From Chlorella sorokiniana (lineage: Eukaryota; Chlorophyta; Trebouxiophyceae; Chlorellales; Chlorellaceae): a stretch of 64,000 nt of DNA. Positions 1 to 64,000 of the stretch are shown piece by piece. The DNA lies in assembly GCA_025917655.1 (NCBI GenBank), contig CP084619.1:3763001-3827000 (forward strand), in the 5' to 3' direction. A program made the position numbers and the translations under genes. The notes under the pieces were generated by a model. That model worked only from the letters and a program-made list of their open reading frames with translations. It was not told the DNA's origin and made no database searches. Positions within the stretch are counted from its first letter, which is position 1; every line of letters begins with the position of its first letter.

Positions 1-3000
1 CCCTGGATCGGTACCGCCGCATCCCAGCCCCAGCCAAAGCCCTCCATGCAGCTGAGGGCACAATCGCCCATCGGGCCCCCTATGCCCCTGCCAGGCCGCC
101 TCCCCTTGACACACACGCACCACGCGCGCCCTTGCCCACATGCAACTACACACATGCCCCCCCCCCGCCCCCGCTGGATTGCGCACCGTTCTTGATCAGC
201 AGGCAGCAGGTGCCCACCGCCTTCTCCGGAATGTCCATGTCGGCTCCCGCGGGAAGGAGACGAAGCGCACCCCGGGCGTCTTGGAGGACAGCGCCTTGCT
301 GCGCAGGGCGTGCCACACCTCGCCTGTGCTCTCCAGCCGCGTGCCCGCAGGGAAGTGGGCGTCGAGGGGGAGTCAGGCTGGCGCGCCCCAGCGTGGCGAT
401 GGAGGGGGCGCTCGTGATCGGCGCAGGGCGGGTGTAGCGACGAGTTGTGTGCCGATGGGGAGAGGGAGTCCATTGGGGGCAGCGAGCCGGGGGCAGCTCT
501 CAAAGGGGCTGATGGGCAGGGAGCCGGGGCCCTGGCTGCTGCGCACCGACAACCGCGGCTGGTTCAGGCTGCCCGGCCGGGAGCGCAGCCCGCCACTGCC
601 GAGCGGGATGCCCGCAGCCGCCGCAAACGGCGTTGCGCTGGCATGCTGCTCAAGGCTTCCCGGCTGCGGCTGCGGGGCTGGGAACCCCGCGTGCCTGTAC
701 CCGGCGCCATGCGCCTGGGCGGCGGCCGGCTCCTGGCTGCCGCTGGGGTGCTGCTGGCCCGCAGGCTGAGGCTGGGGTGCAACCGCGCCGTTGGCATGGC
801 CGTTGCCCTGCTGCTCGGGGTGCTCTCGGCCGCAGCGGGCAGGCTCGCCTCTTCGCCGGTCAGCACGCCCAGCAACGACTCCAGCTCCGCCGCAACTTCC
901 TCGGGGCTGCCCAGCGGTGCGGCAAGCCCCGCGCTGCCAGCCCGCCGTTGGCGTTTTGTTTGGCTGCTGGACCGCCTGGCTGCCCTGTGGCCCGCGCCGT
1001 TAGCCTGCATAGAGGCGTCGCTAGACCCCGCCGCTGACTCGGCGGCCGACGCGGCCATGCTCTGCTGCCAGGTGGCCGCCCCCGCCGAGCTGCCGCTGCC
1101 ATGGATGGCGTGCACTGCGTTGCGCTGCATGACATCGCGCTCCCCCTCCGCCTCCTCCCCCTCCTCCCCCTCCTCGCCCTCCTCGTCCTCCTCCAGAATA
1201 GCCCCCTCACGCATCCCCTGCTGCGCCTCCCACAGCGCTTCGGGCTTGAGGCTGGCCACCAGCGGCATCGCCACGCCGTCAGCGTTGCTGTCCTGGATCA
1301 CGTCCATGAGGGCCTGGGTGGTGATGGACTGGGCGCCTGATAGGCGGGATCATGTGGGGTGGGGTGGGGTGGGGGAGGGGCGGGCAGGGGAGGGGTGCGC
1401 GTGGGTGGTTGAGGGGTGGCGGAACGGCGACGGCGGCGCAACGATCGTTGGTGACTTGTACAATCGGTAAAGAAAGAGAAGGCGAGGCACGCAATCCAGG
1501 ACATCCCGCCTGCTCAGGCCGGCCACAAAAGCATGCAAGGCAGCTGCTGGAGGCAAGGCGGGGCAGCAGGAGGCGCCAGGGTACGCATGCAGGCGCAGCA
1601 GGCGGCAGCGGGGGCGCACCTTCCAGGATGCCGCGCCCAAACACGGTGGTGGCCACCTCGACTGCAGTGGACATGGGGCGGGGGCGCCCTGCTGCTCCTC
1701 AGACACCTGCGCAGCAAGGGTGCAGGGGGCCGACACGAGCACCGCCATCCGTGTCACACGATGGCCTAAACCAGGCTAGAAGCTGTGGCTGCCTGAGCAA
1801 TGGCCGTCCGTCGCTGTTCTTTGCTGGCGCTGACGCTTCACTAACCAGCACGTTGCATGCGCCTGCGTCGCCCCCACCTCACCCACCCACCAGCTCGTTG
1901 GTCCAGTTTTCCAGGGAGGGCGCGTCGTCCATGCGCGACAGATCCATGCTCTCGTCATCACCCGCAACCCGCCCCTCCTCCGGAAGAGCCACCCAGGGGT
2001 GGTGCCGCAGCTGCGCGCCATCAAAGGGCGTGTGCAGCGGCAAAGGCGGCCAGGTGATTGATGGAGCAAGCTTGATCCGGCACGCTGGCGCGCGGAATAC
2101 GAGGTGGTCCCCCTACACCCATTGTGCAGGCCCATCCAGCCTGATCACCTGCTCTGCGGTCGGTCGCTTGGCGGGGTCCTTAGAAAGCAGGCCGTCCAGC
2201 ACTGAGCGCAGGGCGGCACTGCACAGTTGGGTGGAGCGGTCACAGCAGGCGGATGCGTGAGGCTGGTGCTGGGCAGGGTGCCGCACATCATGCAAGCAGG
2301 TGCACGGGGTGACCAGCCAACCCCGAGTGAGGGCGACGGAAGTCGGAGCGTGGCTAGCGCGGGGTTGGCCTTGCTGCAAGGAGAGGCGCTGCTGGTGGGC
2401 CCGCTCGATGCGCACCTTACGGATATGTGCTCCGGGTACCGCACCTCCTGCGTCTGTACCGCCTCGTACAGCTCATCCAGGGTGGCGCCCTGGTGAGCAG
2501 CAGGCGTGGCGGACAAGCTCAACAAGATGGCGAGGACGGCAAGGGAGGGGGAGGCACTCGGGCTGGAGCAATGCGCTGCAGACCCGACCAGCAAGGCAGC
2601 AGGCGTGCGGCGAGCTTGCCTTGAACGGCAGGTCGGCAAAGAGGAAGCAGTACAGGGTGACCCCCAGCGCCCACATGTCGGCAGGCTTGCCGCGGTACGC
2701 GCCGCCGCTGCGCACCTCGGGCGCTGCGGGCAGGGGGCAGGGCAGGCAGGCACCGGGCAGCGTGGCTGGGGGGCAGGCGGGCGGAGCATGGGCGGCCGGC
2801 GCTGCTCAGCGCAAGGAGCCCCGGCGCCGCCACCCACCCATGAAGGCGGGCGTGCCGAGCGTCTTGTCAAACACGTCGGCTCCCTCGTTGAAGAAGTGGG
2901 CCTGCGGGTGCGGGGGGTGCGAGGGGTGGGGTGAGGGGAGGCTGGAATGCTTGGCCCCTGCTCGCAGCAGTCGCCCGCGACCGGTGCTTTCGTGCCTTGC

Positions 3001-4592
3001 CCGTCAGCTTTGCAAGGCCCCCGCACCTAGGACCCCCACTTGCCAACCAGTGTAGACCCCCTCCCACACACCCACCCACACCCACTCACCACACCCACCC
3101 ACCCGCCCACCCGCGCCCTGCCCACCTGCCCAAAGTCTGCGATCTTGACCAGCCCCGTCCCGCTCAGCAGCACGTTGTCGGGCTTCATGTCGCCGTGCAC
3201 CACCGCCGCGCCGTGCAGGTAGGCCAGCCCGTCCACCATCTGGCGGAAGTAGTACTGGGCCAGCGACTCGCCCATGGGGGCGTCGCCCTGCTGCAGGGGC
3301 CCCGCCTCTGCATACTCCTGCACCATCACCACCTGCAGCCCGACGGGGTGGCCGAGCACGCGTGCGGCGGTGGTTGGCATGCAGGGCTGAGTGACATGGG
3401 CCCTGGGCTGTGCCACAGTGGCACTGGTGGACATGCAGGCCTTCGCTCCATTGTGCTTCTGCACCGGCCGCAAGCTGGCATCAAGCAGGGGGCGCCGCTT
3501 GCAAGACGATGCAGCCGGCTGGTCCTGCCGCGGTCCACCGCCGGCCCCCTCCGCCCCCAGGGCGCGGCCCCTGCCCACCTTGTCCTCGGCCTCAATGACC
3601 TCGAAAATCTTGATCAGGTTGGGGTGGTTCATGGAGCGCATGACATTCACCTCGCGCCTGCACAAGGGGGCACAAGGGGACAGCAAGGCGCTCGTCTTCC
3701 TGGGCTTGCTGCAGCAGGCAGTGCAGCAGGGCAGCAGCGCGCAGGACGGACAGCCAGCCCTGCCAGCCCCGCAGCAGCAGCAGCAGCAAGGCGGTGCGCG
3801 GCTGTCCCCGTCTCCCGCTGCCGTCCCACCTGAGCATCTCCAGCGCGTCGCCCCCGCCGCCAGCCGCGCGGCGGGGCCCCAGCATCTGGCGCTTCAGCTG
3901 GGTGCGCTGCAGCACCTTGAGCGCATAGAGGTTGTCGTCCTGCATGCTGTAGCACAGCTTGACGCTGCCGTAGGCCCCTTGCCCAGGGCCCCCAGCACAA
4001 TGTAGTCGTTCAGCAGGGTCACGGACGTGCGCTTGCTCTGCGGGGCATAGGGCGGAGAAGGGGGCGAGCGCCAGCGTGTGAATGAAACCCGGGAGGGGGG
4101 GCCCGCGTGAGGGCGCGCGGTAAGGTCGAGCTTCGGCGGCGGAGCAGCACCGAAAGTCAACAAGTCTGTTGTTTATGATCATCAACAGCAAGCGCCCCAA
4201 TGTGCGCGTGCAGCCCGTACCTCTATGACGCCCACGCGCAGGCCAGAAGTGTGGCGGAAGCCGGCGTTGGGGCCTCGGCTGGAGGTGTCCAGCTGGCTCC
4301 CTGTCAGTGTCACAGAGGCATCCCTGTCCGTGCTCATGGAGTGCACCTCGGGCGGCCAAGTTGCTCCGCCGGCAATAGGTCGTCTGCAAGGAGAAGCATA
4401 GGCACCATGAAGCACCACGCCGAGCGCAGGGATATACCACTGTTTCCACTGCGGCGGCGGCGCCAGTGCTCCCAAGAAGTCCACCAGGCAGGCAACCCGG
4501 CAACTCAATCCGGCCGAACTGACAATCAGACCTGGAGGCTCCTTTTCTGCTTCTCTGCCTTGACTTGCGGGCTTGCTGCTGATACAACCCAT
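1..4592 (-). CDS. CaMKK/GRIK-like Ser/Thr protein kinase, copy 1 (3' end outside window)
   Basis: This gene encodes a protein kinase of the CaMKK / SnRK1-activating (GRIK) type. The ATG at 4592 begins MGCISSKPA, a classic N-myristoylation plus Cys-palmitoylation signal, so plasma-membrane attachment is likely. The kinase domain is spread over about eight exons: a glycine loop near 3970, an HGDMKPDN catalytic loop near 3190 (HGD in place of HRD, as in GRIKs), DFG near 3135, GTPAF near 2850, and a PADMWALG subdomain IX near 2650. The domain closes with HHPWVALPEE near 1995, like the CaMKK HPWVT end. An acidic and Ser-rich tail follows (1300-500), then the start of the cyclic-nucleotide-binding fold (about 200-340) before the window ends. 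The frame breaks at G/C runs, including in the glycine loop (3975-3978) and at 1675-1678. Copy 2 has the extra base at the second site, so these look like base-calling losses. Kinase identity is sure; the exact subfamily is less so. Confidence 0.85.
3050..3125. repeat. C/A-rich simple tract at a 5' splice site
   Basis: On the coding (minus) strand this is a run of GTGGG-type units that starts at the donor directly after the DFG exon of kinase copy 1 and fills the beginning of that intron. Confidence 0.8.
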
Positions 4593-5066
4593 TCAGCAGA
4601 CCGGGGTGGCGTCTATGCGGGTGAAAGCTGTAGGTTTACTCAGACTCGCCCCATTCTCAACGGGACCTCGAGCCTTCATCAGCTGCGAGCGAAGAATTGG
4701 CGAAAGTTGCCACCCTGGCAGCCTGGGCAGCCCGTAATATTCTGTGCTGGGTAAATATGCTGTGCTGCGCCGGTTTTCGGGGAAGTCGAGTCGATCGCCA
4801 TAAACCCGCCTCTGATCAACCCCAGATGCCTTCAAACTTCTTACAGAGCTCTTTTCAGGCCCGCACTGCGCTCCACGCCGCCGGGCTAGGGGCATCGAAC
4901 ATTATTCTCGCTTTCGTGTCCCTTTTTGAGCCTCTCGCTTTCTCGATCAGCTGCTTTACATGATGACAAGAGCGTACGTGAGCAGCGCGGACTGACAGAG
5001 CGGGAGAGATGAGCCAGACGGGCGGGCGGCAGGCTGCAGGCCGCCGCCTGCAGCAAGACGAAACAG
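4593..5066. other. Promoter/intergenic region of kinase copy 1
   Basis: This is the upstream region of kinase copy 1. The first 130 bases or so can still be aligned with the region upstream of copy 2; beyond that the two promoters differ. I see no further gene, TATA box or RNA gene here. Confidence 0.4.
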
Positions 5067-6420
5067 CTAATGAAATGGGAGAGCATGATGTCTCAAGCAG
5101 TGATGGTGGAGACAAAATGCAATGTGGTGAAGGCGTGCCGTTGGGTGCTGGAGGGGGGCAGGAGTGCTAGGATGGGTTACCGGAGACAGGCGCAAAGCGC
5201 GGGCGGTGCCCCGGCGACGCTTGCGACCCTGCTGCGCCTCCTGCTGCTCGTCCACATTGGCCGGAGTCACTGACGACTGCCCACGCCCGTTGCTAGGGCC
5301 AGCTGCATCAAAATCATCGTGCCCTCCAGCCGCGGTGAGGCCCAAGGCCCACCGCACAGCGCTGACCTCGGCAGGCATGGCTGCCCATGCCGCTGCAGCC
5401 TCCTCCGGCTCTGCTTCCTCTAGCGCTTCTGCCAGCAGCAGCAGGCCAAGATAAGTCTGTCCTGCCGAAGCTGCCTGTCCTCTCTGCTGCAATTTGATTA
5501 AGGAGCCGCTTGCGCGGCATACCAGTGGGCAGCGGCGGAGCTGACGTGCTCCTGCAGGTTGAGCTGCTGAGCAAAAAACGCTGTCTTGCCCCTCAATTTT
5601 GCGGCTCTGTGTGCTATCCCGCGGGAGAGCGCAGGCAGCCCAATGAGGTTCCTGGGGAGTTTGACTTTGCTCGTTGCTGCATGGGGGTGCATGTGACAAT
5701 GAGCGCACACCTTTTGACCTGGTTTGCGTCCTATGCCCGGTTGGGAGCCGCCATGGGAGCATAGACGAGGTGTGTGGAGCGCCGCAAGAGGGCGTCTGGC
5801 GAGCCGGCCGCTCCGCTGGCCGAGCGTCTGTAGTTCACAATTTTTGAGCAATTATTGTGATCAAACCAAGCAGAGATGCTGCAAACGCGCGCTGGCAGGT
5901 GCAAATTCAAGTCACGTGGAGCCCTTCTGACAGGTACCTGCTTCTGAGGTGGCAGGGTTGCCGAAACGGCCGGCGTGACATGCGGGGGGTTGAGGGCGCC
6001 GGGGGGTGCACTTTTTGGGCAATCGGCCTCTAAACGCCTCCGCTCTTGCTGCAATATCACCCGCACAAGTCGCCTCCTAGGTTTCCAACAGCTGCCACTC
6101 CTTTGCTTGAGGCCTGCAGCGGCCCTGCACCGGCCCTGAGCGGCTCTGCAGCGGCCCTGCACCGGCCCTGAGCGGCTCTGCAGCGACCCTGCAGCGGCCC
6201 TGCAGCGGCTCTGCAGCGGCCCTGAGCAGCCCTGCAGCGGCGGCCAGCTCGCTCGTAGTGGCACCGAGGGAACCGGCAAGCCGCCGCAGATCCGAGTCTG
6301 CCGCTGACAAGTCATCCAGGGCTGCCTGCTCAGCTGCCTGCAGAAGCCCTACGCCTGAGCTGCTGGTTGTTCGGAAGCTGTGCCACTAGCGGGGCCAGCC
6401 CTTGCTCGTCTGCTCAGGAG
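5067..6420 (-). CDS. Unrecognised gene between the kinase copies
   Basis: I do not recognise this gene. Two minus-strand stretches have protein-like composition. One (about 6080-6380) reads as an Ala/Leu-rich helical segment with an LSAADSDLRRLAGSLGATTS core, followed by the 32-base minisatellite. The other (about 5180-5470) contains LLLLAEALEEAEPEEAAAAW and then a basic GRKRRRG cluster, and ends at a plausible GTAACC donor. Splice sites around the second stretch are credible (…GGCAG before it), but I could not assemble a continuous model with a start codon. The gene sits in the spacer between the duplicated kinases, so a second copy is expected left of the window. It may be a small coiled-coil protein or not a gene at all. 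Confidence 0.25.
6114..6240. repeat. 32-bp GC-rich minisatellite
   Basis: There are four head-to-tail units starting CTGCAGCGGCCCTG. Units one and two (6114-6145 and 6146-6177) are identical 32-mers. Unit three is 33 bases and unit four 30 bases, both with substitutions. On the minus strand it reads as Ala/Arg/Leu-rich repeats inside the unrecognised gene. Confidence 0.85.
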
Positions 6421-6554
6421 CATCCTGTGTGCACCATCTGCATCACCTTCAAGCCACGCAACAGCATTCAGAAAATAGAGCACAGGTGCAAACGCTCGTC
6501 ATGCCTGAGAGCCATACAGTGCATAGTTGAGGGCCAGGGGCCGGCAGGCGCGCC

Positions 6555-9500
6555 TCATTGCTCGCTGCTGCGCCCGCTGCTGCTGCGCACGTCCCTGCGC
6601 TGGCCTCTGCCACCACGCCCGCGTATGATGGCGCCGCTGCCGTGCTTGCCGCCCCTGAAGGAGTCTGTGAAGAACTGGGGCAGGTTGGAGGCGGCGCTGG
6701 CCGCGTCGCCAAGCGGGTCCATCTGCGTCACCTGCTCAGCCAGCTGCGTCGCCAGCTGGCGCGCAAAGCTGACGGCGCGGAAGAGGTCCAGCCGCTCGGC
6801 GGAGCTGGCCTTCAGGCGTTCACGGGCGGCGGCGCGGGCGGGGGCGGCGGGGGCCAGGCAGGAGGCGATGTTCTCCAGAGACTCCAGCTGCAGGATCTCG
6901 GCCCGACTCTTGGACAGGGTGCTGCGCAGGTACACCTGGCAGGGACAGGCGGGACAGGCGGGACAAGCAGGTGAAGCAGGCGGGACCCCATGCGGCAAGC
7001 AAGCATTTTCGGCAAGGGCAGGCTTTGGCCAGGGGGTGGGGTGTGGGGAGGGGTGAGCAAGGAGCGCCAGCAAGCGGGCAGCGCCCGCGCGCCCGCCCCC
7101 GCCCCTCAAACACCCACCCACCCACCAGACACACACACCACACCCACCCACCCCCACCCACCTGCGACAGCGGGTACTGCTTCAGCACCAGCTCAACCGC
7201 CTGGCGCGACAGAGCCACCCCCGCACCTCGGTCCGTGCCCGGAAGACCGGCCGCCAGCGCTCACGCAGCTGCGGCGAGGCGGGCACAGGGGGGCACCGTG
7301 AAGCCTGCCCTGCCCTTGGTGTGCACCAGCCAGGCGGTGCACAGCGACCCTGCTGCCATGCCCAAATGTGCACCAGCCAGACGGTGCGCGGCGGCGGCGC
7401 TGCAGCTGCACCTTGCGGTGCGCGGCGGGCTCCAGCAGCGCGGAGATGCCCAGGAAGTCGTTCGGGCCCCTCACAGTGGACAGCATGTTGGCCTCGGAGT
7501 TGGAGCTGCGCAGGAGCAGGGGGGAGGGGGCGCGCGGCAGCGTGCGCGTGGCTGTGGTCGGGAGATGATGTGGGCCGGGAGCGGCTGCAGCCTGTGTGGG
7601 GGTGGGGAGGCTGTGCTGGGGGCGTGGCGCTGGCGTGAGTGCAGGAGGCGGCGGCAGCCTGCCAGCCCGCCCCAGCCTGGCCCGCCCGCTCACTTGGCGG
7701 AGGCCAGCACGCGCTGCGCCCGCTCCAGCACCTGGTCCACGGTGAGCTGCAGGGAGGCGGAGTGCTGCATGGCGCGCTGGCCCTTGGCGGGGGGCTGCGC
7801 GGGCGGCAGGCAGGGGGAGCGCGGGTGGGTGGCAGCGTGCCAGCATGCGGGCGGCACACGGCGGCGCTGCTGCCCAAGCGGACTGCCCAAGCAGCAGGCG
7901 GATGCGTGGGCCAGTGGGGCGCAGCGTGTTGTGCGCACCGACCGCCCTGGCGTCGGGGCCGCGCGCCACCGAGTCGCGGCGGTTCAGCCGCTCCTCCTCG
8001 TCGCTGTCGCTGCCACTGCTGCTGCCGCTGCCGCTGCTGTAGGGGGCGCCGCGGGACGCGGCACTGCGCCGCCGCCGTGCCACGCGCTGCGAAATCTTCT
8101 GGTAGTCCAGCACCGCAACGTACCGCACGTCCACGATACCTGCGGTACAGCAGTGCAACCTCGTCCAGTGGGTCACGAAGCCCTGGATCGGTACCGCCGC
8201 ATCCCAGCCCCAGCCAAAGCCCTCCATGCAGCTGAGGGCACAATCGCCCATCGGGCCCCCTATGCCCCTGCCAGGCCGCCTCCCCTTGACACACACACAC
8301 CACGCGCGCCCTTGCCCACATGCAACTACACACATGCCCCCGGGGCTTGCGCACCGCTCTCGATCAGCAGGCAGAAGGTGCCTACCGCCTTCTCCGGGAT
8401 GCCCATGTCGGCTCCCGCGGGAAGGAGATGAAGCGCACCCCGGGCGTCTTGGAGGACAGCGCCTTGCTGCGCAGCGCGTCCCACACCTCGCCTGTGCTCT
8501 CCAGCCGCGTGCCCGCAGGGAAGTGGGCGTCGGGGGCGCCAGGCTGGCGCGCCCCAGCGTGGCGATGGAGGGGGAGCGCTCGCGGTCGGCGCGGGGCGGG
8601 TGCAGCGACGAGCTGTGTGCCGATGGGGAGAGGGAGTCCATCGGGGCAGCGAGCCGGGGGCAGCTCTCAAAGGGGCTGATGGGCAGGGAGCCGGGGCCCT
8701 GGCTGCTGCGCACCGACGACCGCGGCTGGTTCAGGCTGCCCGGCCGGGAGCGCAGCCCGCCACTGCCGAGCGGGATGCCCGCAGCCGCCGCAAACGGCGT
8801 TGCGCTGGCATGCTGCTCAAGGCTGCCCGGCTGCGGCTGCGGGGCTGGGAACCCCACGTGCCTGTACCCGGCGCCATGTGCCTGGGCAGCGGCCGGCTCC
8901 TGGGTGCCGCTGGGGTGCTGCTGGCCCGCAGGCGGAGGCTGGGGTGCAGCCGCGCCGTTGGCATGGCCGTTGCCCTGCTGCTCGGGGTGCCCTCGGCCGC
9001 AGCGGGCAGGCTCCCCTCTTCGCCGGTCAGCACGCCCAGCAACGACTCCAGCTCCGCCGCAACTTCCTCGGGGCTGCCCAGCGGTGCGGCAAGCCCCGCA
9101 CTGCCAGCCCGCCGTAGGCTTTCTGTTTGGCTGCTGGACCGCCTGGCTGCCCTGTGGCCCGCGCCGTTGGCCTGCATCGAGGCGTCGCTAGACCCCGCCG
9201 CTGACTCGGCGGCCGACGCGGCCACGCTCTGCCAGGCTGCCGCCAGCGCCGAGCTGCCGCTGCGATGGAGCGCGAGCGATGCGTTGCGCTGCACGACATC
9301 GCGCTCCCCCTCCGCCTCCTCCGCCTCCTCCCCCTCCTCGCCCTCCTCGTCCTCCTCCAGAATAGCCCCCTCACGCATCCCCTGCTGCACCTCCCACAGC
9401 GCTTCGGGCTTGAGGCTGGCCACCAGCGGCATCGCCACGCCGTCGGCGTTGCTGTCCTGGATCACGTCCATGAGGGCCTGGGTGGTGATGGACTGGGCGC

Positions 9501-12500
9501 CTGATAGGCGGGATCATGTGGGGTGGGGTGGGGTGGGGGAGGGGCGGGCAGGGGAGGGGTGCGCGTGGGTGGTTTAGAGGGGTGGCGGAACGGCGACGGC
9601 GGCGCAACGATCGTTGGTGACTTGTACAACGGTTAAGAAAGAGAAGGTGAGGCACGCAATCCAGGACATCCCGCCTGCTCAGGCCGGCCACAAAAGCATG
9701 CAAGGCAGCTGCTGGAGGCAAGGCGGGGCAGCAGGAGGCGCCAGGGTACGCATGCAGGCGCAGCAGGCGGCAGCGGGGCGCACCTTCCAGGATGCCGCGC
9801 CCAAACACGGTGGTGGCCACCTCGACTGCAGTGGACATGGGGGCGGGGGCGCCCTGCTGCTCCTCAGACACCTGCGCAGCAAGGGTGCAGGGGGCCGACA
9901 CGAGCACCGCCATCCGTGTCACACGATGGCCTAAACCAGGCTAGAAGCTGTGGCTGCCTGAGCAATGGCCGTCCGTCGCTGTTCTTTGCTGGCGCTGACG
10001 CTTCACTAACCAGCACGTTGCATGCGCCTGCGTCGCCCCCACCTCACCCACCCACCAGCTCGTTGGTCCAGTTTTCCAGGGAGGGCGCGTCGTCCATGCG
10101 CGACAGATCCATGCTCTCGTCATCACCCGCAACCCGCCCCTCCTCCGGAAGAGCCACCCAGGGTGGTGCCGCAGCTGCGCGCCATCAAAGGCGTGTGCAG
10201 CGGCAAAGGCGGCCAGGTGATTGATGGAGCAAGCTTGATCCGGCACGCTGGCGCGCGGAATACGAGGTGGTCCCCCTACACCCATTGTGCAGGCCCATCC
10301 AGCCTGATCACCTGCTCTGCGGTCGGTCGCTTGGCGGGGTCCTTAGAAAGCAGGCCGTCCAGCACTGAGCGCAGGGCGGCACTGCACAGTTGGGTGGAGC
10401 GGTCACAGCAGGCGGATGCGTGAGGCTGGTGCTGGGCAGGGTGCCGCACATCATGCAAGCAGGTGCACGGGGTGACCAGCCAACCCCGGGTGAGGGCGAC
10501 GGAAGTCGGAGCGCGGCTAGCGCGGGGTTGGCCTTGCTGCAAGGAGAGGCGCTGCTGGTGGGCCCGCTCGATGCGCACCTTACGGATATGTGCTCCGGGT
10601 ACCGCACCTCCTGCGTCTGTACCGCCTCGTACAGCTCGTCCAGGGTGGCGCCCTGGTGAGCAGCAAGTGCGGCGCACAAGCTCAGCGAGATGTCAAGGAC
10701 GCAAGGGAGGGGGAGGCACTCGGGCTGGAGCAATGCGCTGCAGACCCAACCAGCGAGGCAGCAGGCGTGCGGCGAGCTTGCCTTGAACGGCAGGTCGGCA
10801 AAGAGGAAGCAGTACAGGGTGACCCCCAGCGCCCACATGTCGGCAGGCTTGCCGCGGTGCGCGCCGCCGCTGCGCACCTCGGGCGCTGCGGGCAGGGGGC
10901 AGGGCAGGCAGGCACCGGGCAGCGTGGCTGGGGGGCAGGCGGGCGGAGCATGGGCGGCCGGCGCTGCTCAGCGCAAGGAGCCCCGGCGCCGCCACCCACC
11001 CATGAAGGCGGGCGTGCCGAGCGTCTTGTCAAACACGTCGGCTCCCTCGTTGAAGAAGTGGGCCTGCGGGTGCGGGGGTGCGAGGGGTGGGGTGAGGGGA
11101 GGCTGGAATGCTTGGCCCCTGCTCGCAGCAGTCGCCCGCGACCGGTGCTTTCGTGCCTTGCCCGTCAGCTTTGCAAGGCCCCCAGCACCCAGGCCTCCCC
11201 ATTGTTTCAACCAGTGCAGAACCCCCTCCCACCCACACATCCACACCCACTCACCACACCCACCCACCCGCCCACCCACGCCCTGCCCACCTGCCCAAAG
11301 TCTGCGATCTTGACCAGCCCCGTCCCGCTCAGCAGCACGTTGTCGGGCTTCATGTCGCCGTGCACCACCGCCGCGCCGTGCAGGTAGGCCAGCCCGTCCA
11401 CCATCTGGCGGAAGTAGTACTGGGCCAGCGACTCGCCCATGGGGGCGTCGCCCTGCTGCAGGGGCCCCGCCTCCGCATACTCTTGCACCATCACCACCTG
11501 CAGCCCAACGGGGGCCGAGCATGCGTGCGGCGGTGGTTGGCATGCGGGGCTGAGTGACGCGGGCCTTGAGCTGTGCCACAATGGCACTGGTGGACATGCA
11601 GGCCTTCGCATTGTGCTTCTGCACCGGCTGCAAGCTGGCATCAAGCAGGGGGCGCCGCTTGCAAGACAATGCGGCTGGCTGGTCCTGCCGCGGTTCACCG
11701 CCGGCCCCCTTCCCCCCCGGGCGCGGCCTCTTGCCCACCTTGTCCTCGGCCTCAATGACCTCGAAAATCTTGATCAGGTTGGGATGGTTCATGGAGCGCA
11801 TGACATCCACCTCGCGCCTGCACGGCGCAAAAGGGGGCACCAGGGCGCTCGTCTTCCTGCAGCAGGCAGCACAGCAGAGCAGCAGCGCGCAGCAGCGCGC
11901 AGGACGGACAGCCAGCCCTGCCAGCCCCGCAGCAGCAGCAGCAGCAAGGCGGTGCGCGGCTGTCCCCGTCTCCCGCTGCCGTCCCACCTGAGCATCTCCA
12001 GCGCGTCGCCCCCGCCGCCAGCCGCGCGGCGGGGCCCCAGCATCTGGCGCTTCAGCTGGGTGCGCTGCAGCACCTTGAGCGCATAGAGGTTGTCGTCCTG
12101 CATGCTGTAGCACAGCTTGACGCTGCCGTAGGCCCCTTGCCCAGGGCCCCCAGCACAATGTAGTCGTTCAGCAGGGTCACGGACGTGCGCTTGCTCTGCG
12201 GGGCATAGGGCGGAGAAGGGGGCGAGCGCCAGCGTGTGAATGTAACCCGGGGGAGGGGGCGCGTGAGGGCGCGCGGTAAGGTCGAGCTTCGGCGGCGGAG
12301 CAGCACCGAAAGTCAGCACGTCTGCTGCTGCTGATCATCAACAGCAAGCGCCCCAAATGTGCGCGTGCAGCCCGTACCTCTATGACGCCCACGCGCAGGC
12401 CAGAAGTGTGGCGGAAGCCGGCGATGGGGCCTCGGCTGGAGGTGTCCAGCTGGCTCCGTGTCACAGAGGCATCCCTGTCCGTGCTCATGGAGTGCACCTC

Positions 12501-12744
12501 GGGCGGTCAAGTTCCTCCGCCGGCAACAGGTCGTCTGCAAGGAGAAGCAAAGGCACCATGAAGCACCACGCCGAGCGCAGGGATAGACCCACTGTTCCGC
12601 TGCAGCGGCAGCGCCAGTGCCCAGAAGAAGTCTACCCAAGCGGGCAACCCGGCACCCAAATTCCTCCAAGCTGACAAACAGACCTGGAGGCTCCTTTTCT
12701 GCTTCTCTGCCTTGACTTGCGGGCTTGCTGTTGATACAACCCAT
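6555..12744 (-). CDS. CaMKK/GRIK-like protein kinase fused to a C-terminal cyclic-nucleotide-binding domain (copy 2, complete)
   Basis: This is the complete copy of the duplicated gene. The ATG at 12744 opens with MGCINSKPA (myristoylation/palmitoylation). The kinase domain (about 12180-10150) carries the same HGD, DFG and PADMWALG motifs as copy 1. After an acidic, Ser-rich linker the chain enters a cyclic-nucleotide-binding β-roll: KAVGTFCLLIESG (about 8390-8350) is joined to IVDVRYVAVLDYQ (about 8145-8105) by a clean phase-1 intron (GTGCGC…CCGCAG). Then come GPNDFLGISALL (7480-7440, matching the family's DFFGEIALL), SRQAVELVLKQYP (7215-7170) and a helical tail ending at the stop at 6555. 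The kinase-first order is the reverse of PKG. The frame breaks at G/C runs (12133-12136, 10161-10163, 10190-10191, 7218-7222); where copy 1 can be compared it often has the missing base. Ligand binding is not established: I did not find a clear phosphate-binding cassette. Confidence 0.8.
7085..7165. repeat. C/A-rich simple tract at a 5' splice site
   Basis: On the coding strand this is GTGGGTGGGGGTGGGTGGG followed by GT-rich sequence, starting at the donor right after the exon that ends KQYPLSQ in the kinase-CNBD gene. Confidence 0.8.
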
Positions 12745-12870
12745 TGTCAGGAGACCGGGGTGGCGTCTATGCGGGTGAAAGTTTGAAGTTTATTCACAAT
12801 TGCTCCATTGTCTAAGCGAGTTCGCGCCTTCATCAGCAACGCGAGAAGAATTGCGAGGGAGGTACCCTCC
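8181..12870. repeat. Tandem segmental duplication, right copy
   Basis: This is the second copy of 1-4720. It contains the kinase domain, the linker and the first part of the CNBD. Its left edge is only where the comparison stops, because the partner begins at base 1 of the window. The upstream edge is gradual: alignable sequence persists to about 12,870. Confidence 0.95.
11215..11290. repeat. C/A-rich simple tract at a 5' splice site
   Basis: This is the copy-2 counterpart of the tract at 3050-3125, directly after the DFG exon. It has drifted slightly in the number and order of CCCAC units. Confidence 0.8.
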
Positions 12871-13705
12871 GTACAGCAAGGGGGCATAGCGCAGCTCGGC
12901 TCCAGGCGCATCGTTCTTGAGTAAGTTTGTTGTCGTGTTGGCGGGGTAGCCGGCGGTAAATGCGATCCCGTTGCCTCGCAGTATCCTGACTCATACAAAC
13001 ACTGCCTGGTATCAGTGAAACCACAACAAATCGAGGAGGCACGGACGATTCGCCACCAACCGCGGGGGCGACGCCGCACGACATGGAGTGGGCGGCTGAT
13101 GTTGGTTGCGTCCAGGTGAGGCGCGTCAAGGGGCACCCCTCGTTGTGCACCAACTTTGCCCACTGTCACAAAGGGCTGTTGCTACATTCTGCTGGGCGCA
13201 CTTTGGTTGTGTACAAGCGTGGCCCCACCCGCAAGGCCAGGTGCCCATCAACCTCGTCAACTCACATCGTTGTGGCCGCCCCGTTCCGATTGTGCGCACC
13301 ATCCTCCCGCCGCCGCTGGGACAAGGGCTTGGATGTACTTGCGCTGTTCGAGGTAACGCAGCACCCAGCAACCACTCGTATGATGGGTCATGGACAGACC
13401 GAGACGGAGCATGCACCTACGGCGAGTGGGGAGCGGCGGACCCTCCACGGTTCTACGACCTTTCACTATCCACCCGCAGATTCAGTGCTCATTCCAGCGC
13501 AGGGTGCAAAGTATCAGCAATTTTGGCAGATGCCCACCGCAGCAAGACTCAATCAGCGCTGCCGCACGACCCACGTGCACCTTGCAGTGGTTATAACGCT
13601 TACACAGCAAGCATGCACTCGCTAAATGCCAGGGATGTGAATGTCAATATGCAAAGGCATCAACCGCGCCACCGCCCTGGCTCCCACGCGCTGTGCTGAG
13701 CACCA
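12745..13705. other. Intergenic region between kinase copy 2 and the lipase
   Basis: This stretch is less G+C-rich than its surroundings. It holds the kinase copy 2 promoter and the 3' flank of the minus-strand lipase. Open frames here show no conserved motif and I support no gene. Confidence 0.4.
13600..13604 (-). terminator. Candidate UGUAA polyadenylation signal of the lipase gene
   Basis: TGTAA on the minus strand, about 100 bases beyond the proposed lipase stop. UGUAA is the usual poly(A) signal of chlorophyte nuclear genes. A pentamer alone is weak evidence. Confidence 0.3.
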
Positions 13706-16700
13706 CTAGGTCCCGCCAAGCAGCGCTGGGGCTCTCAAACAGCGCTGCTTCCGAGGTCGACGGCCCCAGCTGCTGCGTCCTGGGCCGCTCAGCGGGGTTG
13801 CGGGCTGGAGGTCTTCCAGCCCTTCCCCAGGCACCTCCTGGATCGCCGCAGCCAGCCGGCCCGCCGTGGCCTGCAACCCCGCTGCCGCCGCGGCCCCAGC
13901 CGCCCCCAGGTCCTGCACACCGGCTGCGCCCACAGGCACTGGGAACCCCAGCGCAACACCCCTGCGCTGCTCACACGCCTGCTGCTGTCGAGTGCGGCGC
14001 TGCTGTCGCTGCCCAACGAGCTCCCGCTTGCATGCGAGGGTGCATGCTTGGACCCCGCACTGCCCTGGTCAGGCGCTGCCTGAACCCCTTCCGCCGCCGG
14101 CTCTGCAGCCCCCTGCCATCACCCGGGGCTGATGGTGCAGCGGTTGCTGGGTAGTCGTCTGCCGCGCTGTGGCTGCGGCTGTGGTGCTGCTCGCTGGGCG
14201 CCAGGCTGCAGCTGGAGTCCACCAGAGGCAGGCCCAGCGACGGCATGTGCAGCCACGATGGCAGCGAGGCCCGCAGCCTGCCGGGCGCCAGGCGCCGCTG
14301 CACAGAGGCGGAACGGAATCAAAGCATGCAGGCAGTTGCCCAGGTCCAAGTCACACAAGAGGGGACGGGAGGTTCCTAGTTCCCACAGATCATTAGCGCC
14401 AGCCAACCCCTTCAGCCCCGCTTGCCTGCGCCAGCGCCCTTTCCAAACGGTCCTGGTGGCGCACTTGCAGCGCCAGCCCTTTGAGCAGCTCATCGATGCG
14501 CACTTCAATCTCACAGGCGGCCTGCGGGAGGGGGGGGCAGCGGAGAGCGGTTGGTGTCCTGGTGCAGCTCGGCACATGCGCGGGGCTGCTGGTAGGTGCC
14601 ATGCGGGTGAGGCGCGCCGGTGGGGGTGCGGGTGCAGGCTAGCACCAGGCCGTACCCGGATGGCAGGCAGCTGCTTCCAGACCTCGCGCTGCCCAAAGCG
14701 CATGGCTTGCCAGATGTCGCCCGCTGTAAAGTTGATGGCAGCCTTGCCCAGCGGAAATGCTGGGCGGGAGGAAAGGGGGGTCCTTGGATCGAGGAAGTGA
14801 GGACACCTCCTCAGTGCAGCAACAAGCGGCACAGCACTGGATGCCGGTTCGTGCAGCGGCCGCCGTTGCATGCAGAGGCCACAACGGCTTGCCTGTGGGC
14901 GGCAGAGCGACGGTGATGTCTCCCTCCCAGGGTTGGCACAGCATCTTGAGCAGCCGGCTGTGGGGCCACAGCGCCAGCAGCTGGCAGCACCTGCAGCACA
15001 TTGGGGGGCCACCGCGTTAGTAGGGCCCCAGACGCCCACCTGCCGCAACAGCTTCCCGCAAGCCCCCAAGCCGCCCCCGCGGCTGCTGCCCACCTGTGCT
15101 TGAACTCGCTCTCCAGCAGGCGGCCCAGGGAGGGGCTCAGCAGGCGCTTGAGCGCCACCACCCCGATCAGCCACGGGTTGGACTGGCTGGCGATGAAGAA
15201 GTTGACCCCGAAGAGCTGGCTGCGGGGGAGGCGCAAACAGCCGGCGCCGGGTTGGCAGCACGCAGCAGAACGAAGTTCAGCGGGGGCCAAGCAAGCGCCA
15301 TCCCTCTGATCCACGCCTTTGGAGCAAAACCAGCGGCTGGGGGGGGGGGGTGGCTGCCCACCACCTTCCTTCTCCCAGGGACCCCCGACAGCTCCCCTTC
15401 CCCACCCGGCCCCACCTTAGCCCCCTCATTGGCAGATCCTCCTCCAACGAGCCGTCGCACCAGCGCCGCTGCGACTGGGCCGCCCCCGTCTCCGAAAACC
15501 GCACGACGTTGCCAAACGCGTCCCGCGCAAGCAGGTCTTGCGGCGCGAAGAGGAAGGGGAAGGCGGAGGAGCAGGCGACCGCGGACCAGATGAAGACGTT
15601 GGGGGCTAAGGGAGGGGGGGCCGTGGGGGGGGGTTGGAGGGATGCACGGATGCAGAGACGCATGCAGATCACTCCCGGCCCGAAATTACGACAAGGATTG
15701 CCTGGGGCGAGCCTAACAGGAGGCTCTGCTTCAGCAGAGGCTTCGGCGCACCCTCAGCAGCCCCTCCCGCCCCGCCCCACCTGTGAGGTAGTTGAGCCCC
15801 CCACCCCCACCCCACCCCACCCCCCCCACCCACCCACCCACCCAGCCACCCCCCACACACACCCACCGGTGAGGTAGTTGAGCAGGCGCGAGGGCTCCTG
15901 CGTGTCGGCCGCCGTCACCGCGATGCTCAGGATGCGGCCTGCGCGCGGCGGCAGCGGTGTGACGGGCACCCGCTATGGGCAGAGAAGCGAGGTGGGAGTG
16001 CGGCGCCTGTAGCCAAGCCCAGCGATGAGCGGCGCCCTCGTGCATCCCCACAGCCCCCGGCCCGCCCACCCACCTGTGCGCTGGTAGGCATCCAGGAAGG
16101 TGAGGTCGCCCAGCAGCTTGCGCAGCCTCACCCCGAAGAACTCGTGGTTCTGAATGTAGCCAGAGCCCAGCAGGTGGCGCACCAGGTCTGCCGGGCGGTT
16201 GTGGGCCTGCGGCAGGGAGGCGGGGAGAAGGGGAGCGTGGGTGGAGGCAGGGCAGGCACAACCAGTCGGTGGCAGGCACAACAACATCTGGCGGAGAAGC
16301 GTGGTGGCGCCGGGAGAGCGCGCGCGCAGCGGCTGCAGGATGCGCGCGCTCACGAAGAAGTCCAGGCCCTGGGTGTTTGGAAAGTCTGCCACCAGCTCGT
16401 GCACCTCGGCGTCGGTGCGGGTGCAAAGCAGGGCCGCGCCTGCATGCACCCAGGGCAAACAACAACAGCGCACGAGAGACTCATCACCAGCACAAGGCAG
16501 CAAGACGTGTGAGAACAGGGAAGCAAGGAGCCGGGCCAGCTGCCAGCGCGCGCAGCAGGGATGCGCGGCGGCGGGGGCAGCGCGGGCAGCGGGCGGCGCC
16601 GCGCACCCAGCGAGCCAGCGCTGCTGCCCGAAACCACGCGGGGCAGGAGGTTGGCGTCCAGCAGGGCCCGCACCACGCCAAAGTGCCTGCAGGCGGGTTG

Positions 16701-18055
16701 GCATCGTGCATGGGCGCGGCTGGGTGAGCGTGTGGTGGCCTGAAAAAGCACAGGGCAGACCCTCCCAGGCCCCCGCCCGGACTTGCTTCGAGTTGCGCAA
16801 GCCAAACCGAGGCCTGCAGGATGCTGCAGACAGCGCTGGCTACTGGTTTCCGAATCCTCAAGCCAACTCTGTCGAAGCGGGGCCCCGCGCTGGCCCCCAC
16901 ACCCATGCGCTGCAGCCCCGCCAGGCGCCCCGCCGCACCAGAAGCCAAACGAGCCGCCGCCGCTGAGCACCAGGCCTGTGCGGCCGTAGGCATGTCGCAG
17001 CTCCCGCAGGAACGACAGGCGGTCCTCCAGCGCCAGCTCTGCGGGCGGAGAAGGGATGGCACGGCAGCGGCGCGCGGGCGTGAGGGGTGGGAGGGCCGTG
17101 GCGGTAGAGCCAGCGCTGCCGCGCTAGATCCTGCATAGGGTGGGCTGCATAAGGGGCAGCGCAGGGAGCGGCGGCAGGGGCGGCTGGGGCCGGCGGCGGT
17201 GCGCACGCTGCGACTCCACCACGTGCAGCAGGCACGCCTTGACCTCGTCGATGTACCGCTGTACCCGGGCGGCACCACGGGGCACCGCCCGCAGCGTCCA
17301 TCAGCGCGCTGCAGCATGGGGGCAGCGTAGGGGGTCGCATCGCCGTCGCGCGTCCCTGCCACGGCCACAGGGCGCGCATTGAGTGGAGGCAAGCGGATGC
17401 GAGGCGGGAGGGGGGAGCATGTGGGGAGAAGGGCGGCGAGGTGCGGGGGGCCTTGCGGGGGGTTGCGGGGGCGTGGCGCTTGCCTGGCGCTGGTGCTGCC
17501 CGCCTGGCGCAGGTAGTCGAGGCGCAGCGCAAAGCACAGGCCGGTGACGTCGTCGGCCGCGCGCAGCCCCGCCAGCACAGCGGCGCGCTGCTGCAGCTGG
17601 CCCCGGCTGCGTGCCTCCCTGGGGGAGCCCGGCTGGCAGCTGGACCGCCCCGCCAGCGCGTCCAGCGCCACGGCGGCAGCAGCCCACTCCTCGTACCCCG
17701 CGGCGTGCTGCATGGCTTGGCGCAGCCGGCGCCGCTCCCCCGCTGCCTCCAGCTCGCAACCATGCCGCGCAGCATGGCGAGCCCGCCACGCAGCAGCTTG
17801 TAGGCTGCCAGGGAGCCTAGCAGCACGTGCCAGCGGCGCAGGGTGAAGCCGGCGAGGCGCAGCGACGCAGGGCGGCGCGCCGCAGCGCCGCAGCCAGCCA
17901 CCAACCCGCGGTCAGTGCGAGGCGCCTGCATGGACGAGAAAGGGCATGGGATCAGGCTGATGCGTCCAAGTCGGGACGCAGCCAAGAGCAGTTCAAACCA
18001 CCCGCTGTTGGGCTCACCGCGCGAGCGCCGCCACCGTCTTCCGCAGGCTGTTCAT
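13706..18055 (-). CDS. SDP1: SDP1-type patatin-domain triacylglycerol lipase
   Basis: This gene encodes a neutral lipase that starts oil-body triacylglycerol breakdown. The N-terminal exon (MNSLRKTVAALAR, ATG at 18055) and a hydrophobic segment near 17,820 (RRWHVLLGSLAAYKLL) are followed by the family's YEEWAAAA block near 17,690. The oxyanion loop reads SGGGSFGFW near 16,960 and joins HFGVVRALL across an intron. The nucleophile motif VSGSSAGSL is near 16,625 and the catalytic Asp motif WCDGSLEEDLP near 15,455. Further hallmarks are SRLLNYLTG, APNVFIWSAVACSSAFP, FGVNFFIASQSNP, WEGDITVALP and ESEFKHR, all matching plant SDP1 and yeast Tgl3/4. The C-terminus after LPSWLHMPSLGL is low-complexity, so the stop (placed at 13706; 13971 is an alternative in another frame) is uncertain. 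The start could also lie in an upstream exon. Confidence 0.88.
15790..15868. repeat. C/A-rich simple tract at a 5' splice site
   Basis: On the coding strand this tract begins GTGGGTGTGTGTGGGG at the donor after the exon ending RLLNYLTG of the lipase gene, followed by GTGGG units and a poly-G stretch. Confidence 0.8.
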
Positions 18056-18982
18056 GAGGGCGAAGGCCAGCTGGAGGCGCCACCGCAGATACCGCCGCGG
18101 TGAGAGTGTTTCTGAAGTGCGCTGGCCCGCGAGGGGAGACCCCGCGGGAGGCCAGGTTGCAGGCGCCATGTCTCGGCTTACCGGGTCGCCAACACCAGCC
18201 CCGAGAGACGCTCCGAAAGCATATTGGCACGAGGCGAGATGACAGCACAGGCCAATTTTCGTTAAGGTCCGTGCGAGGAACGACGCTGATGTCAGCAAGC
18301 GCCTTTTTCCCTCCAAGCTCCTCCGCGTTGCGCACCCACTACAAGACCCGTCCTGATGCCTTTCAATGTACAGTTTACATGTTTGAGTGGACCCAAGTAC
18401 AAACACTAAGGCGGGCAGTGGAGAACAGCAACGGCATGCGCTAGCCGTTGCTGGCCGCAGGCATGGGCGGCAGCCGGGCACGAGGAAGGGGTGCACCCAG
18501 AGTGTGAGGCAAGCAAACAATAATCAGGCATTGAATTTGACAGATCAGAAATTCAAAACAAACGGCCCACAGGCGGCCGCGGGGAGGCGCCGGGTGCCGG
18601 CTGCCTGGGCCGGGCGAGGGCGGCTCATGTGCTGAGCGGCGCGGGGCAAGGCCCAAGCAGCTTCCAGTGACTGACAGCCTCTGGAACGGGGCGGGGACCC
18701 AGAGCATGCAGGGTATCACGGGGTAAGGAGCGAGCCCCCACATGCGAAGGGGCCAAAGTAGGCAACACCGATCAACCTAGGGAGCGGTGCCGGCTGCAAC
18801 AAGACGCGGAGGAGCGGAGGGCAGCCTGCTGCTGACGTCCGCGGCAACAAGAATGTCCAGGCAAACGCGTGTGCATTGCGATCGGGTCGAGTCATGGAAA
18901 AACGGAGGTTGGAATCAGGGGGAGGGGGAGGTTTCGAGGCCGCGGTGGGGCACGCTCGGGGTGCTGCCGGGCCCCCACGGCT
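18056..18982. other. Intergenic region between the lipase and CG-1 genes
   Basis: This region holds the lipase 5' flank and the 3' flank of the CG-1 gene. I see no conserved protein motif, RNA gene or repeat. Confidence 0.35.
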
Positions 18983-21900
18983 TCACCGCGCCTGGCGGGC
19001 TGCGTGCCGTGCCATGGCAGCCTGCAGCTGCTCCGCCACCGGGTCGAGCGGCGCGCCGCCGTTCACGCTGACGTTCACGTTCATGCCCTCCAGCAGGCTG
19101 CTCACGCTCTGGTTGCGCGACGACGCCAGCTCCTCGGACAGCTGCGAGGCGGCGTCGGCGTCGCTGGAGGGGCCCGCCCAAATGGTGGGCATCACCTCCA
19201 GCTCCTTGGTGGCGTCACACACAGCCGCCACGGCATCCACCTCATCTGCGCTTGTTCGTGGGCAGGAGCGGGGCGGCGGGAGGTGGTCGTGCGACGCAGC
19301 AGCGGGGACAGCGCAGGCAGTGCACGCAGGCGCTTCGCCTGGCCCTGGCAAACGCAGGCACGGCAAGGGAAGGCGCCTGCCCGGTCTCGCCCCCACACCC
19401 ACCGATGCTCATGTGCTTCAGCAGTGAGCGCGCCTCCAGCTCCAGGTCGGCGACAGCCGCCGCCTCGGCCGCCGCCAGCTCACGCCCCATCGTGAGGCGG
19501 CCGCCGCTGCTGCCGCCCACGCCGCCGCGCAGGAAGGAGGTGAGGCGCTGCATGTTCTCTGGCACGTCGATCATCTCAGCCGCCTCCTCCTCCCCCTCGC
19601 CGCTGCTGGTGGCGGCCAGCCGCATGCCGCGCGCCGCCGCCAGCTCGTGGCGGTGCTCCTGCGCCACGCTGGCGGCGGCGCTGGCCGCAGCATCCACGCG
19701 CTCCTTGCGCCGCTCCTCCTCGCTGGCGGCCTCCGCGGCGCCGCCCGGCCGCTTGCCCAGCAGCGCGAGGTGGGTGTGGCTGCCTGAGCGCGGCACGCCG
19801 CCGCTGGAGCGCTGCAGGCGCGAGTGCACCGCGGCGCGCTGCGCCAGAGCGTGCGCGTCCCCCCGCCGCAAACTGCAGCTCGCTCGGGGGACGCGCCCAG
19901 CGGCGCGGGGCTGGCAAACGGCAGCTGGCGCGCGGCCTCTGCGTCGCCGCGGCCCAGCGTCAGCGCCGGCGCCGGCGACAGCGGGGGCGCGCCCAGCGGC
20001 GACGGCTCCAGCGCGCTCTGCACCGCGGCGGCGGCGGCGGCGGCCAGGCTGCCGGAGCCCTGCGCGGAGCCGAAGAAGGCGATGCCGGCCTGGTCAAAGA
20101 GGCGGGAGGAGGGGGAGGTGGGGCGCTCCGCCACCTCCACCACCAGCCCCGGGCCCACGGGGTAGGCGCTGATGTCGGCATCCACATCCGGCAGCATCAT
20201 CTCCATCTATTGTGGTGGCGGGCAACACAAGAAGAGGGGGCGCGGGGGTGGGGGGGGGAGGGGGTTGAACGGCAGCAGCGCGAAGCAGAAGGGGAGCGGT
20301 GGGGCGGCAGCGAGCGCACGGCGCAGGGGGCCCCGGCTCACCACGTCGCTCTCCCAGTTCTTGCTGATCAGGCGGGACAGCCCGGAGCCCTGGCGGCTGA
20401 AGCTGCGGCGGTGGGCGCCGCCGTGGGGCGGCGAGGCCAGCAGCGCGGCCAGGTCGCCGGTGGGAGCGCCCACCGCCGCCTTGTCCCCCGCCAGCGCGTC
20501 CGCCTCGGCGGTGGGGGACCCCAGGAAGAAGCCGTCCTCGGCGCTCTCCTTCTGCAGGAGGAGCAAGGCAATCGGCAATGCTGAGGGGGCGGGTTGAAGC
20601 AGGGGGGGCGCTGCATGCCGCGGGCACAGCATGTCGGCGGCTGCGCCGCCCGCAGACCGCGCTCGAGGGGGTGCATGCAGGCGCACCTGGATGCCCAGCG
20701 ACATCTCCCGGAACAGACCGCGGTGCTGCTCCGCGGTGAAGCTCTCCTGCTGCAGCAGCGGGCGCGGCGGCAGCGCGGCCGAGTGCGCGGGCGCCGAAAT
20801 CGCGGGCTGCAGGGGGCGGACACGGCGGGCTGCAGGGGTGGGCGGGAGGGGCGGTCAATCAACGGTTAGCGCAGGCCCGTCGCGCAGACGCCCCCTCCAT
20901 CAGCAATCGTCCGTCCTGCAGCTGGGCCCTCCCCCGCACATCTCCGCGCCACGGGGCAGGGCGGCGGCACCCACCTGCTGCACCGAGGCCAGCTGAGTGG
21001 CCACCCGCTGGTCGGTGTACAGCACCCCTGCGTGCGGGCGCTGCAGGTCGGCGGCTGCGCCCAGGGCAAAGGGGTCGGGCTCGCCGCTGGCGCCCGAGGC
21101 GGCGGACACCAGCGACGACGAGCGGCCCGCCAGCAGCTGCAGCTGCGCGCTGCTGAACTGCTGCGCGGGCGGCGCAAACTGCTGCTGCACCACCGTGTAC
21201 TGCTGCTGCATGCCGCCCGCCGCGGGCGCCGCATACTGCTGCGGCGGCGCCGCGGGCTGCAGGAAGGGCGGCGGCGGCGGCGCCAAGGCCACGCCCTGCT
21301 GCGGCAGCGCAAAGGGCGGGTGCGGCGCGGGCATGGAGGGCAGCGCCGCCGCGTCCAGCGCCAGGCTCATGGGCGGCAGGCCCACCACGCTGGGCTCCCT
21401 GCTGACGCCCCCTCCAGCACCTCGCTGCTCAGGGAGGAGGAGGTGGCCATCGGCGACAGCTTGGGCTGGGCCAGGCCGCGGCGGCGGGCGGGCGAGGGCG
21501 AGTAGGCGCGGCGCCCGTGGGTGCGGCTCGCCCGCTGCGGCCGCCGCCGCCCTCCTCCCGCGCCTCGGCGCGCGCCGCCGCGCTGCGAGCCCACGCGGCT
21601 GCTGGCGCAGCACAGGTAGTGCACCAGCACAATGTGCTCCTTGTCGGGGTCCAGCTGCCAGTAGCAGCGCCGCTGCAGCCCGTCGTCCTGGTCGGCGTGT
21701 GCGTAGTAGCAGTTCAGCGTCTCGGCGTTGCCCACTGCGGGCACGCGGGGCCGGGGAAGGGAGGGCTCGCTGGGAGGTGCGTGGGGCGGCAGCGGGCAAG
21801 GCAGGCAACCGCAGCGCCCAGTCAGCGGCCGGGGGTGCTCGGAGGGCGAGCAGCTGCGCCGCACCCTTGAGCTTCTCATGCGTCTCCCTGATCGTCTTGC

Positions 21901-22274
21901 CATCTGGCTTCTTCTTCCATGTATGCCCATCGCGACGGAAGAAACGACATATCCGCCTGTCAAACAAGAAGAGCTGGCCGCCTGCGGAGCGAGGGGGGCA
22001 CGGGACTGGTCAGACGTTGGCGTGCGCCGCCGTGCCATGCGGCGGGCGCCGCGGGAGAGGAGGCGCCCATGTGCACCCCGATGTGCGCGCTTCACCCGCC
22101 CCGCCGGCGATGCCATGCCCTGCTGCACACACCTGCGGGCCGCATTGGCGGCTCTTGGCAAACAGTGAGCCCAGCCGCTTCATAGCCCTCCAGGAGCTCA
22201 AGCACTTCCGAGTTTTTCAACCAGCTGGTGCGTGCTTTAGTCACAGCAGCAGCCACAGAGGCCGACACTTCCAT
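18983..22274 (-). CDS. CG-1-domain transcription factor (CAMTA-like, without visible ankyrin/IQ parts)
   Basis: This gene encodes a DNA-binding regulator. The ATG at 22274 starts MEVSASVAAAVTKARTSWLK, then SEVLELLEGYE, which matches the CAMTA N-terminus. Three exons complete the CG-1 domain: FLFDRRICRFFRRDGHTWKK and GKTIRETHEKLK (about 21,970-21,870), then VGNAETLNCYYAHADQDD, QRRCYWQLD and HIVLVHYLCC (about 21,735-21,610). Splice sites are clean (PMRPAG|GTGTGT; CGCAG|G before QLFLFDRR). The rest is Gln/Pro/Ala-rich, with a polyglutamine-type activation segment near 21,250-21,150 and Ser-rich parts ending MARHAARQAR. I searched the remaining frames by eye for ankyrin repeats, a TIG fold or IQ motifs and saw none, unlike canonical CAMTAs. 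Frame breaks occur at the G/C runs 21,408-21,412 and 19,859-19,864. The CG-1 call is firm; the C-terminal gene model is approximate. Confidence 0.8.
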
Positions 22275-23076
22275 GGCGGCGAGCTGCGGGCTGCTGAGGC
22301 TCTGCGAAGGGGGCGGCCCAGTCGTGGGGCGCGCGGTGCTGCCGGACGCGATTCGAAAGCCTGCTGCCGTCGCGGGTGGCGCTATACGTGAGTTATTGCA
22401 GGGCACCGACGCCCATGACGCTTTAAAGGTGGGGGAGAAGGCACTGTGGAGAATAAAAACCAGTGAGGACCTGCAGGCCGCCGAATGCGAGTATAGTGCG
22501 AATCGGAGGTCCAAACGCAGCTGGGCGGGTGTTCAGGGGACTGCAACTTCCGCACAGCATGTGGGCAGCATTGCCATCTGGCAGGTGTTGTTCCTCGTTG
22601 GTTAAACTCGCCATGCTCATCTCATAACTTTGCGCCTCGATACAACCGTTCTGTCTTCGCCGCACTCTTCCCAAGTGTGGCCAAGGTCGACCTCACTCCT
22701 CGCATGAATGTGAGACCGCGCGAAATCGGTCAAGGCCTCTTGTTTGATGCTTGCAGGCCCCTGAGCAGCTCGTCGTCCCAGCACGGAGATTCCTCGCAAA
22801 GATACGGAAGGAGGCGCTTGGCTGACTGCCAGGCGCTGTCCGTCTCTCCCACAGGCGGGAGCAGAGTCAAAGCGCGCCCATATCATAACTGTAGATTGGT
22901 ACCAACCTCAGCAGCTGCCATCAGCTCAGGCCTGCAGTCCCCGCCACCTCGCAGCGGAGGTTGCGGGCGCAGCGCCCAACCGCAATTACTGTTGCAGGCC
23001 AACTACTGTTGCAGACCAACTTGCTGGGTTCTCTGCTTCGCTAATGACAAGGATTGTCGGCTACCAGGGCAGAGGA
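22275..23076. other. Intergenic region between the CG-1 and EGT1 genes
   Basis: This region holds the CG-1 gene promoter and the EGT1 3' flank. The sequence is less biased than the coding regions. No gene, repeat or RNA is supported. Confidence 0.35.
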
Positions 23077-26000
23077 TTATCCGTCTTGTTGTGTGGCGCA
23101 GAGCACAAGCCGAAACTTGGCCAGCACGGCGGGATAGAGGCGCTGGTACCAGTTGCGGAAGGAGAACCGTGCGATGCTGGGGTGCGTGTAGGGCCCCGCG
23201 CCGCGCAGCACAAAGTGCTCCCCGCTGGCGAAGAAGTCTGCGCTGAACTCGGGGTAGAGGGGGTCTGCCTGGAAGCCTGGGAGCGCCAGAAGGGGAACAA
23301 AAGGGCGAGCAGGTGTGTGTGCGTCGGGAGGCGGGGGGCTGGTGACTGAACAGACGCCAGCGGCAGCTACAGCTATACGCCTGTGCACCTACCCAACATG
23401 CCAGGTGTGCAGGCTGGTATGAGCAGCAGGCTGCATAGGACTTCACCTGGCAACGGCCTTAAGGCGCTGCTTGTCCATTCCCAGCCCCCGCTTCAAGCTG
23501 CTGCACTGCGCCAGAAGCGGCTGCTGCGCTGGCTGCCACATGTTGCCACTCCGCCTCGGTCAGCAGCCGCCCACTGTGCAGCCGGCAGTAGGCCTGGGCC
23601 TCGGCCAGGCTGCGGCGTGGCGAGAGGAAGGACGGGTTGCTTGGCTGGCAGAGCGCTGGCAGGGCGTGCACGACGTGCTCAGACTTGGCTGCTGTCCTGT
23701 TGGCGGCCCCCCGCGATTTTCCTTCTCACCTCACATACGCTGGGCAGTCGGCCACCTCCTCCCAACTGTAGCTGCCCTCCGGCATGTGGACCCACAGCCT
23801 GTGCCCCTCCTGATGCGGCACGCTGCCTGGCCTGCTGTGCACGGCGTGCGCATCGGCCAGCTGGGACCAGGTTGCGGGCATGGTGTGGCCGCTGTCCCGC
23901 AGGTGGCGGTACGCCTCGCCATCCCACAGCTCAGGCCGCTCATACCCCTGCACGCATGTTTGCAGGCCACCACTTTCCTCAAACAGCCTCCATGCCGCAG
24001 CGGTTCATCTTGTTGGTGCCCATGCCATGCGCCGGCGCAAACGCAGCAGCGCATGTCAACTCCCAGCCGCACTGCGCAGCCCAGCCACCGCTCACCCCCT
24101 CCTCGAACACAAAGCGGCGGAACTCTGCCACGGTGACAGGGGCGGCCGCCACAGCCATGGCAGGGACCGGCAGCGGGCCCAGGCGGCCCATCTCGCAGTC
24201 CCACAGGAAGCCGTGGGGGCCGCCGGGTCCACACCCAGCGTGACCTGCTGGGCAGGAGGAAAGCAGGAACATAGGCAGCTGCCACGCCTGCGACGCTGTT
24301 CAACACGAGGCACGCTTTGAGGCCAGCCTCGGGGGCAGGCACCAAGTCAATCCCACCTTGCCAGCAGGGATGCTCACAAACCCCTCCCAAACTGGGAGTG
24401 CTTCAACCTTGCACGCTGCCGGCGTCGCTGGGCCCTCTGGTCTGTTTGGCAGTCTCCCATCCCGCCGCTTGGGTGCGCGCTCGGGTGTGGCTGGCTCCAG
24501 CCGGTTGCCAGTCTCGGGGTGGAGCTGCCATTGGAGGCGCAGCCGCTGACGGTCCCCTTGGGGCTGCCAGCAGATAGCTTGGTGCTCAGGTAGTTGCACT
24601 GCTCAAAATAGAAAGGGGGCGGCGCTGCGCCGTTGCCCAGGTGGGGCTGCTCGCCGTCTGTGCTGTCAGCGCAGAGGCTGCCATCAACACGATTTGCTCC
24701 AGGCTTGGCAGCAGCATTGTGCGGAGCTGCTCTCAACACTGCAGGCCGCTCGCCAGAGGCGTCTGCCTTGCGCTGCTGTGCCAGCATGTAGCACAGGGTC
24801 TCCTGCGTGCAGCACACAGGTCCGGGCGATGGAGCATGCCCGTCCCAAGGACAGCACGGTCCCGCTTGCTTCCCCTAAAAAGTGGGCCCACCTGGTGCAT
24901 GCGCTCGTGCTCTAGCACCATACACAGGGCGTGCATGGGCACAGCGCCCCCAGCGCCGTCCTCGCCCTCGGCACCGTCGAGGGTGCGCCCGCAGCGCACC
25001 CCTTGCTGCATCGCTGCCGTCAGCCGCCGCCGCAACTCCCCCACGTATCGCTCCAGCTGGCGCTGGCTGGGCCATGCTGGCGGCACAGCCGGGTGGCTGT
25101 GGCACTGGTCTGGGTCCAGCACAGAGGGGTCCACCCCCGGCTCAGCACTCCGTCCAGCTCAGACGCCGGCTCCTGCACAGCTCGCACAGCATGAAGTGGC
25201 GGCAGAGGCGGCAACAACGCACGGCTTCCCTGGTACAGCCTGCTGTGCCTTGATGCATGGCGCACGGCCAGCTGAAGGAGGCAGCAACGCAGCCAGCTTA
25301 CCTGCGGCAGCAGCCTGAGCTTGGCAAAGGCCGCCACATGGCCGTAGTAGAAGCAAAAGGGGTGGCGCAGTCCGATGGGCTGCACAGGAGGGGGTGCGGC
25401 GGCACCTCTTGCTTTGTCATTCAGCATGCATGCCTTGGGCAGCCAACGCGCTGTCCCTCAACTCACCTGGGCCTGCCAGTCCAGGACCTGGCTGAACAGG
25501 CTGTCGGTGTCGGCCCAGCAACGCTCCAGGGCCACCTCCGGCGTGAGCAGCAGGTGCAGGCCGTACTGGCTGCTGCTCCAGCACCCACCGCTGCACAGGC
25601 CAGCCTCGTAGGCCATTCCAGCTACGGCTGCGCCAGCAAGGACAGGCCAGGATGGCTGGGCAAGGCAGCAACATGCCGAGGTGCGTGGGCAGTGCGCTGG
25701 GCCCCTGCCCTGCCGGCCGCTCACACTGCTGCGTGAACTTGCGGCTGACCTCCACCAGCACTCGCTCGCCGGCCTCCACGTGCACTCCCGGCAGCAGGCC
25801 TGGCACCCGCCGACGCGCCTTTGTGTACATCTCCACCTGCAGGGCTCAGGAGGGCAAACAGGTGGGAAGTGAGTGTAGGACAACGATGCAGGAGGGGGCA
25901 GAATGCAGCGATTCTGCAACCTTCAACGAACTCTCAGCATCCCAGTGTCCCTTGGGGCCACCTGCTGCAGTTCAGGGTTGACCTCCACCTCGTACTGCCA

Positions 26001-27349
26001 CAGATCAGGGCGGTGCGCATCTGCATGGCCCAGCGTGCTCAGCGCGTGGTGCACGCCGTTGAGGATGAAGGCCTCCGACACACCTGCAGGGTGTGCACAT
26101 GCAGACTAGTCTGCCAGTGCTAGGCAGGCGATCTTGCCAGAAGGTGCCATGGCTGGCGGACGAGGAGGCACTTGAGACGTGCAATGTTGCTGGATGTCTG
26201 GACAGGCACACAGCAACAGCCTGCCGGCACCCCACCCTTGTGATCCTGGTAGGCGGCGCGCAGCACCCCGGCATCCTTCCACAAGTCTGCGCCCAGCAGC
26301 AGCTGGCTGCGGGGGCCCGCGCGGCGGCGCAGCGCCTGCAGGAACTCGGGGGCCTCGGCCGCGCTGAAGTTGCCGACGGAGCTGCCGAGCCAGAGGACGC
26401 TGAGCAGGGCGGCAGGGTGGCGCCCTCGCACCGCTTCCACACCCGCCAGGTATTCAGCTCTACGAGCTCCACCTGGGGAGGAGGTCAGGAGGAAAGCGAA
26501 GGGACTCCGTGAGCTGCTGCTCGCCACTTGCTGCCAGGGTGACAGCGAGGCAGAATGGCCTGCCAGCAGAGCAGCAAAGCACCCCAGGGTTCGCCACCTC
26601 TCGCCTGCTCCTGCGGCAGCTCGGGCACCAGTTTCTGCAAGCTGCGCCGCGTCTGCCGCAGCGCCTCCGCAGAGCAGTCGACGCCGCAGAAGCGCACAGC
26701 GGCCGCGCCGTGCCTGCGCACCGCCGCTGCCAGCAGCACGGCGGTCTTGGAGCTGGAGCCGCAGCCGAGCTCGACCACCACCCCTCCGGGCGGCAGTTGC
26801 GCCGCAATCGCGTCCGCATGGTGCTGCAAGATGCTCAGTTCTGCACGGTATGGATAGTATTCCTCCAGCGCTGTAATCTGTTCATACAGCTGGCTGCCGA
26901 CGTCATCATAAAGGAACCTGGGCAGCAATGGGCGGAGTAAGCGTCAAAGGTTGCCCCGGGCCTGGGAGGCCACCTCGGCTGCATCAGAACTGTGCAATGG
27001 CACGCAGAGTCCCGGAGCGGCAAGTGGCAGCCCCTACTCACCGGCATGGCAGATGTTTGGGGGCGCGGCTGAGACCCTTGGACAGGTCAGCAGGCGCCTG
27101 CTCCGGGGGGTTGCCTTCTGGGCTGCCATTCTCAGCCCGCTCTTGCAGGCTCTTGAGGGCTGCTCTGAGCCTGGCAGCAGATCCTCTGGCTGGCTGGGGC
27201 TCATGATTTGGGTCCCCTGGCCCCTTGGCGTCTGCCACCCCTCGTGTGTCTCTGTCGTTTTGTTCGATGGGTCGCGACACATGCCCATGATTGAACTGTT
27301 TGGGGAACATGGGAAATCGGGGGACAGAGGGCTTGGCAGATGATGTCAT
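23077..27349 (-). CDS. EGT1: Ergothioneine synthase, EgtD-EgtB fusion
   Basis: This is a bifunctional enzyme. The N-terminal part is the histidine-Nα-trimethylating SAM methyltransferase (EgtD): FLYDDVGSQLYEQITALEEY, VVVELGCGSSSKT, WLGSSVGNFS, ADLWKDAGVL and VSRKFTQQ (about 26,930-25,720). The C-terminal part is the iron-dependent sulfoxide synthase (EgtB). It has a DinB-like domain with PIGLRHPFCFYYGHVAAF (about 25,380) and an HX3HXE iron motif, HERMHQ|E, split by an intron between Q and E near 24,892. A formylglycine-generating-enzyme-like domain follows: PAGKVTLG, TEAEWQH, FVLRGAGPYTHPSIARFSFR and the stop at 23077. Methyltransferase-first order matches fungal Egt1, not OvoA. The exon carrying LSRAPKHLPC precedes the first conserved block across a GTGAGT intron. 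The start is uncertain: an in-frame ATG at 27349 is used, with 27310 and 27580 as alternatives. One frame break lies at a C run, 25,134-25,138. Confidence 0.9.
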
Positions 27350-27431
27350 GGGAAGAGGGGACAGTGCCAGGTGCCTCAGAGCCGCTTTGCCATGGGCCGC
27401 CTCAAGGAATATGGGGCCTCCGCATTCGCAG

Positions 27432-27690
27432 TTAATAGACTGCACTTGTGCCCTGCAGCTGCAGGCACTGATCCACCGGGTCAAGCTTGGCAGGGTTGGC
27501 GTCAACATCCATTCGCCACCTTTTCCGCTGCCGCCGTGCCGCGCCAGCACCCTCCACCAAGCGGCTCGACCGCTTCTCATTCAGCACGAGCCCTTCCTGC
27601 CCAACAAAAGTTGGGCGGGACATGAAGTGCAGCTTGCAGGAACGCGTGGTCGCCACATGCTCCAGCTGTGCCTGTTCCGCTGCAGCTAGG
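27432..27690 (-). CDS. Unassigned minus-strand exon upstream of EGT1
   Basis: A minus-strand frame with balanced, protein-like composition reads FMSRPTFVGQEGLVLNEKRS and then RRQRKRWRMDVDANPAKLDP. A good acceptor (TAGCTGCAG) precedes it. I do not recognise the protein. It could be a 5' exon of EGT1 in another frame or part of a small separate gene. No start codon or partner exon is assured. Confidence 0.25.
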
Positions 27691-27815
27691 GAGGCAGGCC
27701 ACCGACAGCGGCACGACCCAGACGGCGGCGGTGGCGGAGGCAGGCAGCGCGAAGCTGCAGAAACCGTCGGCAGTGTGCGCCGTGCCTGTTGTCGTGTTGC
27801 TGGATTTGCTTTACT

Positions 27816-27840
27816 AGAAGAAGAAGAAGAAGAAGAAGAC
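27816..27840. repeat. GAA trinucleotide microsatellite
   Basis: About eight perfect AGA/GAA units on the plus strand (TTC on the minus strand) in the presumed intergenic region upstream of EGT1. Confidence 0.9.
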
Positions 27841-27856
27841 GCGCGGGGCGTATTCG

Positions 27857-27930
27857 CGTAGTGCCCGGGAGGGCACTACGCAGGAGGAACGGGGTTCATC
27901 GCGATCTCGCGCCCCTGGCTCCTATATAAA
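27857..27930 (+). promoter_or_regulatory. Perfect 10-bp inverted repeat followed by a TATA box
   Basis: CGTAGTGCCC (27857-27866) and GGGCACTACG (27871-27880) form a perfect 10-base inverted repeat around GGGA. TATATAAA follows at 27923-27930. The arrangement looks like a core promoter with a dyad-symmetric protein site reading rightward. The nearest recognised plus-strand start codon is 28506, about 580 bases away, so a long or spliced leader would be needed. Confidence 0.4.
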
Positions 27931-28505
27931 GCAAAGCAACGAAAATCAGCCAGAATCAGCAGGCCTGTGCCGCGCCCCAGCTGTCTGCCGCCGCTTCGCC
28001 CGCCGCGCCGTCGCTGCAGCCTCAGCAGTGCGTGCTGCAGCCGTCGCCGCAGCCGCCTCCGCCGTGACTGCCCCCGCCGCCGCTGTCCCTGTCGCTGCCC
28101 GCTGTCGCTTAACGTCGCCTTTAGGAGGATCATGCCCCGCCAGTCGCTTGCCACGCCTGGCTGGTCGCGCCGTATGCTGCTGTCTCGGGCGCTGCCGCCG
28201 CTCCCCGCCTGCCGACGGAGACCGCCTTCTGCGCCTGGCTCCAGGTGGTGCCCCTGGCACCGAGGACACTGGGTGTACCGAAAGCATGGGCGATCTATGG
28301 GGGATCGCCCAAACAAGGTAGAGTAAGGGATGGCTGTAGTGCCGTCGGATTTGCTGGCATAATTAGCGTACAGCTCCCGCACAAACCATAAGAATGACTG
28401 ATTGTAATCGGCACCGCTGCTTTATTACATTGCCTCCTCAACGTGCGACACAACATCGAACAGGCCTGGTGACATCGCCCAACACATGTCGGGAAAGTCA
28501 CCAGC
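27931..28505. other. Leader/intergenic region before the secreted Cys-rich gene
   Basis: This G+C-rich, Ala/Arg-coding stretch lies downstream of the TATA box. A short frame from the ATG at 28132 (MPRQSLATPGWSRRMLLSRA, ending 28326) looks like a transit-peptide composition but has no conserved continuation. I cannot tell a leader, a small gene and non-coding DNA apart. Confidence 0.25.
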
Positions 28506-30658
28506 ATGAGGGCTCAAACCTCTTTGCTAGTCCTTGTTTTGGCGGCTATTCTGTCTGAAAATGCATCAGCTTTGCGGCTGGGAGCCCCGTCGACACTTGG
28601 CATGCAGCCGGCGGTAGCAGCGCTCTTGATGCCGCCACGGACAGCCTCGTAAGACGCAGCGCTGCGGCGGGCGCTGGAAGCTCCGACCAGTGCTTTCCGT
28701 GGTCCGTGAACAGCTCCATTGCCCGCGAGTCCTTTGACTATCCCGACCGGCAGGGCGGCAGGCATGTGGCGTCTGCAGGTGGGCACAGCCCGGGCAAGCC
28801 TCCTCCCTACAAGCGCCCAACAGCCCTCATGCATGCCGCCAGCGCGTGTTGGCCTCTCTCCTTGTGCACTTTGCAGTCGATCCTTCTGCCTTGGGCTGCT
28901 GCTGCTGCGGCTGTCTGCACATGCAGGCAACCTGGTGCACTGTGCGTTTGATCCTCCTACATTGCCGTGCTACTGCCTTCACCTGCAGGCGACCTGATTT
29001 CGCTCGAATGTGATTCTGTCGTGTGCCCCAACCCCGTCGTGCCCAACTGCTACATGGCGGAGGGCGTGTGCGGGCAGGACGAATGGTGCATGCTGGAGGA
29101 CCAGATCCGCTTTGGGCCTTGGGCCATGGGAGCCCGCGGCGAGACGCCCAACCTCAAGCACAGCAGCTGCGCAGATCTGAATGCCAGCGGCTTCCACCAC
29201 CTCTTCGCCACCGTGTGCGGCGAGGAGACCAACTGGGGGCCCTGGCTGGCGGTGCGGGGGCGGTGCGTGCGGTACCGCCAGCTGGACGAGAGCTGCAATG
29301 CGTACTACACGGGTGGCAACGAGGGGCCGCAGTACGCGGTCAACCCCTCCCTGGGCTCGCCCCCAAGCGCCCCCTGCTGTGCGCGCCGGGCCTGGTGTGC
29401 ACGGGGAGGTGGAGCCGGTGCCGCACACGTGCGTCAAGGCGCGCCCCCAGACGTGTGCTACCAGGTGCGTGCAGCGTGGGCTGCCGGCTGGGACGGCGGG
29501 GGACATGGAGGCTTGAGGCCCCCTCCCTGCCAGTCGTCCTGCTGCCAGGGCCCACCACCCCGCCTGGCTCCCAGCCCCGGCATACCGTTCCCGCGTGCCC
29601 GCAGGGCCCCTGGTGGGATTCCACCAGCTGGTGCAAGGCGCGCGGCTCGGGGGCCTGTCGCGCGCGGAGCTGGAGGCGGCGGCGGCGGCGCTCATCCTGC
29701 AGCTGCCGGTGGAGGTGTACAAGCCGTCCAACCCCGCCTTCTGGAGCAACGCACCCGCGCAGCGCGCCCGCGACATCGTGCAAGGCATCCTGCAGGCGCT
29801 GTGGCCCGACGCGTACCGCACCGCCACCCGCTTCCCCCTGCCCCACCCCACCCCTCAGGTGCGTGCCTGGCTCGCAGCAGCTTTGCCGGCTATAAAATGG
29901 GGAGGAAGGGGCGGGGCTGCTGGGCTGTGCTGCGCTGTGTCAGCAGCCCACGCGCCTTGCTGGCACCTCTGGGGCTCACATGCGCGCGCGTGCTTCCCAG
30001 CAGGGGCCACCGGGCAGCCAGGAGTGGAACGAGACGGCAGCGGCGGTGCTGCGCACCATGCACCAGGCCAACAAGGTGTGGTCCACCATCCACACCCTGG
30101 TCCACAACACCGGCAGCCCCATGAGCAGGCGCCAGGTGGACGCCTCACGCTCCCTGGCAGTCTGGCTGCGCCAGCACTTCTTCTGCTGCAACTGCCGCGG
30201 CTTCTGGAGCAGCGGTGAGCGAAGGGGGGAAGGGGGGGATGATACCCGGGGATGGCAAGGGCAACCTACAAACCGCTTCCCTCCTGCAGCACTGCCTCCC
30301 CCGCCGCCATGCACCCGCTGCGCAGCACGGCGCGATGCCACGCAGCTTGCCTCGATGGCTCCCCCTTTGCTCCCGCCTCCCCCTTCTCCTCCCCGCCGCA
30401 GAGGTGCTCAATGCCATCGGCCTGCCGCCCGACACCACGGAGCGTGAGGCGCACAAGCGGTGGTGGTGGATGGCGCACAACATGGCCAGCGAGCACTCTG
30501 CGGCCACGCGGGGCGGCCACCCCTGGATCTGGCCCGCCGCCGCCAGGGACGAACAGTTTGCGGCGGAGTTTGGGCGGTACAGCCCCCTCCTGCGCTGCCA
30601 GAACCCGTGGTTCCTGCCCTGGGAGGCGGCGGAGGACATGTGGGCCATCCGTGAATAG
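28506..30658 (+). CDS. Secreted Cys-rich protein with an Erv/ALR (QSOX-like) thiol-oxidase-type C-terminus
   Basis: The ATG at 28506 gives a signal peptide (MRAQTSLLVLVLAAILSENA, cleavage near ASA|L), so the product enters the secretory pathway. A Cys-rich region follows (SLECDSVVCPNPVVPNC, GEVEPVPHTCVK), joined to the first exon by a phase-1 intron (SA|GDLISLE). The C-terminal part (about 30,050-30,655) has a helical pattern with TMHQANKVWSTIHTL, a CxxC-type FFCCNCRGFW (30,177-30,206) and RWWWMAHNMASEH, ending WAIRE. A Trp/His helix, then a CxxC helix, then WxxxHN is the layout of FAD-dependent Erv/ALR sulfhydryl oxidases, close to QSOX. The match is by pattern only, so disulfide-forming activity is an inference. 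Frame breaks fall at 28,585-28,588, 29,360-29,364 and 29,403-29,406, all G/C runs. A TGTAA lies 122 bases after the stop. Confidence 0.5.
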
Positions 30659-30781
30659 CGCGGGCGCCAAGCGCCGCCGCCGTTTCTAGCAAGACTGTTG
30701 AACCCCTGCACTGAACTGCCCCACCCTCTTTTCCATGTGTACCGCATGATTGACCCTGACTGTATTTGATGCTGTGTGTAG

Positions 30782-30786
30782 TGTAA
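30782..30786 (+). terminator. Candidate UGUAA polyadenylation signal
   Basis: TGTAA, 122 bases after the stop of the secreted Cys-rich gene and about 110 bases before the next start codon. This is a suitable position for a chlorophyte poly(A) signal. Confidence 0.4.
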
Positions 30787-30897
30787 GTTGGAGAGCTGCA
30801 GCATGTGTATTAGACTCAGTGAACAGGCAGGGATGGCTGCAATCGCCGGGTGGGGTCATTGCAGCAGGACGACGAGCGATGAGCTGGAGAGGCAGCC

Positions 30898-32905
30898 ATG
30901 GAGCCACCAATGTGGGCTCGCACAGCATTGCGCTTCGCCGCAGCATCCATAGTGAGACCTTGTTTGGCGGGCAAAACACCCTTGTGTGGGCGCCCTCGCT
31001 CTTGAGCCGGCAGTCACCCCGCCAGGGTTGCGATATGCCGCAAGCGGGTTACAGGGCCCGCTCCTTTGGGGTTCAGGGATGCTCACACAGGTCCCTGCAT
31101 GGCCGACAGGTGTGCCTAGAGTCCGCCGCAATTGGCGGCGACGGCTGCGCCGAACCACCGCTGCTACAGCGTGTATGATGTGGCCTTATCCTTTTCGCCT
31201 CGCACACCTCTCGAGCTTCCTCAGCGACGCTTTGCAGGTACTGCAGCAGGCGCAGCGACGGAAGGCGCGGCGGCGGCAGCTGGCAGCGCGCTGCGAGCTG
31301 AGCTGGGAGTCGGCCAAGGATGTGGGCGGGCTGGTGCTGTTCTCGGCGCTGCCCTTTGTCGCCGTGCAGGCGCTGGCAGACAGCAGGCTGGGCAAGGATT
31401 TGCTGGCAGGCCTGGAGGCACGGAAGCCGCTGCTGGAGCAGGCGGCGCGGCAGCGGGAGGCGGAGCGGCAGGCGGCGCGGCAGCAAAGGTGGGCACCTTG
31501 CCTCGCTGTGGTGCCATCACGCTGCTCGTCAATCATCACAGCCACCCCATGGCATGTCTCTGTGCAGCCCTTGGTATGGGCCTGAGCGGCCGCTCTGGCT
31601 GGGCCCCATCACCACCCAGCCGCCCTCGCACCTCAGGTGGGCCCCCGCTGCTTTGGGAGCCTGTGCGAGTCGGCGGTTTGGTGTTGGTCGCGCTGTCCAC
31701 TCGTCGCCGCCCCCAAAGTGCAAGCTTGGAACCTGAGGCCGCTGGTCGCCTGCCCCCCCCCTTCAGCGGCGAGCTCCCGGGGACTATGGGTGGGACCCTC
31801 TGGGCCTGGGGCGGGAGCCCGCCCAGCTGGAGCGGTACGTGGAGCTGGAGCTGCTGCACGCGCGCTGGGCCATGCTGGGCGCGCTGGGAGCGCTGGTGCC
31901 AGGTGGGTGGGCCGCCGCCGCCGCAGCGGCAGCGCGCAGGCTCTCAGCCCGGGCCGGGCGGAGGCCGGGAAGCAGAGTGCATGCGCTGTGAGTCCCCCTT
32001 TGCCCCTCCTCGCTCGGCACCGTAACTGCGCCGCTCCCGCGTCTGCCTGCGCCTGTTGCTGGGCCCACGCCCCTGCTGCCCGCTGCTGCTGCTGGACCCG
32101 CCGCCGCCTCCTGCCCCCGTCCGCAGAGGCGCTGCAGGCGGCGGGTGCGGCCTCCTTCCTGGAGCCGCGCTGGTGGGCGGTGGGCTACGCCAAGCTGAGC
32201 ACTGGGGAGGAGCTGGCGTACCTGGGGTGCCGGGGCTGCGCATCGCTGGGGGCCAGGGGGTGGCCATCATCGCCTTCTGCCAGGTGGGGAGGCGGCGGCG
32301 GGGGCTGAAGGGCGCAGCAGGCGGCAGGGTGGATGCCCTGCGCATGGCGGCACGTGCCGCGGTTGTGGCCCGGTTTGCAGGCCGCAAGAGGGGCGCTGGG
32401 CTGTCATGCACAGTAGTGGGCTCGTCATCCCCCCTTTCCCCACGCCCTTTGCTCCCAATTGCCGCCGCCGCCAGGTGCTGCTCATGTTTGGGCCCGAGTA
32501 CGCGCGCGCCTGCGGCATCTCCGCCCTCGAGCCTCTGGGCGTGTACCTGCCCGGGGACAAAACTTACCCCGGTGCGTGACGCCGTGCAGTGCACGCACCA
32601 GGCTGTGCTGCAGCAGCGGCTGCCCTCGCTGCAACGACAGGGGCAGCAAGCACCACCTCAGCGCTGCGTTGGGTCTGGGCCCACCTCCTACTGCCCCACC
32701 CCCTCCCCGCCTTGCAGGCGGCTGGCTGTTTGACCCGCTCAACCTGTCTGCGGATGCGCAGCGGTACGAGCGCATGCGCGTGCGGGAGATCAAGAACGGG
32801 CGGCTGGCCATGGTTGCGTGGCTGGGCTTTGCGGCGCAGGCGGCGGTGGCGCGGCAGGGCCCGCTGCAGGACCTGCAGGGCTGGGTGGGGCCGCTGCGCG
32901 GGTAG
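30898..32905 (+). CDS. LHCB5: Chlorophyll a/b-binding protein, CP26 (LHCB5)-like
   Basis: This gene encodes a thylakoid light-harvesting protein with three membrane helices. [11 protein letters not shown] (near 31,570) corresponds to the CP26 N-terminal [22 protein letters not shown] and helix 1 [14 protein letters not shown] (about 31,785-31,890) hold the Glu, His and Arg chlorophyll ligands. Helix 3 [16 protein letters not shown] (about 32,785-32,830) holds the second Glu-Asn-Arg set, and [15 protein letters not shown] closes the protein at 32905. Between them are [10 protein letters not shown] and [13 protein letters not shown]. Upstream is an unusual charged segment ([20 protein letters not shown]) with a hydrophobic stretch before the LHC core. 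The start at 30898 ([17 protein letters not shown], transit-peptide-like) is a guess. One frame break lies at 32,224-32,227. LHC identity is sure; the CP26 assignment rests on a few blocks. Confidence 0.85.
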
Positions 32906-33007
32906 CGGCGCTGCACACCAGACCTGCTCCCTGCTCCCTGCCCGAACTTGAAGCGTGGCCTCTTATAATGATTTATTTCGTTGTGAATTAGGGTGGGATT
33001 TCACGCA

Positions 33008-35301
33008 TCACGCCTGCGCCTGCTGCGCCAGCGCCGCCACCAGCCGCTCCGCCGCGCGCTCCCCCGTCAGGTAGGCTCCATGCACGGTGCCGATGTACTT
33101 GACGTGGGTGGCCTCCCCGCAAACAGCAGCAGGGGGACGCCCCCCGCCGCCCCCACCGCCCGCCGTCGCCGGCCGGAGCGGGGCGTGCAGGGGCGCGGCC
33201 AGCGCCGCCACGTCGGCGGGGGTGCAGTCGGGCCCCAGGTAGCTGTAGCTGCCGCGGAAGAGGGGGTCGCAGCCCCAGCGCGAGCTGCACGGCAGGGGGA
33301 CACTTGGCGGCGCAACTCAGCACGCATGTACGTCGCCTCAACCATGCGCGTCCCGCAACCCAGCCCATCTCTCAGCAGCGCCGCGCCAGTGGGGCCGAGC
33401 CCCCGGCCATGCCAGCCCCCTCTCAGAGCCCACTCACCGGTGCAGCCTGACGGCGTCCCATCTGGCCCCGGCGGCAGCTGCACCAGCGGGAAGGTGCGGC
33501 TGGCCAGCGTGCGCAGCGCCCCAGCACCTCCTCGTCGCTGGCCGCCTCCATCGCCGCCGCCGCCTCCCCAGCCACCCATGCCACGGCCTGGTAGCACGAG
33601 GGCTGCGTCGCCTCAGCGCAGGGCGAATACTCCTCCTCCTCCTCCGCCTCCTCCGCCTCCTGCTGCGTCAGCCCAGGCGCAGGCTGCCCCGCCGGCCGCT
33701 TCAGCTCAGGCCCGCCAAAGCGAATGCTGAAGATACCCCGCACCCAGCCCGGCAGCTCCTCCTCCAGGCTGGTCAGGGCAGGCGCGCTCGCGCTGTCCCT
33801 TCCCTCCCAAGGCCCCCCACAGCAGTGCATACGACACAGCAGGGCCGTCGGGGCGTCGCTGTGCGTTGCCGCCGCCTCCGTCGCCGAGCCTGCCTCGCCG
33901 CTGGTGCCGCTGCCGCTGCTGGCCCCAGGGGGCGCAAAGTCCAAGATGACTTTGTCCACAACGCCGATGCGTAGGCGGTCTATGGCGGCGGCCTTGGCGT
34001 GCGGCAGCGGCGGGTCAAACAGGCTGCCGCTCGCCGCCTTGAGCACGCCCAGCGACACAGTGACGATGGCGGCATCCGCCTGCAGCGTCTCGCCGTCGGC
34101 GCAGGCGATGGCGACGCGGGGCCGGCCCAGCTGATGCGCTGTACCTCGCAGCCGTACCGCAGGTCGCCCAGCCGCGCCGCCAGGCGTTCAGCCACCGCCT
34201 GCGCCCGCTCAGGGGGAGCAAAAGCAGCGTGATGGTATGTGTGATGAAGGCGGTTTGCAGCAAGTGGCCAAGCACGGGAGATCCCCCGGCGCAAGGGCAG
34301 GCCCTCGCAGGCAGCTGCGGGCGCCCAGGGCGCACCTGCATGCCCGCCGGCAGCGCTGCGTGCACCCCGCCGGGCATCTCGTCATACAGCGCCAGCCCCT
34401 GGGCACTGCGCCGGAGGGGGTCCAGTGGCAGGCACAGCAGCCGCATGTCACGGCACGGCCACAGCGGACGGGGCATGGTCGGGAGCTTGCATGCCGCCTC
34501 GCCCACCTCTGCTCCCCCGGTGCTGTGAGCGCCGTCCATGGCTCGCTGCAGGTGCTCCCTCCAGCGCCACGCCCTGCGGGCCACCTCCTCCTGCTCCGGG
34601 GGCACCCTGCCCGACGCCAGCAGCTGCCGCCAGGCGGCGCGCAGGTGGTCCGCGGTGGTGCCCGCCGCATCGGGCGGCAGCCCCTCCACGACGTCGTTCC
34701 ACGTCGCCAGCGCGTGCGTCACGGCCAGCTGCTGCGCCTTGCACAGCGGCTGGCTGGAGCCGGGCACCAGGAACTGGGAGGACCACCACTTCTGGCCTGC
34801 GGTGCACGCACAGCAGGGCAGGCTCAGCTTGGGCCAGCGCAGTGACTGGCTGCCCTGCAAGCAGCGCTGCGGAGCCCCCTCGACAAAGTGGCTGCACTCA
34901 CCTGCTGGCTGGCTGCGGATCAAGCCCTGCTCCACGGCGTGCCTGAACACGGGGTTGGGCTCGGCGTCGTCGCCCAGGCCGTGGAACCAGGTGGCACCCA
35001 GCTCAAGCGCCAGCTCCGGGGACACGCGCCGCGTGCATGCGCGGCCGCCGGGCCGGCTGCCCGCCTCCAGCACGACGACATCGCAGCAGCGGGAGCGCTC
35101 CAGGGCCAGGGCCGCTGCGAGCCCTGCGATTAACTTGCATGGTGCGTGAGTAGTTTGGCGAGAACAGCAGGCGGGTCCGGGGTTTGCCGCACCTGCAAAA
35201 CCAGCCCCAATGACGGCAACTCTGGGGCGCGCCTGCGCAGCGGCGGCAGGAGAGGCGGGACCCCTGCTGCTCTGGCCTACGGCTGACGTTGACATTGCCA
35301 T
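33008..35301 (-). CDS. Flavin amine oxidase, polyamine-oxidase-like
   Basis: This is an FAD-dependent amine oxidase of the spermine/polyamine oxidase group. The ATG at 35301 starts MAMSTSAVGQSSRGP. The Rossmann motif VAVIGAGFAG|LAAALALE is split by an intron, and VVVLEAGSRPGGRACT follows, then LELGATWFHG. The middle contains IVTVSLGVLKA (near 34,040) and VDKVILDF. The C-terminus has DPLFRGSYSYLGPD and FAGEATHVKYIGTVHGAYLT, the FAD-closing signature, with the stop at 33008. A Gly/Glu-rich insertion (EEAEEEEEYS, near 33,640) is not typical of the family. The frame breaks at 33,115-33,118, exactly inside FAGEATH, and at 34,118-34,121; both are G/C runs. The gene converges on the LHC gene, with about 100 bases between the two stops. 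The substrate (spermine, spermidine or other) cannot be told from sequence. Confidence 0.85.
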
Positions 35302-36677
35302 TACACCGCACGGTCGGCACAATTCATACGCTGCAAAACGGACCGGCTGACGGGTCCAATAGCAAAGTGCCTTGGTTGCCTGGCCAGTGCGCATACGCAG
35401 AGTCAGCACGTATTAAATTGATATTGGCAATGTATGTCGGTTGCAATTTCGTCCAAACGCACGGAAGAGGGCAAACGCAGGACGCGCACGGCAGGCTGCT
35501 GGCGTGGCGGCATCGGCATTGCAGTTCCCGGCCTAACTACGGATGCGAGTGGAATCGCCATGTTAGGAAGCACCGCTCTCTGCCGCCTGTTGCAACAGGC
35601 CAGCATACTGTTCCTGACTTGGCACTTGTTTGCCTCAGCCTGCATGAACGTGCTCCTGTTCCCCATTGCTGCAGCTGTGGACCTGCCGGCAGGCGCCCTT
35701 CCCCGCCGAGCCCGCCTGCTACTCCTTCTGCAGAGGCTGCCCAGCCTGCCGAGACCGTGGTGCAGCAGGGCAGGGTGGGGCTTGCCACGTGGGTGGAGTG
35801 GGTCATGGCCATGAGCTGTGCTGGTCACCCCTAGCAGCAACCCCAGGTGCATCCCACCTGCCTCCCATATGGGCTGCGCCCGAGGGGCTGCACGCGAGCG
35901 GGGTGGCTTGCTAGCGTGGTGGGCGGAGCATGCAGCGCTCCTTCAGAGGGCTTCGACATCCCGCCAAGCTTGGCTCAAGAGAGCTGGCCAACAGCGCCGC
36001 CCAAGTTTACTCTGCCGGATGAAAGGGCTGGGAGGATACCTGCCCGCATAGTGCGTGCATCCTTGCCATGCGTGTGGAGGCTTCCCGTCATGGGTGGCGC
36101 ATGCGGAGGCTTCCCACGAGGCAGACAGGCTGACACAGCCTGCCTCTGGCGTTTCCTGCATCATCCATGCAAGGTTGATTCAACTACAACCTAAGTGGGG
36201 ATTGCACCTTGCATGATCTTCCTGTGATGCATGGTGAAACCATTATGAAAGCACCTGCGCCTTGACGAGAGGACTCACAGTGTCTCACAAAACAGGGTTT
36301 GATGCAACTTCTTGACACCATACGTGCGACAGTTTGCGACTCTGTGCTCCGCCAGCACCAAGATCGACTTCGTCCTCGTGGTTTGGGTTGTGGCTGTTGG
36401 GCTGAGGTCCGCCACCTCAGCGGCGGCGGTCTCGCCAGACAGTGCTGTGAGCACATGTCAGTCGGTTAGCTACAGGGCTCCTTCTTGTGTCTTACTTTCG
36501 TCTGAAGCGCTGCTCATTCGCTCCTTGCCAGACAGTTTTGCAACCTTCTCCTCGTTGAGCGGCCACTTACGGCCGGGTGTGTGTCCGGCGCATCATCACG
36601 CTATCGCTCTTCAAGCTCCCCGCCGCCCGTCTAAACAAGCATACTCGACATTCATTTACCATTTACTTCGGTGAAGG
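35302..36677. other. Divergent promoter region, amine oxidase / receptor-like kinase
   Basis: This is the upstream region of both flanking genes. A plus-strand frame at 35,434-35,834 (MSVAISSKRTEEGKRRTRTA, then a Pro/Ala-rich end VEWVMAMSCAGHP) could be a small two-exon gene, but it has no recognised domain and I give it little weight. Nothing else is supported. Confidence 0.3.
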
Positions 36678-39600
36678 ATGCGACGCGCGCCGCTTGCAGC
36701 CCTCTGTGTGTTGGCGTTGGTCTTGGCAGCGCAGCCTCGGCCCTCACATGGCCAAAATCAAGTCACTTGCGACTCCACTGTTCACTCCAAGCCTGATGGA
36801 GCCTGGCGTACCCATCTCTGGCGCCTCAGCAGGTTTTGGTCTCGCCAAGCTCCAAATTGCCCGGTGCGCTGCCCAGCCGGCCATTCTGGGCGTTTCGGAG
36901 CGTGCTATGGCTAAATTGCCCGCACAAGGGCGCCGCGGCTGCTCGGGTTTCCAACTCGCCCTGACGGCCCGGCGGCGGGACTGCCACAGCCGTCCACCGT
37001 CGCCGTGGCCGTGCATCAAGCCAAGTCCTCTTTTGGCCTGGAGCCTCGACGAAACAGTCACTCCACTGTCATGCGTGCAGGAGTCTTTTGGGCTGCAACA
37101 GGCCGCTGCAAGCTCGCACGAATGGGTCCAGGGCGCGCTTCCCGCCGCCCTGGGGGCTAAGTGGCTCGTGGGCCTGTCGCTCGCCGTCGTCGCCCTCACG
37201 GCAGCACTCGCAGCCTGTGGCTACAAGCTGGTCAGGCTGCAGCAGGAGCTCTGCAGATTGGTGGAGCAGCAGCAGCAGCAGCGGCGGCGGCAGGATGCAG
37301 TTGAGGGTGAGCAGCGCCTGGGGAGACGCTGCCAGCGGGCCAAGCGGCCCGTAAGCCTGCCCCTGTGCCGGCCCACCGAAGGAGAGGCGTAGACTCGCCG
37401 GACGACAGCGCCATGCTGCGCAGCGGCAACAGCAGCAACAGCAGCTACGACGGCCACAAGTCTGTGAACCTCAGCCGGCAGGGCAGCGGCGGCAGCACCG
37501 GGCAGCCCACCCCGCGCTTCGCGCCGCCCAGCGAGTTCATGTCCCCCTTCCAGATGGCGGCCGCCCAGCGGCGAACCTCTGGCTTTGGCCACTCCCCATC
37601 GCTGTCGCCGCCCACATCCACCACACCACGCAGCAGCCTGAGCCCTGGCGGCACGCTGCTGGGCAGCAGGCCGCCGCGCCTGCCTCGCGACCTGGGGGCG
37701 CTGCCTCCGCTGCCGCCCGGGCACTGCCCCTCCCCCGTGGAGGGCCCCCGCTCCTCCAACGCCGGCAGCGAGTCCTGCTCGCTGAGCCCCTACGCCAGCG
37801 GCGTGTTTGAGCGCCAGATGTCGGCGCTGCCGGAGCTGATGGCCCTGGTGACGGCCTACCAGGCCTCCGCTGCCGCAGCCGACGCCTCGCCCCCGCCCTC
37901 CGCAGCCTCCTCCCACGACTCCGCCTCCGACCACGTGCTGCTGTCGGGGGAGGGGCTGGGCCTGCCCAACCCGCTGCTGTCGCACCTGGTGGACCCCTCA
38001 GCGGTGCAGTACCTGCACGGACCGGACGGACGCCTGGAGCAGCTGGGCGCCGGCGCCAGGTGCGGCGCTGGAACTTGCGCTGACTTGCGCTGCCCCCCGG
38101 GCTTGAGCAGCACGTTGTGCAGCCTGCGGCCGCGCCACCCCGGTTCCTCTCACCCGCTGCTGGCCCCCTCCCCCCTGCCCTGCCGCAGTAGCCGCGTGTA
38201 CAAGGCGCTGTTCAACGGCGAGGTGGTGGCCGCCAAGGAGATTGAGGTTGGCAGCAGCGCGGAGATGCGCGAGTCGTTCGTCACCGAGGCCCTCCTGCTG
38301 CAGAACCTGCGCCACCCCAACATCATCGGCTTCTTCGGGCTGAGCCTCACCGCCGACAGGGGCGTGGTGCTGCTGGAGTATGCGGAGGGTGAGGAGGCTG
38401 CGGGGCGGCAGGCTGGGAGCGGGTGGTGTGTGTGTTGTGTGCGTGGGGGAGGGCATCGAATGGTGAATTGTTAAGCAGGATTCTGGGCAGCCTGAGGAGC
38501 ACCTTGAGTTGATTGTTCAGGCTGTGCAGCCATCACCCGTCCCCCTTGGATTCGAAACCTGCGCAGGCCGCGACCTGCACAGCGCTGTGCAGCTCACGGC
38601 GGCGGGCTCCAGCGAGCGACTGTTTGGCTGGCGGCGGCGGGGGCGGCGCGTGGCGTACGAGGTGGCCAAGGCCCTCAACTACCTGCACTCGCGGGCGTTT
38701 CGCACATGGATGTCAAGGTGTGGGGTGCAGGGTGTTGTGGGGGGCTGCTTTCGGGACGCAGCGGATGGAGGGCGCAGGGGCGTGGGTGTGCCGTCAAGCA
38801 GCCCGGCGAGCCACCACACGCGCCTGCACCGCCTGAGGGCATCCAACCTCGCCCCTCGCCGTTGCAGAGCGGCAACGTGCTTCTGACAGCCTCGGGAGGC
38901 GCGGCTGTCGGATGTGGGCCTGTCGCGGCACGCCGCCTTTGGCGGCTCAGCGGCCACCGACGTCAAGGGCATCGGCACCTTTGCCTGGATGGTGAGCAAA
39001 CTGCCGGGAGCGACGCCGGAGAGGCTGGGGCCACTCCGGCGCCTGGACTTGGGACTGGTGGCAAAGACGTGCTGGGAGCACTGTGCCGAGCGTTGCTGTT
39101 GCTTTGACGTTGGCAGCGCCTGCCTCACAGCCTTGTGAACCCCCTCCCCTTCCCCCCCGTTACTCCCCCGCAGGCCCCGAGCTGCTGCTAGACGCAGAGG
39201 GCTGTGACACCTACAAGTGCGACGTCTACAGCTACGGGGGTGAGCGCAGGACTCTACGCTGCCGCCACGCTGCCTGCTGCACTTGGTGGACGCAGTTCAG
39301 GGGCGGCGCGGGTGGGGCACGGGCCTGCCGTCGTCCAGCGAGCGCTGGAGGCTCGCTGATGCCATGCTCCCCTCCCTTGCACATGCTCTGTCAGCCTTGC
39401 GCAGCAGCCCTTCTGATGCGCCCTCCCTTTTCCTGCGCCTGCAGTGCTGCTCTGGGAGATCATCACTGGGGAGCGGCCGCTGCGGGGCAACCTGCGCCTG
39501 CGCGTGCCTGAGGAGTGCCCGCGGGAGGCGGCTGACCTCACCATGCGCTGCCTGTCCCAGGACCCGTCTGCCCGCCCCACCGCGGCGCAGCTGGTGCAGG

Positions 39601-39947
39601 AGCTGGGCATGCTGCTGCTCAAGCGCGCCTTTGCCGCAGACCGCACCACCACCAGCCTGGCGAGGGCGCGCTCCAGCACCGCCGCCGCCGCCGACAGCTT
39701 CGCCATGCGCATGAGCGCCGACGGCGTGCCGCTGCGCACGATACGCACGGAGGAGAGCGCCGGCTCGCTGCGCCGCTCTGTGTCCTTCAACTACCCGCTG
39801 CTGGCGGCGGCGGCGCAAGGCTTTGAGCAGCCCAGCGCGGCGGCGCGCTTGGCAGCCGCGCAGCCCGACCTGCAGCCTGAGCCGCAGCCGCAGCAGGAGC
39901 CAGAGCTGCAGCAGCTCGACTTCCGCCCGCACCCGGTGCGGCTGTGA
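36678..39947 (+). CDS. Single-pass receptor-like protein kinase with atypical HMD and DVG motifs
   Basis: The ATG at 36678 encodes a signal peptide (MRRAPLAALCVLALVLAAQP). A transmembrane helix (WLVGLSLAVVALTAALAACG, about 37,160-37,220) is followed by a Gln/Arg-rich stop-transfer region. A long Ser/Pro-rich juxtamembrane segment leads to a TKL-type kinase domain. Visible are VVAAKEIEV with the ATP-binding Lys (38,230), the αC-helix Glu in SFVTEALLLQNLRHPNIIG, LLEYAEG, YLHSRAF then HMDVK (38,690-38,715), SGNVLL, LSDVGLSRHAAFGG (38,905-38,945), APELLLDAEG (39,175), CDVYSYG and LLWEIITGERPL. HMD replaces HRD and DVG replaces DFG, but both catalytic Asp residues remain. A phosphorylatable basic/Ser tail ends PHPVRL at 39947. 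The short ectodomain (about 36,740-37,080) is poorly resolved. Frames break near 38,699 and at 38,894-38,896. Confidence 0.75.
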
Positions 39948-40911
39948 GGGCTGGGGCGCTGTAGGTGCCCTGCCTGCCATGCCACGCTCTGCCCCTCCCG
40001 CCCACCCCACCCCCCCCCCTGGCCCCCTCGGTCCTGTGTCAATGTCCTTCCATGCCTGCGTCGGCTCTGCATCCCGGTTTCTCTGCAGATGCGTTTTTTA
40101 ACCAGTTTTTCCAATAGATCCTTCTTTGTTGCACCAGTTCTTTGCCATGCCAGCCTGGCTTGCCGAGGCTGCTGCTCCATCCCCCACCGCTCTCAGTCAG
40201 TACCCACGCCCCCATTGTCATCAACCTCGGAACCCACTGCTGCACCGTCCACCCACAGCCAGGCCTTGTGATACACCTCCCTGGCATTTGTCCCCCGCCT
40301 CTCCAATTCAAGCATTGCACACGGTCCACTATCACTGCGTTGCTTCACAGCGCTGCCTTCCCCCACGGTTATTCTTTGTCCTTTTTCGAGCGGCCCATGC
40401 ACAAGACTTCCTACTCTGCCTGCGGCCTGGTTCCAGCTGTGTCAGATTTGAAGCAATGATATTGAAGAGTGCCCCTGCATGCACTATGCTTTCCACGCCA
40501 AACCATCCTTGTCACCATCCACCGTTGCACTTCACTATCCGTGCCACCTTGCCACACGGAGACGACGTTTTTCTCCTACGGATCCCACCGATGCTGTGCA
40601 CACTGCTGAACAAGAGCAGTGCACTTTGGTTCGAGCTCCAACCGTAAGCAGAAGCTCCAGCGCCGTTGGCGCTGCCTTTCCCTCCAAGCTGAGCGCTACC
40701 GATGCTTTCAACCTTATGTGATCACTTAAAACTGCTGCCTAAATGAAGATCACCAGCAAGAGCGAGGCGAGCAGATGCAGAGCACACCTCGGCAGCCGCT
40801 GGTGCAGCGTGCGCAGCGGGGCCCTGCTTCCCGAGGAGGGCTGAACTGGCTCCTGAACCTCCCCATTGTGGATGCGCTTGTTTGAGTAAATGTCCTAGCT
40901 ACAATGCCCAC
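39948..40911. other. Intergenic region between the receptor-like kinase and the first Plus3/RRM gene
   Basis: This region is lower in G+C than the surrounding genes and rich in short pyrimidine tracts. Open frames have no conserved features. No gene, repeat or RNA is seen. Confidence 0.4.
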
Positions 40912-43900
40912 ATGGACGGCGCCTGGATAAGCTCCAAAAATTTCGCGGAGCTCTTGCTCACTCGGAGCGAGCTGTTCAAAGCGGTTGAAGTGCTGCAGGC
41001 GCTGACAGGCGGGTTTAGCCCGCGGTGCCGACTGCAGTTGCGTCGCTGTCACAGCCACTGGTTCTGGAAGTGGTCGCCTGCGTACGTTGCGGTCCTCAGC
41101 CCTGTAGCGGGCTTTAGTTCTGGCAGTATGAACAGACTCCTTGCTTCCTTTCTGTCTGCAGAACATGTGCCACCCGGGCAGAAGCATCTGCGCTCTCTGG
41201 GTTGTACGTGCGCGGCAGGCGGGGCCCCGTCTACACCCTGTGCTGCCTGGCGGCCTGCCACGTCGAGGCGGGTGGCCAGGTGCTGCTGGAGTTGGAGGTC
41301 AGTGTTCAACTGTTGTTCCGACACAGGCTCACTGCAAGATTATTGTACGAGCCATGGCAGGCGCTCACAGGCTTTGGTAGCCTGGGGCTGCGCTGCGCCG
41401 CGCGGTGTTGCATTGACACGGTGGGTGCCTCTCCTGCGCAGGACGGAGTTGTGGTGGACGGACAGAGGATCTCGGATACAAATCCCTTCCTGGAGAGCGC
41501 AGGCGTGCCGTGTCGCGATGCAGGGCAATTCGAGCTGGCGCGGCTGCGGAAGGAGCGGCTGGAGGCAGGGCGCGCCCCCGAGCTCTGCCGCGATGCATCC
41601 TCCGCGGCCGCCTGGCGGAAGAAGGTGCTGCTGGGTTGGGCCCCCACGCTGGGCAAGCTCCTGCAGAACCCGGGAGTGGGCAAGTTGCTGGCGGACCTAA
41701 ACAGCCCGCTGGGGCTCAGGCAGCAGGCGGAGAGCATGGAACCGGCCATCCAGCTGCCACCGCTGCTCGGTGAGTTCCCCGGAAAGGGGAGGGGCAGGGC
41801 CTCCAGGGCCTTCTGCCGGGTGCGGCCAGGAGCGTGCGGCAGCGTGCAATTCTCAGTCCCGCTGCATCCCCGCACGGCGATTCGCAGGGCAGCATGGGCA
41901 CGCATGGGCAATGGCGCCGCGCCCTGGCTTCTTCCAGCCGGCCCAGCGCCAGGCAAGCGGCGTGCAGGAGCCAGGCTTGCCCCTGGCAGCGCCATCTCCT
42001 CACATCAATGAGCAGCCGAGCAGCCTATGGCAGCCAGGCTCGCCAGGGGCACGGCCATTGCATCCTGTGCCTTTGCAGCCAAGCGGCGTCCAGGAGCAAG
42101 GCTCAGGTGTGCCAGCTGGCAGCACCGCTCAGCCAGCCCCCAAATGTGCGACAAGCTGCGCCTTGGCTGGCTTGAGGTCAGCGGCCTGCCGGCTGATGTG
42201 AAGCACGGGGCTGTGGCTGCGTTTTTCAGGTCCGACACTTTGGTGGAGCGGCTGCTGCGGCCGCTCGGTGGAGACCCGCTGCCCTGATGTGAACTCTGCT
42301 CCGCCCAGCAGCAGCTCCTCCGGGTGCCCACGCAGCCCTTTCTTCTTTAACCCTCTGCTCATCCAATTTAATTGATCGCAGGGGCTGGTACCCTTCAGTG
42401 CACTCAGCGCACGTGCACGAGTTACCGTCGTCGGTTTCGGGCGCCTTCCTGCGCAGCGCCACCGTCCTCTTCAGCAACCGTGTGGAGCGCGACGCAGCGC
42501 TGCAAGAGGTAGCTGCATCCAGGTCCTGCACGAGTGTGGGGAGCTGCTGTTCTCCAAGCACTGAGGCTGCTGCCCTGAGCGGTGCAGATGAACGGACGGT
42601 ATTTTGGGAGCAAGCCTCTCATAGTAGCGCTTGCGGAGGATACGTCGCCCGCTTCTCAAGAGTCCAGCATGCGGTTTGGGATTTTTGTGCGGGGTTGCAT
42701 CCAGATGCAACCGCCACAGCCCTGCAGGACCATTTCAAGTGAGCGCATCCGCAGACTGTTTGGCTCGAGTGCGTCAGGGTGTGAGCTTGCCATGGCATTG
42801 TGCCGTGCAGAGCGCACTTCCCGTCGGTGTGCGGGGCCAGCCTGGTGCCTCGCCCACAGGAAGCCCGGAAGCCGCTGGGTGGTGGCCGTGGTGGCCGTGG
42901 CTTCGTGTACTTTCAGCTGCAGACAGAGCGCGACGCTGCTGCCATCAAGGTTGGGAGGCCAAGGGCAGAGCCTGCCACATGCGCCAGGGCTTGTTTCGAA
43001 GCTTGTACTGCCCCGTTCTGCCCCAAGCTGGTCGCGTCCCGCCTTGCAGCTGCACGGCTGCAAGTTCATGACGTGGCCGTTGCGCCTGGAGACGTCCCTT
43101 ACTGACCAGGCACCGCGGCTGGGCAACCACTTCTGGAGCTCGCTAGTTGACAGCCCCAAGCGCTCGCCTGTTGCACAGGTGCTGCCGCAACCACCACCAG
43201 CACAGCAGCAGCAGCAGCAGCAGCACTCGCTGCAGGAAACCGGGGCTGTGGCGTCCGGCGACGGTGCGGTCGAACCCCGCTGGTTGTGGAAGGCATTGGG
43301 GACGCGTTCACCTCTGGCCAGCTGCGGGACTACTTCCGGGAGCGGTACCCCAGCGTGCTGTCGGCTAGCATGGCGGTTGCCAAGGTCGGGCGCGCCGTGC
43401 AACCCTTGGGCTATGGTACGGTGCGCTTTGCCAGCCTGGCGGAGCAACAGCGCGCCTTGGTGGAAATGGACGGGCATGTCTTGCCAGGCAAGCTGTCGGA
43501 CCGCCTGACGGGTGCTCTGCAATGGCTAGGGCATGTTACGGCGTGCTGCACTCGGTTTCTTCTTGCCGTGCATCCTTACTCAGCGGTCATCGAGGTGTTT
43601 TTGCAAGCTTGGCCTGCATGCAGGTGGTCGCAAGATCAGGACCGGCATCTTGCATGGAGCAGAGGGGAAGCAGCCCCCGCCCACCGGCCCACAAGCTGAA
43701 GGCGCAACAATGTCAGCCACTGGGTGCGCTGTGCAGAGCTTCCCGGCGGTGCCACGTGCCCAGCCTGCGTTGCAGGAGCTGATGCAAGAGCTCAGCGCAG
43801 GCCCAGACCTGGCTGCGCAGCTGCCGCTTGTAGTCCAGCCTGAGGGGCAGCCGCTGCCAGCGACGGGCACGGAGGCTCCCTCTGGGCCCGCCCCGCCCCG

Positions 43901-45414
43901 GGCGGCGGCTGCAGCAGCCAACAGCAGCGCAGGGGACAGCGCCTCATTCCCTTCCTCCGCAGCAGCAGCGTCGACACTGGCCGACAGCAGGGTGCGTGCT
44001 GGAGGCGCCCGCAGCCAGGGTGGTCTGCGCAGGCGCGCTGAAGGCCAAAGCCGCCACCCCAGGAAGCGCAGCCGCAGCCGCAGCGGGAGCGGCAAGGAAG
44101 TCGGGAGGCGCAGCCCCGGCCACCGCCTTTTGCTGCCCGAGCGGCAGAGGGATGGGAGCCGTTCACGCTTGCCTGGCCACCGCAGCAGCAGCCCTGCCAG
44201 GCGGGAGGAGCGGTCTGGTCGCAGCCCGGCCCGCGGCCGGCAGGGGCGGGACACGTGCCGCACGCCGCCAGGCCGCAGAACCGACGGCAGGCGTGGCAAC
44301 GGCACACCTCCTGGGAGCGGCAGCAGGAGGCCATGCAGCGCAGAGCGTGGCCGAAGCCCCCGGCGCCGCTCGCCTGTGAGGGGACACCCTTCTGTGGCAG
44401 GCCGCCGGCGAGGGCCGCAGCAGAGCCCCAGCCCCAGCAGCAGGGCCAAGGGGCCCCAGCGGGGCTCCGGCGGCGCTGCGGCGGCAGGCCCGGCGCGCCG
44501 GCAGCGAGAGGAGCGGTCCCGGAGCAGCACCCCAGACGTTGCCAAGCTTCCAGACCCTCGGCAGCAGCCCCGCGAGCGGGAGAGGAGCAGGCGCAGCAGC
44601 CCCGCCCCATCTGCTTGGACGGCCAGCCGGGAGCGTGGAAGCGGCGCAGCCCTGCTGGCGGTTGCGGGGGCAGCCCGGAGCGTGCACGCAGGAGAGGCAG
44701 CCCAGGGCCCGTGGGCTGGCGCAGCCGTGGCGCAGCGCGGCAGCCCTCTGCTGAGCCAGCACGGCGCGCCTCCCGGGCCGTGGTGCACTCAGCGGCCCTC
44801 CGGCAGAAGGCGGGCATGGCAGCGGCAGCGCACCGCCCATGCCTCCACGCTCTGGTGCAGGCCGATCGCCGCCACCTGCCGCACCGCTGCCGCCGTCACG
44901 GGAGCCTGAGCCACGTGTCTGGGGTGGTCCGGGCATGCCGCCAAAACTGCCGCCTGCGTTCCGTGATGAGCTGGCGCCGCCGCCGCTGCCGCCGCGCTCT
45001 CCCCCTGGCCCTGCCCTCCTCCGCCTCCGCCGCCCTGGGGTGACGACGTGCCGCCATCACTGCGCTGCCTGTTCCTGGATGCCTGCTGGCAGCTTGCCCA
45101 CGACTTTGGCCTCCCCATCCCCGTCGGCAGCCTGCACGCGCGCATGGACATGCTGGCTGGGTGAGCGGTGCTGGCTGCAAGCCAGGTCTTCAAGGAGGAG
45201 CCCTCTACCCGCATGCAGCGACGTGTGGCGTGCTTTGGAACATCTTCGCATGGTGACGGAACCTCCGCCCTTTCCCACCTGCTCTGCTCGCAGGCGCAAC
45301 GTGCTGCCATGGCACTTCAGCATGCGACAGCTTGCAGAGCAAATGCACCGCTGCGGCGCGGTTCGCCTATTTGACGCACCGCCGGACGGGCTGATGATTG
45401 TTGAACTGCTTTAG
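40912..45414 (+). CDS. Plus3-like / three-RRM / RS-domain RNA-binding protein, paralogue A
   Basis: The ATG at 40912 starts MDGAWISSKNFAELLLTR. The next exons give LYVRGRRGPVYTLCCLA and RISDTNPFLE, a pattern like the Plus3 fold of RTF1 (FVR…g.Y.la.I … vSN..fte.E). Three RRM-type folds follow: WLEVSGLPADVKHGAVAAFF to NGRYFGSKPLIVALA (42,150-42,640); FGIFVRG to GGRGFVYFQLQTERDAAAIK (42,670-43,090); and VVEGIGDAFTSGQLRDYF to GYGTVRFASL (43,280-43,500). A long RS/RG-rich region spans about 43,990-44,640. A small C-terminal helical domain ends DGLMIVELL at 45414. Frame breaks lie at 42,691-42,694 and 43,275-43,278. A role in splicing or coupled transcription is inferred from the RRM plus RS content. 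The Plus3 assignment is tentative. A related gene lies at 47,828-51,083. Confidence 0.6.
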
Positions 45415-45520
45415 CTACGCAGGGATGGCGCTTGTTTGGATGCCTTGACCCATTTCCTTCTGCGCTTCCCAGCCCCTTGCTCACTCCAGTTTTGGCCTCA
45501 CATGAGGTGAGCTTTTGGTT

Positions 45521-45645
45521 GCGGATGCCGTCAGCCCTTGGCTGGCATATGACTTGAGCTCCTGGCCGCTGATGCTGTCAGCCCTTGCTGGCATATGACT
45601 TGAGCCGCTGATGCCGTAAGCCCATGCTGGTATATGCAGTCAGAC
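45521..45645. repeat. Three-unit direct repeat downstream of paralogue A
   Basis: Three imperfect tandem units of about 47, 39 and 39 bases start at 45521, 45568 and 45607. Each begins GC(G/T)GATGC and includes GCTGG(C/T)ATATG; the first two also share CATATGACTTGAGC. They lie in the 3' flank of paralogue A, 150-280 bases before the next start codon. Confidence 0.8.
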
Positions 45646-45798
45646 CACATTTTCTTGGCTACTCCTCTGTCATCTGTTACCAACAGCGTGTTAACCGTCG
45701 TAATTGGCCCACTTGAGTGGTTCTTCATACCTAACAGCCGCCGAACTGCACACGAAAGGAGTTCGGTCAAGAGGCTCCCACTCGTTAAAATCAGGAGA

Positions 45799-47458
45799 AT
45801 GTCATCCGGAGCGACAATGCGCGTGATCCAGATTCACGAGTGCGGTGATGTCGATGTTCTCAAGCTTGAGCATGTTCCCGTCCCTCAGCGGAAGGCTGGC
45901 CAAGTTCTCGTCAAGACAGTGTCGATTGGAGTCAATCCCGTCGATTTGATCGTCCGGACTGGACACTACAAGCCAGAGAAGTTCCCAAAGGTGGGGCCCC
46001 TTGTCCCGTCGGGCACCGTTAGCGTCGCCACTGTCTGGCAGGCGGTTGCCCGCCTGGCTGCTGGCCTGGGCCAGTCTGCGGCGAACGCAATCAAGCTGAT
46101 GTGCTGGCTTGTGCGCAGGTCCTGGGCGGCGATGTGGCGGGGATTGTGGAGGAGGCTGACGAGTCCAGCAAGGTGAGCATCTGCGCTGCGCAGCCCGGCG
46201 ATGACTAACCCTGGCGCTGCAACCAGCCCCTAAGAAACGCCACCGCGCTGCAGTTCAAGAAGGGGGACAAGGTGTTTGCGCTCACGCCCGGCTTCTTCAA
46301 CGCCACCCAGGACGGTGAGGCGGGGCGTGGGTGCCAGCAACTGCGCGGTGTGGCCTGCACGCCATGCGCTGCCGTGCCTGCTGTGCCCACCGACACTCCC
46401 TGTGTGCCCCTCGCAGGCTGCTACGCCGAGTATGTGGCCTGCGACGAGGCCTGGCTGGCCCGCGTCCCCGACAACCTCCCCCTGGAGGTGGCGGCGGGCG
46501 TGCCGCTGGTGGCGCTGACCGCGTGGCAGGCCCTGCAGGGCGCCGCCCGCAGGCCGGCCAGCGGCTGGTGATCAACGCGGCGGCGGGCGGCGTGGGCCAC
46601 GTGGCTGTGCAGCTGGCCAAGGTCCTGGGCCTGCACGTCACAGCGCTGGCCGGCCCCGCCAACATCGAGTTCGTGCAGAGCCTGGGCGCCGACGTGGTGA
46701 GGCGGCGGTGTGAGCAGCACCACGCCGGCGCAGCACAGCGGAGGGCAGGCGCGCGGGCGTGACTTGCATGGGCCAGCGATGCTGCCAGCTGAAGGGAGCC
46801 TGCCTGCGCCTGCGCCTGCCCCCTGCAGGTGCTGGACTACACCGCCCAGGACGTGGCCGAGCTGCACGCCGCACCGGACAAGCAGTTTGACGTCTCTGTG
46901 GACTGCATGGGCACGCGCAGTGAGTGGCGTGCGGGGCAGGCAGGATCGCAGCGGGCAGAGGTGCCGCCTGTTGTGTCGTGCGGCGGACTGTTGAGCAGCC
47001 TGACGATGCCCAGTCGCCATGCCGCTCCCCCACCCCGCCAGGCGACCTGCTGAAGAAGTTCTTGTCGGTCACCAAGCCTGGCGGCCACTACGCCCACATC
47101 TTCAACCCTAGCAGCGACAACCCGGTGCTGGAGGCGGCGCGCGAGGCGCACGCGCAGGGCAAGGGCCCCGCCGTCGGTACCACCCTGGTCAAGCCGCACG
47201 GCGAGCAGCTGCAGCAGGTGGGTGCTGCCGGGGCCTGCCTGCCTGCGCGCTGTTCGGGCCCGACATTGCGCTGACGATGCATAGCGAGCACCGGCCGCAG
47301 TGAAAACTCGGTGCCGTCTCCTGCAGATCGCCGACCTCATTGCTGCTGGCAAGGTGCGGCTGGAGGTGGCCCTCAGCGTGCCGCTGGAACAGGCGGCGGC
47401 GGCCCACCAGCAGGTCGCCACGGGCCACACCCGCGGCAAGGTTGTGCTCACCGTGTAG
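45799..47458 (+). CDS. Zinc-free MDR oxidoreductase (quinone/alkenal reductase family)
   Basis: This is an NADPH-dependent reductase of the medium-chain dehydrogenase superfamily, of the quinone oxidoreductase or plant alkenal/one oxidoreductase type. The ATG at 45799 starts MSSGATMRVIQIHECGDVDV. The GroES-like domain contains GVNPVDLIVRTGHY, GGDVAGIVEE and FKKGDKVFALTPG. The nucleotide-binding domain has GVPLVALTAWQAL, then NAAAGGVGHVAVQLAKVLGL (near 46,575-46,635), LGADVV, DCMG and KPGGHYAHIF. The C-terminus TRGKVVLTV with stop at 47458 is typical. No zinc-ligand Cys/His set is visible. At least six introns interrupt it. One frame break lies at 46,546-46,548 (CCC). The likely role is detoxifying reactive carbonyls or quinones; the substrate is not determinable. 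Confidence 0.85.
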
Positions 47459-47827
47459 AGGCTTTGGGATGCTGTGAAGCAACTGGGCCATGTCTGTGTA
47501 ACAACCCATCCGACCGCTTGCTGTCGCCAGCCCCCAAGGTTGGGGACGGGGCGGAGGTGCCTTCTGGAGCAGGGGCGGGGGCGGGGGTGGGGCAGGGCGA
47601 TAGAAACAGACACAGAGTGCATATTATCACAGCCAGCCTGAGGGCCACATTCCTCGTTTCGTTTGTTACTCGTTGAAGTACAGGCAGGAGCTGGCAAGCA
47701 ATTGGGTGGAGGAGGAAAATGGTGGAACACAGCATTGTCGGGGAAGCGCGTGACGCTCACATACCTCTCAATCCGTTTCTCATGTGACCTCCTTCCCGTG
47801 CAACCCTCCTGAGGCGCTGAATCGGCC
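47459..47827. other. Short intergenic region after the oxidoreductase
   Basis: This contains the oxidoreductase 3' flank with its TGTAA and the upstream region of paralogue B. No other feature is seen. Confidence 0.4.
47497..47501 (+). terminator. Candidate UGUAA polyadenylation signal
   Basis: TGTAA, 39 bases after the oxidoreductase stop. Confidence 0.4.
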
Positions 47828-50800
47828 ATGGGAGCTGAAGAGGCCGGCATCACTCGCAGCAACTTTTGTCACCTGCTATTAACGTACTCCAATCTTAAAC
47901 AGCTGACACCTCTAATTCGGCTGCTGTGCCAAGGTGGGCGCAAGACACAGTTGCGAGCGCAACGTTCGCGCAAAGTTGGCTGACACCTTTTTGCGAGGCT
48001 CTGCAGATGGGAGGCACGGCAGAGAGGCGGTGGGCGTGCTTGTGGACTGCTGGGTGCGGCTGAAGGAGCGGGGCGTCCCACACCTGAGGCGCATAGTTGA
48101 AGTCTTTGTGCCTGCGACGGGCCTGCCCATGCTTAAGCTGCAGGTATACACCGCCACACGTCTTCATGCAGGCTGATTTGTTATCCAGGGCCTGTTGGGC
48201 CACCCACAACAGGGAGCCACACCTTGGTGGATCGCATAAGGCGCTGTCGGCTAGCGTTGCATTCCTGACTCTCGCCTGCCATCGCAACGTTCCTGTGCAG
48301 GGCGTGGAGAAGCCTGTGCATGGCGAGAACATTTCAGACACCAATCCCTTCATCGATGACGTGCTGTACGAAGAAACCGGACGGGCAGAGCTGCGGCGTC
48401 TGCAGGATGAGCTGGCAACCCTGCGCCAGGCGGCCACCGGCGGCTCCCTTAAGCCAGCGGGTGTTGACCTGCTCGACAGCGCTGCCGCAGTCTGGCGCAA
48501 GCAAGCAAGTTGCCACTGCCTCTGCGCAGCAGCTGGATCGTCTGGCGTGTGGCGACCTTGCAGGGTGCGGTCACGCGCTGACATGCTGTGGTGCCGCTGC
48601 ACCCCAAACCCGCTGACCAGCGCCGACCTTGCTGGCTTCCCTGCTTCCACTCTTTTGACGTGCAGCATAGTCTTGGCAGACATGAAGGACAAGAGGAGTA
48701 TCGCAGAAGTGGCAGCTGCGCTTGATTCCCTGATGCCCCGCTCCCCTTGCAAGGGCGGGCAGCGGCGCACTGTTGGGCCTGCCGGCCCGGTGGCTGGCCC
48801 AGCCAGGCCCCGCCTGCCCCGGCCCCATGCTCTCCCAGCGCCGGCCCCGCGCAGCGGGCAACCGATCCTGACGCACAGTGCAGCCGTAAAGGCATGCAGC
48901 AAGCGCCGCCCCGCAGGAGCAGCAGCTGCAGTGCCAGCTATCCCCTGACCCCGCTTTCTGGGAGTCTCTGCAGCGGGCTGTGTCCATGGCGCGGTGCGAC
49001 GGAAGCGCTTCCCAGCAGCCATGTCTTCCCCCTCCTATGCACCGCCATCCGTCGCTGCAGCACGACCGCCAGCATGCGCAGCAGCAGGGGGAGCCCGACG
49101 TCGACCCACCCGCTGACCCCATCCGCTTGCAGCAGCAGCAGGGGCCAGAGGCTCAGCTTGCCGGCAGTGCTGCTCCCGCAGATGCAGCGGCAGCGGCCCA
49201 GGCCGCGCCTGCCGGCCAGAAGCAGCCCCCCAGCGGTTCACTCTGGTTGTGGCGAACTTGGGTGTCAGCATGGACGGGGCGACGCTGGCGCGATACTTCA
49301 GGCACGCTTGCTGCGCTTGCTCCCATTCGAGTCAATTGTGCGCTCCCGGCTCGGCACGGACACACTGCACACTCCCTGCTATGCTCGCCACTTGTTCGCA
49401 CGACGTGTGCGCTGCCACGCCAGCTGGCAGAGCGCCCAGCAGCGCCGCAAGTGTGCCTCCCTGCAGGGAGCGCTACCCTTCGGTTCTGTCGGCGAAGGTG
49501 CCCACGGAGGCTGGCGGCACGCCCAGGGGCTACGGCCTGGTGCACTTTTCGAGCGACGCGGAGCGGCGGCGTGCGGTGGCAGACATGGATGGGCATGTGC
49601 TGCCTGGCGGCACCCGCATCGGCACCGGCCTGGTGGGCAGCACAGCCCCGGCGGCTGCTCCTGCCGAACAGCTCAGTGGGCCAATTCTTGACCCCCGAAG
49701 GCGGGGCCTGCTGGTCAGGAAGCGGCCCAGCCACCCGCACAAGCATCGGGGCTGCGGCCTGCAGGGGGCGTGCAGCAGGCCGAGCAGCGCCCTGGTGCCG
49801 AGCCGGAGCCAGCCAGGCCCTGCAGACGGCTGGCTGCGACGCCTGGCGGGCAGGCAGCGGCAGCAGCAGGCAGGGCTGGAGCACCTGATTCAAAAATTTC
49901 GTCGTTCCCGTGTTCCCGGCTCGTTTCCAGCGCGTTCCCGGCGGCGGCTGTGCGGCTTGGGGCCATGCAGGCACGCCAGGTGGCGTGGCCTGGGCCTGTC
50001 GCCCCCTTAGTCAGTGGAGGCCTCGCCTGCCTGCCCAGCAGCGCGAGCATGCTGCAGCCAAGCTCCATGCTGTGGCCTGCAGCAGCCATGCAGCCCATGT
50101 TTGCGGGTGCCGTGCCGGGCTGGCACCTGGCTGGTTGGTCCATGCCCGGGTGCCGGCCTGCTCCCCCGCCTTCCCCCGCTGCCGCCACCGCCACCGCCCG
50201 TCCGTCCGCGCAACAGCGGCAACTCCTCGTGTGACCCGCAGCAAAATGACTTGCCCGGCAGCGGCGCAGGGACGGGCAGTGCGGTGGCAGCCGCCGCCGA
50301 CGACAGCAGTGCTGGGGAGCCCAGGCCTCGCCGCCGAGGCAGAAGCCGCTCGCGGGACCGCGACAGCGCCGGCCCGCAGCGGCGCAGCTGCAGCAGGGAT
50401 CGCAGGCGCAGGGGCCGCGGCGGCGGGGGTCGCGGCGGGATGATGATGCGCGCAGGCCGCCCGGCGAGCGGCATGTCATGCGCAGCCGCTCCCGCGGCCG
50501 CTCACCTGAGCCTGGCCACCCTGCGTGGCTGCTGCCCCTGCTCAAGGCTGGCTGCAAGGCGTGCGTGGTCGACCACGGCCTGCCCTTCCCAGCCGACAGG
50601 CTGCTCAAGCAGCTGGACGAGCTGCGGGGTGAGTGGGCAGGGGCGGGTTGCAAGCAAGGTTGTGGAGCACACACAAGCAGCAGCAACCCCTGCCCGGCTT
50701 GGTGCTCCACCGCCCGTGGCGCAGTCCTGCCTTTTTGTTGACGCCCCTCTGTGCGTGCCCCTCGCCCTCGAGCATGCAGCCAGCGCGGCAGCCTGCTGAG

Positions 50801-51083
50801 CGCGGGCCTGTCGCTGCGCGGCATGTGCGACTTCCTGGAGCGCAGGCGCCTGGCGAGGGTGGAAGCGCGGCGGGAGGGCCTGTGGGTCACCCGCATCCTG
50901 CCCCCATGCACCAGTGACGCTACGCTTGTGCAATTGCTTGTATGCTGCCTTGCAACCTGCCAACAGCGTGCTTGCAATGCTCATCCTGCCTCACAGCACG
51001 GATTTGCGGTGGTGTCGACGCCACTGAATGTGGCATCAGCTGATCAAATGAGCAATACGTCGAATGAAATGGGTGCAGCATAG
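47828..51083 (+). CDS. Plus3-like / RRM / RS-domain protein, paralogue B
   Basis: The ATG at 47828 starts MGAEEAGITRSNFCHLLLTY, parallel to paralogue A. The second exon joins in frame as EAVGVLVDCWVRLKERG and HLRRIVEVFVPATGLPMLKL, then GENISDTNPFIDD, giving the clearer of the two Plus3-like patterns. One RRM is visible: FTLVVANLGVSMDGATLARY (near 49,240), then ERYPSVLSAKV and RGYGLVHFSSDAERRRAVAD, corresponding to RRM3 of paralogue A. I do not find counterparts of RRM1 and RRM2. An Arg/Ser-rich part (RRRGRSRSRDRDS, about 50,330) precedes a helical C-terminal domain (CVVDHGLPFPADRLLKQLDE, LRGMCDFLERRRLARV) related to that of A. The last exon and stop (51083) are approximate. Confidence 0.55.
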
Positions 51084-51119
51084 CAACGAACATGCTCGGT
51101 TTGTCGGGCAGCGCCGCGC

Positions 51120-54100
51120 TCAGTCCAGCTGGGGCGGTGTGTGGGACACCCGGTGAACCCAGAGGTTGGCCAGCGGGACCAGGCAGGGGCGGCCGTGCAC
51201 CCAGGCTTCCACAGGCAGATGGCCCTCAAACAGGCTGCGCGGCAAGGCGGGGTGTGGCGTGCGTTAGTCAGCCGCGTGCCATACATGCACGGGGCCCACA
51301 CGGCCTCAACTTGTGCACAACAGAGGACCGCGCCCAGCCCGCCGACGCACCTCAGCGGGAGCAGCGTCAGCCCACACAGCCCCCTGACCACTCCAGCAGC
51401 CGCGGGAAGTCGTCCGGGTCCAGTCCCTGCAGCCGCTGCGGCGCGCCCTCCAGCAGCTGCAGCACAGCCGCCGCGTCGCTGAAGCCGGCCGCGGCGCCCT
51501 CCCCCGCTGCAGCCCATGCCCGTGACGCCGACAGGCACGCCTCTCCGAAGGGCGGCTGAGCCTGCTGGTCAGCGCTGGCCGCCTCTTCTTGCCGCGCATC
51601 CGCCTCAGCCACCTCCGCCTCACCGCCGTCGTCGGCGCCGGCAGGCTGGGGAGGCAGGCACTGCCACGCAGCCTCCGCCTGGCCCCAGGCCTCCTGCAGC
51701 TCCGGCACCAGCCCAAACAGGCCGAGCTGCTGCGCCGCCAGCCTGCAGGGGAAGGCATGCGGGTGGCCAAGGGGGACCGTGGGCCATGGAGCGCTTGCAG
51801 GCTGGGCCCCGCTAAGAATTGGGGGGGCAGGGCTGCTGGGGCGGCGCGCCCGGCCTGTCTCGCCCACCTGACGGTGGCTGCCGCGCAGTACAGCCAGGCA
51901 CAAGCAGCCAGGTGCGCCTGCCCCTCGCCCTGCTCCAGCTGCCGCCGCCAAGCACCGCTGGTGGTGGCTTCGCCCCACACTGCAGCAGAAGCCTGCAGCA
52001 GGTGGGCGGCCGCCTGGAGCAGCCGCGCCCACGCCAAGCCATACTCTGTGACTGCCTCCTCGCCTGGCGTGGCTGCCAGCGCCAGGCCCGCGCCACTCGA
52101 CGGCGTCGGTACGCGCGGCAGCAAGCCCCCGCCCAGCTGCTGCCAAGCGCTGCTGGAGGCCGCTGGCGCGCTGCTGCCGCCCTGGCTGCCTGCCGGGTGA
52201 GCTGTGTGAAGGGGGTCCGCCGCTTCCGACGAGGGGGCATCGCCTCCGTGAGAGAGGGAAGCAGCATCCTCGGCAGCCCCATCAGCAGGTGCTGCGCCAG
52301 CGCTGGCTGGGGTGGGCATGGGCGGCGCGCCGCCGGCGTGCAGCGCTGCCGCAGCCTCCTGCACAGCCAGGCCGCTGCCCGGCCTTCCAGCTGCCAGGGC
52401 CGGCAGCTCACTTCCAGCAACCTCGCCCCAGGCCCCCCAGCCTGCAAGGCCTGCTGCCCAGCGCTGGTCGCCCGCGCTGCACCCTCGGTGGCAAAGCCAT
52501 CGTCGGCATCCTCCTCCCACGCTGTGCGTGCTGCGTTGGACACAACTGCTGCCCCTGCTGCGCCTGCCACCTGCGCAGCCTCCGAGCCCACCACTGCGCT
52601 GTGCGCCTGCGCTGGCAGGGCAGCCGCCTCTGAATGCACCGATGGCTGCTCCTCCGTGTGCGGCGGTGCAGGCTCAAGCGGAGCTGCTGCCTGCTCCGGG
52701 CCTGGATGCGGCGCAGGCGCTGCCGCCGCGTGTCCCAGCTCCAGCGGCGCATCCTCCACATCCTGCCCCCAAACAGATCCAGCGGCAGAGGCGCGCAGCG
52801 CTGCACGCCGCCAGGCAGCGCAGGAGGGAGGCTGCGCCGTCTTCTCGCCCAGGCACAGCCACCGCAGGCGCTGCCACCGCTGCTTGCAGTGCTGGGTCTG
52901 CCGCCGCGACAAAGTCGTCAAACCCGTCGTCGTCACCGCCCTGCCAGTCGCCGCTCGGCGAATCGACGGTGGCAGCTCTGCCTGCATCTCCAACAGGCTG
53001 CGCAATTCCCGCTGCGCCCGCGTTGGAGTTTGGGGGCTGCGGCACAACGTCAGCAGTCTCTGGCGTTTCTGCCTGGGCAGGCAGGCTGGGAAGCTGCGCT
53101 GCATCGGGCTCGACATGCTCTGCAGCCGGCGGCACGCCACCCTCCACCGCCTCGCTCTCCACGATCCCAACGGCAAAGAGGTCCTCCGGCAGAGCCGCGC
53201 CTCGCTGCACACCCGCTGGCGGCGGGGTGTGAGGCGGCGATGTGCGCGCAGGCGAGGGCAGCTGCTGCGGCTGCTGCAGCCCCAGGCTCTCCAGCTCCTG
53301 GCCTCGGCCGCTGCCCTCGGCCCCCACAAAGTCGTCGAATGCGTCGTCGCCGTCGCCCCAGCCGTGTGAGGCTGCTGGCGCTGGAGGCGGGGAGGGAGCG
53401 CGGGGTGCAGCCGGCGGCTGCCTCACAAAGTTGGCGGCGTAATCCACCGCAAGCAGCCGGCCTGCTGGGTCGCGCATCGTGCTGGGCGGGTCGGCCGGCG
53501 CCTGAGGGGGTTGGGGCGGGGCTGCCGGGAGACTGGCCGCGTTTCCTGCTGCTGCTGCACCAGGCTCGGCGCAGCAGCAACAGCGCTGACACCCGCTGCA
53601 GGCGCTGCCGCCGCGTGTCCCAGCTCCAGCGGCGCATCCTCCACATCCTGCCCCCAAACAGATCCAGCGGCAGAGGCGCGCAGCGCTGCACGCCGCCAGG
53701 CAGCGGCCCCTGCTGCCCAGGCTGCTCGTGCTGCGACAGCGATGGCGGCAGGCCTGCATCCGCAAAGTCGCCGGGTCGTCTGCAGCCAGCTCCTGCGCCT
53801 GCTGCTGCTGCCGCCGCTCCTCGGCCTCCAGCCTGTCCGCCACTTCGGGGGCAGCCGCGTGCAGGAAGCTGCGGAAACGCTCCAGCGCCGGCGAAGAACT
53901 GCCTGCATTGCCACCAACTCAACAATTTCTTTGCCTGTGCAACACAGCGACGCAATGTTCCACCGTAATGGATGGCAGCGTGCCGAGCGCTTGGGCCCAC
54001 CTGCGCTGAGGTGCCTGGATGGGGCCGGACCGGGAGAGCCCGGCGCTGGGGAGGAGGCGGGGGGGATGCCTGTGCCATGAAGGGCGACGCAGGCGCTGCC

Positions 54101-54974
54101 AGAGGGGCTGCCGTGGGAGGGGGTGCCGGCGGTGGCGCTGCTGCTGGCAGGCCAGCTGGGCTGGGTGCAGCAGCTGCCAGTGCTGGAGCCGGCAGCGCGG
54201 CTGCAAAGTCGCCGAAATCGTCCCCACCGTCGTTTTCTGCGGCAGCTGCAGGTGGCAGACCCTGGTTCATCGGGGCTGAAGCGCTGCTGGGGGGCAGTGT
54301 GCCCGTTTGCGATGGAAGCTGCTTCAACGGCCCATGCGCCTGGCGACGCGGGGGCGGGGCCAGGGGCAGGCGGTGAGGGTGCTTGCACGGGCGCTGAGGG
54401 CGGCGGCGTCCCTGCTGAGCGCGGCTGCAAGCGGTGCAGCTCCGTTTCGCGGAAGGCGCCGCTGCGGAGCTCCACGCCGAAGCTGGGGGGTGATGGTGTG
54501 GTCCACGCTGGCCACCTGCACAGCGTGGGCGCCGGTGTCAGGTGCAGGGGACGGAACGTGTCGACAGTGCAGCTGCACCAGCAGGTGAGACGAAGCCCAC
54601 CTTTGCCTCCACCCAGCTGTGCGAGCGCCCATCGAAGTACCAGACCGGGTCGCCTTTGGCGATCAGGCCGTCCCGGCTGCCGGGTGCCCCTGCCAGCGGC
54701 GGCGGCAGCGGCGGCGCTGGTGGTGGTGCACCCTGCTGATGCCGCACAGGCTGTGGATGGCTCGTGCCGTTCGCTCTCACTGCGCTAAATTCGCCCCATC
54801 CGTCATCCTCAGGCTCTTCCGATGAGAACAAGCTTGCAGGCAGAGGCTCCCCCTGCTTCCAAAGACTGACGCATTTCCGACATGAGTCTGTGCCCCGCCA
54901 AAACAGCTTGGAATCGGTACACAGAGAGGGGCCGGGGCGGCCTGAAATTCCTCAAAGTCGTCCTCTGCGGTCAT
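51120..54974 (-). CDS. Synergin-γ/aftiphilin-like clathrin-adaptor accessory protein
   Basis: The ATG at 54974 starts MTAEDDFEEFQAAP. The protein is long and disordered, studded with acidic-phenylalanine motifs that bind AP-1 γ-ear and GGA ear domains: EDDFEEF (54,965), DDGWGEF (54,800), DDFGDF (54,220), DDAFDDF (53,340) and DDDGFDDF (52,930). The C-terminus is folded-looking and conserved: LLAAQQLGLFGLVPELQEAW (51,740), LDPDDFPRLLEWSGG (51,400), LCGLTLLPLR (51,375), then VHGRPCLVPLANLWVHRVS and the stop at 51120. It resembles the C-terminal domain of plant synergin/aftiphilin-type proteins. It probably acts in trans-Golgi or endosomal clathrin traffic. A perfect 108-base repeat lies inside the coding region. 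Exon limits in the disordered part are not certain. Confidence 0.65.
52713..52820. repeat. 108-bp perfect direct repeat, unit 1
   Basis: This is identical base for base to 53598-53705. It begins GCAGGCGCTGCCGCC and ends CCGCCAGGCAGCG. The length is 36 codons, so either unit could be gained or lost without changing the frame. On the minus strand it carries the SVWGQDVEDAPLELG segment. Confidence 0.95.
53598..53705. repeat. 108-bp perfect direct repeat, unit 2
   Basis: This is the partner of 52713-52820, 885 bases away. The flanking bases differ on both sides, so the identity stops sharply at both ends. Confidence 0.95.
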
Positions 54975-56380
54975 GCCCCTTCACCAGCCTCCTGGGTTGG
55001 CTGAACCCAGCCAACTGGGCCGCATACGATGCAATTGCGCAATGACGACGCCTGCGCCACATCCAAACTCCCAGCCTAGCACCCCCGAGCACCCAGCAGG
55101 CTACAGCAGGCTGGGCGTTCCCCCTTGCTTGCCCGATGCAGGTTGTGTGTTGCTAACTTTGTGTCTAATGTTACAAGGGTGGGGGATGGCCAAGTGCCCA
55201 CCCCAAGAATGCATGGAAAATGCAAGTATGGGTGCTGAAACAGCGGTCCCAACCCCCATCCCTGCTGCCACAGACCAAGGCAGGGCGACGGGGGGGGCCC
55301 CACACGGGGAAGCCGGGCCGCTGAATGAATCAGACTGGAGGCCGGAACCAGCCGCAGGCACGGCACCAAGGGGGCAGGAAAGGAGCCCAGCCGCGCAGAG
55401 ACGCAGCGTCAAGCGGCACGAACGCTTTCCAAAATGGGCGCCCGCCGTCGGGGACGGCGGGCCACACGGGCAGGCAGGGCGGCAGCCGGGTGGCGGTACA
55501 GGCGGAGACATGCCGCAGCAAAGACCCGCCGCCAAACGAAATATAAAATACAGGGGAGTTGGGTGCGAGCGACAGAGCGATGAAATATCACAAGGACACT
55601 CTGTGGGGGCGAATGTTGGCACAGGAAGGGAAGGAGGTGGCTCTGGAGATACGATACAGTGCCAGGGGGTGTTGGCCTGCGCCAGGCAACCGCGCACAGG
55701 CATGCACCAGCCCAGAACCGACCGCAGACGTGCAGGTCGGGGGCATGATCCAAGGGGAGGTTGTTGTTGGTGTGGCTGGTGTGAGATGCAATGCATTGCT
55801 GGCAGGAGGGGACAGAAGTGTGGGATGCAAGGCGTGCAGACAAAAGGGGGAGATACGTGCAGGGTGGTGCGAAAAGTTGGCGGACGTGCAGCCCGTACCA
55901 GCTGGCGCTGGCGGAGGGGGCGGCGAGTGCAAAAGGCGGACGTTCGACATCAAAGCTTGTGAAAACGGTGCAGTGGGAGCGGCCGAGCCGGTCGTTTGTT
56001 GAGTGGAGCAACTTGAAATTCGTTGTATGCAAGCGCTGGGCCAGGGGGCAGCCAGCGCGTTTGTTGAGTGCAACCGAACAAGGAGGCCAAGGGGGAGGGG
56101 CGGCATGAAAGCGACGGGTTTGAGAGTGGATGCTTGCATGCAGGTGGGCCGGCCACCAGGCGGGCCGGCCGTGTGTAAGGCTTGTGGCAAGGGGGACCTC
56201 GCGGGCCAGCGGGGTGCAGAGCCCAAACATGGCGGGCGGGACTGTATTAGCGCCAGAGGGCGGGGTAAGGGGGCAGCCAGCTGCGCCAGGCAGCAGAGAG
56301 GCCTGCTGCGTGCGCTCGCACGCTCAGCTGCGGGCAGCCAGCTCAGCAGCCAGCTCTGACTTGGCGGCGCCGTAGGCGCG
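54975..56380. other. Intergenic region between the synergin-like and B3 genes
   Basis: This 1.4-kb stretch is purine- and G-rich on the plus strand. It contains the synergin-like gene's promoter and the 3' flank of the B3 gene. Long open frames on both strands reflect base composition and show no conserved motif. The true end of the B3 gene could fall about 50 bases inside it. Confidence 0.35.
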
Positions 56381-59183
56381 TCAGCCGCAGCCTCGGCAGT
56401 CAGCACCGCGGCTTCCACCGCGCCGCTGGTCGCCGCTGCCGCCGCCCTCGCCGCCCTCCAAGCTGTCCAGCACCGACAGCAGGGAGAGCAGCGGGTCGTC
56501 GGCCGGGGGCTCGCCGCCACGCAGCGGGCTGCCCTCGCGGGACGCCGCCGCCGCCACGGTGGCGGCCACGGCGGCGGCCGAGGCGCGGCGCGGCCGCTGG
56601 GGCGAGCCGCGGCGGTGAAGGATGAGTCGTCGTCCGAGGCGGTGAGGTACTCGTCCTCCTCGTCCGTCCAGTCGCGGTACCTGCAGGCGGTACAGGATGA
56701 GCGGAGCCCCATCAGACCAGCGGCTCGCTGCAGGGCGGAGCGGGGCGGGCCCAGGGGGCGGAGCTGGGGGTGACGCGAGGGAGCCTGCGACAGTGCACAG
56801 CCATGCCGGAGCCGCACCTGCCAAAGGGGCGGCGCGCGCCCAGGGCAGCCGAGGCGGTGGGCGACTCGCGTCGCTTGAAGCCCTTGTGCCCGGAGCAGAA
56901 GCCCTGGTGGCCGGCGGGCTTGGTGCACGTGGTGGTGCGGCGGCACACGCCCGCCCCGCGCCGCACGCTCAGCCCGCGGCCGGGGCGGGCCCCAGGGCGG
57001 CTCCCTCGGGGTGCAGCAGCAGCGGCAGCGAGGCAAAGGTGGGGGTGGAGGGCTCCGGCACGGCGGGGCGGCGCGGCGAGGCGGTGGGTGTAGAGCCGCC
57101 GGGCGAAGCTCAATCCTCTGCAAAAGAGCGTAAAGCGGAGGGGGAGCAGGGCGAAGCGGCCAGGGTCAGCGCAGGGAGCACCTAAGCGTACAAGTGAGCG
57201 GGCCAGCCATGCAGCCAGCCCGCCCCTCCTCCCAGCAGCAGGGCATGGCGAGCCGCGCACCGGCGGCTGGCTGTCGCTGTCGCGGAAGACCAGCAGCGCG
57301 TCGCCCTCGCGCGCGCCGCGGTTGGCCAGCATCTCCGCCAGCCCCTCCAGCAGGTATCCGCGCCGCCCGGCCACGTTGGTCCAGGCCAGCAGGGTGGGAA
57401 AGTGCCAGCGCTGGCTCTCGTCCACCGCCGCCAGGGTGAGGAGGTCGGTGGAGGCGGCGTTGGGCACCCCCGCCTCCACCTCCGGCACCGGCATCACCAC
57501 GCGGCGGCTGGTGAGGTCGTAGGCGGTGAGCACCTTGGCGAGGCGCAGGCCGGTGGGGATGTGCGCCACCTCGTGCAGACCCTCGGGCAGGCGCGCCCGC
57601 CGCAGCCAAAGTCGGCGGTGCTGGCGGCCGCGCCGCGCGCCGCACGCGGCGTGGCCAGCCGCGTCGCCGCCTCCTCGCCGCTGCTGGCGCTGTGTGCGCG
57701 GCGGCGCCCGCGCCGACGCCTCGCTGGTGCCAGGCTGGGGCGCGGCGCGGGCCGCGGCCTGCTGCCGCGCCGCCGCCGCCGCTGCGGCCTTGGGGCCGGA
57801 GCAGAAGCCGGGGTGGCCGGCTGCCTTGGTGCAGTGCGGGGAGCGCACGCAGCGGCCCGAGGCGCCCGCCACGAGCGGCACCGCGGCAGTGGCCCCAGGG
57901 GGCGGCGCCTGCAGCGCCAGAGCGCCGTACTTGGGAGACACCGTGGCCTGGCGCACCTCGTCGGTGTTGGCCTCAACCACCAGCTCGCCTGAATTGGGGA
58001 GGAGGGGGGAGGGGGGCACCAAGGTTCAGGGAGACCGCGACGACAAGGGCAGGCATGGCGGGGGGTGAGTCGCCCCATCAGCCCACGAGGCAGGCAGGCT
58101 GCGCGTGGCCGCGCCGCATGCAGGCATGCAGCAGCAGCAGGTGCCCGATCAGCAGCGCGCGCCGCACCGCTCTCGTCGGTGCAGATGCCGACGGCGTCGC
58201 CCACGCCCACGCCGTGGGAGCGCAGGAACTCGCCAGCCTGCTCCAGCACAAACACGCGGCGGTGCTCCGTGCCGTTGGCCCACGACTTGATCATGAACTC
58301 GTAGCGGCGGCCTGCGGGGGAAAGAAGGGGGCGCAGGGCACGTGGGTGCCAGCGCGGCGCACCAGTGCAGGCAGCTGGCGGCCATGCTGGCGCGGCGAGC
58401 GAGGGCGCATGCTCAATGGCGGCCTACCGTGGCAGTCCCTGACTGACAGGGCGTAGTGGCGGTAGCCCAGCACGAACGACAGGTTGGATTCGACTGCGGT
58501 GGGGGGGGTGAATGGGGGGGGCAGGCAGGTCAGCAACCACCCGTGGCGCGTGCCGGCCAAGTGCGGCACGTGCAAGCAGCGCATGCAAACCTGCGCCGGG
58601 CGCGCCAGCTGGCTACTACGCACGGGAGCGCCCCTACCACGCACCCGCCACCCTGGGGAGGATGATGCGCCCAGACGACGCGTCGCTGTTGGTCAGCTGC
58701 TTGGCCACCAGCACGCAGCGGCGGCGCGGCAGCGGCGCGGCCTGCGCGGACGCGGAGGACTGAGGGGCGACGCGCGGGCTGGCAGCCTTCCGCGGCGACC
58801 GCTGGCTGGTGGCTGGCTCGGCCATCATTGGCGGCGCCACCTGCACCCATCAACTCAGTGGTGGTTCAGCTCCCTGGGCATGCATTGCATGCATTAGCCA
58901 GTGCGGCAGCAAAGCACCCCCTTACCTGCGGGGTGGACCCTAACACATTCAAACGGCAATCAGCCATGCATGTCCCAACCAGCCACCCCGAGCCGCTCCC
59001 CAATCGGGATCGAGCCCCTAAACTTGGTACATTGGCGCTGGAACACGGCTTTGGTGCAATGCATGGCTGAGAACACAGTTGGGCATAGTCACCCACCTGC
59101 TGCTCGGCCGTCAAGCGGTCGAACGCCGTGCTTGCGAGAGCCTGGGCAGCTCCAACATCCAGCTGGCTGCTGTCCTCGGACAT
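56381..59183 (-). CDS. Two-B3-domain DNA-binding protein with repeated C-x5-C-x5-H-x3-C motifs
   Basis: The ATG at 59183 starts MSEDSSQLDVGAAQALASTA. A clean intron (AEQQ|GTGGGT…GTGCAG) joins VAPPMMAEPATSQRSPRK. The first B3 domain is LVAKQLTNSDASSGRIILPR, SNLSFVLGYRHYALSVRDCH, YEFMIKSWANGTEHRRVFVL and FLRSHGVGVGDAVGI (58,720-58,170). A Cys/His motif CVRSPHCTKAAGHPGFC follows (near 57,835). A second B3-like domain reads LAKVLTAYDLTSRRVVMPVP, WHFPTLLAWTN, YLLEGLAEML and GDALLVFRDSD (57,550-57,270). A second motif CRRTTTCTKPAGHQGFC with identical spacing lies near 56,940, followed by SGHKGFKRR. The tail is acidic and Ser-rich (DWTDEEDEYLTASDDDSS). It is probably nuclear and DNA-binding. The stop is uncertain: 56381 is used, but an alternative frame ends near 56,358. 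Confidence 0.7.
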
Positions 59184-60572
59184 GGTCGCGCCTATTTCGA
59201 GTCCTCGGGGGTCTGGGAGCTCAGCGCGTGGGGGTGGCTCCGCCCTCGGCTGGCCCATTGCCGCCGGGATGCTCGTTTTCCGATCGACTGCCGCACATGG
59301 AGTTGATCAGCGTGGCAGTCAGCGCCCCGTTCGCCGGAAGATTACTTCTGGACAGGCCAAGTGCGCCTGGGGGTAGCCGCAGCGAGCCCGTGGGCTCTTG
59401 GAAGCCGATTGCGGTCATAAGCGGTCGTCCAAAGCGGGTGATCACTAGCCTGCAAGCGCCGGATGGGAAGCGTGTGCAGTGGTGGTCCAACTACCGATTT
59501 GAAGCCATTGCAGCGCGGACATGCGCACCAAGTGGAATGTAAAGGGCAGAACAGGCGCTGCACGCGTCGCGAGCACGGCGCACCGAGAGTCACCCACCGC
59601 CTTGTCGCTGGCAGAGCTTCCGTGAAGCAAGATATGGATTGGGTATGGGAATGTAGAGGAAAAGTGCAAGGGAGATAAGCGAAATGCGGGGTGTGGAGGT
59701 GGCTTAGGTGCTGGATGTCGTGCTGAGGGCATGAGGGCACCCACCGATCGGCAAATCAGGTCGCACTGGGGAAGGTGGTCTCTTTTCAAAGCTCTTGCAG
59801 CACGTTTCATTGTCCACCAACTCGAGAGAAACGCAGGTGACCTGGGACGGCGGTAGGCTGGGATGTGCCTGCAAGTTTCCCGCCTGCCGCCGCCGCGAGC
59901 CAGCAGGGCTGACGCAGGCAAGACGGTGGATCCTCAGAGACCCGGCTCAACCGTGTGCAGTCAGCGGTTCCCACGGCTCAGCAATGCACGCACATGCATG
60001 CAGGACTGCCAACCGATATGTCGCCATCATTGCTGCCCAACAGCGCGTGTCTCGGCGCCGCTTGCATCCCCCGCTGTGATGCTCCACTCTGTTGATAGGT
60101 CACAATCATGTGTGTGCGAGGCGATGACAGGGCTGAAAGCGGCATGCACAGGCCTGGGATGAAAGAATGGAGGACGACCGAGCGGTGTGCAGGTGGGGCA
60201 TGCTCCATTTCCGGGCGCAGGGCGCACAGTCAGGGGCACCTCTGCGGCCCACCGAAACGAAATGGAATGCGCCGCAGGGCCGCGCTTCCAGCATCAAAGG
60301 GCGGGGTAAAAGGGGCAAATGAAATTTTCTTTTCAGTGGGGGTGAGAGCCAGGGGGAGGTGGTCAGATGATACAGGCGTTGCGGAGTTACGGCGCTGGCA
60401 GGCGGCAGCAACACGGCGACGCTCCAGGTGGCCTCGCTCTCTGCGGCGAGCCCCTTCTGGCCGCGCGACGGTGCCGCAGCCGCCGCCCGTGCCCGCTTTC
60501 AGGTCAGCAGCGGCGCAGGCGGGTTGCCCTGCGCCAGCTCCATCCTTGAGTTCAAGCGAGCTGGCGCGGCGC
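59184..60572. other. Intergenic region between the B3 gene and Fd-GOGAT
   Basis: This region holds the B3 gene promoter and the GOGAT 3' flank. It is moderate in G+C, with no recognised coding motif, repeat or RNA gene. Confidence 0.4.
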
Positions 60573-63500
60573 TCAAGCGGTGGCGGCCACGGGTGCCACG
60601 CCGTCGGCGACGCCGGCGCCCGCGGCCTCCTCCGCGGCCTTGCTGGCCTGCGGCGTGTTGGCCTCGCTGGGCGGCACCAGCTGCCAGAACTTCTGCACCG
60701 CGTTGGACCAGTCGGCCAGGATGGCCTTGCCCTTGGCGGAGCCTGCAGCAGCAGCGCGGGGGAGGGGGTTGATGTGAAGGCGTAGCCCACTCGCTGGGAC
60801 GTGGGCAGGCTCTCCGACAAAAGGCCAGGGCTGTGGCTGGGCCAGCAGGCGGCGCAGGCAGTGCCAGCGGCGGCGGCAGGGGCGCAGCGCAGCGCACCGG
60901 TGCGATCCACGTGCGCCTCGATCAGGCCGCGCAGGTGTGCCTCCCCCGCCTGGGTCTGCACCCGCTGGATGGCCACAATCTCGGCGTTGACCAGGGACGG
61001 GAAGTCGCCTGCGGCGGGCAGCGCGGCGACGGGCGTGGACACAAGGCCAGGGCAGGTCGGAAACGGCCCGGGCACAAGGCGCCCCCGCTGAGGGCTGCAC
61101 AGGCGCTGGCGCCCGGCCAGGGACCGCAGCAGCTGGCGGGGCTGCCTGCGCGCATGCCTTGCAAGCAAGCAAGCATGCAAGCAAGGCCGGCGTGGGGAAG
61201 AGCGGCGCCCCGCTGCGGGCAGGCAGGCAGGCAGGCAGCGCCCCCCCCGCCCCTCTGCCCCGCCGCTCACCCTCCTCATCGTAGAAGTAGCCCAGGCCGC
61301 CCGTCATGCCGGCAGCGACGTTGCGCCCCACGGAGCCCAGCGCCACCACCGTGCCGCCCGTCATGTACTCGCAGCAGTGGTCGCCGGTGCCCTCCACCAC
61401 CGCCTCGGCGCGCGAGTTGCGCACCGCAAAGCGCTCGCCGGCGCGGCCGCCCACAAAGAGCTTGCCGCCGGTGGCGCCGTACAGGCACGTGTTGCCCACG
61501 ATGGACGCGCTTTCGGCAGCAAACTTGGAGCCTGGAGCGGGGCGGGGGGGGCGGGCAAAGCCAGGGTTCAGAGGCCGTGCAGTCGGTCGAGCTGGAAGAT
61601 TTGAAGGGCACCAAGCAGAGGTCTGTCAAGCGCACTGGCACGGCACAGCTGCAGGGCCAGCCGCCGAACAGGCACCCAGGCATGCCCTTCAACCACAGCC
61701 CCCTCCACCCCCGCGCCAGCCCCCCGCGCCTCACCAGGCGGCGGCACGATGGTGACCTCGCCGCCGGCGATGCCCTTGCCCACGTAGTCGTTGGCCTCTC
61801 CCACCAGCCGCACGCTCATGCCGTCCACCAGGAAGCAGGCGAAGGACTGGCCCGCGGAGCCCTGCAGCTCCAGGCACAGCCGGCCGGTGAACCCGTTGTC
61901 GCCGTACCTGAGGCGCAGGCGGGGGAGGGGGTTGGCGGGGGAGGAGGAGGGGGTCTTTCAAAGCAGCGGCAACACGGCTGGTGGAGGGCGGGGATGGGGC
62001 GTGGAGGGCGGTGGCGGCGCGGTGCGTGGGCCTCACTTCTTGGCGATGGCGCCCGCCACGCGGCCCAGCGCGGAGCGGTCCACGTTGACGATGTCGAACG
62101 ACTTGGTCACCTCGGTGGCGGAGGCGATGCAGGCCTGGCAGGGAGGAGGGGGAGGGAGAGGGGTGGGTGGGTGGTGTGTGTGTGTGTATGGTGTGTGTGT
62201 GGGTGTGTGGGTGGTGGGTGGTGGGGGGGGGGTGGGGGTGGGGGGCTGGGCGCGCGCGGGCGGGGGAGGGGTATAGGCCTGGCCGTGCAAGCACAGGGTG
62301 CAGGTACAGGGTGCAGGTGCAGGCCGCCCAAGCACATGGAAAGCTCAAGCGCTGCCTGGACACAGCAATAGTCTGCAGCTGCGGCGGCGCCCACCTGCAC
62401 CTCCGCGTCCTCCAGGATGCGGTCGTCCAGCTGCGGCCCGTTGCTGTGCACCTCCTGGGCGATGCGGGCGGTGGAGGCCCCCGTCTCGCCGGCGTAGGTG
62501 GTGAGGAAGGAGAGGTCCAGGCCGCCCGTCTTGGCCAGGGCGTGGTCGCGCTGCTTCAGCACGTCGGCGCGGCCGATCAGCTCGTCCAGGAGCGGAAGCC
62601 CAGGAGGCCAGGCCCTGCCGCACCTCCTCAGCCACAAAGTGGAAGTAGTTGACCAGGTCCTCGGGGGCGCCTGGCGGGAGACAAAAGGGCAGGGAGCAGA
62701 CTGAGAGCTGGGCACTCATTGAGGGTGACCGGGTGAGAGTGCATGTGATCGAGGACGGGCGCAGGAGCGACAAGGTCGCACGCAGGCAGCGCCAGCCGCT
62801 CGGGCGTGCAGCGCAGCAGAGCATGAGCGTGCAGCGCAACAGCCTGGGCGGGGCGGCGGCGGGCGGGCTCACCAGGGAAGCGCGCGCGCAGCTCTCGCGC
62901 TGCGAGGCCACGCCCACGGGGCAGTTGTTGGTGTGGCAGACGCGCGCCATGATGCAGCCGGTGGCAATCATGGCCACCGTGCCGAAGCCGTACTCGTCGG
63001 CGCCCAGGGCGGCGGTGACCAGCACGTCGCGCCCGTGCGCATGCCGCCGTCGCAGCGCAGCACCACGCGCTCGCGCAGCCCGTTGGTGGTCAGCGTCTGG
63101 TGCGCCTGAAGGGCCAGGAGGGGGCCGGGGGAAGGGGAGGGGGAATGGTGAGCTCCTGAGCCTGAATGCTCGATGCTGCGACCGCTGCAACAGCTCGTGC
63201 ACTGCCACGGAGCAGAGGAGTGCGTTGGGAGCCCTGCGCTGTTTGTTTCACGGCCTCGCACCTCTGCCAGGCCCATCTCCACCGGCCCGCCGCAGTGCTT
63301 GATGGAGGAGATGGGAGAGGCGCCGGTGCCGCCGTCGTGGCCCGAGATCTGGATGATGTCGGCGTTGGCCTTGGCCACGCCGCTGGCCACGGTGCCGATG
63401 CCCGCCTGCGCCACCAGCTTCACAGAAACCTTGGCCCCCTGGTTCACCTGCGCACGGCAGACAAGGCGGGGCACAGTGGTGAGGATGGGGCGCACAGCTG

Positions 63501-63961
63501 GGGAGAGGCTTTGGGAGAAGAGCGAGCTTGGAGCACTGGATCAGAAATCACGGCAAGCAGATCAACAACACGAGGTGTAGACTTGCGACGCCGGTGCTTA
63601 TGACCGCAGATCAGCGTGCATATGTGCGCAGGCCACCCCGCCCCCACCCCTACAACCCCCCACCCCCCACCACCCCAAACACACACTACCCCCCACACAC
63701 AAACACACACACATCCACACACCAACACACCCCCAACACCCGCGCACCTGGTGCAGGTCGTAGATGAGCTGGGCCAGGTCCTCGATGGAGTAGATGTCGT
63801 GGTGGGGGCGGCGAGATGAGCGGCACGCCCGGCTTGGAGCGCCGCATGCCCGCAATGTACGGCGACACCTTCTTGCCCGGCAGCTGCCCGCCTCGCCCGG
63901 CTTGGCGCCCTGCGCGATCTTGATCTCCAGCTGCTCCGCGTTCACCAGGAACTCCGGGGTC

Positions 63962-63994
<33 letters not shown>

Positions 63995-64000
63995 CGCGAG
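60573..64000 (-). CDS. GLU1: Ferredoxin-dependent glutamate synthase, C-terminal part (5' end outside window)
   Basis: Fd-GOGAT makes two glutamates from glutamine and 2-oxoglutarate in the chloroplast. The window holds the second half. The FMN-binding synthase domain includes [77 protein letters not shown] and [15 protein letters not shown]. The [3Fe-4S] ligands lie in [15 protein letters not shown] (about 62,960-62,920). The C-terminal Gly-rich β-helix domain contains [40 protein letters not shown] and [15 protein letters not shown]. The protein stops at 60573 shortly after FWQLVPPSE, with no NAD(P)H-binding small-subunit domain, which marks the ferredoxin type. Frame breaks lie near 62,589, 62,603, 63,032-63,034, 63,800-63,810 and 63,891; each loses one or two bases of a G/C run. 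Confidence 0.93.
62150..62240. repeat. G/T-rich simple tract in a GOGAT intron
   Basis: GGTGGGTGGGTGGTGTGTG-type sequence followed by a long poly-G stretch, read on the plus strand. Unlike the other tracts it is C/A-rich on the coding strand and lies near the 3' end of its intron, upstream of the exon starting ACIASATEV. Confidence 0.8.
63640..63750. repeat. C/A-rich simple tract at a 5' splice site of GOGAT
   Basis: On the coding strand the donor after the exon ending LIYDLHQ opens GTGCGCGGGTGTTGGGGGTG and continues as GT/GGGG-rich sequence for about 110 bases. Confidence 0.8.

Follow-up and report, generated by a model that had tools for sequence, protein, structure and literature searches.

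The window analysed here (64,000 nucleotides, positions 3763001–3827000 of contig C2, in a genome searched over 38.8 Mb and 15 contigs) contains a gene, copy A, which probably encodes one of four CaMKK/GRIK-type kinases that carry an acylation-type N-terminus and a C-terminal regulatory cyclic-nucleotide-binding domain (CNBD), with the breaks in its reading frame being assembly errors. The kinase-first, CNBD-last order described for copy A in a preliminary description of this DNA was found in all four genes (copies A and B, genes C and D), located on three contigs. The kinase–CNBD fusion is most likely real.

Structure of copy A

Copy A runs along the minus strand from an ATG at 12744 (MGCINSKP) to a TGA stop at 6557–6555. 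Splice motifs and homology to kinases served to place exons 1–12, and the borders of exons 13–17 were checked by position. The features of copy A, and of its neighbour copy B, are as follows.

Exon 1, 12684..12744, minus strand: MGCINSKPASQGREAEKEPP, N-myristoylation/palmitoylation-type start
Exon 2, 12378..12534, minus strand: frame break near 12500, run CCC
Exon 3, 11988..12195, minus strand: glycine loop, ATP lysine (YALK) and RP-type insert; frame break near 12133, run GGGG
Exon 4, 11739..11817, minus strand: alpha-C helix (REVDVM)
Exon 5, 11291..11497, minus strand: catalytic loop VVHGDMKPDN and DFG
Exon 6, 11000..11063, minus strand: activation loop KTLGTPAFM
Exon 7, 10782..10885, minus strand: PEV..ADMWALGVTLYCF; the next intron is modelled as GC-AG
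Exon 8, 10579..10652, minus strand
Exon 9, 10312..10381, minus strand: LLSKDPAKRPTAEQ
Exon 10, 10056..10174, minus strand: kinase end, HHPW; frame break near 10160; copy B, with an additional C here, stays in frame
Exon 11, 9784..9871, minus strand: linker
Exon 12, 8355..9500, minus strand: long low-complexity linker, then the first CNBD strands VRFISFPR/GADM..GTFCLLIES; frame breaks near 8985, 8535 and 8415; aligned with gene C
Exon 13, 7943..8139, minus strand: (G)IVDVRYVAV and start of the loop insert; 3′ border uncertain
Exon 14, 7694..7794, minus strand: PPAKGQRAMQHSASLQLTVDQVLERAQRVLASA
Exon 15, 7412..7505, minus strand: cassette region RGPNDFLGISALLEPAAHRK, lacking the canonical Glu
Exon 16, 7162..7268, minus strand: RWRPVFRARTEVR/VALSRQAVELVLKQYPLSQ; frame break near 7220, run GGGGG
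Exon 17, 6555..6935, minus strand: C-terminal helices and tail, stop TGA at 6557–6555
Copy B, part in the window, 1..4592, minus strand: kinase, linker and first CNBD strands; its other CNBD exons are found beyond the left edge of the window, to about −1740

The phase-1 join that had been claimed across 8390–8105 was recovered: the last base of exon 12 is 8355 and the first of exon 13 is 8139, which gives LIESG/IVDVRY. In gene C, judged by eye, a phase-1 intron occupies the corresponding position (IEQG/VCEVRY). The word TGTAA, the algal polyadenylation signal, was found neither on the minus strand between 12900 and 6000 (copy A) nor in the scanned stretch of gene D; one TGTAA lies shortly 3′ of the stop of gene C. 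The window also contains a chlorophyll a/b-binding domain (7.6e-13), which fits an algal source.

Frame breaks and divergence of the tandem copies

Copy B, at window positions −1740 to 4699, is a tandem duplicate that is 93% identical to copy A. Neither this tandem arrangement nor the seven breaks in the frame of copy A had been reported in the preliminary description. All seven breaks fall in runs of three to five G or C; each is explained by one missing base, and near 8535 a gain of two bases fits equally well. We interpret them as most likely assembly errors, because the glutamate synthase gene of the same window also shows one-base shortfalls, at three G/C runs. Two stretches of that gene, in different frames, match adjacent positions of Pfam Glu_synthase (263–287 and 288–333) and leave no space for an intron, and a further stretch, with two one-base gaps closed, gave a nearly gap-free match to ferredoxin-dependent glutamate synthase (2.2e-11). 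Similar one-base shortfalls were seen by eye in genes C and D. The strongest argument against assembly error comes from the breaks common to both copies, since inherited defects would look alike: copy B has the identical run at five of the seven sites. Compared with copy A, it has one additional C at the HHPW site and two additional bases near 8535, and it shows breaks of its own, for example in exon 11 (87 bases, compared with 88 in copy A).

Between the two copies, dN/dS was 0.93 for the CNBD part (17 synonymous and 45 replacement changes), 0.71 for the linker, 1.27 for the N-terminal part and 0.75 overall, while the kinase value of 0.16 was obtained from just six changes (four synonymous, two replacement). 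Outside the coding sequence, 139 of 2915 positions differ. Between 12242 and 9844, A and B share five identical stretches of 195 to 340 bases, several of which cross introns; the kinase exons of the two copies may be kept alike by gene conversion. When the CNBD changes were polarised with gene C as the outgroup, four fell to one copy and four to the other, with 14 undecided.

These observations bear on an alternative that we regard as unlikely, namely that the frameshifts are real and both copies are decaying pseudogenes. It would account for the C-terminal dN/dS of 0.93 and for the seven breaks in A, at five of which copy B has an identical run. It is opposed by the position of the breaks in G/C runs, in a window whose glutamate synthase gene is itself one base short at three, by the comparable shortfalls seen by eye in C and D, by the presence in copy B of the HHPW-site base missing from A, and by the intact catalytic residues of the kinase. 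The assembly-error reading of the breaks is thus the one carried forward below.

The catalytic domain is of the CaMKK type

The spliced composite of copy A matched Pkinase at 6.2e-58. Against the PDB, the best match of the copy A kinase was CaMKK2 (1.8e-56), followed by MARK4 as the next family (5.7e-44), and that of the gene D kinase was CaMKK1 (2.9e-56), followed by BRSK2 (6.4e-36); the lead of CaMKK over other solved kinases is thus about 12 orders of magnitude for A and about 20 for D, in agreement with the earlier assignment of the catalytic domain to this type. The ATP Lys, the alpha-C Glu, the D of HGD, the N, DFG and APE are all retained in the composites of A, C and D. Copy A reads HGD at the position where CaMKK2 reads HRD. 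HGD is a feature of plant GRIKs, and the GRIK likeness is suggested by this motif.

The codon pattern for HGDxKPxN occurs at four sites in the genome, one each in A, B, C and D (reversed-pattern control, 0), a count that applies to the exact pattern and passes over kinases with HRD or with an intron inside the motif. These four genes are likely to be all the CaMKK/GRIK-type kinases of the genome. Two other kinase loci, L027 and L028, were set aside, as by their motifs they read as MAP-kinase type and MST/GCK type, respectively.

The C-terminal domain and the paralogs C and D

The preliminary description had proposed a CNBD at the C-terminus of copy A and had named a profile search as the check. 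Copy A itself did not support the proposal: its C-terminal composite, searched in three forms and then in one more, matched no CNBD in Pfam at E≤10, and the domain matched no PDB chain at E≤10. When the whole genome was searched with PF00027, seven matches were listed; A, B, C and D were not among them, presumably reflecting exon-by-exon scoring. The negative outcome for copy A, an outcome that the preliminary description had given as refuting its proposal, was overturned by the paralogs.

Gene C, a diverged copy on contig C5, was found by a genome search with the copy A domain, and encodes in order an MGCASSKP start, a kinase, a linker and the C-terminal domain. Gene D, on contig C8, contains the fourth HGDxKPxN site and likewise has its kinase first and CNBD last. 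The following E-values are optimistic, since the composites were assembled by eye over introns and frame breaks and the best CNBD scores came from forms without the inserts: against PF00027, the CNBD of gene C scored 8.9e-6 (26.0 bits against a curated cut-off of 27.5) once its loop insert was removed and 0.0058 when the insert was largely kept, and that of gene D scored 6.8e-11 (42.4 bits) with its long insert left out and 6.1e-4 (20.1 bits, under the cut-off) for its last part alone. The cut-off was therefore reached by D, in the form lacking the insert, and not by A or C. In the PDB, the best matches of the gene D CNBD were to PKA RI-alpha (9.6e-5), and the gene C domain matched no chain at E≤10.

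Pairwise comparison of the domains, made once for each pair, gave 5e-29 for A and C, 5e-8 for C and D, and 2e-6 for A and D. Because C and D reach the PF00027 range and A aligns to both, the C-terminal domain of copy A is, by sequence homology, a predicted CNBD, and a beta-roll is predicted with it. A profile built from the four CNBDs reached a best E of only 0.054 against the PDB; of the 53 distinct sequences among the matches listed, the names of 51 refer to CRP/FNR-type regulators, HCN channels, PKA or PKG; the remaining two are PycTIR and an aminopeptidase P. Searches for relatives elsewhere gave 345 pattern matches in viral_contigs and 52 in genome_contigs, of which none was confirmed.

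We also considered that the kinase and the CNBD-like region might belong to two adjacent genes or to alternative transcripts, with the mature kinase stopping before the CNBD. The very long, low-complexity linker of exon 12, the broken frame between kinase and CNBD in the assembly, and the joining of exons from genomic sequence are all compatible with this arrangement. It is nevertheless very unlikely, given that all four genes, on three contigs, have the identical order and that a conserved linker block, GSLPISPFESCPRLAAP in A and GSLPIAVSPRPARLAAP in C, directly precedes the CNBD. A single fused gene is the reading retained here.

The predicted ligand pocket differs between gene D and the other three

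In gene D, RRGPGDFVGEMEAL and SRRLATVVA line up with the part of PKA RI-alpha that holds the Glu and Arg. The cassette of A, B and C reads FLG-ISALL or FVG-GLAML, with no Glu and no Arg at the aligned place; the cassette Glu and Arg, which are contacts for cyclic nucleotides, are thus retained in D only. The suggestion that a cyclic nucleotide gates the kinase consequently lost ground for A, B and C, in which the canonical Glu and an aligned Arg are missing, while D has both. As only D keeps the two contacts, cyclic-nucleotide gating of copy A appears doubtful. Arg residues do occur near the cassette of copy A, in AAHRK and ERWR.

On the side of cyclic-nucleotide metabolism, no class III cyclase (PF00211) was detected at E≤10 in an exon-by-exon genome search, a procedure by which a cyclase may have been missed; the control search with PF00211 was positive in five of 14 prokaryote genomes. 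Fragments of the phosphodiesterase domain PDEase_I were found at two genome loci.

With this evidence, we weighed two further accounts of the A, B and C domain. In one, it does sense cyclic nucleotides, through an unusual pocket, and cAMP or cGMP gates the kinase. Its identity as a CNBD by homology, the Arg residues of AAHRK and ERWR in copy A and the two PDE-type loci are in line with this account; the loss of the Glu of the FGE motif from A, B and C and the lack of an Arg aligned with that of gene D make it improbable, to which the negative, although not conclusive, exon-wise cyclase search adds. In the other, the domain has switched to a different ligand, such as a purine nucleoside, by analogy with trypanosomatid PKA, for which PMC10959531 describes that a CNBD can change its ligand and that nucleosides are bound by regulatory subunits in which the cassette Arg is missing. 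A nucleoside ligand would suit a regulator of an energy kinase. The trypanosomatid cassette, however, keeps the ribose-contacting Glu and gains a second one (PMC10959531), whereas the FGE position lacks a Glu in A, B and C, and we consider such a switch quite unlikely.

N-terminal signal, proposed SnRK1 link and mechanism

An MGCxxSK start was found in all four genes: MGCINSKP in A, MGCISSKP in B, MGCASSKP in C and, as a candidate start upstream of the kinase, MGCATSK in D. N-myristoylation follows a consensus of the MGxxxS type, and exons of an N-myristoyltransferase are present in the genome. The myristoylation-type signal noted earlier for copy A is therefore shared by the entire family, in a genome equipped with the enzyme, and the modification itself is predicted. 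For the SnRK1 side of the earlier proposal, one exact genome site with a SnRK1-type T-loop was found, LKTSCGSPNYAAPEV, a candidate substrate assigned by the T-loop motif.

Taken together, the simplest mechanism would be a membrane-anchored SnRK1-activating kinase with a CNBD that is gated in D and altered in A, B and C. All exons of copy A would be joined in one transcript, and the protein would be myristoylated at Gly2 and held at the membrane. The kinase would phosphorylate the T-loop of the catalytic subunit of the alga's SnRK1, by analogy with CaMKK/GRIK elsewhere, and the CNBD would be its regulatory module, taking the place of the Ca2+/calmodulin switch of animal CaMKK. The gene D pocket looks able to bind a cyclic nucleotide, which would make this kinase ligand-gated. 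In A, B and C, with the canonical contacts lost, the CNBD would more likely be a cyclic-nucleotide-independent docking or autoinhibitory module, or bind another small ligand. These kinases may thus listen to a small-molecule signal at the membrane, with a putative ligand. A broader scheme, which we offer as speculation and think rather unlikely, is that the CaMKK/SnAK-type input to SnRK1 in this alga was rebuilt on membrane-anchored kinase–CNBD fusions, in which D would read a cyclic nucleotide and A, B and C, having lost the contacts, would read another purine-type ligand or counter-regulate, such that a second messenger, and not calcium, would set energy signalling.

Comparison with known systems

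Copy A resembles animal CaMKK1/CaMKK2 in its catalytic domain (38% identity to CaMKK2) and in the insert between the ATP lysine and alpha-C. Animal CaMKK has an autoinhibitory/calmodulin-binding tail after the kinase, whereas the algal genes have a CNBD for this tail, HGD for HRD and an MGC start. With Arabidopsis GRIK1/2 (SnAKs) they share the HGD loop and the predicted character of a plant-lineage SnRK1 upstream kinase; GRIK1/2 are short and are not known to contain a CNBD. PKG also combines a kinase and CNBDs in one chain. Its CNBDs precede an AGC kinase, whereas the algal genes place a CaMKK-type kinase first; the opposite order pointed out in the preliminary description agrees with the PKG layout.

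In PMC4033248, CaMKK-beta is described to phosphorylate AMPK and GRIK/SnAK kinases to activate SnRK1, with the SnAKs not requiring Ca2+ and appearing constitutively active in vitro. PMC5704542 describes Chlamydomonas CDPKK2 (Cre17.g705350) as a GRIK1 orthologue and connects it with energy signalling, and its orthology to GRIK1 is stated likewise in PMC6344539. Phosphorylation of CDPKK2 at Ser1210 rises in nitrogen starvation (PMC5704542), so that the protein has at least 1210 residues. It is much longer than land-plant GRIK. As judged by its length, CDPKK2 may share the kinase–CNBD design. Among the literature matches listed, no CaMKK/GRIK–CNBD fusion was seen in titles and the starts of abstracts, and a search for passages in PMC5698759 and PMC545951 yielded nothing on one.

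The kinase-before-CNBD order has a precedent in Dictyostelium GbpC, in which a kinase lies upstream of cyclic-nucleotide-binding domains in one protein; unlike the algal genes, GbpC has an LRR/Roco-type kinase, a GEF relay, two CNBDs and a GRAM domain (PMC11988041). In the trypanosomatid PKA regulatory subunit, a CNBD with an altered cassette regulates a kinase, but as a separate subunit and with residue changes other than those in A, B and C (PMC10959531). A 2018 review describes the existence of cyclic-nucleotide-dependent kinases in plants as still controversial (PMC6174285). Both this question and that of the constitutive activity of SnAKs would become directly testable with a CaMKK/GRIK-type family that has its own CNBD and an acylation signal, and in which D keeps the binding residues and the other three do not.

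Tandem copies of the kinase-CNBD gene

The gene encoding a kinase and a C-terminal cyclic-nucleotide-binding-type domain (CNBD) is duplicated in tandem with 93% identity, at window positions 6463..12853 (copy A) and -1740..4699 (copy B; negative values lie left of the window). Five runs of identical bases, 195-340 bases each, were detected between the copies. Some of these runs cross introns, a pattern that suggests gene conversion between copies A and B.

Neighbouring genes and assembly quality

The window also contains the following features:

21412-21771, -, CG-1 domain (5.4e-14)
33522-35115, -, gene for a flavin amine oxidase (4.1e-14 and 5.2e-9)
37386-38396 and 39456-39944, +, gene for a protein kinase whose N-terminal part is long and of low complexity; its sequence looks Raf-like
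52713-52820 and 53598-53705, exact 108-base direct repeat

The CG-1 domain gene, in which coding-like signal extends to about 19013 (-) in a codon-usage scan, is predicted to be a CAMTA-type transcription factor gene. In the glutamate synthase gene, three G/C runs (63100-63010, 62660-62560, -) are each one base short; homopolymers therefore appear to be undercounted by the assembly, and reading frames across this genome should be treated with caution.

Cyclic-nucleotide enzymes and CNBD inserts

Genome-wide Pfam searches identified two PDEase_I loci and, exon by exon at E<=10, no class III nucleotide cyclase. In gene D, a further kinase-CNBD gene, the CNBD is split between its third strand and the phosphate-binding cassette by a very long Q-rich insert (about 2885-1570, -, in the coordinates of its own locus, L033). 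Copy A and gene C, which has the same domain order, carry shorter inserts at the equivalent position.
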